From Porticoccaceae bacterium (GTDB lineage: Bacteria > Pseudomonadota > Gammaproteobacteria > Pseudomonadales > Porticoccaceae), in the NCBI GenBank assembly GCA_029238255.1, contig JAQWGK010000038.1, positions 1-46,033 on the forward strand: 46,033 bases of DNA, in the 5' to 3' direction. A model generated the notes under the pieces. The model was not told where the DNA came from, searched no databases, and worked only from the letters and a program-made list of their open reading frames with translations. Numbering within the stretch: the first letter of the stretch is position 1; the number at the start of each line of letters is the position of its first letter. This document shows, piece by piece, positions 1 through 46,033 of the stretch. Made by a program: the position numbers and the translations under genes.

Positions 1-40
1 CGCTAAAATTAAAAATTCAGGTGATAAAAAGTACATCTAG

Positions 41-952
41 CTAGGCTTGTACAGCTAGCTTTGGCGTCCTGTCTGCTGTGTAAAGTCCCCAGTGTTTTTC
101 TGGTTCCAGAGGATCATCCGAACCCTTCCAGTTTTCATCAAAGGCCTCGAAGTAATAAACCAATACCTGTTCCTTCTCAGCCCAGCTCATCAGCTCTTCG
201 TAGTACTGCTTTTGGAATTCCTGATTGACTCTGTGGGGCTCTATACCCAAGCCATTGGTTTTAGTCGCCCAACCCGCTTCGGTAATAATAACCTGCTTGT
301 CGGGATAGGCTTCAGCCACTGATTTGTAATTTTCAATGGTGTAGGCAAGGCCTTCTTCTATGCCCTTGTATTCCCAAACCGGGTAGGTGTGGATAGCAAT
401 AACATCCAGCTCTTCTGCAAGAGGTTGAAGCTTATCCAGCCAGGGCACGTAGTTTTCACAGAAAGTTACCGGCTGGGATACACCCTCTTTCAAGAGTCGC
501 GCATATCTGACCAGACTTTCGGTGGTGACCATATGATCAGTCCAGCTGACTGAAGCCTCGTTGCCGATAGAGACTGAACTGACAATATCTTTATAGGCAT
601 TGGTCAGCTCAATTAATCGATGAATCTGAGCTAAATTATCCTGTTTATTAAGAAGCAACTCTTCCGGTGCATAGACACCACCCCAGGGGCATTCCGGGTT
701 GCTGACCTCGGCAGTGATATAAGCGCCGAGCATAACGTCAAAGGACATCTCTTCGTTTCTGATCACCGCTAGCACTGTCTCTGAGTGCGCATCGCTGGCA
801 TACAGGCGCAGCGACTGCCAATCACCCTGCAGAATTAAAAGATCCTGCTTTACCTCTTCATAGGAGGGTAGATCGCCGGACTCCGGGCTCTGCCCGTCGC
901 GGTAACCGGAGTAGCAAATAGCCTTACAGAAGGGCAGCGGTTTATTGTTCAT
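41..952 (-). CDS. GH17 beta-1,3-glucanase/transglycosylase, leaderless
   Basis: This 303-residue protein looks like a glycoside hydrolase family 17 (beta/alpha)8 barrel, a family that cleaves or transfers beta-1,3-glucan chains. The general acid lies in the GNEA motif (E132) and the nucleophile in IITEAGW (E225). A conserved YYFEAFDENWK block near 266-276 and the terminal HWGLY also match the fold. There is no signal peptide, so it should act in the cytoplasm on imported oligosaccharides. Its ATG overlaps the TGA of the upstream GH17 gene (ATGA), with no clear ribosome site, so translation is probably coupled. The two GH17 copies are clearly diverged rather than a recent duplication. Whether it hydrolyses or transglycosylates cannot be read from the sequence. 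Confidence 0.85.
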   Translation of the reverse strand: MNNKPLPFCKAICYSGYRDGQSPESGDLPSYEEVKQDLLILQGDWQSLRLYASDAHSETVLAVIRNEEMSFDVMLGAYITAEVSNPECPWGGVYAPEELLLNKQDNLAQIHRLIELTNAYKDIVSSVSIGNEASVSWTDHMVTTESLVRYARLLKEGVSQPVTFCENYVPWLDKLQPLAEELDVIAIHTYPVWEYKGIEEGLAYTIENYKSVAEAYPDKQVIITEAGWATKTNGLGIEPHRVNQEFQKQYYEELMSWAEKEQVLVYYFEAFDENWKGSDDPLEPEKHWGLYTADRTPKLAVQA

Positions 953-1848
953 GATAGTGGTACCGAGTATTTAAGTTGTTCATCTTTATCCCATAATCCC
1001 CAGAAAGCACCGACATCGCCTTCGGCGCCGACTTTCCAGGATTCATCGAATGAAGAGAAGTAGAAGATATCAATATTGTCCGCCTCACCCCATTGCTGGG
1101 TATTTAAGAAATAGCGAATAGCGTTTTCCTGAGAGGGTTCCGCGCCGTGGAATGTTTCTCCCTGATTGGGCCAGCCGGTTTCAGTGATAATCACTTTTTT
1201 ACCGGCGGCAACCTTTTGCGTTCTGCGGAACATATCCTTCATATACAGCAGAGAGTACTCGATGGCACAGCCTTCCCAGAAAGGGTAGCAGTTGGCCAGA
1301 ATTACATCGCAGATCTCGGTGATAGCCGGGCGGTCTTCAAATTCATAATAGGCATCTACATAGCCCACTGGAATGTCCGGCACTGCATCTTTAACCCGCT
1401 GGATATATGCGAGTAGTTGCTCTTCAGTAAGATCTTTGCGGTACATTACCTCATTGCCAACCGCGGCAATATCCACATAACCCTCTTTGGCAAGCTTAAT
1501 CAGGCCTTCAACTTCCTGTTCATTCTTTTCCAGATCATCGCCCAACCAGGCACCGACCAGAGTTTTTATACCCATCTGCTTAGCGACAGTAGGAATCAGT
1601 TCATTGCCCTGCAGGCATGAGAAGGAGCGCACCCACTTGATACTGGGCTTGAGGATCGCCATTCTGCGCTGAACCTGTTCAAGGCTCAGTTCATCACCGG
1701 GCTTCTGGCCCTCTTCATAGGCGCTAAAGCCAATGCCGTGCATACCTTGCTTGAGGTAGGCATTGAAATATTTGTGCAATTGCAGGCTGCTAACGTTGGC
1801 TGTATCCATCCCCGCAAGGGATAAAATTTTATCTTCGCGCTTTGACAT
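949..1848 (-). CDS. GH17 beta-1,3-glucanase/transglycosylase, leaderless, first gene of pair
   Basis: This is a 299-residue GH17 protein with the catalytic pair E133 (AAVGNEV) and E223 (ITETGWP), followed by the IFYFSSFDESWK block near 261-272. It has no signal peptide, which points to the cytoplasm. It is the first gene of a two-gene operon, with a 4-bp overlap to the second GH17. A start at 1848 is preceded by AGGA about 12 bases upstream, which is longer than ideal; a downstream start at Met14 is possible. The operon is divergent from the large glucan phosphorylase, and the 458-bp space between them probably carries both promoters. Family assignment is firm, but the exact activity on beta-1,3-oligosaccharides is inferred. 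Confidence 0.85.
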   Translation of the reverse strand: MSKREDKILSLAGMDTANVSSLQLHKYFNAYLKQGMHGIGFSAYEEGQKPGDELSLEQVQRRMAILKPSIKWVRSFSCLQGNELIPTVAKQMGIKTLVGAWLGDDLEKNEQEVEGLIKLAKEGYVDIAAVGNEVMYRKDLTEEQLLAYIQRVKDAVPDIPVGYVDAYYEFEDRPAITEICDVILANCYPFWEGCAIEYSLLYMKDMFRRTQKVAAGKKVIITETGWPNQGETFHGAEPSQENAIRYFLNTQQWGEADNIDIFYFSSFDESWKVGAEGDVGAFWGLWDKDEQLKYSVPLS

Positions 1849-2306
1849 TCGGTGATTAAGTCCTGTTGATCTTTAAGTAGAGTGCTTCTCGTAATTATTT
1901 ATCGTTATTAATAGTTATTTGCAGCTTTTTGGAAGCGCTTTTTATACATATATTCATAGATTAACAAAGGCTTATAGAGGCAATCTGAGATATTAATTGC
2001 AGTCTGATAAGAGCTTTATTTAATAAGGTTGAAATTTTACTTGAGGGAAAATCAACTTACAATCGTGAATCTGATCATTTTATGCACATATAACAGCCTA
2101 AAAACTGATTATTTGGGCTCTAGAGTTGCGAAATTGCTGGTGTAACCTTAGGATACTGCCCGACAATTTATGGACAGCGTCGCTATTAGCCCCTCAGATC
2201 TTAAAAAGTCTATAAAAGGGCAGCATGGAAAGAGACTGAATAAATATTCTCCGTTGTGGAATTCTCACTGCGGGGATAACAAAAAAACACATGATTTAGG
2301 GTAACC
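1849..2306. promoter_or_regulatory. Divergent intergenic region with a LacI-type operator candidate
   Basis: This 458-bp AT-rich space separates the GH17 operon from the phosphorylase gene and must hold both promoters. The palindrome AAGCGCTT at 1933-1940, within GGAAGCGCTT, resembles the core of LacI-family operators and lies about 85 bases upstream of the GH17 start. No LacI-type regulator is encoded in the window. I saw no convincing ORF, RNA gene or terminator here. Confidence 0.4.
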
Positions 2307-5300
2307 ATGACTCAACGACAAATCCATATCGGTAAGCAACTTCTGCAACAGAATCAGACAGAAGTCAGTGGGCAATATGTAAAGATAGAGGGCGAAGACT
2401 TCTATCAGATTGCCAATTACGACCAGATGAAAGACTTCTTTATCAGCGTCGTCAGCGATTCCAATCACTGGATGTTTATCTCTACTCGCGGTGGCCTCTC
2501 AGCGGGCAGAATCAATGCGCAGAGCGCGTTATTCCCCTACTACACCGATGACAAAATCAGCGACTCCTCGCCGTTTACCGGCAGCCGAACTATCGCACTG
2601 GTCACCAGTGGCGATAAGACTTCGCTGTGGGAACCACTCTCTGAGCAGCATGCCGGTGCCTACAAGCTGACCCGCAACCTGTATAAGAATGTCTATGGCG
2701 ACAAGCTGATCTTTGAAGAGATCAACCATGATCTGGGTCTGACCTTTAGCTACGCATGGCGAACTTCCGATAAGTTTGGTTTTGTTAAAACCTCCAAGCT
2801 GGTCAATAACAGCGATCAGGCTGTCTCCGTTGAGATTCTCGACGGTATTGAAAACCTAATTCCCTACGGTGTTGAATCCGATGTGCAGAACTCCTTGAGC
2901 TGCCTGGTCGATGCCTACAAGAAAAATGAACTGCAGGCAGATGCCGGTGTTGGCCTCTACAGCATGAGCTCAATTCTGGTTGACCGTGCAGAGCCCAGCG
3001 AAGCACTGTCTACTACAGCTGTCTGGTCTGTAGGTTTGCCCAACTCTAAGAAGCTAGTTTCATCAATTCAGCTCGATGAGTTCCGAAGTGGTTCTGCTGT
3101 TGAACAAGAAACAGATGTTCGCGGTCGCCGCGGCGCCTACTTTGTTAACGACACCGTTAACCTTGCTGCACAGGCTGCAGAGAGCTGGAGCATTGTTGCC
3201 GACCTCAATCAGGGTCCTGCAGATGTTAGAGAGCTTATTGCATTCCTTAACAGCAACAATGATATTGCCGAGCAGATCGAAAGCGATATTGCTCTGGGTT
3301 CATTAAATCTTGCGCGAATCGTTGGTACCTCAGACGGTTTGCAGGTCACTGAAGATCGACTCAGCGCCAACCACCATTTTGCCAACGTGCTGTTTAATGT
3401 GATGCGGGGTGGTCTGTTTGTCGACAACTACGCCGTCGATAAGCAGGATCTAATTGGTTTTGTAAAAGGCTTTAACCGCGGCGAGTTTGAAAAGTTTGCC
3501 GGTTTCTTTGCTGATCTCGACGACAACTTCCACTACAGCGATTTAATTGCAGCCGCAGAAAAGCAGGGCGATGCCAGCTTGCAGCGTCTGTGCATGGAAT
3601 ACTTGCCACTCTCCTTTAGCCGTCGTCACGGTGACCCATCGCGTCCCTGGAACAAGTTTGCGATCCAGGTGAAGAAAGATGATGGTTCGCAGTTGCTTAA
3701 CTACGAAGGCAACTGGCGCGATATCTTCCAGAACTGGGAAGCACTCAGCCTGTCGATTCCAAACTATGTCGAGAGCATGATCTGCAAGTTTGTGAACGCC
3801 ACCACAGCTGATGGCTACAACCCTTACCGAATTACCAAAGCCGGCATTGACTGGGAAAAGCCCGATCCAAGCGATCCATGGGCGAATATCGGTTACTGGG
3901 GTGATCACCAGATTATTTATCTGTTGAAGTTCCTCGAGTTCTCCAACGATCATCACCCGGGCACATTGCGCGACTTTTTGACCCGCGATCTGTTCTGTTA
4001 CGCCAATGTTCCCTACCAGATCAAAGGCTACGAAGATCTGCTTAAAGATCCGCACAACACCATCGATTTTGCCGAAGACGCAGAAGAAATTATCAGCCAG
4101 CGTGTTGAGCAGGTGGGTGCAGATGGTCGTCTGATCTGGGATAAGAACGATTCAGTCTACTATGTAAACCTGACTGAGAAGCTGCTGGCCACTGTGCTGT
4201 CTAAGCTTTCTAACTTTATTCCCGAAGGCGGAATCTGGCTTAACACCCAGCGTCCCGAGTGGAACGATGCCAACAATGCACTGGTAGGCTACGGCGTATC
4301 TATGGTGACTCTGTATTACACCAGACGTTACCAGCAGTACTTGCTCGACCTGTTCTCTGCGGTTGAATTTGATCAGGTAGAAGTCTCTGCCGAGATCTAT
4401 CAGCTGCTGAATGCAATTGATGGCACCTTTTCTGACAACAAGCATCTGCTGAATGGCAAGATCAATGATGTCGATCGCAAGAAGGTTCTCGACCGTCTTG
4501 GTCTGGCTGGCGGTGAATTCCGTTCAGGCATTTACGAGAATGCATTCTCTGGTGATCGCGTATCGGTTAAAACAGCTGATCTGGTTAAGTTCTTCGAACT
4601 TTCACTAGAGTTTATTGACCACACTATCGCGGCCAACCGTCGTGAAGATGGTCTCTACCACGCCTACAATCTGATGACTGCTGGCGAAGATACGGTTGAA
4701 ATTACCTACCTCTACGAGATGCTTGAAGGTCAGGTTGCGGTTCTAAGTTCCGGTTACCTGAAGCCTGAAGAGGCTCTGGATGTGCTGGTCGCTCTGCGCC
4801 AGTCAGCGGTTTACACCGAGCGTCAGAACTCTTACCTGCTCTATCCGGATAGAGAGCTAACCCGATTTATTGATAAAAATATTATTCCCGAAGCTGATAT
4901 TCAGCGCTCGGCACTGCTGAAGGCATTGGTCTCTGCTGGCGATCGCTCGCTGGTTGAGAAGAACTCTGAAGGCGGCTACCACTTTAACGGCGGCTTTAAT
5001 AATGTCGTCAGTGCCAAGGAAGCGATGCAGTCTCTGAAAGAGAATGGCTATGCTGACCTGGTTGATCAGGATGAGTCGCTGATTGAAGAGATTTTTGAAT
5101 CAGTCTTTACTCACCGTCAGTTCACCGGTCGTTCCGGCGGCATGTACGCTTACGAGGGCCTTGGCTCAATCTACTGGCATATGGTCTCCAAACTGCTTCT
5201 CGCGGCTCTGGAGAACTTCCAGAAGGCTGTCGCTGATGGTTCTGATCCGGTGCTTATTGGAAAGCTGGCTGACTGTTACTTTGATATCCGTTCAGGCATC

Positions 5301-5771
5301 GGCTTTAACAAGACGCCGGATAACTACGGTGCATTCCCAACCGACCCATACTCACACACACCTGGTTTTGCCGGTGCTAAGCAGCCGGGTATGACAGGTC
5401 AGGTGAAAGAAGAAGTTATCGCCAGATTACTTGAAGTGGGTGTCTCGGTTGTTAAAGGCTGTATTACCTTTAATCCGTTTATCCTCAGAAAGTCTGAGTT
5501 CCTTTTACAAGAAGATTCTCTGGGCTACTTTGATATCAATGGCGATCAGCAGTCTGTCGCTCTGGCTACAGGTCAGCTCGGCTTTACCTACTGTCAGGTT
5601 CCGGTTGTCTACAGCCTGGCTGAAGAGACGTCGATTGTTGTCCACTATGCGGATGGCACTAGCAACAGCATTGATGGCAATAATATTGATGCGGATACTT
5701 CAATGCAGATCTTTGATAAGAAAGGCGTTGTCTCGCAGATCGAAGTTGCTCTTAAGCCTGGGCTTGAGTAG
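2307..5771 (+). CDS. Beta-1,3-glucan phosphorylase, GH149/GH161 type
   Basis: This 1154-residue protein has the size and general make-up of clan GH-Q phosphorylases of families GH149 and GH161, which cleave beta-1,3-oligoglucans with phosphate to release glucose 1-phosphate. An N-terminal beta-rich region with an aromatic start (NHWMFISTRGG near 52-62) is followed by a long helical barrel. The IGYWGDHQ motif (G532-D533-H534) is a candidate for the general-acid site. It has no signal peptide, so it would act in the cytoplasm. The start has AGGG 8 bases upstream. A strong terminator follows directly. Neighbours (three GH17, a sugar symporter) fit laminarin breakdown. GH149 is favoured over GH161 from context and lineage, not from a search. 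A GH94-like enzyme of other specificity remains possible. Confidence 0.7.
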   Translation: MTQRQIHIGKQLLQQNQTEVSGQYVKIEGEDFYQIANYDQMKDFFISVVSDSNHWMFISTRGGLSAGRINAQSALFPYYTDDKISDSSPFTGSRTIALVTSGDKTSLWEPLSEQHAGAYKLTRNLYKNVYGDKLIFEEINHDLGLTFSYAWRTSDKFGFVKTSKLVNNSDQAVSVEILDGIENLIPYGVESDVQNSLSCLVDAYKKNELQADAGVGLYSMSSILVDRAEPSEALSTTAVWSVGLPNSKKLVSSIQLDEFRSGSAVEQETDVRGRRGAYFVNDTVNLAAQAAESWSIVADLNQGPADVRELIAFLNSNNDIAEQIESDIALGSLNLARIVGTSDGLQVTEDRLSANHHFANVLFNVMRGGLFVDNYAVDKQDLIGFVKGFNRGEFEKFAGFFADLDDNFHYSDLIAAAEKQGDASLQRLCMEYLPLSFSRRHGDPSRPWNKFAIQVKKDDGSQLLNYEGNWRDIFQNWEALSLSIPNYVESMICKFVNATTADGYNPYRITKAGIDWEKPDPSDPWANIGYWGDHQIIYLLKFLEFSNDHHPGTLRDFLTRDLFCYANVPYQIKGYEDLLKDPHNTIDFAEDAEEIISQRVEQVGADGRLIWDKNDSVYYVNLTEKLLATVLSKLSNFIPEGGIWLNTQRPEWNDANNALVGYGVSMVTLYYTRRYQQYLLDLFSAVEFDQVEVSAEIYQLLNAIDGTFSDNKHLLNGKINDVDRKKVLDRLGLAGGEFRSGIYENAFSGDRVSVKTADLVKFFELSLEFIDHTIAANRREDGLYHAYNLMTAGEDTVEITYLYEMLEGQVAVLSSGYLKPEEALDVLVALRQSAVYTERQNSYLLYPDRELTRFIDKNIIPEADIQRSALLKALVSAGDRSLVEKNSEGGYHFNGGFNNVVSAKEAMQSLKENGYADLVDQDESLIEEIFESVFTHRQFTGRSGGMYAYEGLGSIYWHMVSKLLLAALENFQKAVADGSDPVLIGKLADCYFDIRSGIGFNKTPDNYGAFPTDPYSHTPGFAGAKQPGMTGQVKEEVIARLLEVGVSVVKGCITFNPFILRKSEFLLQEDSLGYFDINGDQQSVALATGQLGFTYCQVPVVYSLAEETSIVVHYADGTSNSIDGNNIDADTSMQIFDKKGVVSQIEVALKPGLE

Positions 5772-5790
5772 ATAGATCAGTGATCTAAAA

Positions 5791-5817
5791 AAGGCGCTCA
5801 TTGAGCGCCTTTTTTTA
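5791..5817 (+). terminator. Rho-independent terminator of the phosphorylase gene
   Basis: A perfect 9-bp stem (AAGGCGCTC, loop ATT, GAGCGCCTT) is followed by a T run, 20 bases after the phosphorylase stop. The A run before the stem would also let it work on the other strand. Confidence 0.9.
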
Positions 5818-5871
5818 TGCCACTCTTTTTTAGATTGAAAGCTTTTGTGAGCATTGTTTTTAGATCGTGGC

Positions 5872-6034
5872 GGTCAGAGTTGGGTAGGGGCTTTCCCCGA
5901 CTCGCCGTGAACCCGGTCGCTACCGGCATCCTGCCTAACGCGACACTCATACATCCCTGTATATCGTCCACTTAGTCTCGAGTGCGGCATCCATGCCGCA
6001 CAGGGTCTGGAAAAGCACCCACCCAACTCTGACC
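5872..6034. repeat. Large branched palindromic element A
   Basis: The ends GGTCAGAGTTGGGT (5872-5885) and ACCCAACTCTGACC (6021-6034) are perfect inverted repeats, and the match extends inward with a few mismatches to about 26 bp. The interior carries three small hairpins: 5913-5926 (CCGGT/ACCGG), 5949-5962 (ATACA/TGTAT around TCCC) and 5982-6001 (GTGCGGCAT/ATGCCGCAC). The whole could fold as a multi-branched cloverleaf. It is more G+C-rich than its surroundings and shares its left flank with element B. Confidence 0.8.
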
Positions 6035-6110
6035 TTCGCCTGAGACTTCAGGTCACTTTTCTATTTCTTTAATTTATTTAGAACACTGAAGGTTAGCTTT
6101 TAGGTCGTGG

Positions 6111-6201
6111 CCAAGGGAGGCCTTTCAGGACCGTGCGCCTTAGGGAACGGCGCTCGAACGCCCAGGGATGGCTCGAGTGAGTCCTGAAAGGCCTCCCTTG
6201 G
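6111..6201. repeat. Large palindromic element B
   Basis: A perfect 21-bp inverted repeat joins 6111-6131 with 6181-6201. The loop holds two smaller hairpins: GCGCC/GGCGC at 6135-6153 and CTCGA/TCGAG at 6153-6177, with an inner GCC/GGC. The sequence just to the left (TTTTAGGTCGTGGC, 6099-6112) nearly repeats the left flank of element A (TTTTAGATCGTGGC), so the two look like members of one intergenic repeat family. Confidence 0.8.
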
Positions 6202-6255
6202 TTGCGGCCGCTCCCCAACCCCAAACAGTGCACCCCTCCCAAAAAATGACAACCC

Positions 6256-6289
6256 AAAAAAAAGGCCCTGTCCTAAGACAGAGCCTTTT
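6256..6289 (-). terminator. Rho-independent terminator of the sugar symporter gene
   Basis: Read on the minus strand, GGCTCTGTC, loop TTAG and GACAGGGCC form a 9-bp stem with one G-U pair, followed by eight T. It begins about 25 bases after the symporter stop. Confidence 0.9.
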
Positions 6290-6309
6290 AATGTATAGAC
6301 GCTTCTATA

Positions 6310-7746
6310 TTAGCTAGAGGCCTCAGCACGAAGATTCAACTCATTACGAATCTCAGTAGCTTTCTTCTCATCCAGATCGTAGTTGCGCATAACAAAGATC
6401 GCAGTAAGTGTTCCAGCAATCGGAATACCGATAAACGCAAAGCGCAACTGAGTCAGCGTCTCCTCCGACTGAGCAGCCACAGAATTATCAAAGCCGATAA
6501 AGCTTAGAATCAAACCGCTCGCCAGACCAGCAAAAGCCAAGCCAAACTTAATCATCCACCAGTAGATCGCACCAAAAGTACCCTCACGACGCTGCCCAGT
6601 CTCCAGCTCATCCATATCGCAGATATCCGCAGTCATCGACATCATGATCGTGAACAGACCGCCAATACCAAAAGCATAAAGAGGAATTGGAACGAACATC
6701 AACCAAGGATTCTCCGGAGAAAAACTCCACCAGAACATACAGTAGCCAAGTACAGAGAGAGACTGCGAGTAAAGAAACGCAGTTCGCTTACCGAACTTCT
6801 GCGAAAACCAGTTAACAATAGGAATAACCAAGAAACAGGTGCAGAGTGCAGAAATACAGCCAAACAGCGTAGGCCACTTTCCAGCCAGTCCGGGATCACC
6901 GCCGTTCATATAGTAAACGATAATAAACCAAGAGAAGCCCGCCACCATATTAAAGGCATTAAAGATCAGAAACGTCGACAGACAGATTTTCTGGAAAGGC
7001 TTGTTACGCAGAGTAATCACAATACCCTGAACAAATTCACCCATCGTTTCTCTGAAAGTTTTCTGTTCAGTAGCCTGCTGCTGATCCGAAGCCTCAGTAT
7101 TGGTGTAAGTGCAGAAGAACGCAGGCACCAGAGCCAGAACCATACACACGCCGCCAACCCAGATAGACAGATATCTTGCACCCTCAGTCGCCGAAGCAAA
7201 CCAATCGGGATCGTAGAGCACAATCCAGAACCAGGGTGCGATCACCCAAGCCCACTGACCGATCCATTGAGAGACAGCCATCAGTCGAGTGCGTTCATGG
7301 AAATCACTGCTCATCTCGTAACCCATGGCAACATAGGGAACGCTGAAGATAGTCATACCGATAAAGAAGATGCACGACCAGCCAAGGAAGTACCAGAAGT
7401 TGTACATCTCGGTGTTTTCTGCAGAGAGCTGCCACATCATCATGTAAGACAGTCCCGAGATAATCGCACCGATAAATACGTACGGGCGACGTTTCCCCCA
7501 GCGCGACACAGTGCGGTCCGAGATAAAGCCCATCAGTGGATCAGTGATGGCATCGACCAGTTTAGGAATAAAGAAAATCAGACCCCAGAGAACAGGGCTC
7601 ATGCCCAGACTCTGAACCAGGATAACCATAAAGATACCCAGCGCGGCAGGGAACATCTGGTTAGCGAGCATGCCAAAACCGAAGGCGACTTTCTGATTGA
7701 ATGGAATTTTGTTTAGCGTGGCATCTTGTAAATTATTAGTAGCCAT
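6310..7746 (-). CDS. GPH-family (MelB-like) sugar:cation symporter
   Basis: This 478-residue protein has about 12 hydrophobic segments and the signature of the glycoside-pentoside-hexuronide symporters (MFS_2): a charged block with D65, D69 (ITDPLMGFISDRT) and RWGKRRP at 82-88. It should import a sugar or short oligosaccharide across the inner membrane with Na+ or H+. Its place between the glucan phosphorylase and the GH-A glycosidase suggests laminari-oligosaccharides as substrate, which is an inference. It may be read with the upstream glycosidase gene, although a 240-bp gap with an inverted repeat suggests its own promoter. It ends at a strong terminator. Confidence 0.85.
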   Translation of the reverse strand: MATNNLQDATLNKIPFNQKVAFGFGMLANQMFPAALGIFMVILVQSLGMSPVLWGLIFFIPKLVDAITDPLMGFISDRTVSRWGKRRPYVFIGAIISGLSYMMMWQLSAENTEMYNFWYFLGWSCIFFIGMTIFSVPYVAMGYEMSSDFHERTRLMAVSQWIGQWAWVIAPWFWIVLYDPDWFASATEGARYLSIWVGGVCMVLALVPAFFCTYTNTEASDQQQATEQKTFRETMGEFVQGIVITLRNKPFQKICLSTFLIFNAFNMVAGFSWFIIVYYMNGGDPGLAGKWPTLFGCISALCTCFLVIPIVNWFSQKFGKRTAFLYSQSLSVLGYCMFWWSFSPENPWLMFVPIPLYAFGIGGLFTIMMSMTADICDMDELETGQRREGTFGAIYWWMIKFGLAFAGLASGLILSFIGFDNSVAAQSEETLTQLRFAFIGIPIAGTLTAIFVMRNYDLDEKKATEIRNELNLRAEASS

Positions 7747-7886
7747 AATGTGTTTTTTCCGCAGTTATTATTAGTTTTAACATCCTGCCCAACCCCCTAG
7801 TCGGGCTCTTTTCGCAGGACTTCAGGGCCCTGATAAAAAGCCTATCTGTCCTATGATAAAAGATTAAAAAAACATAACAGGATCAA

Positions 7887-7932
7887 TCGACCAAACATAC
7901 CGGTTTGCGATGAAAAGCGTGTATTTGGTCGA
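7887..7932. promoter_or_regulatory. Inverted repeat upstream of the symporter gene
   Basis: TCGACCAAA (7887-7895) and TTTGGTCGA (7924-7932) are perfect 9-bp inverted repeats separated by 28 bases, within the 240-bp gap upstream of the symporter start. The place suits an operator or leader hairpin. A separate 12-bp palindrome, TCAGGGCCCTGA, lies at 7822-7833. Confidence 0.4.
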
Positions 7933-7986
7933 TGAACGGGCTTAATAGTCCTGATATGTAGGTGTTATGTAAGTTTTATGTGAGAC

Positions 7987-9231
7987 TTATGAATTTGCGC
8001 CCACCAAAATCGGAATATTGGCCGTCGCCGCACTGCCGTAATTATTCTCGGCATAAGCATAGAGACGATACTCCCCAGCCTTTGGTGCTTTAAACTGAAT
8101 CTGACCACAGGTCTGCTTATCTGACTGCTGCCAGACAACCTCTGGCGTGGGCTCAAAATCACCGCCATCACTCTCCACATCCTTATCGACCTCGCGCATA
8201 ATTTCCCAGCGATAAGTCAGTGCCTGATCAGCCTGCTGATCGACAGAAACCTCAGCGCTGTAGAGCTTATCCTGCTTAAGGTGAACGCTATCAGCAGCGC
8301 TTAAACCCTCAATAGTCAGTGCAGAAACCACCGGAGCCAAATGTTTAACCGACGCGCCAGTCCATACTTGTTGCATAACCTGAGCTGCACCCATGGGCAG
8401 ACCATTTTCCAGAAACACCCCATACCAGGTAGGCGTACGCTCCTGTTTTTGTCCCCACAAAAATACAAAAGAGCCAATACATTGGGCGGTATCTGCGGCG
8501 ATATAGTTGATATAGCGCTCTTTATAGGACAGAGCTTTATCACTGCTGTTCGCCTCGATGGGTCTTTTCCAATCGGTAAGTGGTGACTCCCAGTGACCGG
8601 TAGCGCCCCATTCCGAGACCGTGTAAGCACCCTTAAATTTACTTTCCTCAAGAAAGCGCGGCAACTGATCGATCTCACCGTAGATTTGAAATGACAGCAG
8701 ATCGACATCCGTGCAGCGTTTAGCTACCAGCACAATATCTTCAGGTTCAGCGCCGGCGAGCATAGTGGTGGTCGGGTGATTGGGGTCGAGCTGATGAATC
8801 ATCTTTGACAGATCATTAACCGCATCCCAGACTTTTGGATTGGTATGGCGCAGATTGAGTTCATTGCCAATACCCCACATCAACAGTGCGGGATGATCTT
8901 TAAGCGCCAATATATCCTGCTTGATAAGAGCTAACTGCTGCGCGACCGCCTCTTTGTCATCGTAGTCAAAGCCATGTCGTTCACGGGCTACTTCTAGGCC
9001 CATGCAGACCATTAGGCCGTGCTGCTGAGCTTCATCAAGTATCTCAAGTGCTGACTGCTCACCATTTTCGACACGCCAGGTGCGAAACGCATTGCCGCCG
9101 TGGCTGGCAAGAGATTTTATATTATCAATGCCAAGATCAAGACCAGCGCCTTTGATATAGAACGGTTGGCCGTCAACAGTTAACTGGTAGTTTTGCGCTT
9201 GCTTAATAAGCTCGACTTTACGGGGGTTCAT
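7987..9231 (-). CDS. GH-A clan (GH2-like TIM barrel) glycosidase, leaderless
   Basis: This protein of 414 residues is a clan GH-A TIM barrel of the kind usually annotated as a GH2 catalytic domain without the flanking sandwich domains. With the chosen start, the acid/base is E124 (WGIGNELN) and the nucleophile E207 (VSEWG). The C-terminal part, from about 290, looks like an Ig-like beta-sandwich (EYRLYAYAENNYGS). I chose the ATG at 9231 because AAGGA lies 6 bases upstream; an in-frame ATG at 9303 has no ribosome site. There is no signal peptide, so it should be cytoplasmic. The neighbours suggest action on beta-glucan oligosaccharides, but specificity cannot be read from sequence. Confidence 0.75.
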   Translation of the reverse strand: MNPRKVELIKQAQNYQLTVDGQPFYIKGAGLDLGIDNIKSLASHGGNAFRTWRVENGEQSALEILDEAQQHGLMVCMGLEVARERHGFDYDDKEAVAQQLALIKQDILALKDHPALLMWGIGNELNLRHTNPKVWDAVNDLSKMIHQLDPNHPTTTMLAGAEPEDIVLVAKRCTDVDLLSFQIYGEIDQLPRFLEESKFKGAYTVSEWGATGHWESPLTDWKRPIEANSSDKALSYKERYINYIAADTAQCIGSFVFLWGQKQERTPTWYGVFLENGLPMGAAQVMQQVWTGASVKHLAPVVSALTIEGLSAADSVHLKQDKLYSAEVSVDQQADQALTYRWEIMREVDKDVESDGGDFEPTPEVVWQQSDKQTCGQIQFKAPKAGEYRLYAYAENNYGSAATANIPILVGANS

Positions 9232-9367
9232 TGGGGGTTCCTTTTTCGAGCTGGGGATTATGGGTTTTTCACCCAGTGAGAACAAGCTGATAACTCTGTT
9301 CATGCTTCAAATATGGAATATGTTAAAGATTAATTGGGAAAATCAGTGGGTAGAATTCAACGATCAC

Positions 9368-9397
9368 TTTGATAAAAGTAAGGGCGAGTCATATAAT
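9368..9397 (+). promoter_or_regulatory. Sigma-70-like promoter for the exported GH17
   Basis: TTTGAT (9368-9373) and a perfect TATAAT (9392-9397) are 18 bases apart, about 50 bases before the GTG start. It lies in the 216-bp divergent space shared with the GH-A gene. Confidence 0.45.
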
Positions 9398-9447
9398 CAC
9401 CCTCTATAACTATAAAATTTTTCACCAAAATAAGGTTATTTATAACT

Positions 9448-11283
9448 GTGATTAAATTCCCAAAGTTTTTTGTACTTATTCTTTCTATTGGTTTTCTGTT
9501 CGCCAGTGGCGCTGCGCTAAGCAAGTCCAAAGCGGATAACGGACCATCGGCGGCCGAAATATTTGGCAACCCAAACTACCCAGCGATGTCCTACGGTGGC
9601 TATCGCGGTATTTCCAGAGATGATCAGCCAAGTGTTGAAGATCTGGCTGAGGATATGAAAATACTCTCTGCTATGGGCGTAAAACTGTTGCGTACCTACA
9701 ACACTTCGCAATACCTAATGGCCGAGAGACTGTTAGAAGCCATCCATCAGATCAAGCAAGCTGATCCGGATTTTGAAATGTATGTCATGCTCGGTGCCTG
9801 GGTGGAAGCCAAGGGTTCCTGGGGCAATAACGTCGACCATACTCAGGGCAATGTTAAAAATAACACCGCTGAAATCAATAAAGCCGTAGAGCTGGCTAAC
9901 CAGTACCCGGATATTGTTAAAGCGATTGCCGTGGGTAACGAAGCAATGGTGCAGTGGGCGACCAGCTACTTTGTGTTCCCCAAGACAATTCTCAAGTGGG
10001 TAAATCACCTGCAGGCGCTGAAGAAGAAAAAGCGTCTATCCAGAGATGTCTGGATTACCAGTTCCGATAACTACGAGTCCTGGGGTGGTAAGGGCAAGCA
10101 GTATCACACTCAAGATTTGGAAAAGCTGGTTAGGGCAGTGGACTTTGTTTCGGCTCATACCTACCCATTCCATGACTCCTACTACAATCAGGATTACTGG
10201 GGTGTTCTTCCCCATGAAGAGCAGCTGCCAAGACCAGAGATGATGGCCGGTACTATGATGCGCGCTGTGGAATATGCACAGTCCCAGTATCAGGGCGTTG
10301 TCGATTACCTCGACAGCATAGGTGTTAAGAAGCCTATTCATATCGGCGAAACCGGTTGGGCTTCGATGGATAATATCTCCTATGGTGATAGCGGTTCGAA
10401 AGCGGCCGATGAATATAAAGGTAAGCTCTATTACGAGTTTATGCGTGAGTGGACTGATTCAGTCGGTATCTCGCTGTTTTACTTTGAAGGTTTTGATGAG
10501 CAGTGGAAACATGCCAGTAATCCGGGCGGTTCAGAAAACCACTTCGGTTTTGTAAGACTGAATAACGAAGCCAAGTACGCGCTTTGGGATATGTTTGATG
10601 AAGGTCGCTTCGACGGTCTGACTCGCGGTGGCAAGCCATTGGTTAAAAGCTATGGTGGTGATGAAGCTGCGTTGTTAAACGATGTGCTTAACCCTCCCTT
10701 CAAGAGCACCATGCCGGTTCGCAAGATCACCACAGTGAATGAAGCGTTGTCCACAGGTAAGGCGGTTAAAGCGGGTACCTATGTGATCGCTCACAGAAAA
10801 ATGGAACCCTCTGCCGACAACGATATGACCTACCCCAGTGCACCATTAAAGTTGAGCCCCTGGGAAGGTACTGTGGGCATTGAAATGTCACCGAAAAAAG
10901 TTATCTCAATTCTCACTCGAGAGGGTGCGCCATGGGGCTGGGGTGCTGGATTTGAAATTCAAGCGAAAAAAGGTGAAAACCTGTCTAAATATAAGTCGGG
11001 TCACCTGCACCTGAGTGTCCGTGGTGATTCCAAGATTTCCTTTGAGATTGGATATCAGAGCGGTCGTTGGGCCGATGGCAATCAGGTTAGCAACTTTGTC
11101 CGCTTTGGGCCAAATACACGCTATAAGTTAGGTAGCCGATGGATTAGCTACAAAATCCCTGTTGCCGATCTCACTAGTGGTGGTAATTTAAGCGATGTGG
11201 GAAGTGTTCTCTCAATACTGGGAACTACTCGTAATCCAGATAAGAAGATCTATCTTAAAAATATTTATTACACCCAGGATTAA
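9448..11283 (+). CDS. Exported GH17 beta-1,3-glucanase with C-terminal accessory module
   Basis: This 611-residue protein begins with a GTG start and a typical signal peptide (hydrophobic 7-23, then small residues); no lipobox Cys is present, so it is periplasmic or secreted. The GH17 barrel covers about 45-375, with acid/base E165 (AVGNEAM) and nucleophile E301 (HIGETGW). After a linker, residues from about 470 to the end form a beta-rich, aromatic module resembling galactose-binding-like carbohydrate-binding domains; I could not assign a CBM family. It is the only exported glucanase in the cluster and probably makes the oligosaccharides that the cytoplasmic enzymes consume. The ribosome site is weak. 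A clear terminator follows. Confidence 0.85.
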   Translation: MIKFPKFFVLILSIGFLFASGAALSKSKADNGPSAAEIFGNPNYPAMSYGGYRGISRDDQPSVEDLAEDMKILSAMGVKLLRTYNTSQYLMAERLLEAIHQIKQADPDFEMYVMLGAWVEAKGSWGNNVDHTQGNVKNNTAEINKAVELANQYPDIVKAIAVGNEAMVQWATSYFVFPKTILKWVNHLQALKKKKRLSRDVWITSSDNYESWGGKGKQYHTQDLEKLVRAVDFVSAHTYPFHDSYYNQDYWGVLPHEEQLPRPEMMAGTMMRAVEYAQSQYQGVVDYLDSIGVKKPIHIGETGWASMDNISYGDSGSKAADEYKGKLYYEFMREWTDSVGISLFYFEGFDEQWKHASNPGGSENHFGFVRLNNEAKYALWDMFDEGRFDGLTRGGKPLVKSYGGDEAALLNDVLNPPFKSTMPVRKITTVNEALSTGKAVKAGTYVIAHRKMEPSADNDMTYPSAPLKLSPWEGTVGIEMSPKKVISILTREGAPWGWGAGFEIQAKKGENLSKYKSGHLHLSVRGDSKISFEIGYQSGRWADGNQVSNFVRFGPNTRYKLGSRWISYKIPVADLTSGGNLSDVGSVLSILGTTRNPDKKIYLKNIYYTQD

Positions 11284-11306
11284 GCTGCCAGCTTAATCCA
11301 ACGCTT

Positions 11307-11346
11307 AAAAAACAGCTGCTCTTTAATGAGTGCAGCTGTTTTTTTA
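11307..11346 (+). terminator. Rho-independent terminator of the exported GH17 gene
   Basis: AACAGCTGC (11311-11319) pairs with GCAGCTGTT (11332-11340) and is followed by a T run. The A run before the stem extends the pairing. It starts 24 bases after the stop. Confidence 0.85.
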
Positions 11347-11347
11347 T

Positions 11348-11379
11348 GCCTGGATAAAGTGCCTAGATAAAGTACCTGG
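11348..11379. repeat. 13-nt degenerate tandem repeat
   Basis: GCCTGGATAAAGT (11348-11360) is repeated with one change at 11361-11373 and then partly (ACCTGG). It sits directly behind the GH17 terminator. Confidence 0.6.
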
Positions 11380-11489
11380 ACCTGATCCATAGCGGGGGTG
11401 CAGTAAGTTGAGATAGCTAACCTCAAATTCTGTCTGGGCTGTTAGGAGAAGATGAGGCAGGGCTTTAGGGATTGGTTTTGAGTGGACAT

Positions 11490-11540
11490 AAAAAAAGGCC
11501 CTGATAACTGTATTTGCTAAACAGTTAAAAGGACCTTTAA
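11490..11540 (-). terminator. Terminator-like hairpin downstream of the porin gene
   Basis: On the minus strand AAAGGTCC pairs with GGGCCTTT (one bulge) around an inner stem AACTGT/ACAGTT, and seven T follow. It lies about 120 bases beyond the porin stop. Confidence 0.6.
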
Positions 11541-11606
11541 GCGCTACTTGAAAAACATACAATCACATTTTAAAACTTACCATTTCATGCTTTAAGTGAA
11601 TCTTTT

Positions 11607-11636
11607 GGTCTCAGCTCTTGGGAGGAAACTGAGACC
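11607..11636. other. Stem-loop behind the porin stop
   Basis: GGTCTCAG (11607-11614) and CTGAGACC (11629-11636) form a perfect 8-bp stem with a 14-base loop. There is no T run, so it may protect the 3' end of the mRNA rather than terminate. Confidence 0.5.
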
Positions 11637-11659
11637 TCTAGACCCACCTATACCATTAA

Positions 11660-12280
11660 TTAAAATGGTAGAGAGTAAGATGCAACGAAAGTTGGTTCAG
11701 CTTCTACATCACCGTCAACCCCAAAAGGAACACTGTAGGTAAAGGACATAGAATCGCTGTAAGAGTAAGTAACGTCGAAGTTCTCTTGACCGTCTTTGTG
11801 AGCACCGTACATCAGAGAGAAGTCAGCAATATCGTAACCTACAGCTGTGTAGGTGTAATCGGTATCAACGTCGTCAAAAATAGTTACGCTAACTGGGCCG
11901 TAACCTACAGAGTAGATGTACTCAGCCAGTTCGCCAGGCTTGTCAATGCTGCTAGAACCAGTTGGGTATACATAAGTTGCATAGCCAATGTCGTAGCTGA
12001 ATTCACCGATTGAACCGCCGTAACCAGCGAAGAAATCGTATTCGGTGCCGTTTGATGCGTCACCTGATGAAAGCCATAGACCGCCGTAGAAACCGCCTTC
12101 GCTGTAGACTAAGTCGGCAGACAGTGCTGGAGTACCTGAACCCAGATCGTATCCGCGCCACAGGTAGCTTGAAGAAATTGTTGCAGAAGCAGCGATTTCA
12201 GCAACAGCTACAGGTGCTACACCCATGGCCATAGTTGACAGTGCTGCAGTCGCTAACATGGTTTTTTTAAATGTGTTCAT
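11660..12280 (-). CDS. TorF-like (Gcw_chp) outer-membrane porin
   Basis: I place the start at the ATG at 12280, giving 206 residues with a signal peptide (KK, hydrophobic core, AVA-E). A longer frame from 12349 adds an unlikely leader. The mature part starts AASATISSSYLWRGYDLG, the opening of the TorF/Gcw_chp family, and continues as alternating aromatic strands ending in SLPF, the terminal Phe expected of outer-membrane barrels. It should be a small diffusion channel of unknown substrate. It lies behind the kinase/regulator pair next to the urea genes, and in Methylophilus an outer-membrane porin (FmdC) serves amide and urea uptake, so a role in that uptake is a reasonable guess. Confidence 0.75.
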   Translation of the reverse strand: MNTFKKTMLATAALSTMAMGVAPVAVAEIAASATISSSYLWRGYDLGSGTPALSADLVYSEGGFYGGLWLSSGDASNGTEYDFFAGYGGSIGEFSYDIGYATYVYPTGSSSIDKPGELAEYIYSVGYGPVSVTIFDDVDTDYTYTAVGYDIADFSLMYGAHKDGQENFDVTYSYSDSMSFTYSVPFGVDGDVEAEPTFVASYSLPF

Positions 12281-12418
12281 ATGCGTTATTAACCTCAAAG
12301 TTAAATTGAAAAATATAAATAAGGCATGCCCCCAAAACTCGGCAAGCAAATTGATATCACCACTCTGAATAAGAAGTAAAAGTGATAGATGAATAGTAAA
12401 GAATACAGGGGGATTTAA

Positions 12419-12450
12419 TATGCGCGTAAGAGGCTAGGGGACTACGCATA
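12419..12450. promoter_or_regulatory. Inverted repeat upstream of the porin gene
   Basis: TATGCG (12419-12424) and CGCATA (12445-12450) are inverted, with a 20-base spacer, about 140 bases upstream of the porin start. The sequence ATATGCGC also occurs in the kinase-urtA intergenic space, so it may be a common regulator site. Confidence 0.3.
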
Positions 12451-12455
12451 ATGAC

Positions 12456-12485
12456 GTATATAAGCTCTATACAAAGCTTATATAC
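12456..12485. other. Perfect 11-bp stem-loop after the response regulator
   Basis: GTATATAAGCT (12456-12466) and AGCTTATATAC (12475-12485) form a perfect stem with an 8-base loop, two bases after the regulator stop. It lacks a T run. It could be a weak terminator, an mRNA end structure or an operator. Confidence 0.55.
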
Positions 12486-12487
12486 GA

Positions 12488-13393
12488 TCAGAGCTGACTT
12501 AAGTAACGAAGTGAAACAGCAGCGGCAGTGGTGCGATTTTCAACATTTAATTTACGGAAAATCTGTTCCAAATGTTTATTTGCCGTGCGTGGACTAAAGT
12601 CCAGAATAAGCGCTATTTCATGATTGGTTTTGCCCTTGGCAATCCAGGTTAAGACTTCCGCTTCACGCGTCGTAAGCTGAAATTTTTCTTTCAACAAATC
12701 CTCTTCCTTAGGTTTATTGGCCGGTTCAATCAGCAGTAGTTTCTCGTCTGTATCCTGTGATTCGAGAGCTGTAACTAATAGGGGCTCCGATAGATCATCA
12801 ACCAACAGCGGTTCCTGAGCGCCCTGTGCCAGCCAGGGTGCCAGCAGGGTAGGCACTGTTGTGGTTATCCAGTCATGGCTGGCTCCCAGACTTTCCATCA
12901 TGCTGTGAGTGTTGGGTGTCGACCAGAGGATATTGCCTTTTAGATCCACAGATAGAGAGTGCTGGCCGAGAGTGTCCAGTGCCTGTCGGGCACCGGTGGC
13001 AATTCGCGAATTAGTCAGATGGGCGCGCATCCGTGCAATCAGGCCCTCGACATTAATCGGTTTGGTCACATAGTCTATTCCGCCCGCATCAAAGCCCCTG
13101 ACCATATCTTCACTGGCACTGAGACCGGTCATAAAGATAACCGGGATATGAGCGATTACCGCATCGGCCTTAATACGTCGACAGGCTTCAAAGCCGTCCA
13201 TCTCCGGCATCATGGCATCCATTAAAATAATATCCGGCTTGATCCGTCTGGCGATGGTCAGGGCTTGCTCCCCCGACAGTGCAACCAGCACCGTTAGCCC
13301 AACTTCCGAGAGAGTGGTATTGAGCATACTCATGGTCTCGGGATTATCATCGACAATTAGAACAACGCCGTTAAATTTAATATTAGTTTTCAT
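12488..13393 (-). CDS. Response regulator, REC + LuxR-type HTH
   Basis: This 301-residue protein has an N-terminal receiver domain (IVDDN at 13-17, phospho-acceptor D59 in ILMDAMMPEMDG, the KP dipeptide of VTKPI) and a C-terminal LuxR/GerE helix-turn-helix from about 238 (LTTREAEVLTWIAKGKTNHEIA). A middle segment of about 100 residues is unassigned but resembles a degenerate PAS region. It should be a transcription factor activated by the kinase gene upstream, whose end it overlaps by 11 bases. Likely targets are the divergent urt operon and the downstream porin, by position only. The start at 13393 is the one that gives the normal start of a receiver domain. Confidence 0.9.
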   Translation of the reverse strand: MKTNIKFNGVVLIVDDNPETMSMLNTTLSEVGLTVLVALSGEQALTIARRIKPDIILMDAMMPEMDGFEACRRIKADAVIAHIPVIFMTGLSASEDMVRGFDAGGIDYVTKPINVEGLIARMRAHLTNSRIATGARQALDTLGQHSLSVDLKGNILWSTPNTHSMMESLGASHDWITTTVPTLLAPWLAQGAQEPLLVDDLSEPLLVTALESQDTDEKLLLIEPANKPKEEDLLKEKFQLTTREAEVLTWIAKGKTNHEIALILDFSPRTANKHLEQIFRKLNVENRTTAAAVSLRYLSQL

Positions 13394-16300
13394 CGATTGC
13401 AGCCATCAGTTGGGAACGGATTGTTGTGAGTTGTAGCTGTGCTAAATCATTGTGTAAATTAGTGCACAGGTCTGGGCTCAGCCGGGAATTTTCTTCGGCT
13501 TTAGCCAGTGATTTTTTAAAGCCATCGACATAGCCAATATCGAGAAAAGACAGCAGCTCATTTATCGCTACTGGATCATTGGTTATCGCGCTGGCAGATA
13601 TTTCAGGCACAGACTCGGCCAGCTTAAGATCAATATTCAGGTGGTAGGCCAGAGTCGAAAGCAGCGAGGGCATATTGATTGGTTTAACCAGATAATCATT
13701 GTGCAGAGGCTTATCGGTGTCGAGGCCAAAGCCCTCATCCGCTTCAGCGGAGATCATCACCAGCGGCACTTTGATTCCTCGATCGCGCAGCTCCGTAACC
13801 AGATCCCAGCCGCTCATATCGGGCATGGAGATATCCAGCATAAATAATTTTGGTGAACACTGGTCGAGCATCTTTAAGCAGGAGGTGCCATCCGCAGCGG
13901 CAATAATATTAAAGCCGAGCGGCGTCAGGGTGTCGATTAACAGGCGGCGCTGCACCGGGTCATCATCCACCACCATCAGGCTGATAGTATCGCCGTAATA
14001 GCCGATAACCCGATCCGCGGCAATCGGTTGATGAGTGACTTCGTTAATACTCGGCAGCATCAGTGATACGGTAAATTTTGACCCCTCGCCAATGGTGCTC
14101 TGGATATTGAGGTCGCCGCCCATACGGTGGATCAGCGCCTGGGTTATGGCCAGACCCAGACCACTGCCGGAGGCCTGATGCATCGGGTTGGAGATACGCA
14201 CAAAGGCTTCAGATATCCGTGAAATATCATCCTCTTCAATACCCACGCCGCTATCAGTTACGCTGAAGTAGGCGACCTGATTGCGATATTGCAGATCCAC
14301 GGATACCGATCCCTGAGGAGTAAACTTAATCGCATTGGAAATAAGGTTGATAAGTACCTGACGCAGACGTTTCTCATCGACAACCACATGTTCTGGCAGC
14401 TTTTCCTGATGGGTGAAATTCAGTCTCAGGTTTTTTGATTCAGCCTGAATTTGGAACATATAAATTAACTGTTCAATCATCGCCACTACATCGACTTCGT
14501 TTCTGTGCAAGTCCAGTCGTCCGGCCTCGATTTTGGAAATATCCACCAGCCCTTCAATCAGGTCGGTTAAATGTTCACTGCTATTGCGCATAACCTTGAT
14601 CGATTCCCGGCGCTTTTCCGGTATATCATCGGCGCCCTCAAGCAGTTGCGCATAGCCCATCACCGAATTTAAAGGGGTGCGCAGCTCGTGACTGATTCTC
14701 TCCAGATAGCGACTCTTGGCGATATTGGCCGCATCTGCTTTTTCACGGGCCTGCTGTAACTCAAGATCCGTTTTGCGGTGGGCATCAATCTCGGCAATCA
14801 ATAATTGGGTTTGCCTTTGGGACTCACCCTGAGCCAGCTGGCGACCTTCCATACCGAGCAAAAATGACCAGGTGGTAACAATCAGGACAATCATCGCCAC
14901 TGCGGACAGGGTCCAAGAAAAAGTTTGAATCAGTGCCGCTTGGTCAGGATGGAGGCCGATGGTTTTGAGGTAGGCGACCATAATAGCCATAGAAAAAATC
15001 AGCATATTAGTGCCGAGCAACAGTGCAAACCTGAATCCTCGAGACTGGATATGTTCCAGCCTGATGCCTTTATAAAAGATTTTGCACAGAGCCAGAAACT
15101 GATTGGCTATTCGCCCCTGAGGCCGACAGGCGTCTTCGCAGCGAGCATCCAGAGAACAGCACAGCGAGCAGATCGGACGCTCGTAAAGCGGACAGAAGGT
15201 CATATCCTGCATATCGAAACGATTTTCACAGACCCCGCAGTCTTTATTGCTTAGGTCGGTCTCAATATAGGCTGGCCGTGAAATATAAAAGCGACCATTG
15301 GTTGCCCATGCGATTAGCGGCGAGACAATAAACGTCAGGGCCATAGTAATAAAGGAAGCGAAGGATTCTGCGACAACACCCAGAGAACCGCTGTAGGCAA
15401 TAATGCCGATAATCATCGAGATCAACATCGCACCCACACCCACTGGATTAATATCGAAGAGATGAGCCCGTTTAAATTCAATCTGCGGTGGGCTAAGTCC
15501 CAGCGGCTTGTTAATTACCAGATCAGCGACGATCGAGCCAATCCAGGAAATGGCAATAATGCCGAATAGCCCAAGGGTTTTTTCCAGCGCGCTGTAGATG
15601 CCAATCTCCATCAGGATAATGGCCACCACCACATTAAACACCACCCACACAACGCGACCGGGATGTGCGTGGGTTAGCCGCGAGAAGAAATTTGACCAGG
15701 CGATAGAGCCGGCATAGACATTAGTGGCATTAATTTTTAACTGAGAGAGAACCACAAAGGCAGTGGTTAGTGCCATTACAGTCGACGGCGACTGGCTGAC
15801 AAAATTAAATGCCACCAGATACATCTGCGTGGGTTCGGCTGCATGCTCGGGGCTGATGCCGTAACTTAGCGCCAGCACCAACAGAAATGAGCCGAGCAAT
15901 AATTTAATCGCCCCAATCACGATCCAGCCCGGACCGGCGAGCATAGTCGACAGCCGCCAGGAGGTTTTTTTCGCCGCGGTTGCCGGGGGAATAAAGCGCG
16001 CAAAATCCGCCTGTTCACCAATCTGCGGAACCAGAGAAAACAGCAGTGTTGAAGCTGCACCAATCATCAGCCAGTTCAGTTCCGGACTGCTCTGTTCAAC
16101 GCCCTGAAACTGCAGCCAGTTATCCACACTGCTTATATCGTGAATCAGCACATAGATAATCGGCAATAGTTGCAACACTACCCACAGTGGCTGAGTGAAA
16201 AGTTGGAAGCGACTGATGGTGGTGATGCCATGGGTCACTATAGGGATCACCAACAGCGTACTGACCAGATAGCCCCAGTGCAGTGGCAAGTCGAAGGCCA

Positions 16301-16733
16301 GCTCGAGAGCCAGCGCCATAATGCTCGCCTCAAGGGCGAGAAAGATAAAGGTAAAGGAGGCATAGATCAGCGAAGTAATGGTGGAGCCGATATAACCAAA
16401 CCCTGCCCCACGGGTAAGCAGGTCAATATCCAGACCGTATTTACTGCTGTAGTAACTGATCGGTATCGACAGCAAAAAGATAATCAGGCTTACCAGCAAG
16501 ATTGAAACTAGTGCGTTGTTAAAACCATAACTGAGGGTGATGGATCCACCAATGGCTTCCAGTGCCAAAAAGGTTATAGCGCCCAAAGCAGTGCTGGCGA
16601 CGCGAAAATCGCTCCATTTACGTGCGCTGATACTGGTAAACCGGAGAGCGTAATCTTCCAGAGTTTCGTTGGCAACCCACTGATTGTACTTGCGTCTGGC
16701 GCCAAAGACGCCTTGCTTTTTTCTAGCAGTCAT
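13383..16733 (-). CDS. Hybrid histidine kinase with N-terminal NCS1-type permease domain
   Basis: This is a 1116-residue fusion. Residues about 25-480 form a 12-helix permease of the NCS1 (nucleobase/cytosine/allantoin transporter) type. A Cys-rich knot follows (C499, C502, C514, C522, C525, C526, C532, C536), then two more membrane helices at about 567-588 and 605-626. The kinase has a short coiled coil, HisKA with H682 (RISHELRTPLNS), an ATPase domain (N box near 796-806, SGSGLGLAI near 856) and a C-terminal receiver with D967 (LFMLDISMPDMSGW). The arrangement recalls CbrA-type transporter-linked kinases, but with a different transporter family. It is divergent from urtA, so its cue may be urea, purine or another nitrogen compound. 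The ligand is unknown. Confidence 0.9.
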   Translation of the reverse strand: MTARKKQGVFGARRKYNQWVANETLEDYALRFTSISARKWSDFRVASTALGAITFLALEAIGGSITLSYGFNNALVSILLVSLIIFLLSIPISYYSSKYGLDIDLLTRGAGFGYIGSTITSLIYASFTFIFLALEASIMALALELAFDLPLHWGYLVSTLLVIPIVTHGITTISRFQLFTQPLWVVLQLLPIIYVLIHDISSVDNWLQFQGVEQSSPELNWLMIGAASTLLFSLVPQIGEQADFARFIPPATAAKKTSWRLSTMLAGPGWIVIGAIKLLLGSFLLVLALSYGISPEHAAEPTQMYLVAFNFVSQSPSTVMALTTAFVVLSQLKINATNVYAGSIAWSNFFSRLTHAHPGRVVWVVFNVVVAIILMEIGIYSALEKTLGLFGIIAISWIGSIVADLVINKPLGLSPPQIEFKRAHLFDINPVGVGAMLISMIIGIIAYSGSLGVVAESFASFITMALTFIVSPLIAWATNGRFYISRPAYIETDLSNKDCGVCENRFDMQDMTFCPLYERPICSLCCSLDARCEDACRPQGRIANQFLALCKIFYKGIRLEHIQSRGFRFALLLGTNMLIFSMAIMVAYLKTIGLHPDQAALIQTFSWTLSAVAMIVLIVTTWSFLLGMEGRQLAQGESQRQTQLLIAEIDAHRKTDLELQQAREKADAANIAKSRYLERISHELRTPLNSVMGYAQLLEGADDIPEKRRESIKVMRNSSEHLTDLIEGLVDISKIEAGRLDLHRNEVDVVAMIEQLIYMFQIQAESKNLRLNFTHQEKLPEHVVVDEKRLRQVLINLISNAIKFTPQGSVSVDLQYRNQVAYFSVTDSGVGIEEDDISRISEAFVRISNPMHQASGSGLGLAITQALIHRMGGDLNIQSTIGEGSKFTVSLMLPSINEVTHQPIAADRVIGYYGDTISLMVVDDDPVQRRLLIDTLTPLGFNIIAAADGTSCLKMLDQCSPKLFMLDISMPDMSGWDLVTELRDRGIKVPLVMISAEADEGFGLDTDKPLHNDYLVKPINMPSLLSTLAYHLNIDLKLAESVPEISASAITNDPVAINELLSFLDIGYVDGFKKSLAKAEENSRLSPDLCTNLHNDLAQLQLTTIRSQLMAAIDEN

Positions 16734-16830
16734 CTGTGCACCATTGCCGAAGAGAAAAAGATATAAGTAGTTAATGCAATTTATCTGCCAATAAACAATT
16801 AACCCTATATAAGTAGATTACTTATGTTCC

Positions 16831-16896
16831 CAAACAATCAGTTTTAGGCATATGCGCCAAATAACGTATGCCATGGGTTATTCGGCGAATTGTTTG
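16831..16896. promoter_or_regulatory. Nested inverted repeats between the kinase and urtA
   Basis: Outer arms CAAACAAT (16831-16838) and ATTGTTTG (16889-16896) enclose CGCCAAATAAC (16855-16865) and GTTATTCGGCG (16877-16887), which match with one mismatch. A further pair, GGCATA/TATGCC, lies at 16847-16872. The block sits about 55 bases before urtA in the divergent promoter space and could be an operator or a structured leader. It does not match a guanidine riboswitch motif that I recognise. Confidence 0.5.
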
Positions 16897-16950
16897 TTTT
16901 AGCCGTGCATCGAATAATCTCAGCGAGTTCAACTTTACTGAGGTTCCACC

Positions 16951-18201
16951 ATGATTAACTCCCTTAAACGTTCTATCCCAAGTCTGAAATCTGTGTTTAC
17001 AGTTGCTGTTGCAGCGTTCGCATTTTCTCAGGCAGCAATCGTCAATGCCGCTCCTGCTACAGCAGAAGTCAACACAACAGGTCTGGCTGTTACTGATGAC
17101 ACAGTAACCGTAGGTATCCTTCACTCAATTACCGGAACCATGGCAATTAGTGAAACTGGTTCTACCCAGGCTGAAAAATTAGCTATTAAACAGATCAACG
17201 AATCAGGCGGTGTTCTAGGTCGTCAGATTAAATATATTCAGGAAGATGGCGCCAGTGACTGGCCAACCTTTGCTGAGAAATCACGCAAGCTGCTAGTTAA
17301 AGATAAAGTCGCTGCCGTTATGGGCTGCTGGACATCAGCAAGCCGTAAAGCTGCACTGCCAGTATTTGAGCAGTACAACGGTATGCTTTTCTACCCGACT
17401 TTCTATGAGGGTCTAGAGCAGTCACCAAACGTTGTTTACACCGGTCAGGAAGCGACTCAGCAGATTATTGCCAGTATCGACTGGGTTGTAAAAACCAAAG
17501 GTGTTAAGACTTTCTACCTACTGGGTTCAGATTACATCTGGCCACGTACCTCGATGAAAATTGCCCGTAAGCATATCGCCAAGCTGGGTCTTAAAGTGGT
17601 TGGTGAAGAGTACTACCCACTGGGTCACACGCAGTTCAACTCTGTGATCAACAAAGTAAAACTGAAAAAGCCTGACGTAATCTTTGCCGCAGTTGTTGGT
17701 GGTTCTAATGTTGCTTTCTACAAGCAGGTTAAAGCGGCTGGTATCGACTGGAGAAAAGAGAAGCCTCTTATGTTGACCATCTCTGTTACTGAAGACGAAG
17801 TGCTCGGTATCGGTGGTGAGAACCTGGTTGGTGCCTACTCTTCAATGAAGTACTTCCAGAGCCTGACTAACGGCAACAACGAAACTTTCGTCAAAGCCTT
17901 TAAAGAGATGTGGGGCGAAGATTCGGTTATCGGTGACGTTACCCAGGCAGCTTATCTAGGTCCTTGGATTTGGAAATACGCTGTTGAGAAAGCCGGTTCT
18001 TTCGATATCGACAAACTCAAACTTGCTCTGCCAGGTATCGAGTTAACCACTGCGCCTGAAGGCTATGTGAAGGTTCACCCAAACCATCACCTGTGGTCTA
18101 AAGCGCGAATTGGTCTAGCCCGTGAAGATGGTCAGTTCGATGTGGTCTTCGAGTCAGAAGGTCTTATTGAGCCAGATCCTTTCCCTAAAGGTTACCAGTA
18201 A
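16951..18201 (+). CDS. urtA: Urea ABC transporter substrate-binding protein
   Basis: This 416-residue protein has a signal peptide (KR, hydrophobic core 14-33, ending near NAAPA) and the Peripla_BP_5 fold of branched-chain-amino-acid-type binding proteins. The segments TVGILHSITGTMAISETG and VMGCWTSASRKAALPVFE are typical of UrtA, which binds urea or short-chain amides in the periplasm. GAGG lies about 9 bases upstream of the ATG. It leads urtABCDE and is followed by a stem-loop that probably raises its expression above that of the membrane genes. The adjoining formamidase means that amides such as formamide are also plausible ligands. Confidence 0.93.
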   Translation: MINSLKRSIPSLKSVFTVAVAAFAFSQAAIVNAAPATAEVNTTGLAVTDDTVTVGILHSITGTMAISETGSTQAEKLAIKQINESGGVLGRQIKYIQEDGASDWPTFAEKSRKLLVKDKVAAVMGCWTSASRKAALPVFEQYNGMLFYPTFYEGLEQSPNVVYTGQEATQQIIASIDWVVKTKGVKTFYLLGSDYIWPRTSMKIARKHIAKLGLKVVGEEYYPLGHTQFNSVINKVKLKKPDVIFAAVVGGSNVAFYKQVKAAGIDWRKEKPLMLTISVTEDEVLGIGGENLVGAYSSMKYFQSLTNGNNETFVKAFKEMWGEDSVIGDVTQAAYLGPWIWKYAVEKAGSFDIDKLKLALPGIELTTAPEGYVKVHPNHHLWSKARIGLAREDGQFDVVFESEGLIEPDPFPKGYQ

Positions 18202-18211
18202 GCACTCCACG

Positions 18212-18233
18212 ACTGGCGCCCTCGGGCGCCAGT
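18212..18233 (+). terminator. Stem-loop attenuator between urtA and urtB
   Basis: ACTGGCGCCC and GGGCGCCAGT form a perfect 10-bp stem with a 2-base nominal loop, followed by a pyrimidine-rich tract. In binding-protein operons such a hairpin commonly stabilises the upstream message or partly terminates transcription. Confidence 0.65.
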
Positions 18234-18268
18234 TTCTCTCTGTATAAAATTTAACCAAGGAACATATC

Positions 18269-19195
18269 ATGTTTGACGGATATACAGCTTCTGAACTTAT
18301 GGCAATTTTTGCCATGCAAGGATTCGCAGGACTTATCCTGTTCTCCGTTCTTGTCCTTATGGCGCTGGGTTTGGCCATTATTTTTGGGCAGATGGGTGTT
18401 ATTAATATGGCCCATGGTGAATTTATGATCCTCGGTGCTTACGTTACCTACCTCACCTCAATATTTTTCGAAAATTACCTGCCGGGACTCTCGAGTATCT
18501 ACTTTTTTGTCGCCATAGTCCTGGCCTTTATAGCGGCGGCCAGTCTCGGCGCCTTTGTTGAATGGGCCTTAATACGCCGGCTTTATAAACGCCCTCTGGA
18601 TACGCTGTTAGCGACCTGGGGTCTAAGCTTAATTCTGCAACAAACCTACCGCTCTGTATTTGGCGGTCGTGAAAAGGGTGTTTCCCTTCCAGACTGGATG
18701 ATGGGTTCAATACCCGTCACCGACATTATAGAAATTCCCATCAACGGCATTATCGTGATGGTCTTGACGCTGATAATTACTCTCGCAGTTTACTTTGTAA
18801 TGCAGCGTTCCCAGTGGGGTGCCAAAGTGCGCGCGGTTGTTCAAAACCGCCCCATGGCAGCCGCTGTTGGTATTAACACTTCTATTGTTGACCGAATGAC
18901 CTTTGCCCTTGGTTGCGGTATCGCCGGTATTGCCGGTAGCGCCTTCACCATGATTGGTTCCACCGGTCCAACTTCCGGACAGCTGTATATCGTCGATACC
19001 TTTATGGTTGTGGTCTTCGGTGGTGCAGCCAACCTTATGGGTACCATCGCTTCAGCATTCACCATCTCTCAGGCACAGACAATCCTTGAATTCTTTATGA
19101 GTGGATCGATTGCCAAGGTGCTTACTCTGGGTATGGTCGTGGGCATTTTGATGCTGCGTCCACAGGGTTTATTTGTTCTCAAGATTCGTCGCTAG
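18269..19195 (+). CDS. urtB: Urea ABC transporter permease UrtB
   Basis: This 308-residue permease of the LivH type has about eight membrane helices and the conserved GLAIIFGQMGVINMAHGEF and NRPMAAAVGIN blocks. It forms half of the inner-membrane channel with UrtC. Many proteobacterial UrtB proteins have a long N-terminal periplasmic extension; this one lacks it and begins close to the first helix. AAGGA lies 8 bases before the ATG. It is followed 12 bases later by urtC. Confidence 0.92.
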   Translation: MFDGYTASELMAIFAMQGFAGLILFSVLVLMALGLAIIFGQMGVINMAHGEFMILGAYVTYLTSIFFENYLPGLSSIYFFVAIVLAFIAAASLGAFVEWALIRRLYKRPLDTLLATWGLSLILQQTYRSVFGGREKGVSLPDWMMGSIPVTDIIEIPINGIIVMVLTLIITLAVYFVMQRSQWGAKVRAVVQNRPMAAAVGINTSIVDRMTFALGCGIAGIAGSAFTMIGSTGPTSGQLYIVDTFMVVVFGGAANLMGTIASAFTISQAQTILEFFMSGSIAKVLTLGMVVGILMLRPQGLFVLKIRR

Positions 19196-19207
19196 GAGAT
19201 AGTTTAA

Positions 19208-20368
19208 ATGTCTAATTTTTCAAAGCAGAAATTATTATCCCCGGCCGAACTCTGCGGCTTTATTGTACTGGCACTACTGTTGTTTGTTGTATTGCCTCTC
19301 TCTCTGGATGACTTCCGACTGAATCTGGTTGGCAAGTACCTGAGCTACTCCTTTGTCGCTATGGGCCTTGTGCTCTGCTGGGGTTACGGCGGTATTTTAA
19401 GCCTCGGCCAGGGCGTGTTCTTTGGTATCGGCGGCTACTGTATGGCGATGTTCCTCAAGCTGGAGGCATCGAGTCCCGAGAATACAGCGATCCAGTCAAC
19501 CCCGGGTATTCCAGACTTTATGGATTGGAATCAGCTCACCGAGCTGCCCTGGTTCTGGGAACCGTTCAACAGTTTAGGGCTATCGCTTATTGCCGTGGTA
19601 CTGATACCGGGACTGTTCGCGTTCTTAATTGGACTGGCCATGTTCAAGCGTCGAGTCGGTGGTGTTTACTTCGCGATTATTACTCAGGCCGTGGCAGCTA
19701 TTTTGACCATTTTGATTGTCGGTAGTCAGGGTATGACCGGTGGTATTAACGGTATTACTGATTTGCGCACCATGTTGGGCTGGGATATTCGCACCGATGA
19801 AGCCAAGGTTATTCTCTACTTTGTCTGTGTCACCTTTGTCTTCCTGTGTTTACTACTCTGTCAGTTTGTACTGCGCTCAAAACTTGGACGACTGCTTGTC
19901 GCGGTTCGCGATACCGAAGAGCGCGTGCGCTTCTCCGGTTACAACGTCGACAACTTTAAGATCTTTGTCTTCACCTTTGCGGCAATGCTGTCGGCCATTG
20001 GTGGCGCCATGTTCACCCTGCAGGTTGGCTTTATGTCACCAAGCTTTGTCGGAATCGTACCCTCGATTGAGATGGTTATTTTCTGTGCGGTGGGTGGTCG
20101 TCTATCCCTACTGGGTGCAGTCTACGGTGCACTGGCAGTTAACTTTGCCAAGACAACCCTGTCGGAAGCCATACCGGAACTCTGGTTATTTGCTCTCGGC
20201 GCCATGTTTATCGCAGTTGTTTCGATATTCCCCAACGGTCTGATGGGACTTTACACCGCTTATATAGCACCAGTTGTAAATCGTACCCTCAAGCCAGTTT
20301 TTGCAGCGGTTAAACAAAAGCTGCCATCCAAACAGCCGGTTTCAGAATCAACCACAGGAGCTGAGTGA
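19208..20368 (+). CDS. urtC: Urea ABC transporter permease UrtC
   Basis: This 386-residue LivM-type permease has the hallmark LCWGYGGILSLGQGVFFGIGGY stretch near 56-77 (shown here only as a landmark) and VRDTEERVRFSGYNV near 231-245, the coupling region that meets the ATPases. It pairs with UrtB. AGGAG lies just upstream of the start. The gap to urtD is only 3 bases, so the two are translated together. Confidence 0.92.
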   Translation: MSNFSKQKLLSPAELCGFIVLALLLFVVLPLSLDDFRLNLVGKYLSYSFVAMGLVLCWGYGGILSLGQGVFFGIGGYCMAMFLKLEASSPENTAIQSTPGIPDFMDWNQLTELPWFWEPFNSLGLSLIAVVLIPGLFAFLIGLAMFKRRVGGVYFAIITQAVAAILTILIVGSQGMTGGINGITDLRTMLGWDIRTDEAKVILYFVCVTFVFLCLLLCQFVLRSKLGRLLVAVRDTEERVRFSGYNVDNFKIFVFTFAAMLSAIGGAMFTLQVGFMSPSFVGIVPSIEMVIFCAVGGRLSLLGAVYGALAVNFAKTTLSEAIPELWLFALGAMFIAVVSIFPNGLMGLYTAYIAPVVNRTLKPVFAAVKQKLPSKQPVSESTTGAE

Positions 20369-20371
20369 GCC

Positions 20372-21115
20372 ATGAGTAAAAAAGACTTTGTTTTAGCGGT
20401 GGAAGGTTTAACCGTTTCCTTTGACGGATTTAAAGCGGTTGATGACTTCTCCTTTTATGTTGAAGAGGGCGAGATACGAGTCATTATCGGCCCCAATGGT
20501 GCCGGTAAAACCACCGTATTGGATTTGATTTGTGGTCGTACCAAATCCACCGATGGCTCAATTAAATTTTGCGACAAAGAGTTAACCAAAATGACCGAGC
20601 ATGGAATTGTCCATGCCGGTGTTGGCCGCAAATTTCAAAACCCCTCGGTGTATGAAGATCTGACCGTATTCGAAAACCTTGAACTGTCATTTCCCCGCGG
20701 TCGTTCAGTATTTGGCGCCCTTGGATTTAAGCGTGATGCGGAAGTATTAAAAGCCATTCAGGAAACGGCGGAGATGGTTTTTTTACAAGACCTTCTCGGC
20801 ACCCAGGCAACGCTCCTCAGTCACGGCCAGAAGCAGTGGTTGGAGATCGGCATGCTGCTCATTCAGGATCCAAGCCTGTTGATGCTCGATGAACCGGTTG
20901 CCGGAATGTCGGTTGCTGAACGTAAAAAAACCGCTGAACTGTTGCGCACCATTACCCAGAATCGTTCGGTAATTGTGATTGAACACGATATGAACTTTGT
21001 TGCCGATATTGCTGACCGGGTAACGGTTATGCATCAGGGCAAGGTGCTGTCTGAAGGCAGCATGGATCATGTGCAAACAGATCCTAAAGTTATCGAAGTT
21101 TATTTGGGCCACTAA
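20372..21115 (+). CDS. urtD: Urea ABC transporter ATPase UrtD
   Basis: This is a 247-residue ABC ATPase of the LivG type with Walker A GPNGAGKT at 40-47, signature LSHGQKQ at 149-155, Walker B LLMLDEP at 169-175 and the switch His in IEHDMNF. The change of GG to HG in the signature is usual for UrtD. It powers import together with UrtE. GGAG at 20359-20362 lies upstream of the ATG within the end of urtC. Confidence 0.93.
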   Translation: MSKKDFVLAVEGLTVSFDGFKAVDDFSFYVEEGEIRVIIGPNGAGKTTVLDLICGRTKSTDGSIKFCDKELTKMTEHGIVHAGVGRKFQNPSVYEDLTVFENLELSFPRGRSVFGALGFKRDAEVLKAIQETAEMVFLQDLLGTQATLLSHGQKQWLEIGMLLIQDPSLLMLDEPVAGMSVAERKKTAELLRTITQNRSVIVIEHDMNFVADIADRVTVMHQGKVLSEGSMDHVQTDPKVIEVYLGH

Positions 21116-21127
21116 GGAATTTATAGC

Positions 21128-21817
21128 ATGTTGAAATTACAAGACTACAACGTTGCTTACGGCCAGAGCCGTGTAATCAACGATATGAACCTGGAAATTG
21201 GCGAAGGCGAAATTGTTTCGTTAGTCGGCCGAAACGGTATGGGTAAAACCACATTGCTCAAGTCGCTGGTTGGAATGGTTCCCCATCAGTCCGGTGCAAT
21301 TACGCTGGATGGAAAAGATATTGGCCCATTGGAAAGTCACGACCGAGTAGCCAGTGGTATTGGCTTTGTCCCTCAGGGTCGCATGATCTTCTCAACCATG
21401 ACCGTATCAGAAAATATTATTACCGGCTTAACCACCACCGGCGAGAAAAAAATTCCTGAAGACCTCTACGATATTTTCCCGGTGCTCAAAGAGATGGGCA
21501 AGCGTCGCGGCGGTAATTTATCCGGTGGTCAACAGCAGCAATTGGCGATCGCCAGAGCACTGGCAAGTCGACCCAAGCTACTTATTTTAGATGAACCAAC
21601 AGAGGGCATTCAGCCCTCTATTATCCGAGAGATGGTCCATACCCTTAGACGTATTCGGGATGAACGCGGTCTCTCTATTTTAGTGTCAGAGCAGGTGTTG
21701 AGTTTCGCACTGGATGTTTCTGATCGTGTGATGGTGATCGAAAAAGGCGACATAGTTCACCAGGAATCCAGTGCGACTGCCGATCAGAAAAAGATCGCAG
21801 CGTATCTATCTGTTTAA
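21128..21817 (+). CDS. urtE: Urea ABC transporter ATPase UrtE
   Basis: This is a 229-residue LivF-type ATPase with Walker A GRNGMGKT at 34-41, signature LSGGQQQ at 131-137 and Walker B LLILDEP at 151-157. It completes the five-gene transporter. It follows urtD by 12 bases and precedes the formamidase gene by 28 bases, so one transcript is likely. Confidence 0.93.
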   Translation: MLKLQDYNVAYGQSRVINDMNLEIGEGEIVSLVGRNGMGKTTLLKSLVGMVPHQSGAITLDGKDIGPLESHDRVASGIGFVPQGRMIFSTMTVSENIITGLTTTGEKKIPEDLYDIFPVLKEMGKRRGGNLSGGQQQQLAIARALASRPKLLILDEPTEGIQPSIIREMVHTLRRIRDERGLSILVSEQVLSFALDVSDRVMVIEKGDIVHQESSATADQKKIAAYLSV

Positions 21818-21845
21818 CTTTTATTTTTAGAATAGGAATAAGATT

Positions 21846-23081
21846 ATGGCCGAAACCATTATTAAGATTAACCTCGACGAAAGCCCCTACACCAATGACA
21901 ATATCCACAACCGCTGGCACCCGGATATTCCGATGGTTGCCAAAGTAAAACCCGGCGATGATTTTATCGTTGAGTGTTACGACTGGACCGGTGGCCAAAT
22001 CAAGAACAATGACTCCGCAGAAGATGTCCGCGATGTCGATCTGGGGCAGGTTCACTTTCTCTCTGGCCCCATCGAAGTAGAGGGTGCCCAGCCCGGTGAT
22101 TTACTCCAGGTTGAGATTCTTGATATTGGTGCCTTTGAAGAATCTCAGTGGGGTTTCAACGGTTTCTTCAGCAAGAATAATGGCGGTGGTTTTTTAACTG
22201 AACACTTCCCTGATGCGCAGAAATCAATCTGGGATTTCAACGGTATGTTTACCAAATCTCGCCATGTACCCGGCGTTGAATTTGCCGGTTGCCTGCACCC
22301 GGGGCTAATCGGTTGTCTACCCGACAAAGCCATGCTCGATACCTGGAATGAGCGTGAAAAAGGTCTCTTTGATACTGAGCCAGATCGTGTTCCAGCACTG
22401 GCCGCACTGCCGGAAGCCCGCGTTGCCCATATGGGTAAGATGCAGGGTGCAGAGCGTGATGCAGCCGCTGCTGAAGGTGCACGAACTGTTCCACCTCGTG
22501 AGCACGGCGGTAACTGTGATATTAAAGATTTGACCCGTGGTTCCACCGTGTACTTCCCGGTTTATCAGGACGGTGCTGGTCTTTCAGTCGGTGACTTACA
22601 CTTTAGTCAGGGCGATGGCGAAATCACTTTCTGTGGTGCGATCGAAATGGCTGGCTGGATACATATGCGCGTCAACCTGATCAAAGACGGCATGGTGCAG
22701 TACGGTGTTAAAAATCCAATCTTTAAGCCAAGCCCAATGGTACCCAAGTACGATGACTACCTGATCTTTGAAGGTATCTCGGTTGACGAAGGTGGCACTC
22801 AGCACTATCTGGATGTGCATGTTGCCTACCGTCAGGCCTGTCTAAATGCGATTAACTATATGACCAAGTTTGGTTATACCGAAGCCCAGGCCTACTCGAT
22901 TCTTGGCTGTGCACCGGTACAGGGTCATATCAGTGGTGTGGTGGATATTCCAAATGCCTGTGCGACACTCTGGCTACCGACTGATATCTTCGACTTTGAT
23001 ATGCATCCGGGAGCCGACGGCCCAACTAAAGGTGTTGATGGTGCTGCCAATGATATCCCCAAAGCACCGGATCTGGACTAG
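21846..23081 (+). CDS. fmdA: Formamidase (FmdA/AmdA family)
   Basis: This 411-residue protein matches the acetamidase/formamidase family in length and sequence (start ETIIKINLDESPY, central HPGLIGCLPDKAML, and GEITFCGAIEMAG). It hydrolyses formamide to formate and ammonia in the cytoplasm. In Methylophilus the fmd genes for formamide use lie with an amide/urea ABC transporter, and here too fmdA follows the transporter genes directly. AGGAAT precedes the ATG. Acetamide or other short amides are possible substrates. Confidence 0.9.
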   Translation: MAETIIKINLDESPYTNDNIHNRWHPDIPMVAKVKPGDDFIVECYDWTGGQIKNNDSAEDVRDVDLGQVHFLSGPIEVEGAQPGDLLQVEILDIGAFEESQWGFNGFFSKNNGGGFLTEHFPDAQKSIWDFNGMFTKSRHVPGVEFAGCLHPGLIGCLPDKAMLDTWNEREKGLFDTEPDRVPALAALPEARVAHMGKMQGAERDAAAAEGARTVPPREHGGNCDIKDLTRGSTVYFPVYQDGAGLSVGDLHFSQGDGEITFCGAIEMAGWIHMRVNLIKDGMVQYGVKNPIFKPSPMVPKYDDYLIFEGISVDEGGTQHYLDVHVAYRQACLNAINYMTKFGYTEAQAYSILGCAPVQGHISGVVDIPNACATLWLPTDIFDFDMHPGADGPTKGVDGAANDIPKAPDLD

Positions 23082-23102
23082 GTCTAACAGGAGGAGTTAC
23101 TG

Positions 23103-23456
23103 ATGCCTTTATATGATTACAAATGCAATGACCATGGCGTGTTCACCGAACTCGCCACTATTGCCGGCCGCGAAAAGCCTGTTAACTGCCCCCAGTGTGG
23201 GGCAGCTTCTGCGCGAGTATTTGCTCTGTCACCGCAGATGATTGGTATGATGAAAGAGAAAAAGCAGGCCATGGAGCGCAATGAAAAAGCCCGTCATGAA
23301 CCATTAATCTCAACATTAGATCGCCGGCAAAATGACAAGCAGCACGCCAGTGATTGTGGTTGCAGTGGCGGCAGTGTGAAAAACTCCAAACTGTTCTATA
23401 CCGCAGAGGGAAACAAAATGTTTCCCTCAATGCGTCCCTGGATGATTAGTCACTAA
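23103..23456 (+). CDS. fmdB: FmdB-like zinc ribbon protein
   Basis: This 117-residue protein has the N-terminal MPLYDYKC start of FmdB proteins and a small zinc ribbon. The first metal pair is C8 and H11 (CNDH) where the family usually has CxxC; the second is C29 and C32 (CPQC). A second short Cys cluster, DCGC, lies near 97-100. FmdB was proposed as a regulator of formamidase expression, but its mechanism is not settled. GGAGGAG lies before the ATG. It is the last gene of the urt-fmd unit. Confidence 0.85.
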   Translation: MPLYDYKCNDHGVFTELATIAGREKPVNCPQCGAASARVFALSPQMIGMMKEKKQAMERNEKARHEPLISTLDRRQNDKQHASDCGCSGGSVKNSKLFYTAEGNKMFPSMRPWMISH

Positions 23457-23484
23457 AGTAGCTATTCATCATTCTGGCTAGAGA

Positions 23485-23515
23485 GAATGCTGTCAGCCTT
23501 AGGCTGCCAGCATTC
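23485..23515. terminator. Bidirectional hairpin between fmdB and ureG
   Basis: Two 14-base arms (23485-23498 and 23502-23515) pair with one mismatch around a TTA loop. It ends both converging operons. The ureG stop codon lies inside the loop and arm, so the hairpin includes the last codons of ureG. The T tracts are short on both sides. Confidence 0.75.
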
Positions 23516-24116
23516 CTTTATCAACAATAAAATCAATAATAGTCTGAAGACCCGTATGCTTGTGTAGGTTGGTAAATACATAGGGATTGGTCGGGCGCAT
23601 ACGCTTGGTATCGCTATCCATTATCTCCAGATTTGCACCGACATGGGGTGCCAGATCAATCTTGTTAATCACCAGCAGATCCGCTTTAGTAATCCCCGGC
23701 CCGCCTTTGCGCGGAATCTTTTCTCCCGCTGCAACATCGATTACATAGATGGTTAGATCCGCCAGTTCAGGACTAAAGGTCGCACTTAAATTATCGCCGC
23801 CACTTTCAATAAAAATTAAGTCTAGACCCTGATGGCGCTGACTCATCTCTTCGACCGCGGCCAGATTCATCGACGCATCTTCGCGAATTGCCGTGTGCGG
23901 ACAGCCACCGGTTTCAACACCGATAATACGGTCGGCCGCCAGTGCTTCAGCGCGGGTCAAAATAATCGCATCTTCCTGGGTGTAGATATCATTGGTCACC
24001 ACCGCCAAGTTGTACTGATCGCGCATGGTTTTGCACAGAGCTTCGAGCAGGGCGGTTTTGCCGGAACCGACCGGGCCGCCGACACCAATGCGCAATGGAG
24101 CAGTTGTATGATTCAT
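23499..24116 (-). CDS. ureG: Urease accessory GTPase UreG
   Basis: This 205-residue SIMIBI GTPase has the P loop GPVGSGKT at 14-21, the metal-binding CPH motif ([17 protein letters not shown]) and the NKID guanine motif. It delivers nickel and energy to the UreD-UreF-apourease complex. It is the last gene of the urease operon, 19 bases behind ureF, and AGGAAT stands before its ATG. Confidence 0.96.
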
Positions 24117-24135
24117 CGTAAATTCCTAATGTTGT

Positions 24136-24813
24136 TCAAGACCTGAAAAGTCTGGTGTATTGAGTTTCATGACGGCTGCTGGCAATTGCCAGCGCCGGTG
24201 TTGAGCTGCGTATATGGGCATCGGCTACCTGTTCAGCACGCGCGACAGCGGCGGGAATCTGTTCTGCCAGTTCGAGCATAATCTGCTGACCATGGGTCTG
24301 TCCGAGAGGAATAAGTTTGACCCCGGCGACCACATTATTATCCAGCCAACTCCAGCTGTAACCACAGCACAGTTGCTGGCAATTAATATTCCATTGGCTT
24401 GCGGCCAACGCTATACCCGTCAGCTGGCAACTGGCTATCGTAGTCGCCAGATGGGGTGGAATATCAATCCCCAGATTGGGCAGTAACTTTGCCAGTGCCG
24501 CACCCCGTTGACGCTCTTCCTTGCGCAGTTCCATGGTTTCCCGACAGGCGATCAGCCACTGACTCCAGCGCACCACGCTAGCCTCATCGGCACTGTTAAA
24601 CGCGTTTAACAGACGGAGTAAAATGGGTAACTCAAGGGTTGCAACACTGGCCGAGAGAACAGTCTCCAACCAGTCTTTTAAACTCTCGGTATCAGTGACC
24701 CACTGGGCTTCAATCGCCCACTCCAAACCCTGAGAGTAGGTAAAACCCCCGATCGGAAGAGATGGGCTGATCAGCTGAAATAGCCTCAGCTCAGAGAGCG
24801 AGTTTGCAGGCAT
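24136..24813 (-). CDS. ureF: Urease accessory protein UreF
   Basis: This 225-residue all-helical protein carries the family start LFQLISPSLPIGGFTYSQGLEWAI (about 11-34, given as landmark) and the C-terminal PALAIASSRHETQYTRLFRS tail that binds UreD and UreG. It controls GTPase timing during nickel loading. Its ATG overlaps the stop of the small membrane gene upstream (TAATG), so the two are coupled. Confidence 0.95.
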   Translation of the reverse strand: MPANSLSELRLFQLISPSLPIGGFTYSQGLEWAIEAQWVTDTESLKDWLETVLSASVATLELPILLRLLNAFNSADEASVVRWSQWLIACRETMELRKEERQRGAALAKLLPNLGIDIPPHLATTIASCQLTGIALAASQWNINCQQLCCGYSWSWLDNNVVAGVKLIPLGQTHGQQIMLELAEQIPAAVARAEQVADAHIRSSTPALAIASSRHETQYTRLFRS

Positions 24814-25028
24814 TATTTTTTAGTGGCGCCAGTCATTTTGGTTTTTTGTAAGCGCAGGTAAGCGGCAGAAAAAAGTACAGCGACAAGCGCGGCTAGACCC
24901 AGATGATCCGGAGCAGTGATAAAATGAAATGCCGAACTTATTGAGCCATCTGAGTTGTGGGCCTGAACTGTAGACTGCCCAACTAAAAAGAAGCCAATAA
25001 CAGTTAAACGTTTTAAAAAGTTGTTCAT
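24813..25028 (-). CDS. Miniature HupE/UreJ-like membrane protein
   Basis: The start at 25028 gives 71 residues and has AAGG 7 bases upstream; a longer frame from 25178 would run into ureE and is unlikely. It has a signal peptide ending at VQA, then a histidine (AHNSDG), the stretch FHFITAPDHLGLAAL, one membrane helix and a basic tail (KTKMTGATKK). HupE/UreJ nickel transporters begin the same way, with a His after the signal peptide and a HPxxGxDHL motif, but have six or more helices and about 190 residues. This protein keeps only the first module. It sits between ureE and ureF with coupled translation, so a nickel-related role is plausible but untested. Confidence 0.6.
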   Translation of the reverse strand: MNNFLKRLTVIGFFLVGQSTVQAHNSDGSISSAFHFITAPDHLGLAALVAVLFSAAYLRLQKTKMTGATKK

Positions 25029-25059
25029 TTTTTTGCCTTGTAAGTAATAAATAAATTTT

Positions 25060-25530
25060 TTAATGATGGTGGCCGTGGTTATGGCTATGGTTGGAGCTAT
25101 GACCAGCAGCACTTTTGTAAGCACCGGCTTCAGGTTCAAAAGGTGCCTCTTCAACCGCGACGGACAGTCCCAGTCCAATCACCATTTCATCGAGTACATG
25201 GTCGTGCTGGTAGCGCAGAAAACCAGTTTCAATCTGCAGGGGCACATGACGATTGCCAAGGTGATAACTGGCTCGTGCCAGCGCGTGAGGGCAGCTGCTA
25301 GTCACTGTTGAAACAGTTTCTGGGGCTGCACAAATTTGCACCACCAGACCCTCTTCACTCTCCACTAAATCACCACCGCGCAATATTTCTCCCCGAGGTA
25401 AGAACAGTCCCGCCTCGCGACCATCATCCAGAGTGACTTTGATACGGCTTTTGGTGCGCTCTCTAATTGGCAGACTCAGTGTTGTGCTGTGGGCTGCTGA
25501 TTTTTCTAAAATGCGAATAAAACGAATCAT
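25060..25530 (-). CDS. ureE: Urease nickel metallochaperone UreE
   Basis: This 156-residue protein has the UreE N-terminal domain (residues 1-75, [20 protein letters not shown]), a metal-binding C-terminal domain with the conserved His in LGNRHVPLQ (near 94) and a histidine-rich tail (eight His in the last 15 residues). It supplies nickel to UreG. It lies 52 bases after ureC. Confidence 0.95.
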
Positions 25531-25549
25531 AAATTTTTGCTTAAAATAA

Positions 25550-25591
25550 AGTTCTTAATGAGGAGTCCTTAATAAAGAGTTCTTAGAAAAG
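25550..25591. repeat. 14-nt degenerate tandem repeat at the ureC stop
   Basis: Three units follow each other: AGTTCTTAATGAGG (25550-25563), AGTCCTTAATAAAG (25564-25577) and AGTTCTTAGAAAAG (25578-25591). The third contains the ureC stop codon, so the array seems to have grown from the end of that gene. Confidence 0.6.
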
Positions 25592-27304
25592 AAAGTAGCG
25601 CTGCGCCATCGGCAACTCGGTCGCCGGCTCACAGACCAGCAGCTGACCATCAGCGCGAACCTCATAGGTCTGGGAATCCACGTCTATTTCCGGTTGATAA
25701 CTATTGCGCACCATATCTTTCTTGGTCACGTTGCGGCAGCCTTTCACCGTACCGATCAAACTCTGCAAGCCGAGCTGCTCAGGCACGCCGGCATCAACAG
25801 CAGCCGCGGATAAAAACAGCATTGAGGTATTGTTATTAGCTTTGCCCATCGCGCCAAACATAGAGCGATAGTGAACCGGTTGCGGTGTTGGAATCGACGC
25901 ATTGGGATCACCCATAGGGGCGGCAGCAATCATTCCGCCCTTGATAATGGTGGCCGGTTTGGTGCCAAAAAATGCCGGCTTCCACAGCACTAGATCCGCC
26001 AGTTTGCCGTTCTCAATAGAACCCACCTCATGGGCAATACCATGGGCAATGGCCGGGTTGATGGTGTACTTGGCGATATAGCGTTTAATTCGCTCGTTAT
26101 CATTTTCACTGCTACCTTCCGCTCCACAATCCTCAGCAAGAGGTCCACGCTGCACTTTCATCTTGTGAGCGGTCTGCCAGGTGCGCAGTACCACTTCGCC
26201 GACGCGACCCATCGCCTGAGAGTCCGAGGCAATCATTGAGAATGCACCCAGATCATGGAGAATATCTTCAGCGGCAATCGTCTCGCGACGAATCCGCGAT
26301 TCGGCAAAGGCCACATCCTCTGCAATATTCGGATCCAGATGATGGCAGACCATCAGCATATCCAGATGTTCATCGACAGTATTAATGGTGTAGGGGCGGG
26401 TCGGGTTAGTCGATGAGGGAAGTACATTGAGCTCGCCACAGGCCTTGATAATATCCGGCGCATGGCCGCCACCGGCACCCTCGGTGTGGTAGGTGTGAAT
26501 GGTTCTGCCATCGATGGCATCCAGTGTAGATTCCACAAAGCCCGACTCGTTGAGTGTGTCGGTGTGAATCGCCACCTGAATATCGGTCTCTTCGGCAATA
26601 TTTAAACATTCATTAATTGAAGCCGGCGTCGTGCCCCAGTCTTCGTGAAGTTTTAGACCCATAGCGCCCGCAGCAACCTGTTCACGGAGTGGTTCCGGCT
26701 GACTGGCATTACCTTTGCCCATCAGGCCAATATTCATCGGCAGTGTATCTGCCGCTTCTAACATACGGTGAATATTCCAGGGCCCGGGCGTGCAGGTGGT
26801 CGCATTGGTGCCAGTGGCTGGTCCTGTGCCGCCGCCGAGCATGGTGGTGACACCAGACATCAGTGCCTCATCAATTTGCTGGGGGCAGATAAAGTGAATA
26901 TGCGCATCCACACCACCAGCGGTAAGAATATGGCCCTCACCGGCAAGCACTTCAGTGCCAGCCCCAACCACAATGTCGACATTGCTCTGAGTGTCCGGAT
27001 TGCCGGCCTTGCCTATAGCGAAAATACGTCCATCTTTAATCCCCACATCGGCTTTAACTATGCCCCAGTGGTCGATAATTAATGCATTGGTAATCACCAG
27101 ATCGACAGTTTCGGCGCTGGGTCTCTGACTCTGCCCCATGCCGTCGCGAATCACTTTACCGCCGCCAAATTTAACCTCGTCGCCATACTCGGTGAAATCT
27201 TTTTCCACCTCTAGCCAGAGTTCGGTATCTGCCAGTCGCAGCTTGTCGCCGGTGGTTGGGCCGAACATTTCAGCATAGGCCTGTCTTGAAATTGATCCTG
27301 GCAT
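25583..27304 (-). CDS. ureC: Urease alpha subunit UreC
   Basis: This 573-residue protein is the catalytic subunit that hydrolyses urea to ammonia and carbamate. All active-site residues are present: H135 and H137 (DAHIHF), carbamylated K218 ([12 protein letters not shown]), H247, H273, D361, and flap residues C320-H321 (MVCHHLDP). The numbering is shifted by one from the Klebsiella enzyme. It starts 3 bases after ureB, with GGAG just upstream. The complete set of residues means a functional nickel enzyme. Confidence 0.98.
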
Positions 27305-27307
27305 TGT

Positions 27308-27655
27308 TTACTCCTGACCTTTAGTTGAACTCTGAGCGGCAATGCTATCTATCACTTTGCCCATTACTTTTCCCTGAAAGCCATAGACATGACCAGAGCC
27401 TGCGAACTCAACCAGTTCAACCGTGCGCTCCTGACCGGGTTCAAAGCGAACCGCTGTGCCCGAGGCGATATTGAGTCGGTAGCCGAGGGTCGGTTGACGA
27501 TCAAAAATTAACGATTCGTTGACTTCAAAAAAGTGATAGTGCGAGCCGATCTGTACAGGTCGGTCTCCAATATTGGCCACTTTTACTGTATGCAGATTGC
27601 GCCCGGCATTTAATGTAATTTCACCAGCTGCAGTTTTTATTTCTCCGGGGATCAT
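27308..27655 (-). CDS. ureB: Urease beta subunit UreB
   Basis: This 115-residue protein has the start [19 protein letters not shown] and the conserved [11 protein letters not shown] and [19 protein letters not shown] blocks. It is a structural subunit of the (UreABC)3 trimer, 12 bases after ureA and 3 before ureC. GGAG stands shortly upstream. Confidence 0.97.
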
Positions 27656-27667
27656 AGAGCCGGTCTC

Positions 27668-27970
27668 CTAGACAATAGGGTTGTGGACGGTGACAAGTTT
27701 GGTGCCGTCGGGAAATGTACCCTCGACCTGCACGTCATGAATCATTTCTGCAATTCCATCCATCACATCATCGGCACTGAGCAGGGTGCGGCCGTAGTCC
27801 ATCAGTTCGGCAACGGTTCTGCCGTCGCGGGCACCTTCAAGGATCGCGGCACTGATATAGGCAATGGCTTCCGGGTAGTTAAGTTTTAGCCCTCTGGCTT
27901 TGCGGCGCTCGGCGAGTAGTGCCGCTGTAAATAACATCAACTTATCTTTTTCGCGGGGAGTTAATTCCAT
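27668..27970 (-). CDS. ureA: Urease gamma subunit UreA
   Basis: This is a 100-residue protein of standard length ([23 protein letters not shown], with [12 protein letters not shown] and [17 protein letters not shown]). It is the small structural subunit of the enzyme. It lies 14 bases after ureD. Confidence 0.97.
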
Positions 27971-27984
27971 GATTTATTCTTTAG

Positions 27985-28833
27985 TTAGGTAGCCCAGATG
28001 CGCGGGGAACAGGCCGGCTTGTGAAGCCATTCGGTTCGCAGCTCAGTCCACAGCTGGGTAAATATTTCCAGTATTGGCTCTATCTGGTTGCCCAATACCC
28101 TGACCACCAGAACATCGTCGACCAATGTTAGGCCAATCGGATCTGGATACTGATGTGAATGCAATATGCGTTCCAATTGATCACGCTGTTGTTGATTGCA
28201 GGGGGCGGCGATCAGGCTGCCTTGCATAGCCATACCGCGCAGGCCACTGGCGGAGTCAATTAGAGAACTGTCCTCTGTACAGAGCTGTTCGACTAAACGC
28301 AATTCACCCTCAATATTAATCTCTGTGCAGCTGCTAATATTGCCCGAATGAAAGATTTCGCTGTTGGCCGGGCGTCCAAAACAGTGCATCTCCCAACCGA
28401 TAAACTTTCCACCTTTGGCAATATTAATTTGCGTGTTTAAACTGGATTGAGCCTCGGGGAAAAATATATTTTGCTGGGGCAGCCACTCGACAATGGCATC
28501 TGTGCAGACCGATATTTTTTGCGACTGGGTGCTCACAAGATCGGTTTTCGAGCGATAAAACTTTGTTGCGCCGGGGGTGGTAATTAAACAGTGTGAACCG
28601 CTTTCAGCACGAACCTTGATATCCAGCGTATCGCCGCCAACCACACCGCCTGGCGGGTGAAGCAGGTAGCTGTGGCAGATATCGTTTTCCGGATAAAAAG
28701 GTCGCTGCAGGGTCAGTGGGCCACGCTGTTTTTTCCGCACCAAGCAGGTTTTTTCGCGCCGCACTGCATAGTCGAGTTCGAGTTCTGCAAGCCATCCTGC
28801 CTGAGAATTTTGTGCTGATCTTGTGTTGTTCAT
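27985..28833 (-). CDS. ureD: Urease accessory protein UreD
   Basis: This 282-residue protein carries the HPPGGVVGGDTL and TTPGATKFYRS motifs of UreD (UreH), the scaffold on which UreF and UreG meet apourease. It heads the urease operon and is divergent from bax. The promoter should lie in the 274-bp AT-rich space upstream. Confidence 0.95.
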   Translation of the reverse strand: MNNTRSAQNSQAGWLAELELDYAVRREKTCLVRKKQRGPLTLQRPFYPENDICHSYLLHPPGGVVGGDTLDIKVRAESGSHCLITTPGATKFYRSKTDLVSTQSQKISVCTDAIVEWLPQQNIFFPEAQSSLNTQINIAKGGKFIGWEMHCFGRPANSEIFHSGNISSCTEINIEGELRLVEQLCTEDSSLIDSASGLRGMAMQGSLIAAPCNQQQRDQLERILHSHQYPDPIGLTLVDDVLVVRVLGNQIEPILEIFTQLWTELRTEWLHKPACSPRIWAT

Positions 28834-28965
28834 TATTTGAATAACCAGAATATTTTAAGTGAAATCTAAAAAATAAAGTGTCTATTTTTTGAAGACTATC
28901 ATCAGAAAAAGCATTCGGGTTAGAAAAAAATTAAATAATAATTAGAAATAGTAAAAGGCCTCAAA

Positions 28966-28994
28966 TTGGTGCAAAAAATAATTTAATGCACTAA
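28966..28994. promoter_or_regulatory. Inverted repeat with GGTGCA/TGCACT halves upstream of ureD
   Basis: TTGGTGCA (28966-28973) and TGCACTAA (28987-28994) are inverted with one mismatch and a 13-base spacer, about 135 bases upstream of ureD. The halves resemble NtrC half-sites but are in the reverse order to the usual site. I found no sigma-54 promoter nearby. The rest of 28834-29107 is very AT-rich with long A runs. Confidence 0.35.
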
Positions 28995-29107
28995 AAAAAC
29001 TCATAGAAAAAATAATTCAAAAGATGAAAAATCAAAAAATAAAATTGCGGACTTTTAGGTTCTGAATAAGCTAAAGTAACAGTCTTAAATTTTCGCCAGG
29101 CTTACCC

Positions 29108-29838
29108 ATGTTTTCCATAAGAACTGTTTTAAGTTCCCTGTTTTTTATAATCGCAATTTTTGCTGTGGCAGTGATCGATAGAGATCCTCTGCCGAATTTT
29201 TCCCAATACGATCAGGTACAGGAAAAGAAGAGTGCTTTTTTTGACTACGTATTGCCTCTGGTAAATCAGGAAAATAAGACTGTTATAGAAGATCGAAAAT
29301 ATCTTGAGATGCTGGCAGAAGAGGTTGACGACTTATCTTTTTTTCAGCGCAGAACACTGATGGAATTAGCTGAAGATTATTATGTCGATAGAGAAGAGCG
29401 CAGTGATTTACAGGTTATCGAACAGTTACGATTGAGGGTTGATCCGGTACCGCCGTCACTGGCACTGGCTCAGGCGGCCATTGAGTCGGCCTGGGGGACT
29501 TCGCGTTTCGCGGTGCAGGGCAATAATCTTTTTGGTCAGTGGTGTTATAAAAAAGGCTGTGGTCTTGTGCCTCTTAGGCGCAACTCCGGCACCCAGCATG
29601 AGGTGGCGAAATTTGCCACGGTCTCCGAGTCGGTGGGTTCCTATATTCGCAATATCAATACCCATCGCGCCTATCAGGATCTGCGTGTCAGTCGAGCGCG
29701 GCTGCGCACTGAGCAGAGTTCGGCCAGCGGTCATCAGTTAGCCGAAAACCTGCTCGAGTATTCAGAGCTGCGTGAAAAGTATGTCCATGAGGTTCAGGCA
29801 GTGATTCGGATTAATAATCTTGCCCGCTACGACAAGCT

Positions 29839-29842
<4 letters not shown>
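29108..29842 (+). CDS. Bax-like membrane-anchored glucosaminidase
   Basis: This 244-residue protein has an N-terminal membrane anchor (5-23) and, from about 110, a glucosaminidase domain (PF01832 type) with the likely catalytic E126 in QAAIESAWGTSRF and the NNLFGQWC segment. This is the arrangement of Bax proteins, predicted to cleave N-acetylglucosamine linkages in peptidoglycan in the periplasm. Its end overlaps the end of the convergent acetoacetyl-CoA synthetase gene by 4 bases, leaving no room for a separate terminator. Confidence 0.85.
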
Positions 29843-31815
<1,973 letters not shown>

Positions 31816-31914
31816 TAAACGGTCCCTGTTAAGTGCTAATTGCCCGATTAGTATAGTCAAATCACCGCTGCAATCCCCTAAATGGTCTCAGTCGTCGCAT
31901 AAATGCCCCGTTAG

Positions 31915-31931
31915 TCTCAAATATAGTGAGA
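31915..31931. promoter_or_regulatory. Short inverted repeat upstream of the TonB receptor
   Basis: TCTCA and TGAGA are inverted with a 7-base spacer, 112 bases before the receptor start. The geometry is operator-like, but no regulator is known. Confidence 0.25.
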
Positions 31932-32043
31932 TGAATGGTTTATCTGGGGTAGTCTCTGGAGTGAAAGGCTCTGTTTCCGGCGCTATTGGCCATATAAAAA
32001 GAGTCAGAATAATAATTATTTTTTACCTTGGGGGTATAAATCG

Positions 32044-35043
32044 ATGTTTTTGAAGAAAAATGTTCTCTCTAGCAGTATTGCTGTAGCGTTAATTAGCGCC
32101 AGTGCACCTGCTTTTGCAAACGACGGCGTCATTCAGGAAGTTGTCGTTCAGGGTGGTCTTCGTGCTAGTTTGAAGGCAAATATGGATATCAAAAGAGACT
32201 CAGTAGGCGTTGTTGACGCTATCACTGCTGAAGACATGGGTAAGTTCCCGGATACCAACCTTGCAGAATCGCTCCAGCGTATCACTGGTGTATCTATCAG
32301 CCGTTCAAACGGTGAAGGTAGTCAGGTTACTGTTCGTGGTTTTGGTCCTGAGTACAACCTGGTAACTCTAAATGGTCGCCAGCTGCCTACTCACAATGGT
32401 ACCAACCGATCTTTTGACTTTGCTGATCTGGCCTCTGAAGGCATTTCTGCAGTTGAAGTTTACAAAACGGGTCAGGCTAACGTTCCTACCGGTGGTATCG
32501 GTTCTTCTATTAATATTATTACTTCACGCCCCCTCGAGAACCCCGGGTTTAAGAGCAGTGTTGGCGTTAAGTTAGTTGCTGATTCATCAGTAACTATTGG
32601 TGACGAAGAGCTGACGCCTGAATTCTCAGGTGTTTTCTCAAACACTTTCTTTGACGATACTCTTGGCGTCTCGCTGAGTGGTGTTGCTCAGAATCGTATA
32701 GGCGGTCAAGCCTCTGCTACTGTTGGCGGATGGAATACAACCACTGCTGACTCTTCAGAGTGGACGCGCAGAATTTCTGACGATGGTCACCTCAATATTG
32801 AAAACCTTCCTGAAGGTACGCTGCTATCCAAGCCTCAGAGCATGGCTTACAGCCTTTCTAACTTTGAGACAGATCGTGTAAACGGTATGTTGAATGTGCA
32901 GTGGGCTCCAAGTGAAACCATTACTGCAACTGTTGATTACGTTTACAGCTCAATGATTGTTGAGAGCCGCTACAACGATTTGGCTTCTTGGTTTAACGGT
33001 GGTAACAGAGACCGCGCCTCAAGCTGGGCTACTGTTGAAGACGGTAACTCTACTCCGTTGTTCTACACCGAAGAGGAAAAAGGGACTACTGACTTTACCA
33101 ATGGTGTTGGTTACAACAAAGATCGCAACAAGTCTAATTCAGCCGGTCTAAACATTGAGTGGCAGGCTGCTGATAACCTGGTTCTGGAACTTGATTACCA
33201 CGATTCAGTTTCGAAAAGATCAGGTATGGATCCACGCTCTGGTTCGATCACTATGGCCAGCTTCAACCGTCGCAACACCACAGCACGCTTTGGTGGTGAG
33301 ATGGGTATCCTGGATCTCGATCTGGGTACATTGGATGATGGTTCAGAACGTCCTCTCTATAAAGAAGACATGATTATCACTGGTAGCCAGTTCGGCAGTG
33401 GCCAGTCAGATATGCAGATTGAAGCTACAAGCTTATCTGGTACTTTTGACTTCTCTGAGTCTACAAGTGTTGATTTCGGTGTTGAGTTAAATGAAGTTAG
33501 CAACCGTTCAGTTGGTGCACTGGTTGAGAGTGGCACCTGGGGTGGTATTACTGATATCACTGGTGATCTGGTTGACGTACTGGATAGACGTTCTATGGCT
33601 GGTCAGTTTGATCAGGTTGCAAACGCCGATGATGAGAGCCTGCAGGTAGAGTTCTTTACTGCTAACCTTGAAGATCTTATCCATATCGCTGAAACAAATA
33701 TTGCTTCAGGTCGCTATACGCCTAACCCTAACCAGCAGAGCACTTTTGGTGAATGTGGAACGGCTTACTGTGATATTCAGGGCAAAAATGTTCCTTGGGA
33801 TTCAGATCTTCAGACGACTGAAGAGACAAAAGTTGCTTACTTCCAGTTGAATCACGCAACAGAATATAACGCTATGCCGATTAATGTTCGTGCGGGTCTG
33901 CGCTACGAAGAGACTGAAATCTCTTCTGCCGGTATTGTTCCCAAGTACGAAGGTGTTACCTGGACCAACGCTGCTAACGAATTTATGATCAGCGCGACAG
34001 AGCCACAGAATGTTGATGATACAGGTGAATACGATCTGCTATTACCTAATCTGGATTTCGATATCTCGGTAACTGACGATATGGTTCTGCGTGCCTCGGT
34101 GAGCAAGACAGTCACTCGTCCAAACTATGCACAGATTAAAGGTGGAACTACCCTGGGTGGTTTGAGCTTTAAAGGTCTGCAGGGTACTGGCGGAACAGAA
34201 GCCAGTGGTGGTAACCCGGGTCTTGAGCCAATTGAAGCAACTAACTTCGACCTCTCTGCTGAGTGGTACTACGGTGAAGAGAGCTACGTTTCTCTTGGTT
34301 ACTTCAAGAAAGACGTAAAGAACTTTATCGCTGCTGGTGAAGAGCGTCAGTCTGAGCGTTGGAACCTGCCACACCCAGCACTGGGTGATTTCTGGAAGCA
34401 GGCTGTAGTTGATGCTGCAGTTGATGGTGCAACCACAGAAGCGGAAGTATTTGACTGGATCAGAGACAACCGTGCGCCTTCTGCAGAGTGGAGCCTAAAC
34501 GGTGATCAGGTAACTATTAATGGTGTTGCTGGCGATCCGCTAGTACCTGTTGATGTTAAGACTGACGTCAACATGAACGATGCAGAAGTATCTGGTTGGT
34601 AATTTGCTGTTCAGCACAACTTCTCTGATACCGGTTACGGCATGATCGTTAACTACACAATGGCAGATGCCAATATAAGCTACGACAACAGCTTCACCAG
34701 TGGTGCACAGTTTGTTATCAACGGCCTCAGTGATTCAGCCAACTTTATCGCTTTCTATGATAAAGACGGTTTGCAGGCTCGAGTAGCTTACAACTGGAGA
34801 GATGATTTCCTCGCCGGTGTTGGCCAGCCACAGGGTACTTACACTAACCCAACTAACGTTCGCGCCTACGGTCAGTGGGACTTTAATGTCAGCTATGAAT
34901 ACGATGAAAACTTCACTGTATTTGTTGAAGGCCTTAACGTTACTGAGTCAGTGCCTAGAAACTACGGTCGTATCGAGAGCCAGGTACTGGGTGTTTACCA
35001 GGGTGGCGCACGCTACAACTTCGGTGCTCGCTATAAGTTCTAA
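32044..35043 (+). pseudogene. TonB-dependent receptor with an in-frame premature TAA
   Basis: The frame encodes a receptor with signal peptide (to about A25), TonB-box-like QEVVVQG (31-37), a plug (TAEDMGKFPDTNLAESLQRITGVS) and a 22-strand barrel of the kind used for carbohydrates in Caulobacter and relatives. It stops at TAA 34600-34602 after 852 residues, yet the same frame continues without any shift for 146 sense codons to 35043 and ends in GARYKF, the expected terminal strand with C-terminal Phe. The local sequence SGW-stop-FAVQHNF suggests a GAA (Glu) to TAA change. The 852-residue product lacks the last strands and should not assemble. Full length would be 999 codons. A sequencing error is possible. 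Confidence 0.85.
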
Positions 35044-35089
35044 GTTAGCCCTGAACAGGTAACACAACGTAAAAAGTAAGATGAAAACG

Positions 35090-35123
35090 GAAGCCGCTTA
35101 ACCTGTTAAGCGGCTTCTTTCTT
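35090..35123 (+). terminator. Rho-independent terminator of the TonB receptor
   Basis: GAAGCCGCTTAA and TTAAGCGGCTTC form a perfect 12-bp stem with loop CCTG, followed by T-rich sequence. It lies 46 bases after the second stop, which supports the region up to 35043 being the original gene end. Confidence 0.9.
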
Positions 35124-35282
35124 TCAGCAAATTGGAAAAACCCAAATCGCTCTCAAACCGTATTAATTAGAACGGGTTAAAGAGTCCCGATTAAAGATTG
35201 TAGCTATGGAATCTTCGCGCTATCCTAGGTTCAAAGAATCTATACAAGACTGCTCTGAAGTAGCCCTAATACCTACTAAAAG

Positions 35283-35342
35283 CCTAATAAAGGGCCTAAT
35301 AAAAAGCCTAATAAAAGGCCTAATAAAAGACCTAAAAAAATA
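35283..35342. repeat. 12-nt tandem repeat upstream of the first halogenase-like gene
   Basis: Four units of CCTAATAAA plus three variable purines (35283-35330) are followed by a fifth, degenerate unit to 35342. The array ends 9 bases before the ATG. It is open in the frame of that gene (Pro-Asn-Lys-X repeats) but has no start codon before the preceding in-frame TAA at 35277. Confidence 0.8.
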
Positions 35343-35351
35343 GCTGATAAA

Positions 35352-36941
35352 ATGAGTAAAAAAATAAGTGGACTTGTGATTGTGGGCGGGGGAACTGCCG
35401 GCTGGTTATCCGCCGGTGTGATCGCTGCCGAGCACGCTATTTCCCAAAATGCTAATCAAGAGCACGGTGACCAGCAGGACAATCAGTTTCAGCTAACCCT
35501 AATAGAATCCCCGGACATTAAAACCATCGGCGTCGGTGAGGGCACCTGGCCTTCCATGCGCACCACATTGAACAAGATGGGGCTCTCGGAAACGGATTTT
35601 ATTCGCGAGTGTACGGCCAGCTTTAAGCAGGGCACCGAATTTTCTGGTTGGACCACCGGTGAGAATGACAACTACACCCATCCTTTCACCGCACCTCAGG
35701 GATACAACGAGACCAATCTGGCACCTCACTGGCAGGAATTGCAGGGCAGACCCAGATTTGATCAGGCAGTTTCACATCAGTCAGTACTGTTCCCAGATTC
35801 ACGGGCACCAAAACAGATTTCAACCCCGGAATACGCTGGCACGGTTAACTACGGTTATCACCTAGATGCGGCCAAATTCGCCGAGTTCTTGCGCAAGCAC
35901 TGTGTCGAGAAGTTGGGGGTAAAACATATAAAAGCCAATGTAATTGCAGTGAACTCCGCCGAAAATGGCGATATTGCATCGGTTACCACAGATTCCAGCG
36001 GCGCTATTGAAGGGGATCTGTTTATCGACTGCAGTGGCTCCAGAGCCCTGTTGTTGGGAGAGCACTACAGAGTGCCCCTGCGCAGTAAAAAACAGTTCCT
36101 GTTTAACGATACTGCACTGGCGGCACAGGTTCCCTACGTCAATCCCGATGATCCGATTGCCTCCTGCACATTATCCACCGCCCAGACAGCGGGCTGGATC
36201 TGGGATATTGGCCTGCCTTCTAGGCGTGGAACCGGTCATGTCTATTCCAGCGCCCATAACAGCCAGGAAAATGCCACCGCCGAACTGCTCAGCTATATAG
36301 AGCGCACTGCCGGTGCCCAGGCAGCTGCAGACGCGGAACCGCGGAAAATTAATTTTGATCCCGGCCACCGCGCCGAGTTCTGGCACAAGAACTGTGTCGC
36401 CATCGGCATGTCCGCCGGATTTATTGAGCCCTTAGAAGCCTCCGCGCTGATTCTGGTCGAGCTGTCCTCCAATATGATTGCCGAACAGCTGCCAGCCAAC
36501 CGCGAGATGATGGACTTAGTGGCCAAGCGATTTAACGACAAGTTCTTATATCGCTGGGACCGTATTATCGATTTTCTCAAGCTGCACTATATTTTGAATC
36601 GTCGTCAGGATCAGTACTGGCGCGATCATCTGGATCCATCGTCAATCCCCGACAGCCTGCAAGAGCTTATCGCGCTGTGGAAATATCAGGGACCCTGGCA
36701 TCGAGATACCAACCATACCGATGAGATGTTCCCCTCGGCCAGTTTTCAGTATGTGCTCTACGGCATGAACTTCGAAACTAACCCCAGTACAACCATTCGC
36801 CGCTCGGATCGGTTGGGTCGGGAAGCCGCCGTAAACCTGTTCCAGAAAAATGCCAAGCAACGTCGTGAGCTCGAGATGGCAATGCCGACAAATCGCCAAC
36901 TAATTGAAAAAATTAATACCTATGGGCTGCAAAAAATATAG
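35352..36941 (+). CDS. Tryptophan halogenase-like flavoprotein, divergent motifs
   Basis: This 529-residue protein belongs to the flavin-dependent halogenase family (PF04820), with the FAD motif VGGGTAGW at 11-18, the GVGEGTWP block and the conserved lysine K92 (SFKQGTEF). Two signatures differ from true halogenases: the WxWxIP motif reads WIWDIGLP (282-289, Pro replaced by Gly) and the usual E-S-T-G loop reads E-A-S-A (E362). It may therefore be a monooxygenase or a halogenase of altered specificity. It is the first gene after the broken receptor and is probably co-transcribed with sapC. No clear ribosome site precedes the ATG. Confidence 0.8.
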   Translation: MSKKISGLVIVGGGTAGWLSAGVIAAEHAISQNANQEHGDQQDNQFQLTLIESPDIKTIGVGEGTWPSMRTTLNKMGLSETDFIRECTASFKQGTEFSGWTTGENDNYTHPFTAPQGYNETNLAPHWQELQGRPRFDQAVSHQSVLFPDSRAPKQISTPEYAGTVNYGYHLDAAKFAEFLRKHCVEKLGVKHIKANVIAVNSAENGDIASVTTDSSGAIEGDLFIDCSGSRALLLGEHYRVPLRSKKQFLFNDTALAAQVPYVNPDDPIASCTLSTAQTAGWIWDIGLPSRRGTGHVYSSAHNSQENATAELLSYIERTAGAQAAADAEPRKINFDPGHRAEFWHKNCVAIGMSAGFIEPLEASALILVELSSNMIAEQLPANREMMDLVAKRFNDKFLYRWDRIIDFLKLHYILNRRQDQYWRDHLDPSSIPDSLQELIALWKYQGPWHRDTNHTDEMFPSASFQYVLYGMNFETNPSTTIRRSDRLGREAAVNLFQKNAKQRRELEMAMPTNRQLIEKINTYGLQKI

Positions 36942-36995
36942 ATTTTTTATAGCCGTCACAGATTTATTTAAAGTATATATAACAAGGGTTACAGC

Positions 36996-37733
36996 ATGAG
37001 TAAATATTCACTTCTTAGTCAGTCAGAGCACGCAAAGCTAAGAGTTATCACCGAGCGTAGTGCCGACTATGGCGACAACCTGATGTACGCCATGACATTC
37101 CCTCTGGAGTTTAGGAATATCGAATCCTGCTACCCAATCTTCTTTGCCAAAGATGGTGAATCCGGACAATTTTATCCCTTGGCGCTATTTGGTTTTCAGC
37201 GCGATGAAAATCTCTACCTGAAAGGCAATGTCTGGGACGCTACCTACATGCCACTGATGGTTGAGAGAAATCCTTTTCTGATCGGCTTCCAACAGTCACC
37301 AGATGTAGAGAACGGCGAAAAGAGACCCGTGGTTTCTATCAATATTGAAAGTCCTCGAATCACTGAAATTGAAACTGAGGTTAAAAGTGAAGCACTGTTT
37401 ACCGATAGCGGTGAGCCCAGCGAGTACCTGCAGAAATCGATGGAGAATTTACAGACTATCCATCGCGGTCACGACCAGAACAAACAATTTATTGCCACGT
37501 TGCTAGAGCATGATCTACTGGAAGGCTTTAATCTTGATATCACCCTTAAGGATGGCTCCAACAATCGATTGGAGGGTTTTTATACCATCAATGAAGAAAA
37601 GCTCGCCGGCCTGCAGTCCGAGACATTGGGTAAGTTGCACGAGCAGGGCTTCCTGCAGGCGATCTATATGGTCGTCGCTTCTTTCTCCCAAGTCAGCGGT
37701 TTGATCGCTAAGAAAAATGCCAGTCTCGACTAA
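36996..37733 (+). CDS. SapC family protein
   Basis: This 245-residue protein matches the SapC family (PF07277), recognisable from HAKLRVI, the YPIFFAKD and YPLALFGFQRDENLY segments and the C-terminal LHEQGFLQAIYMVVASFSQV. It has no signal peptide and no membrane helices. Its name comes from a Campylobacter surface-layer locus, but its function is not established. In many gammaproteobacteria and Caulobacterales it lies beside TonB receptors, halogenase-like and cupin-8 genes, as here. Confidence 0.85.
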   Translation: MSKYSLLSQSEHAKLRVITERSADYGDNLMYAMTFPLEFRNIESCYPIFFAKDGESGQFYPLALFGFQRDENLYLKGNVWDATYMPLMVERNPFLIGFQQSPDVENGEKRPVVSINIESPRITEIETEVKSEALFTDSGEPSEYLQKSMENLQTIHRGHDQNKQFIATLLEHDLLEGFNLDITLKDGSNNRLEGFYTINEEKLAGLQSETLGKLHEQGFLQAIYMVVASFSQVSGLIAKKNASLD

Positions 37734-37768
37734 CCCTTCAATACCAAATAATAACGAGTGATTGAATA

Positions 37769-38782
37769 TTGCTAGAGATTAATCGCCAAATTAGAGAAGT
37801 CAGCGGCTGTCGACCCGACAGCCTCAGCGACGATATTCTCTATTCCAAAGAGCCTCTGGTACTGCGTGGTTTGACTGCGGACTGGCCGCTGGTCAAGGCG
37901 GCCGTGCAATCTCCGGAGCAGGCTGAGTCGTATATTTTACAGTACGACAGTGGTCAGCAGCTCACCGCCTACAGAGGCGAGCCGGACATTGATGGACGGA
38001 TATTTTACAACGCTGATTTCAGCGGATTTAACTTCGATAGAATCAGATTGCCACTGACCGAAGTGTTTGAAAATCTTCGCCAGTACAGCAGTGAAGCCCA
38101 GCCGCCAACCCTGTATGTGGGTTCGACCATGGTCGACAACTGGCTGCCGGAACTGCGCCGCGAGAATGATCTGGTATTGGAAGGCCATGATCCTCTGGTC
38201 AGTATCTGGATTGGCAACCGCAGCCGAATCGCCGCCCATTATGACTTTCCAACCAATATTGCCTGTTCAGTAGCCGGACGCAGACGCTTTACCCTGTTTC
38301 CCCCAGAGCAGTTGGAAAATCTTTATGTAGGGCCGATAGATTTCACCCCGGCGGGGCAGTCTATTAGTCTGGTCGACTTTGCCAATCCGGATTACGAAGC
38401 CTACCCGAAATTCCGCGAGGCACTCAAAGCGGCACAGGTCGTCGAGCTCGAGCCCGGCGATGCTATTTTGATCCCCAGCATGTGGTGGCACCATGTGGAG
38501 TCGCTGGATGATATGAATATATTGATCAACTACTGGTGGCGCAATACGCCTGCCTATATGGGTTCACCGGTCAATGTTTTACAGCACGCGATTATGGGTA
38601 TTCGCGATCTGCCGCCCGAGCAGCGCGAAGCTTGGCGAGCAGTTTTTGATCACTATGTATTTAATGCTGATGAAGAGAATTATCAGCATATGCCAGAACA
38701 GGCCAGAGGTGTTTTAAACCCATTGGATGAAACCGTGGCAAGGCAAATACACCAACTTTTATTAAGTAAATTTAAGCGCTAG
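37769..38782 (+). CDS. Cupin-8/JmjC-like 2-oxoglutarate oxygenase
   Basis: This 337-residue protein (TTG start) has the Fe(II)/2-oxoglutarate facial triad of the cupin-8 group: H157 and D159 (AAHYDFPTN) with H241 (IPSMWWHHVESL). The GRRRFTLFPPEQ segment near 170-181 holds the likely 2-oxoglutarate-binding strand. Relatives hydroxylate amino-acid side chains in proteins (FIH, JMJD5). It lies 35 bases after sapC and 32 before the second halogenase-like gene, probably in one operon. The substrate is unknown; a protein of the same cluster is a reasonable candidate. Confidence 0.85.
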   Translation: MLEINRQIREVSGCRPDSLSDDILYSKEPLVLRGLTADWPLVKAAVQSPEQAESYILQYDSGQQLTAYRGEPDIDGRIFYNADFSGFNFDRIRLPLTEVFENLRQYSSEAQPPTLYVGSTMVDNWLPELRRENDLVLEGHDPLVSIWIGNRSRIAAHYDFPTNIACSVAGRRRFTLFPPEQLENLYVGPIDFTPAGQSISLVDFANPDYEAYPKFREALKAAQVVELEPGDAILIPSMWWHHVESLDDMNILINYWWRNTPAYMGSPVNVLQHAIMGIRDLPPEQREAWRAVFDHYVFNADEENYQHMPEQARGVLNPLDETVARQIHQLLLSKFKR

Positions 38783-38814
38783 CGTTTATTGTAGAGAGTA
38801 TCGGAGAGACTATT

Positions 38815-40305
38815 TTGACAGCTCAAAAAGTAAGAAAAGTGGTTATCGTAGGTGGTGGAACAGCCGGTTGGGTGGCTGCCGCATCTGTGGCAAAGCTGTT
38901 GGGTAAAAACCTCGATATCTCCCTGATTGAATCTGATGAAATCGGCACCGTGGGTGTCGGCGAAGCCACCATCCCGACCCTAATCACCCTCCATCAATTG
39001 CTTAAAATTGATGAACGGGAATTTATGGCCGCCGTTCAGGGAACCTTTAAGCTAGGTATCTCTTTTGAAAACTGGAGAGATGTCGGCAAAGACTATATTC
39101 ACTCCTTTGGCTTTACCGGCAAAGACTGCTGGGCAGCGGGCTTTGTACACTTCTGGTTAAAGGCCAGAGCGCAGGGTAATACCGCCGATTTTGGCGAGTA
39201 CTGCACCGAGCTAATGGCCGCCAAAGCTAATAAATTCGCCGTATTTAAGCCCGATGGACTGAATTACGCCTACCATATGGATGCCAGTCTGTACGCCAAA
39301 TTTATGCGCAAGATCGCCGAGCAGCATGGCGCCAAACGTATTGAAGGAAAGATTGTCGAGGTGGGTACCAACGCCGATACCGGCTTTATCGAGCACGTGC
39401 AGTTAGCCTCCGGACAGAAAGTCGAAGGGGATCTATTTATCGACTGCAGTGGCTTCCGCGCCCTGTTGATCGGTGAAACCCTCAATACCGATTACGAAGA
39501 CTGGTCAAAATGGTTGCCCTGCGACAGTGCAATTGCCGTGCAGACCCGCTCAGTGGCTGAACCTATTCCCTACACCCGCTCAATCGCCAGAGATGCCGGT
39601 TGGCAGTGGCGTATTCCACTGCAGTCGCGAGTCGGCAATGGTCATGTGTTCTGCAGCAAGTATATTTCTGACGAGGAAGCGACCCAAACCCTGCTAAATA
39701 ATATTGAAGGGGAAGTTTTAACCGAGCCCCGCGTGATTAAATTCCGCACCGGTCAGCGCACCCAGCACTGGAATAAAAACTGTATTGCACTGGGTCTCGC
39801 CGGAGGCTTTGTCGAGCCGCTGGAATCCACCAGTATTCATATGGTGCAGAGCGGCATACTGCGCCTGTTGCGAATGTTCCCGTTTGAAGGGATCAACGAG
39901 CCCTATGTCAAAGAGTTCAATAAGCAGATGAGTGATGAATTCCACTTTATCCGCGACTTTATTGTTCTGCACTACCATGTCACCGAACGGGAAGACACCG
40001 AGTTTTGGCGCCACTGCAAAACCATGGAAATACCCGAAAGCCTGCAGCACCGTATCGATATGTTTAAACAGACCGGCAGTGTCTTCCACAAGATCGGCGA
40101 TCTGTTTGCCGAAAACTCCTGGACTCAGGTGATGTTGGGGCAGGGTTTAGTGCCTGAACAGCACCACCCGATTGTCGATATGATGAGTGACGATGAACTA
40201 AAAGCCTTTATGCACAGCATAAAATCATCGGTCGATCATGTGGTCGGTCAGTTGCCGAGCCATCAGGAATTTATTAGCAGATACTGCAAAGCAGCTTCTA
40301 TGTAG
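38815..40305 (+). CDS. Tryptophan halogenase family flavoprotein, near-canonical
   Basis: This 496-residue protein has the FAD motif VGGGTAGW (12-19), catalytic Lys K79 (GTFKLGISF), the halogenase signature WQWRIP (263-268) and E337 in EPLESTS, where the family norm is ESTG. It has the residues needed to make and guide hypohalous acid, apart from Gly to Ser in the halide loop. TTG start, with GGAG 8 bases upstream. It should use reduced flavin, oxygen and chloride or bromide; the substrate is unknown. It differs clearly from the divergent copy upstream. Confidence 0.87.
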   Translation: MTAQKVRKVVIVGGGTAGWVAAASVAKLLGKNLDISLIESDEIGTVGVGEATIPTLITLHQLLKIDEREFMAAVQGTFKLGISFENWRDVGKDYIHSFGFTGKDCWAAGFVHFWLKARAQGNTADFGEYCTELMAAKANKFAVFKPDGLNYAYHMDASLYAKFMRKIAEQHGAKRIEGKIVEVGTNADTGFIEHVQLASGQKVEGDLFIDCSGFRALLIGETLNTDYEDWSKWLPCDSAIAVQTRSVAEPIPYTRSIARDAGWQWRIPLQSRVGNGHVFCSKYISDEEATQTLLNNIEGEVLTEPRVIKFRTGQRTQHWNKNCIALGLAGGFVEPLESTSIHMVQSGILRLLRMFPFEGINEPYVKEFNKQMSDEFHFIRDFIVLHYHVTEREDTEFWRHCKTMEIPESLQHRIDMFKQTGSVFHKIGDLFAENSWTQVMLGQGLVPEQHHPIVDMMSDDELKAFMHSIKSSVDHVVGQLPSHQEFISRYCKAASM

Positions 40306-40320
40306 GCCTCTGAGCTTTAG

Positions 40321-40371
40321 GTAAGCACTTAAAGTAAGAACTTAAAGTAACCACTTAAAGTAAGCGCTTAC
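40321..40371. repeat. 13-nt tandem repeat between convergent genes
   Basis: GTAAGCACTTAAA (40321-40333), GTAAGAACTTAAA (40334-40346) and GTAACCACTTAAA (40347-40359) are followed by the palindrome GTAAGCGCTTAC (40360-40371). The array runs into the last codons of the minus-strand cupin gene, whose stop is at 40355-40357. Confidence 0.8.
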
Positions 40372-41389
40372 TTAAAAACCCCTTTAGGGCTTTCTGTTGC
40401 TCTTCACTGAGATCAGTCACCAGATCATTAAGGCTTGCGGGCAAGTGTTCCTGTGGATCATCACCGGTCTGAAAAACATAGTAATTAAAATACTGCCGCC
40501 AAGCCTCGCGCTTCGCCGGACTCAATTTGGCGATACTCAGCATACTGTGCATCATGCTGTCATTGGCCGAAGGGGTTCCCTGCGTCTGCCCACCCCACCA
40601 GTAATTAACCAGTAAATTCAGCGCCTCCAGCGACTCCACTCCATGCCACCAGAGCGCCGGAATATAGATCCCATCTCCCGGTTCCAAAACTCCCTGCAGG
40701 GCAACGGCCTCCGCCTGGGCATAGTTGGGAAACTGCTGCAGATCTGGCTGACGAATATCGACCATGCTCACCGGTACACCGGCGGGGGTACTCAGTGCCG
40801 GCCCCGGATAGAGATTATTGATTTGCTCCGGTGGATAAAGGGTAAATCGTCTGCGACCGGCCACTACAGCGGCAATATTGTCATGAATATCGTAATGGGG
40901 AGCGACCATCGCCCGATTGCCCAGCCACAGGGTTGGCGCAATGGAACTGTCTAACAAAGGCTGAGGATTTTGGGTTTCAAAATCATCCAGCGCATCGCGA
41001 ATAGTAATGGCCTGCAGCGCAATGGCATGGGGATTGGGTTGATCGACTAACTTTAACAGCTGCTCAAGAGCCGAACCCAACGTCGTCGACGCGCGGCTAA
41101 AGTTCATGGTCTGAAGATCGTCACCGTAAAAGAAGCGGCCATTGATCTCCGGATTACCCACCACTGCCGAGACTTTCTGCCCGCGATCCATGGTAGTTAA
41201 ATAATCCACAATTGCCTGAGGAGACTCTTTTCCCGCTTTGACCGCCGACCAGTCGCCAAAATGTGATTTGAGTAGCGCCGGTTTATTGAGCGGAACAATG
41301 TCATTCTCAAACTGTTCAGCAGTGACCTGATGCCAGACTGGAATCTCGAGCACAGATATCCCCTTAATGGTGTTTAAAGCTATAGCCAC
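40355..41389 (-). CDS. Second cupin-8/JmjC-like oxygenase
   Basis: This 344-residue protein is a paralogue of the plus-strand cupin-8 gene: H165 and D167 (APHYDIHDN), H249 (IPALWWHGVESL), and VAGRRRFTLYPPEQ near 176-189. It is convergent with the second halogenase-like gene and separated from it only by a tandem repeat. It should be a soluble Fe(II)/2-oxoglutarate hydroxylase. The two paralogues on opposite strands suggest two targets or separate control. Confidence 0.83.
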   Translation of the reverse strand: MAIALNTIKGISVLEIPVWHQVTAEQFENDIVPLNKPALLKSHFGDWSAVKAGKESPQAIVDYLTTMDRGQKVSAVVGNPEINGRFFYGDDLQTMNFSRASTTLGSALEQLLKLVDQPNPHAIALQAITIRDALDDFETQNPQPLLDSSIAPTLWLGNRAMVAPHYDIHDNIAAVVAGRRRFTLYPPEQINNLYPGPALSTPAGVPVSMVDIRQPDLQQFPNYAQAEAVALQGVLEPGDGIYIPALWWHGVESLEALNLLVNYWWGGQTQGTPSANDSMMHSMLSIAKLSPAKREAWRQYFNYYVFQTGDDPQEHLPASLNDLVTDLSEEQQKALKGFLSKRLL

Positions 41390-41444
41390 AGACTATAGCA
41401 CTGGCCTATTATTGGATAAATATTAAAAAAGCTGAATTATAAAT

Positions 41445-42746
41445 ATGTCCTCTCTGGAAAAGGTTTTAACCCTGCCCTGTGGCGCAGAAATCCCCAATCG
41501 TATCGCCAAAGCCGCAATGACCGAAGGCTTGGCCACCGCCAATGGTCTGCCCACTCCAGAACTGGAAAGACTCTATGGTCTGTGGAGTGACGGCGGTGCC
41601 GGTATGCTGCTGTCAGGCAATATTCAGGTCGACCGCGATCACCTCGAGCGTCCCGGCAATGTCATCGTCGATCGAGAGCCCGACACAGAGATGCAAACGG
41701 CACTGGCCAGCTGGGCAAAAGCTGCCACGCGTAATGGCAATCATTTCTGGGGCCAGATTAGTCATGCCGGCCGCCAGACACAGAAAATCATTAACCCCAA
41801 TCCCAAAGCGCCATCGGCAGTAAAGGTCAATCTGCCCGGCGGTCAATTTGGTCAGCCAGTGGCACTGACTATCAGCGAAATTGAAACTATTGTGGCGCGC
41901 TTTGGAATCTGCGCCGCGGCCTTAAAACAGGCAGGCTTTACCGGTGTTCAGGTACACGCCGCCCACGGTTATTTACTCTCCGAGTTTTTAAGTCCGCGCA
42001 GTAATCAGCGCACCGATAAATACGGCGGCTCGTTAGCCAATCGCGCCCGAGCACTTTTAGACTGCGTAGCAGAAGTGCGCGCTGCGGTGGGTGCAGAATT
42101 TCCAGTTGCGGTAAAACTTAATAGTGCAGATTTTCAAAAGGGCGGCTTTGGCTTTGAAGAGAGTTTGCAAGTTGCCCAGTGGTTGCAGGAAGCCGGTGTC
42201 GATCTGATTGAAATTTCCGGTGGTACCTACGAGCAACCCAAGTTATTGGGAATTGCCGGCATCGAAGAAGAGGAGCCGCAATCTATTCCCAAGCCGGCCT
42301 CCTCAACCGAGATACGCGAAGCCTATTTTGTCGACTTTGCGGTGGCCATGCGCGCCAAAGTATCTGTCCCGCTAATGGTTACCGGAGGCTTTCGCCAGCG
42401 CGCTGCCATGTTGCAGGCACTGGACAGTGGCAGTGCCGACCTGATTGGTTTAGGTCGCCCAATGTGTGTACTTACTGACGCGCCAGATCAGGTTATAAAA
42501 GGACTTGAAGTGCTGCCACGCTATGAAGACAGTCTCTCTCTATTTCCCGGTTGGCTGAGCTGGTTAACGAAAATTAAGTTCTTTAAAGCCCTCGCCGGTT
42601 TCTCGGTTCAGTACTGGTACTTCGGTCAGATAGATGCATTGGGTCGCAGCGGCAAATCCGATCCGGCACTGTCGGTATTCTCGGCGACCAAGCAGACTAT
42701 GAAGCAGGCCAATCAGTTGGCCAGTGCCTTAAAAGACAGTTCTTAA
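41445..42746 (+). CDS. Old Yellow Enzyme-family NADH:flavin oxidoreductase
   Basis: This 433-residue FMN barrel has the OYE block VHAAHGYLLSEFLSPRSNQR (about 168-187, substrate-binding His pair) followed by TDKYGGS and NRARALLD, and the C-terminal GLGRPM phosphate-binding motif. It probably reduces activated C=C bonds with NAD(P)H; the physiological substrate is not known. The C-terminal 60 residues are longer and more hydrophobic (WLSWLTKIKFFKALAGFSVQYWY) than in minimal OYEs, which suggests membrane contact. It is divergent from the cupin gene and almost abuts the convergent umuC. Confidence 0.85.
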   Translation: MSSLEKVLTLPCGAEIPNRIAKAAMTEGLATANGLPTPELERLYGLWSDGGAGMLLSGNIQVDRDHLERPGNVIVDREPDTEMQTALASWAKAATRNGNHFWGQISHAGRQTQKIINPNPKAPSAVKVNLPGGQFGQPVALTISEIETIVARFGICAAALKQAGFTGVQVHAAHGYLLSEFLSPRSNQRTDKYGGSLANRARALLDCVAEVRAAVGAEFPVAVKLNSADFQKGGFGFEESLQVAQWLQEAGVDLIEISGGTYEQPKLLGIAGIEEEEPQSIPKPASSTEIREAYFVDFAVAMRAKVSVPLMVTGGFRQRAAMLQALDSGSADLIGLGRPMCVLTDAPDQVIKGLEVLPRYEDSLSLFPGWLSWLTKIKFFKALAGFSVQYWYFGQIDALGRSGKSDPALSVFSATKQTMKQANQLASALKDSS

Positions 42747-42754
42747 GAAAGCAC

Positions 42755-44116
42755 TTATTTTACTTTTAAAATATCATTCCAATTGGTGGTGTAAGCGGGG
42801 GAGAGATGCTCCCGCTTCATGATCCAGTTTTTGGGTTGCGAACTATTAGCAACCCCCTGTCTGGCAAAAAACAGTTTGCTCTTGCCACTCCGATTAATTT
42901 TATCCAGTGTCGACATCAGTGCCTGGCTTTTGCTCCGCTCATGGCTTTTCCCCCGCTCAGGGCTTTCCCCCCGCTCAGGGCTGTTTCTACGCTCAGGGCT
43001 GTTTGAATCAGACACTTCCTGATCAAACAGGCTTGGCTGATAAACTCCGGGCTCATAAAAGTCAGATAACATAACCCCCGCTTTGGCGTACTGGTAGCCA
43101 TCGCGCCAGATACGCTCGAGAAGCCCCATCGCCTGATTGATTAGATCGCGGCTATCATCGCTGGGTAGTGATAGTTCAGCCGTAGCCGAATTGGCATACT
43201 GAGACTGATTGGCATTAAAAGGGCTGGTGCGAATAAAGACAGTGATAATTTTGGCATAGCGTTTTTCCTTTCGCAGTTTTTCTCCCGCCCGTGCACTGTG
43301 CCTGCAGATCGCTTCACCCATCTCCTGCAATGAGGTCACTCGCTCGCCAAACGAGCGACTACAGACAATCTGTTTCTTGGTCGGCGGCAACTCTTCAAGT
43401 TCCATACAGGATTCACCGTTCAATTCACGAACCGTACGCTCAACCACCACAGAAAACTGCTGACGAATATGTTTCGGATTGGCATTGGCCAAATCCAGAG
43501 CGCTGTTAATACCCATGTTCTGCAGACGAACGGCAAGGCGGCGACCAATCCCCCACACCTCATCGACCGGTAACAATGCCATCAGTCGCTGTTGTCGCTG
43601 AGGATCACTAAGGTCCACCACTCCCTGAGTGGCCGGATATTTTTTCGCCGCATGGTTGGCCAGTTTCGCCAAGGTCTTGGTAGGGGCAATACCGACACAG
43701 ACTGTAATACCCGTCCAATCGCCAATAATCTGTCGCACCTGTTGACCAAACAGATTATTGGAAAGCAATTTCTGGGTGCCGGTTAAATCGAGAAAGGCTT
43801 CATCGATAGAATATATTTCCACCCGCTGTGCCAACTCTTCGAGAGTGCGCATTACCCGCGCGGACATATCCGCATAGAGTGTGTAGTTGGAGGAGAACAC
43901 CGCAATATTGTGCTGACGCAGTTCATTGCGAATCTTAAAAATCGGCACCCCCATTTTAATCCCTAGCGCCTTGGCCTCTTTCGAGCGCGCCACCACGCAG
44001 CCATCATTATTGGATAGCACCACAAGGGGCCGGTGTTTTAGATCCGGCCTAAATAACTTTTCACAGCTGGCATAAAAATTATTGCAGTCGACAAGGGCAA
44101 AGGTGGGTTGGTGCAC
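42755..44116 (-). CDS. umuC: DNA polymerase V catalytic subunit UmuC
   Basis: This 453-residue Y-family polymerase has catalytic D10 (ALVDCNNFYASCE), D105 and E106 (YSIDEAF), a HhH region near 184-215 and the little-finger domain. The clamp-binding motif QPSLF is at 360-364. Directly after it comes a hexapeptide repeat (373-396) that is not part of the family. The usual length is near 425, and the repeat accounts for most of the excess. GTG start, 10 bases behind umuD. It carries out error-prone translesion synthesis with processed UmuD. Confidence 0.95.
   Translation of the reverse strand: MHQPTFALVDCNNFYASCEKLFRPDLKHRPLVVLSNNDGCVVARSKEAKALGIKMGVPIFKIRNELRQHNIAVFSSNYTLYADMSARVMRTLEELAQRVEIYSIDEAFLDLTGTQKLLSNNLFGQQVRQIIGDWTGITVCVGIAPTKTLAKLANHAAKKYPATQGVVDLSDPQRQQRLMALLPVDEVWGIGRRLAVRLQNMGINSALDLANANPKHIRQQFSVVVERTVRELNGESCMELEELPPTKKQIVCSRSFGERVTSLQEMGEAICRHSARAGEKLRKEKRYAKIITVFIRTSPFNANQSQYANSATAELSLPSDDSRDLINQAMGLLERIWRDGYQYAKAGVMLSDFYEPGVYQPSLFDQEVSDSNSPERRNSPERGESPERGKSHERSKSQALMSTLDKINRSGKSKLFFARQGVANSSQPKNWIMKREHLSPAYTTNWNDILKVK
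42929..43000 (-). repeat. 18-nt (six-residue) tandem repeat inside umuC
   Basis: Four units encode SPERRN, SPERGE, SPERGK and SHERSK (residues 373-396). The units stay in frame, are charged and probably disordered, and lie just after the clamp-binding motif. Confidence 0.85.
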
Positions 44117-44126
44117 GAATAGTCTG

Positions 44127-44573
44127 CTATTTATGTCTAATATTGCGTATCACATGGGTGACCACGCCAAAAATATCCAGCTCCGAACCCTCGGGAATAT
44201 CAATTGGCGAATAGGCTTTGTTTTTAGGCATCAGGCAGGTGCGCGGTCGCAGCTGCAATTCCTTAACGGTAAATTCCCCATGCAGTCCGGCAATTACAAT
44301 ATCTCCGTGAGCTGCCGGTATAGAGCGATCTATCACCAACATATCCTCCGCATAGATACCCGCATCAATCATCGAGTCACCCTGCACACGAACAAAGAAA
44401 GTCGCCGCCGGGCGCTTGATACAGTGTTCATTCAGGTCCAGTGACTGCTCGATATAGTCCTCCGCCGGCGACGGAAAACCCGCGGAAACGGCTTCGAGAA
44501 ATAGAGGTATATTGGCCGGATTATTTTTTATATGGACGGCGGTGCCGCCATGTCTTACTAATAAGACACTCAT
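44127..44573 (-). CDS. umuD: UmuD, SOS mutagenesis protein
   Basis: This 148-residue S24 (LexA-like) protein has the self-cleavage site A31-G32 (VSAGFPSPAEDY), catalytic S67 (GDSM) and K104 (FTVKEL). RecA-stimulated self-cleavage gives UmuD', the partner of UmuC. I chose the ATG at 44573 because GGGGAG lies 5 bases upstream; a TTG at 44588 would place that site inside the gene. A LexA box lies 26 bases upstream. Confidence 0.95.
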   Translation of the reverse strand: MSVLLVRHGGTAVHIKNNPANIPLFLEAVSAGFPSPAEDYIEQSLDLNEHCIKRPAATFFVRVQGDSMIDAGIYAEDMLVIDRSIPAAHGDIVIAGLHGEFTVKELQLRPRTCLMPKNKAYSPIDIPEGSELDIFGVVTHVIRNIRHK

Positions 44574-44599
44574 AGAATCTCCCCACAAGAATCGTTCTA

Positions 44600-44615
44600 C
44601 TGTTTATATATACAG
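44600..44615 (-). promoter_or_regulatory. LexA (SOS) box of umuDC
   Basis: CTGTTTATATATACAG fits the gammaproteobacterial CTG-N10-CAG consensus closely (E. coli CTGTATATATATACAG). It lies 26 bases before umuD, so LexA should repress umuDC until DNA damage. Confidence 0.92.
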
Positions 44616-44660
44616 TATCTAGTGCGGAGCGGATTTCTTCAAGGAAAATAAAAAGTTTAA

Positions 44661-46033
44661 TTAGATATCGTTGGAGCAGGACACCAGTGACCAGATTTTA
44701 AGATTGTGCATTTTCATCTTTTCGGCATCGACCAAAAAGCGCACCAAAATAAAGTAGATATCCAGATCAAAGCGATCGTCGCTGGAACTGGCTGTGGGGA
44801 GCTGTGACTGATCCTGACTTTTGTTCTGCCGAGCATCAGCCAGCTGATAGCCGTAATCATAGAGATCTTCGGCCAGTGTTAGTTTGGCGATATAGCGCCA
44901 GTTGTGAACCACATGAAAGGCTACATTATCCGGCTCTTGCATATCCCGCTCTTCGATCATAATCGCACCGGGGTAAGGCCACATTTTTAGCTGATAGTTA
45001 TTTAGCGCGCTGTTCACTCGCTGATTATAGGCCTCTGCCTCTTCAGCACCGTGACAGGCACCAAAGCATTTTTTTAGCTGGGCGCGAAAGCAGGGCTTTT
45101 GATTGGCTACCCTGGTGTCCGACTCCAGCCCCAGTAGTTTGTGGCAGAGAAAATAATGGTCGGCGAGTTTCTCGATCTGTTTTGAAGCCTGGCGGGGTGA
45201 GCGAAACAGACCAAAGCGTTCATCAACGCCCTCGGCATCCAACTCCACTGCTTCGATAGCGATTCGCTGATAGCCGTTGCGGTCTTCCTCGCAGCGATAC
45301 TGATAGAGTTTTTTAGTCTTGCGCAGGCGGCGGTTATACAGCGGTGCCAGTGCTTTAATCTGATTGCTCTCACGAATCTGCGCCCCGAAATCGGTTGGGG
45401 TTTTCTCGATATTGATATGCGCCAGCTTATTATTGATCTGCAAATCTTTGGGGTTCTTGTGATCCTGAGAAAAATGACTCATCACCCGGTTGCGGATATG
45501 TACGCTTTTACCCACATAGAGCAGCACACCGTTAGTGTCGTAAAAATAATAGACCCCAGCCGATGCGGGCAGGCTTTTTATATCGCTGGCTTTCAGCAGG
45601 GGCGGCAGCGCCGGATTTTTTAATAGACTGGTACAGGTCGCGGCAATCTCTTCATCGGAAAATAGCGCCGATGATTTAAGGAAAAAGCGCTGAATCATCT
45701 CCGCATCGTCGAGGGCGCGGTGACGGTTTTCAATCGGCAGCTGAAAGCGCTTAATAATCTGGTCGAGACCATGGCGTTTAAACTGTGGATAGAGACTGCG
45801 GCTAAATTTTACCGAACACAGGGGTTTGGCGTTGTAGCTAATACCGGCACGCTGAAACTCATTCTTTAGAAAGCCGTAATCAAAGCGCGCACTGTGAGCA
45901 ACCAGTGTGCGCCCCTCCAAATAACCGAGCAACTGCTCAGCAATCTCGGCAAATAGCGGTGCGCCGTAGAGCATGCTTGGAGAAATGCCGGTAAGTTTCT
46001 GGATAAATGGCGGCAGCTTGGTTTCAGGGTCGA
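44661..46033 (-). CDS. DnaQ-like exonuclease fused to GIY-YIG nuclease, 5' end outside window
   Basis: The frame is open to the right edge; the visible 456 residues start inside the exonuclease domain. Exo II (TLVAHSARFDYGFL) and Exo III (HRALDDAE) motifs of DEDDh exonucleases are visible, while Exo I (DxE) should lie just outside. A GIY-YIG domain follows (GVYYFYDTNGVLLYVGKS), similar to the 5' nick domain of UvrC and Cho. A C-terminal region with a CFxxC-like Cys (KKCFGACHG) completes it. Such fusions are known in bacteria and are thought to act in DNA repair. It points the same way as umuDC, upstream of the LexA box, so it is probably not controlled by that box. Confidence 0.88.
   Translation of the reverse strand, partial: DPETKLPPFIQKLTGISPSMLYGAPLFAEIAEQLLGYLEGRTLVAHSARFDYGFLKNEFQRAGISYNAKPLCSVKFSRSLYPQFKRHGLDQIIKRFQLPIENRHRALDDAEMIQRFFLKSSALFSDEEIAATCTSLLKNPALPPLLKASDIKSLPASAGVYYFYDTNGVLLYVGKSVHIRNRVMSHFSQDHKNPKDLQINNKLAHINIEKTPTDFGAQIRESNQIKALAPLYNRRLRKTKKLYQYRCEEDRNGYQRIAIEAVELDAEGVDERFGLFRSPRQASKQIEKLADHYFLCHKLLGLESDTRVANQKPCFRAQLKKCFGACHGAEEAEAYNQRVNSALNNYQLKMWPYPGAIMIEERDMQEPDNVAFHVVHNWRYIAKLTLAEDLYDYGYQLADARQNKSQDQSQLPTASSSDDRFDLDIYFILVRFLVDAEKMKMHNLKIWSLVSCSNDI

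Follow-up and report, generated by a model that had tools for sequence, protein, structure and literature searches.

The window, a stretch of 46,033 nucleotides from a Porticoccaceae assembly, carries at 32044-41389 a locus in which a TonB receptor gene of the sugar type may be accompanied by a dedicated maturation cassette. Profile searches identified a TonB-dependent receptor of the TIGR01782 type, two PF04820 flavoproteins (Hal1 and Hal2), a SapC family protein and two Cupin_8 oxygenases, and every family named in the first-pass annotation of the sequence was found where it had been placed. Our best explanation, to which we give a probability of roughly 45%, is that the cassette oxidatively modifies or halogenates the receptor precursor, with SapC acting as an adaptor. 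The host, probably a marine bacterium, is represented by a 2.2 Mb SAR92-like assembly (98.31% complete). At an E-value of 0.001, both PF04820 matches, the single SapC match and both Cupin_8 matches of this assembly lie within the locus, and no extra copies of these families were found elsewhere in it. Only one of the 22 plug-domain matches in the assembly is at this locus, so the grouping of the partner families here exceeds chance. The genes flanking the locus encode an acetoacetate-CoA ligase and an FMN oxidoreductase.

Hal1 (35352..36941, forward strand) and Hal2 (38815..40305, forward strand) match PF04820 with scores of 386 and 642 bits, respectively (cut-off 21). The nearest solved relative of Hal1 is 2pyx (E 3.1e-177), and Hal2 aligns with 6y1w (Xcc4156) at E 7.4e-204 and with BrvH (6frl) at E 2.3e-138. 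The catalytic lysine and glutamate are present in all 104 distinct halogenase-like homologues, both window proteins among them. In Hal2 these residues are Lys79 and Glu337 and the WxWxIP motif is present, while Hal1 has WxWxIG in its place. The proline of this motif is found in 48 of 49 Hal2 group sequences and in none of the 55 Hal1 group sequences (G in 48, A in 5, D in 2). The second-position glycine of the S/T-G halide site is absent from both window proteins and occurs in just 3/49 members of the Hal2 group and 4/55 of the Hal1 group. Most of these proteins thus lack the halide-site glycine seen in canonical halogenases, which makes it uncertain that they halogenate in vivo.

The first Cupin_8 (JmjC-like) protein, a putative FIH-like Fe(II)/2-oxoglutarate oxygenase (37769..38782, forward strand; PF13621, 242 bits), has FIH as its best solved relative (E 2.2e-22, over residues 149-263). 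The second (40355..41389; PF13621, 205 bits) is 36% identical to the first and is encoded on the reverse strand, convergent with the other genes. The HxD...H iron ligands are present in all 48 cupin homologues (37 of type 1 and 11 of type 2). SapC (36996..37733, forward strand) scores 223.7 bits against PF07277 (cut-off 28.9). Its AlphaFold2 model has a mean pLDDT of 96.0, and a Foldseek search of solved structures returned no fold match at E 0.001 (best E 0.088).

The recurrence of PF04820, PF07277 and PF13621 with TonB receptors, which the first-pass annotation had proposed as a check, holds in a survey of 56 genomes (the host's own included). Of 68 halogenase-like genes, 60 lie within 10 kb of a TIGR01782 receptor used in the survey, as do 37 of 43 cupin genes and 31 of 41 SapC genes; the 8, 6 and 10 that lie away from such a receptor, some of them on short contigs, count against our explanation. 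The receptor is the hub of these loci and its partner sets vary. Among 69 receptors, 14 have two halogenase-like genes with SapC and one cupin, five have halogenase-like genes only, two a cupin only, two SapC with a cupin, others have further combinations and 31 have no partner. On a quick receptor tree the Hal label was gained or lost at least five times. A plasmid match (H2) carries no annotation. Among the titles listed in literature searches, none concerns a receptor, halogenase, SapC and cupin gene set.

The receptor is the constant partner in these loci, and this favours it as the target. An alternative, which we consider rather unlikely, is that their substrate is a different exported component of the uptake system: a hydrolase, a glycan-binding lipoprotein at the surface, or even SapC. 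Outside the close relatives, SapC is receptor-linked in only 13 of 60 sampled loci, which counts against our explanation. In 12 of the 60 it lies beside giant open frames, one of which has RTX repeats and an HlyD gene; a halogenase-like gene is also present in two of these 12. Its place beside giant frames suggests that SapC proteins may have a general role with exported proteins. However, receptors accompanied only by halogenase-like genes or only by a cupin occur without SapC, so SapC is not a required substrate, and by reading, the receptor and halogenase loci L166, L168, L170 and L173 hold no other common gene save hydrolases. In a quick SapC tree, 30 of the 36 receptor-linked rows form a separate branch (SH-aLRT 100), and the receptor-linked label changed at least twice.

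In relatives, the receptors adjoin LacI regulators, sugar permeases and hydrolases (partly judged by eye). The hydrolases beside related loci are for beta-glucan, chitin, alpha-glucan or galactosides, and their genes include GH1/GH3 and GH20, GH97/cyclomaltodextrinase/GH31, GH16 with GH3, agarase with beta-galactosidase, and alpha- with beta-galactosidase. Such diverse contexts around the cassette make a single chemistry on the ligand unlikely. The enzymes might nevertheless act on the imported ligand or on an aromatic group attached to it, as catabolic genes adjoin them and the receptor in relatives and some polysaccharides carry phenolic esters. We regard this as quite improbable, because these enzymes are shared by loci for beta-glucan, chitin, alpha-glucan and galactosides alike, flavin halogenases require electron-rich aromatic substrates, and the cassette enzymes look cytoplasmic. 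Of the two targets for oxidation or halogenation proposed in the first-pass annotation, the ligand is thus disfavoured by these chemically different, non-aromatic sugars and the receptor is favoured.

The same annotation had pointed to two oxygen-dependent enzyme types, and both retain their catalytic residues across the homologues, but a search for a tell-tale residue in the receptors found none beyond the phylogenetic null. In 75 aligned receptors, no column tracked the Hal label (p 0.43) or a label for any partner (p 0.21) beyond what labels simulated on the tree gave (400 simulations). This counts against our explanation. Trp columns 354, 366, 678 and 956 showed no steady direction over five independent pairs, a number that cannot reach p 0.05, and Trp content did not differ between Hal+ and partner-free receptors (1.32% vs 1.23%, p 0.21). 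Two candidates were set aside. Thr 727 of the L006 frame (in SKTVTRP) looked the most promising, occurring in 36 of the 40 Hal+ receptors and in 2 of the 31 that lack partners, but the best simulated columns often equalled it. A signal-peptide motif (23/40 vs 7/31) had been written post hoc, with no correction for relatedness.

The receptor gene (32044..35043, forward strand; Plug and TonB barrel domains) is broken by a single in-frame TAA at 34600-34602, at residue 853 of 999, and the same frame runs on to 35043. This stop is absent from the first-pass description. The portion before the stop scores 450.3 bits against TIGR01782, above the curated cut-off of 310, and the portion behind it 101 bits; read through, the frame scores 566.6 bits with one TAA inside the match, and the window copy is not an uninterrupted receptor gene. 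The stop, together with the broken hal2 and short second cupin of a near relative (L010), could mean that the window copy is decaying, with a dead receptor and enzymes that are leftovers or serve another receptor in trans. We assign this a low probability, because past the stop the receptor is identical to that of an uninterrupted relative (L006) at 144 of 146 residues (and ahead of it at 844 of 852), because none of Hal1, Hal2, SapC and the two cupins differs in length from its L006 counterpart, and because the stop is possibly an assembly error or a strain variant. Least probable is that the cassette serves to produce a small molecule, a halogenated indole or peptide, for uptake through the receptor: many solved PF04820 relatives bear the names of metabolite (Trp) halogenases, but none of the 20 window proteins scanned belongs to a scaffold-forming biosynthetic family, and the nearest studied enzymes reportedly do not take free Trp.

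A terminator-like hairpin (35089..35118, forward strand; 13-pair stem, loop of 4, T-rich tail) lies between the receptor and the enzyme genes. Its folding z-score is -5.2 and none of 200 shuffles was as stable; terminator-like sites over the region as a whole number 12 against 10.1 in shuffles. Of 43 loci, 26 have such a hairpin at this position, compared with 0-6 for ten shuffled sets, which supports our explanation; its absence from the other 17 counts against it. An A+T-rich short tandem repeat lies where the first enzyme gene begins (35268..35366, forward strand), and there Tandem Repeats Finder reports a period of 12 and 5.8 copies at 35272-35340. Promoter-like sites in 31700-41500 are not in excess (9 vs 11.5 in shuffles). 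In our best explanation, termination after the receptor, with limited read-through or a separate promoter, would keep the amounts of the two halogenase-like enzymes, SapC and a JmjC-like hydroxylase low. The enzymes, in which no signal peptide was seen by eye, are likely cytoplasmic, and the receptor precursor would be their substrate ahead of Sec export. The halogenase-like enzymes might use their open active sites to brominate or hydroxylate the indole of Trp side chains, and the cupin might hydroxylate another side chain, with Asn, Asp, His, Arg and Lys as candidates by family. SapC would hold or present the export-bound chain, and the modification may adjust how the receptor binds its ligand, how stable it is, or how well it withstands phages and bacteriocins.

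More tentatively, and with odds clearly against it, the locus may belong to a widespread, undescribed system of Proteobacteria. Here, sugar TonB receptors would be covalently halogenated, hydroxylated or both in the cytoplasm by a dedicated, exchangeable oxygenase set (JmjC-like cupins, flavin enzymes of two types and, for some lineages, DUF6445, another 2-oxoglutarate-oxygenase-like family), with SapC, whose fold has no solved match found, as a cytoplasmic adaptor that also serves giant exported proteins. If true, sizeable groups of JmjC-like cupins and orphan 'tryptophan halogenases' would gain natural substrates, the function of SapC would be defined, and it would follow that bacteria chemically edit the receptors used for carbohydrate uptake. 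The receptor would be predicted to carry mass shifts of +16 or of bromine or chlorine.

Parts of the cassette resemble known systems. PF07277 presumably takes its name from the SapC encoded in the surface-layer region of Campylobacter fetus; window SapC shares this Pfam family, some members of which adjoin giant open frames, whereas most receptor-linked SapC rows branch apart. In the literature, 'SapC' also denotes a peptide-transport permease, and another use concerns a clay. The window cupins share the cupin domain and HxD...H with FIH/JmjC-type protein hydroxylases, their best solved relatives, but the alignment covers only about 115 of 337 residues of the first window cupin. The loci of the relatives resemble CUT loci (PMC1790865) in the LacI regulators, sugar permeases and hydrolases beside the receptor, whereas no hydrolase, sugar permease or regulator adjoins the window receptor; the words halogenase and SapC are absent from the main text of that paper.

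QhpG (PMC7876137) is a halogenase-resembling flavoprotein that reportedly hydroxylates a peptidyl Trp while its substrate is still in the cytoplasm, ahead of export. Its structure is akin to flavin halogenases and its family is the only NCBIfam match of Hal1. However, its substrate is a small cross-linked subunit rather than a receptor, and Hal1 scores far under the equivalog cut-off of NF049967 (35.7 bits, and 22.7 for Hal2, vs 240). The main text of PMC8269204 mentions neither TonB nor SapC. The word TonB is likewise missing from the main texts of the BrvH and Xcc4156 papers, which differ in this from the setting described here. Hal2 is nonetheless of the same type as these enzymes, and its alignment to 6y1w is gap-free around two short substrate loops. 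BrvH and Xcc4156 are reported to be active on indoles and not on free Trp and to have open active sites, and their authors suggested a peptide substrate. Hal2 has Ser replacing the halide-site Gly, as in BrvH (Xcc4156 has Asn), and a second halogenase gene reportedly adjoins the BrvH gene too.

All six genes that the first-pass annotation had placed at 32044-41389 were found. The TonB receptor gene (32044-35043, + strand) is followed on the same strand by genes for a first flavin-dependent halogenase-like protein (Hal1, 35352-36941), SapC (36996-37733), a Cupin_8 protein (37769-38782) and a second halogenase-like protein (Hal2, 38815-40305), and then by a second cupin gene (40355-41389) that is convergent to the other cassette genes. 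The receptor gene is interrupted by a single in-frame TAA (34600-34602), after which reading continues in the same frame up to 35043. Compared with the uninterrupted receptor of L006, the locus of a near relative, 844 of 852 residues are identical before the stop and 144 of 146 after it; the frame is also unbroken in a second near relative (L010). Because the residues after the stop are nearly identical to those of L006, the stop appears to reflect a very recent break, strain variation or an assembly error. In L010, from the MAG P_MB232, hal2 is broken into two frames that overlap (11808-13305) and the second cupin gene is shorter (13514-14344), both of which may be sequencing errors. A short A+T-rich 12-bp tandem repeat lies at the 5' end of Hal1 (35268-35366). 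Elsewhere the window carries ABC transporter genes, including an amide/urea-type binding protein, with acetamidase/formamidase and urease alpha subunit genes (16951-27304), two large open frames of 1154 and 611 aa with no Pfam match at E 0.001 (2307-5771 and 9448-11283), and a UmuC-like frame, identified by eye, adjoining a peptidase S24 gene (42755-44588). The cassettes of L006 and L010 are likewise flanked by frames with the start and size of this last pair.

The window is one contig of 79 in a 2.21 Mb assembly. The named records nearest to its SapC are from the uncultured Pseudomonadales MAGs X_MB111 (95%) and P_MB232 (93%), followed by Porticoccaceae and SAR92 clade records at 56-57%; bacteria like these are marine. 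Genome-wide, all five matches at E 0.001 (two to PF04820, one to PF07277 and two to PF13621) fall inside the cassette locus, while plug-domain matches number 22. There are four GH16 matches, one of them approximately 1.8 kb from another receptor (L180, G000:C50) that has no halogenase-like, SapC or cupin partner. L180 belongs to the same receptor subclade as L188 (G020:C2) and L189 (G025:C28), in whose genomes a cupin is the sole partner.

Co-occurrence of PF04820, PF07277 and PF13621 with TonB receptors was borne out in a search of 56 genomes for the four families (35 from the same genus and 21 from the same order, the window's own included). All 41 SapC and 43 Cupin_8 matches were counted, as were 68 of 96 PF04820 matches (without 27 that scored under 60 bits and the second half of one broken gene) and 71 receptor matches (those above a 310-bit cut-off and one fragment). 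A receptor lies within 10 kb of 60/68 halogenase-like genes, 37/43 cupin genes and 31/41 SapC genes; weaker and unlisted receptor matches were left out, so the remainders are upper bounds. Five of the eight halogenase-like genes not counted as near a receptor (two each in genomes G031 and G033, one in G014) are adjoined by other cassette members on contigs of approximately 4 to 15 kb. Of the receptor matches, 69 exceed 2 kb, and 31 of these are partner-free. Two halogenase-like genes and SapC accompany the receptor with one cupin (14 receptors), two cupins (seven) or none (three). One halogenase-like gene is the sole partner of five receptors and a cupin that of two; SapC plus a cupin, and one halogenase-like gene plus SapC and two cupins, occur twice each, and three sets occur once each. 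The receptor is the common element of all partner sets.

The median gap is 22.5 bp within the cassette versus 177 bp after the receptor gene. A terminator-like hairpin was detected in the post-receptor gap of 26 of 43 loci, compared with 0-6 in ten dinucleotide-shuffled sets. It was also detected on the opposite strand in 21 of the 43, as expected of near-symmetrical hairpins, and its sequence varies from lineage to lineage. The 13-pair hairpin of the window is more stable than its shuffles by 5.2 standard deviations. Such a hairpin would fit the production of much receptor and little enzyme, as would be expected of a catalytic maturation set. It is equally possible that the receptor and enzyme genes have separate promoters.

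Of 397 genomes sampled from the phylum, 139 carry SapC, as does one of 14 named controls (Caulobacter). We examined 60 SapC loci, one per genome, hand-picked from the listed matches on longer contigs. A receptor lies within 8 kb in 13 of them, always with a halogenase-like gene too, an open frame of >1900 residues adjoins SapC in 12 (a mechanical count in which L103 may be spurious), and neither is present in 35; caution is required with these counts, as the neighbour models were derived from those very loci. In L105 the giant frame contains RTX repeats; HlyD, a sub-threshold match to PqqD and a SecA-like gene come after it. L128 and L132 lack a TonB receptor; SapC there adjoins a frame of approximately 3000 residues, and a halogenase-like gene lies within a few kb. 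In a quick SapC tree (89 proteins), 30 of the 36 receptor-linked proteins, the window's included, share one branch (SH-aLRT 100). The remaining six (from L135, L141, L145, L162 and two from L167) fall elsewhere, and at least two changes of the receptor-linked label are forced. A quick tree was also built for 75 receptors, whose partner-free members all come from the 56 genomes and among which the window and L216 were labelled by hand; there the halogenase label takes six changes, five of them forced by supported branches. The predicted SapC model, from 57 aligned homologues, is a confident one with a mean pLDDT of 96.0 and a pTM of 0.89, and Foldseek returned no match to solved structures at E 0.001. 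The invariant residues (E38, N72, P86, P93, F135 and S229) do not suggest an obvious metal site, and we propose a role as adaptor or chaperone.

The target had been suggested to be either the imported ligand or the receptor. A single conserved receptor residue that is modified would be expected to track the cassette; no receptor residue did so more strongly than under a null in which the labels were simulated along the tree. For this reason we hold modification of the receptor precursor before export, by oxidation or halogenation with SapC as adaptor, only tentatively (probability approximately 0.45). Modification may fall on loop residues that are not conserved, or the substrate may be something other than the receptor. 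As for the ligand, GH3 lies beside receptor and cassette in L117, L119, L133, L147 and L163, GH1 in L119, and GH20 in L135 and L145, with a kinase-family gene in L135 and Nag-like genes seen by eye; GH97, cyclomaltodextrinase and GH31 genes adjoin receptor-halogenase pairs (L166, L168). SapC matches occur in 38 plasmid records, of which five were examined, four of them annotated. The order is receptor-SapC-cupin-halogenase-GH16-LacI-MFS-GH3 in Sphingobium sp. RAC03, receptor-halogenase-SapC with beta-galactosidase and agarase in Catenovulum adriaticum, the same three genes with alpha- and beta-galactosidase in Pseudoalteromonas nigrifaciens, and receptor-SapC-cupin-halogenase with no hydrolase listed beside it in Sphingomonas parapaucimobilis. 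No hydrolase lies beside the window locus itself. Flavin halogenases require electron-rich aromatic rings, so one common enzyme action on these various sugars is unlikely, and the ligand is the less favoured of the two suggested targets.

The HxD...H motif is present in all 48 cupins, and the best solved relative is FIH. DUF6445 (PF20043) adjoins the cassette in several relatives (two by profile scan, others by eye), as at L012:13362-14102 and L163:6886-7602. It matches in six of the 56 genomes, five above the cut-off, and has no match in the window's genome. Nine aligned members have in common an HxD, a His further on and an Arg, a pattern like that of 2-oxoglutarate oxygenases. Among the papers listed, no title or examined passage was found to describe the function of this gene set; the literature covered included few subscription papers or preprints, which leaves absence unproven; the main text of PMC8269204 mentions neither TonB nor SapC. 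For halogenase transcripts of phage and of Colwellia, PMC11337851 offers the guess that they play a part in virus-host receptor interactions. The closest solved relatives of Hal1 are 2pyx, 9ltb and 9lu2, and that of Hal2 is Xcc4156 (6y1w), followed by 9luq and BrvH (6frl). All 104 distinct homologues of 440-620 residues from fetched loci (55 Hal1-like, 49 Hal2-like) retain the catalytic Lys and Glu. WxWxIP is present in 48/49 of the Hal2 group and changed in the Hal1 group (0/55). The halide-site glycine is mostly replaced, by Ser in 45/49 of the Hal2 group and Ala in 50/55 of the Hal1 group; PMC7336383 gives Ser at this position for BrvH and for two Xanthomonas enzymes, and Asn for Xcc4156. 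The same paper reports an open substrate site, with indoles accepted and free Trp not, and its authors raise the idea of a peptide substrate.
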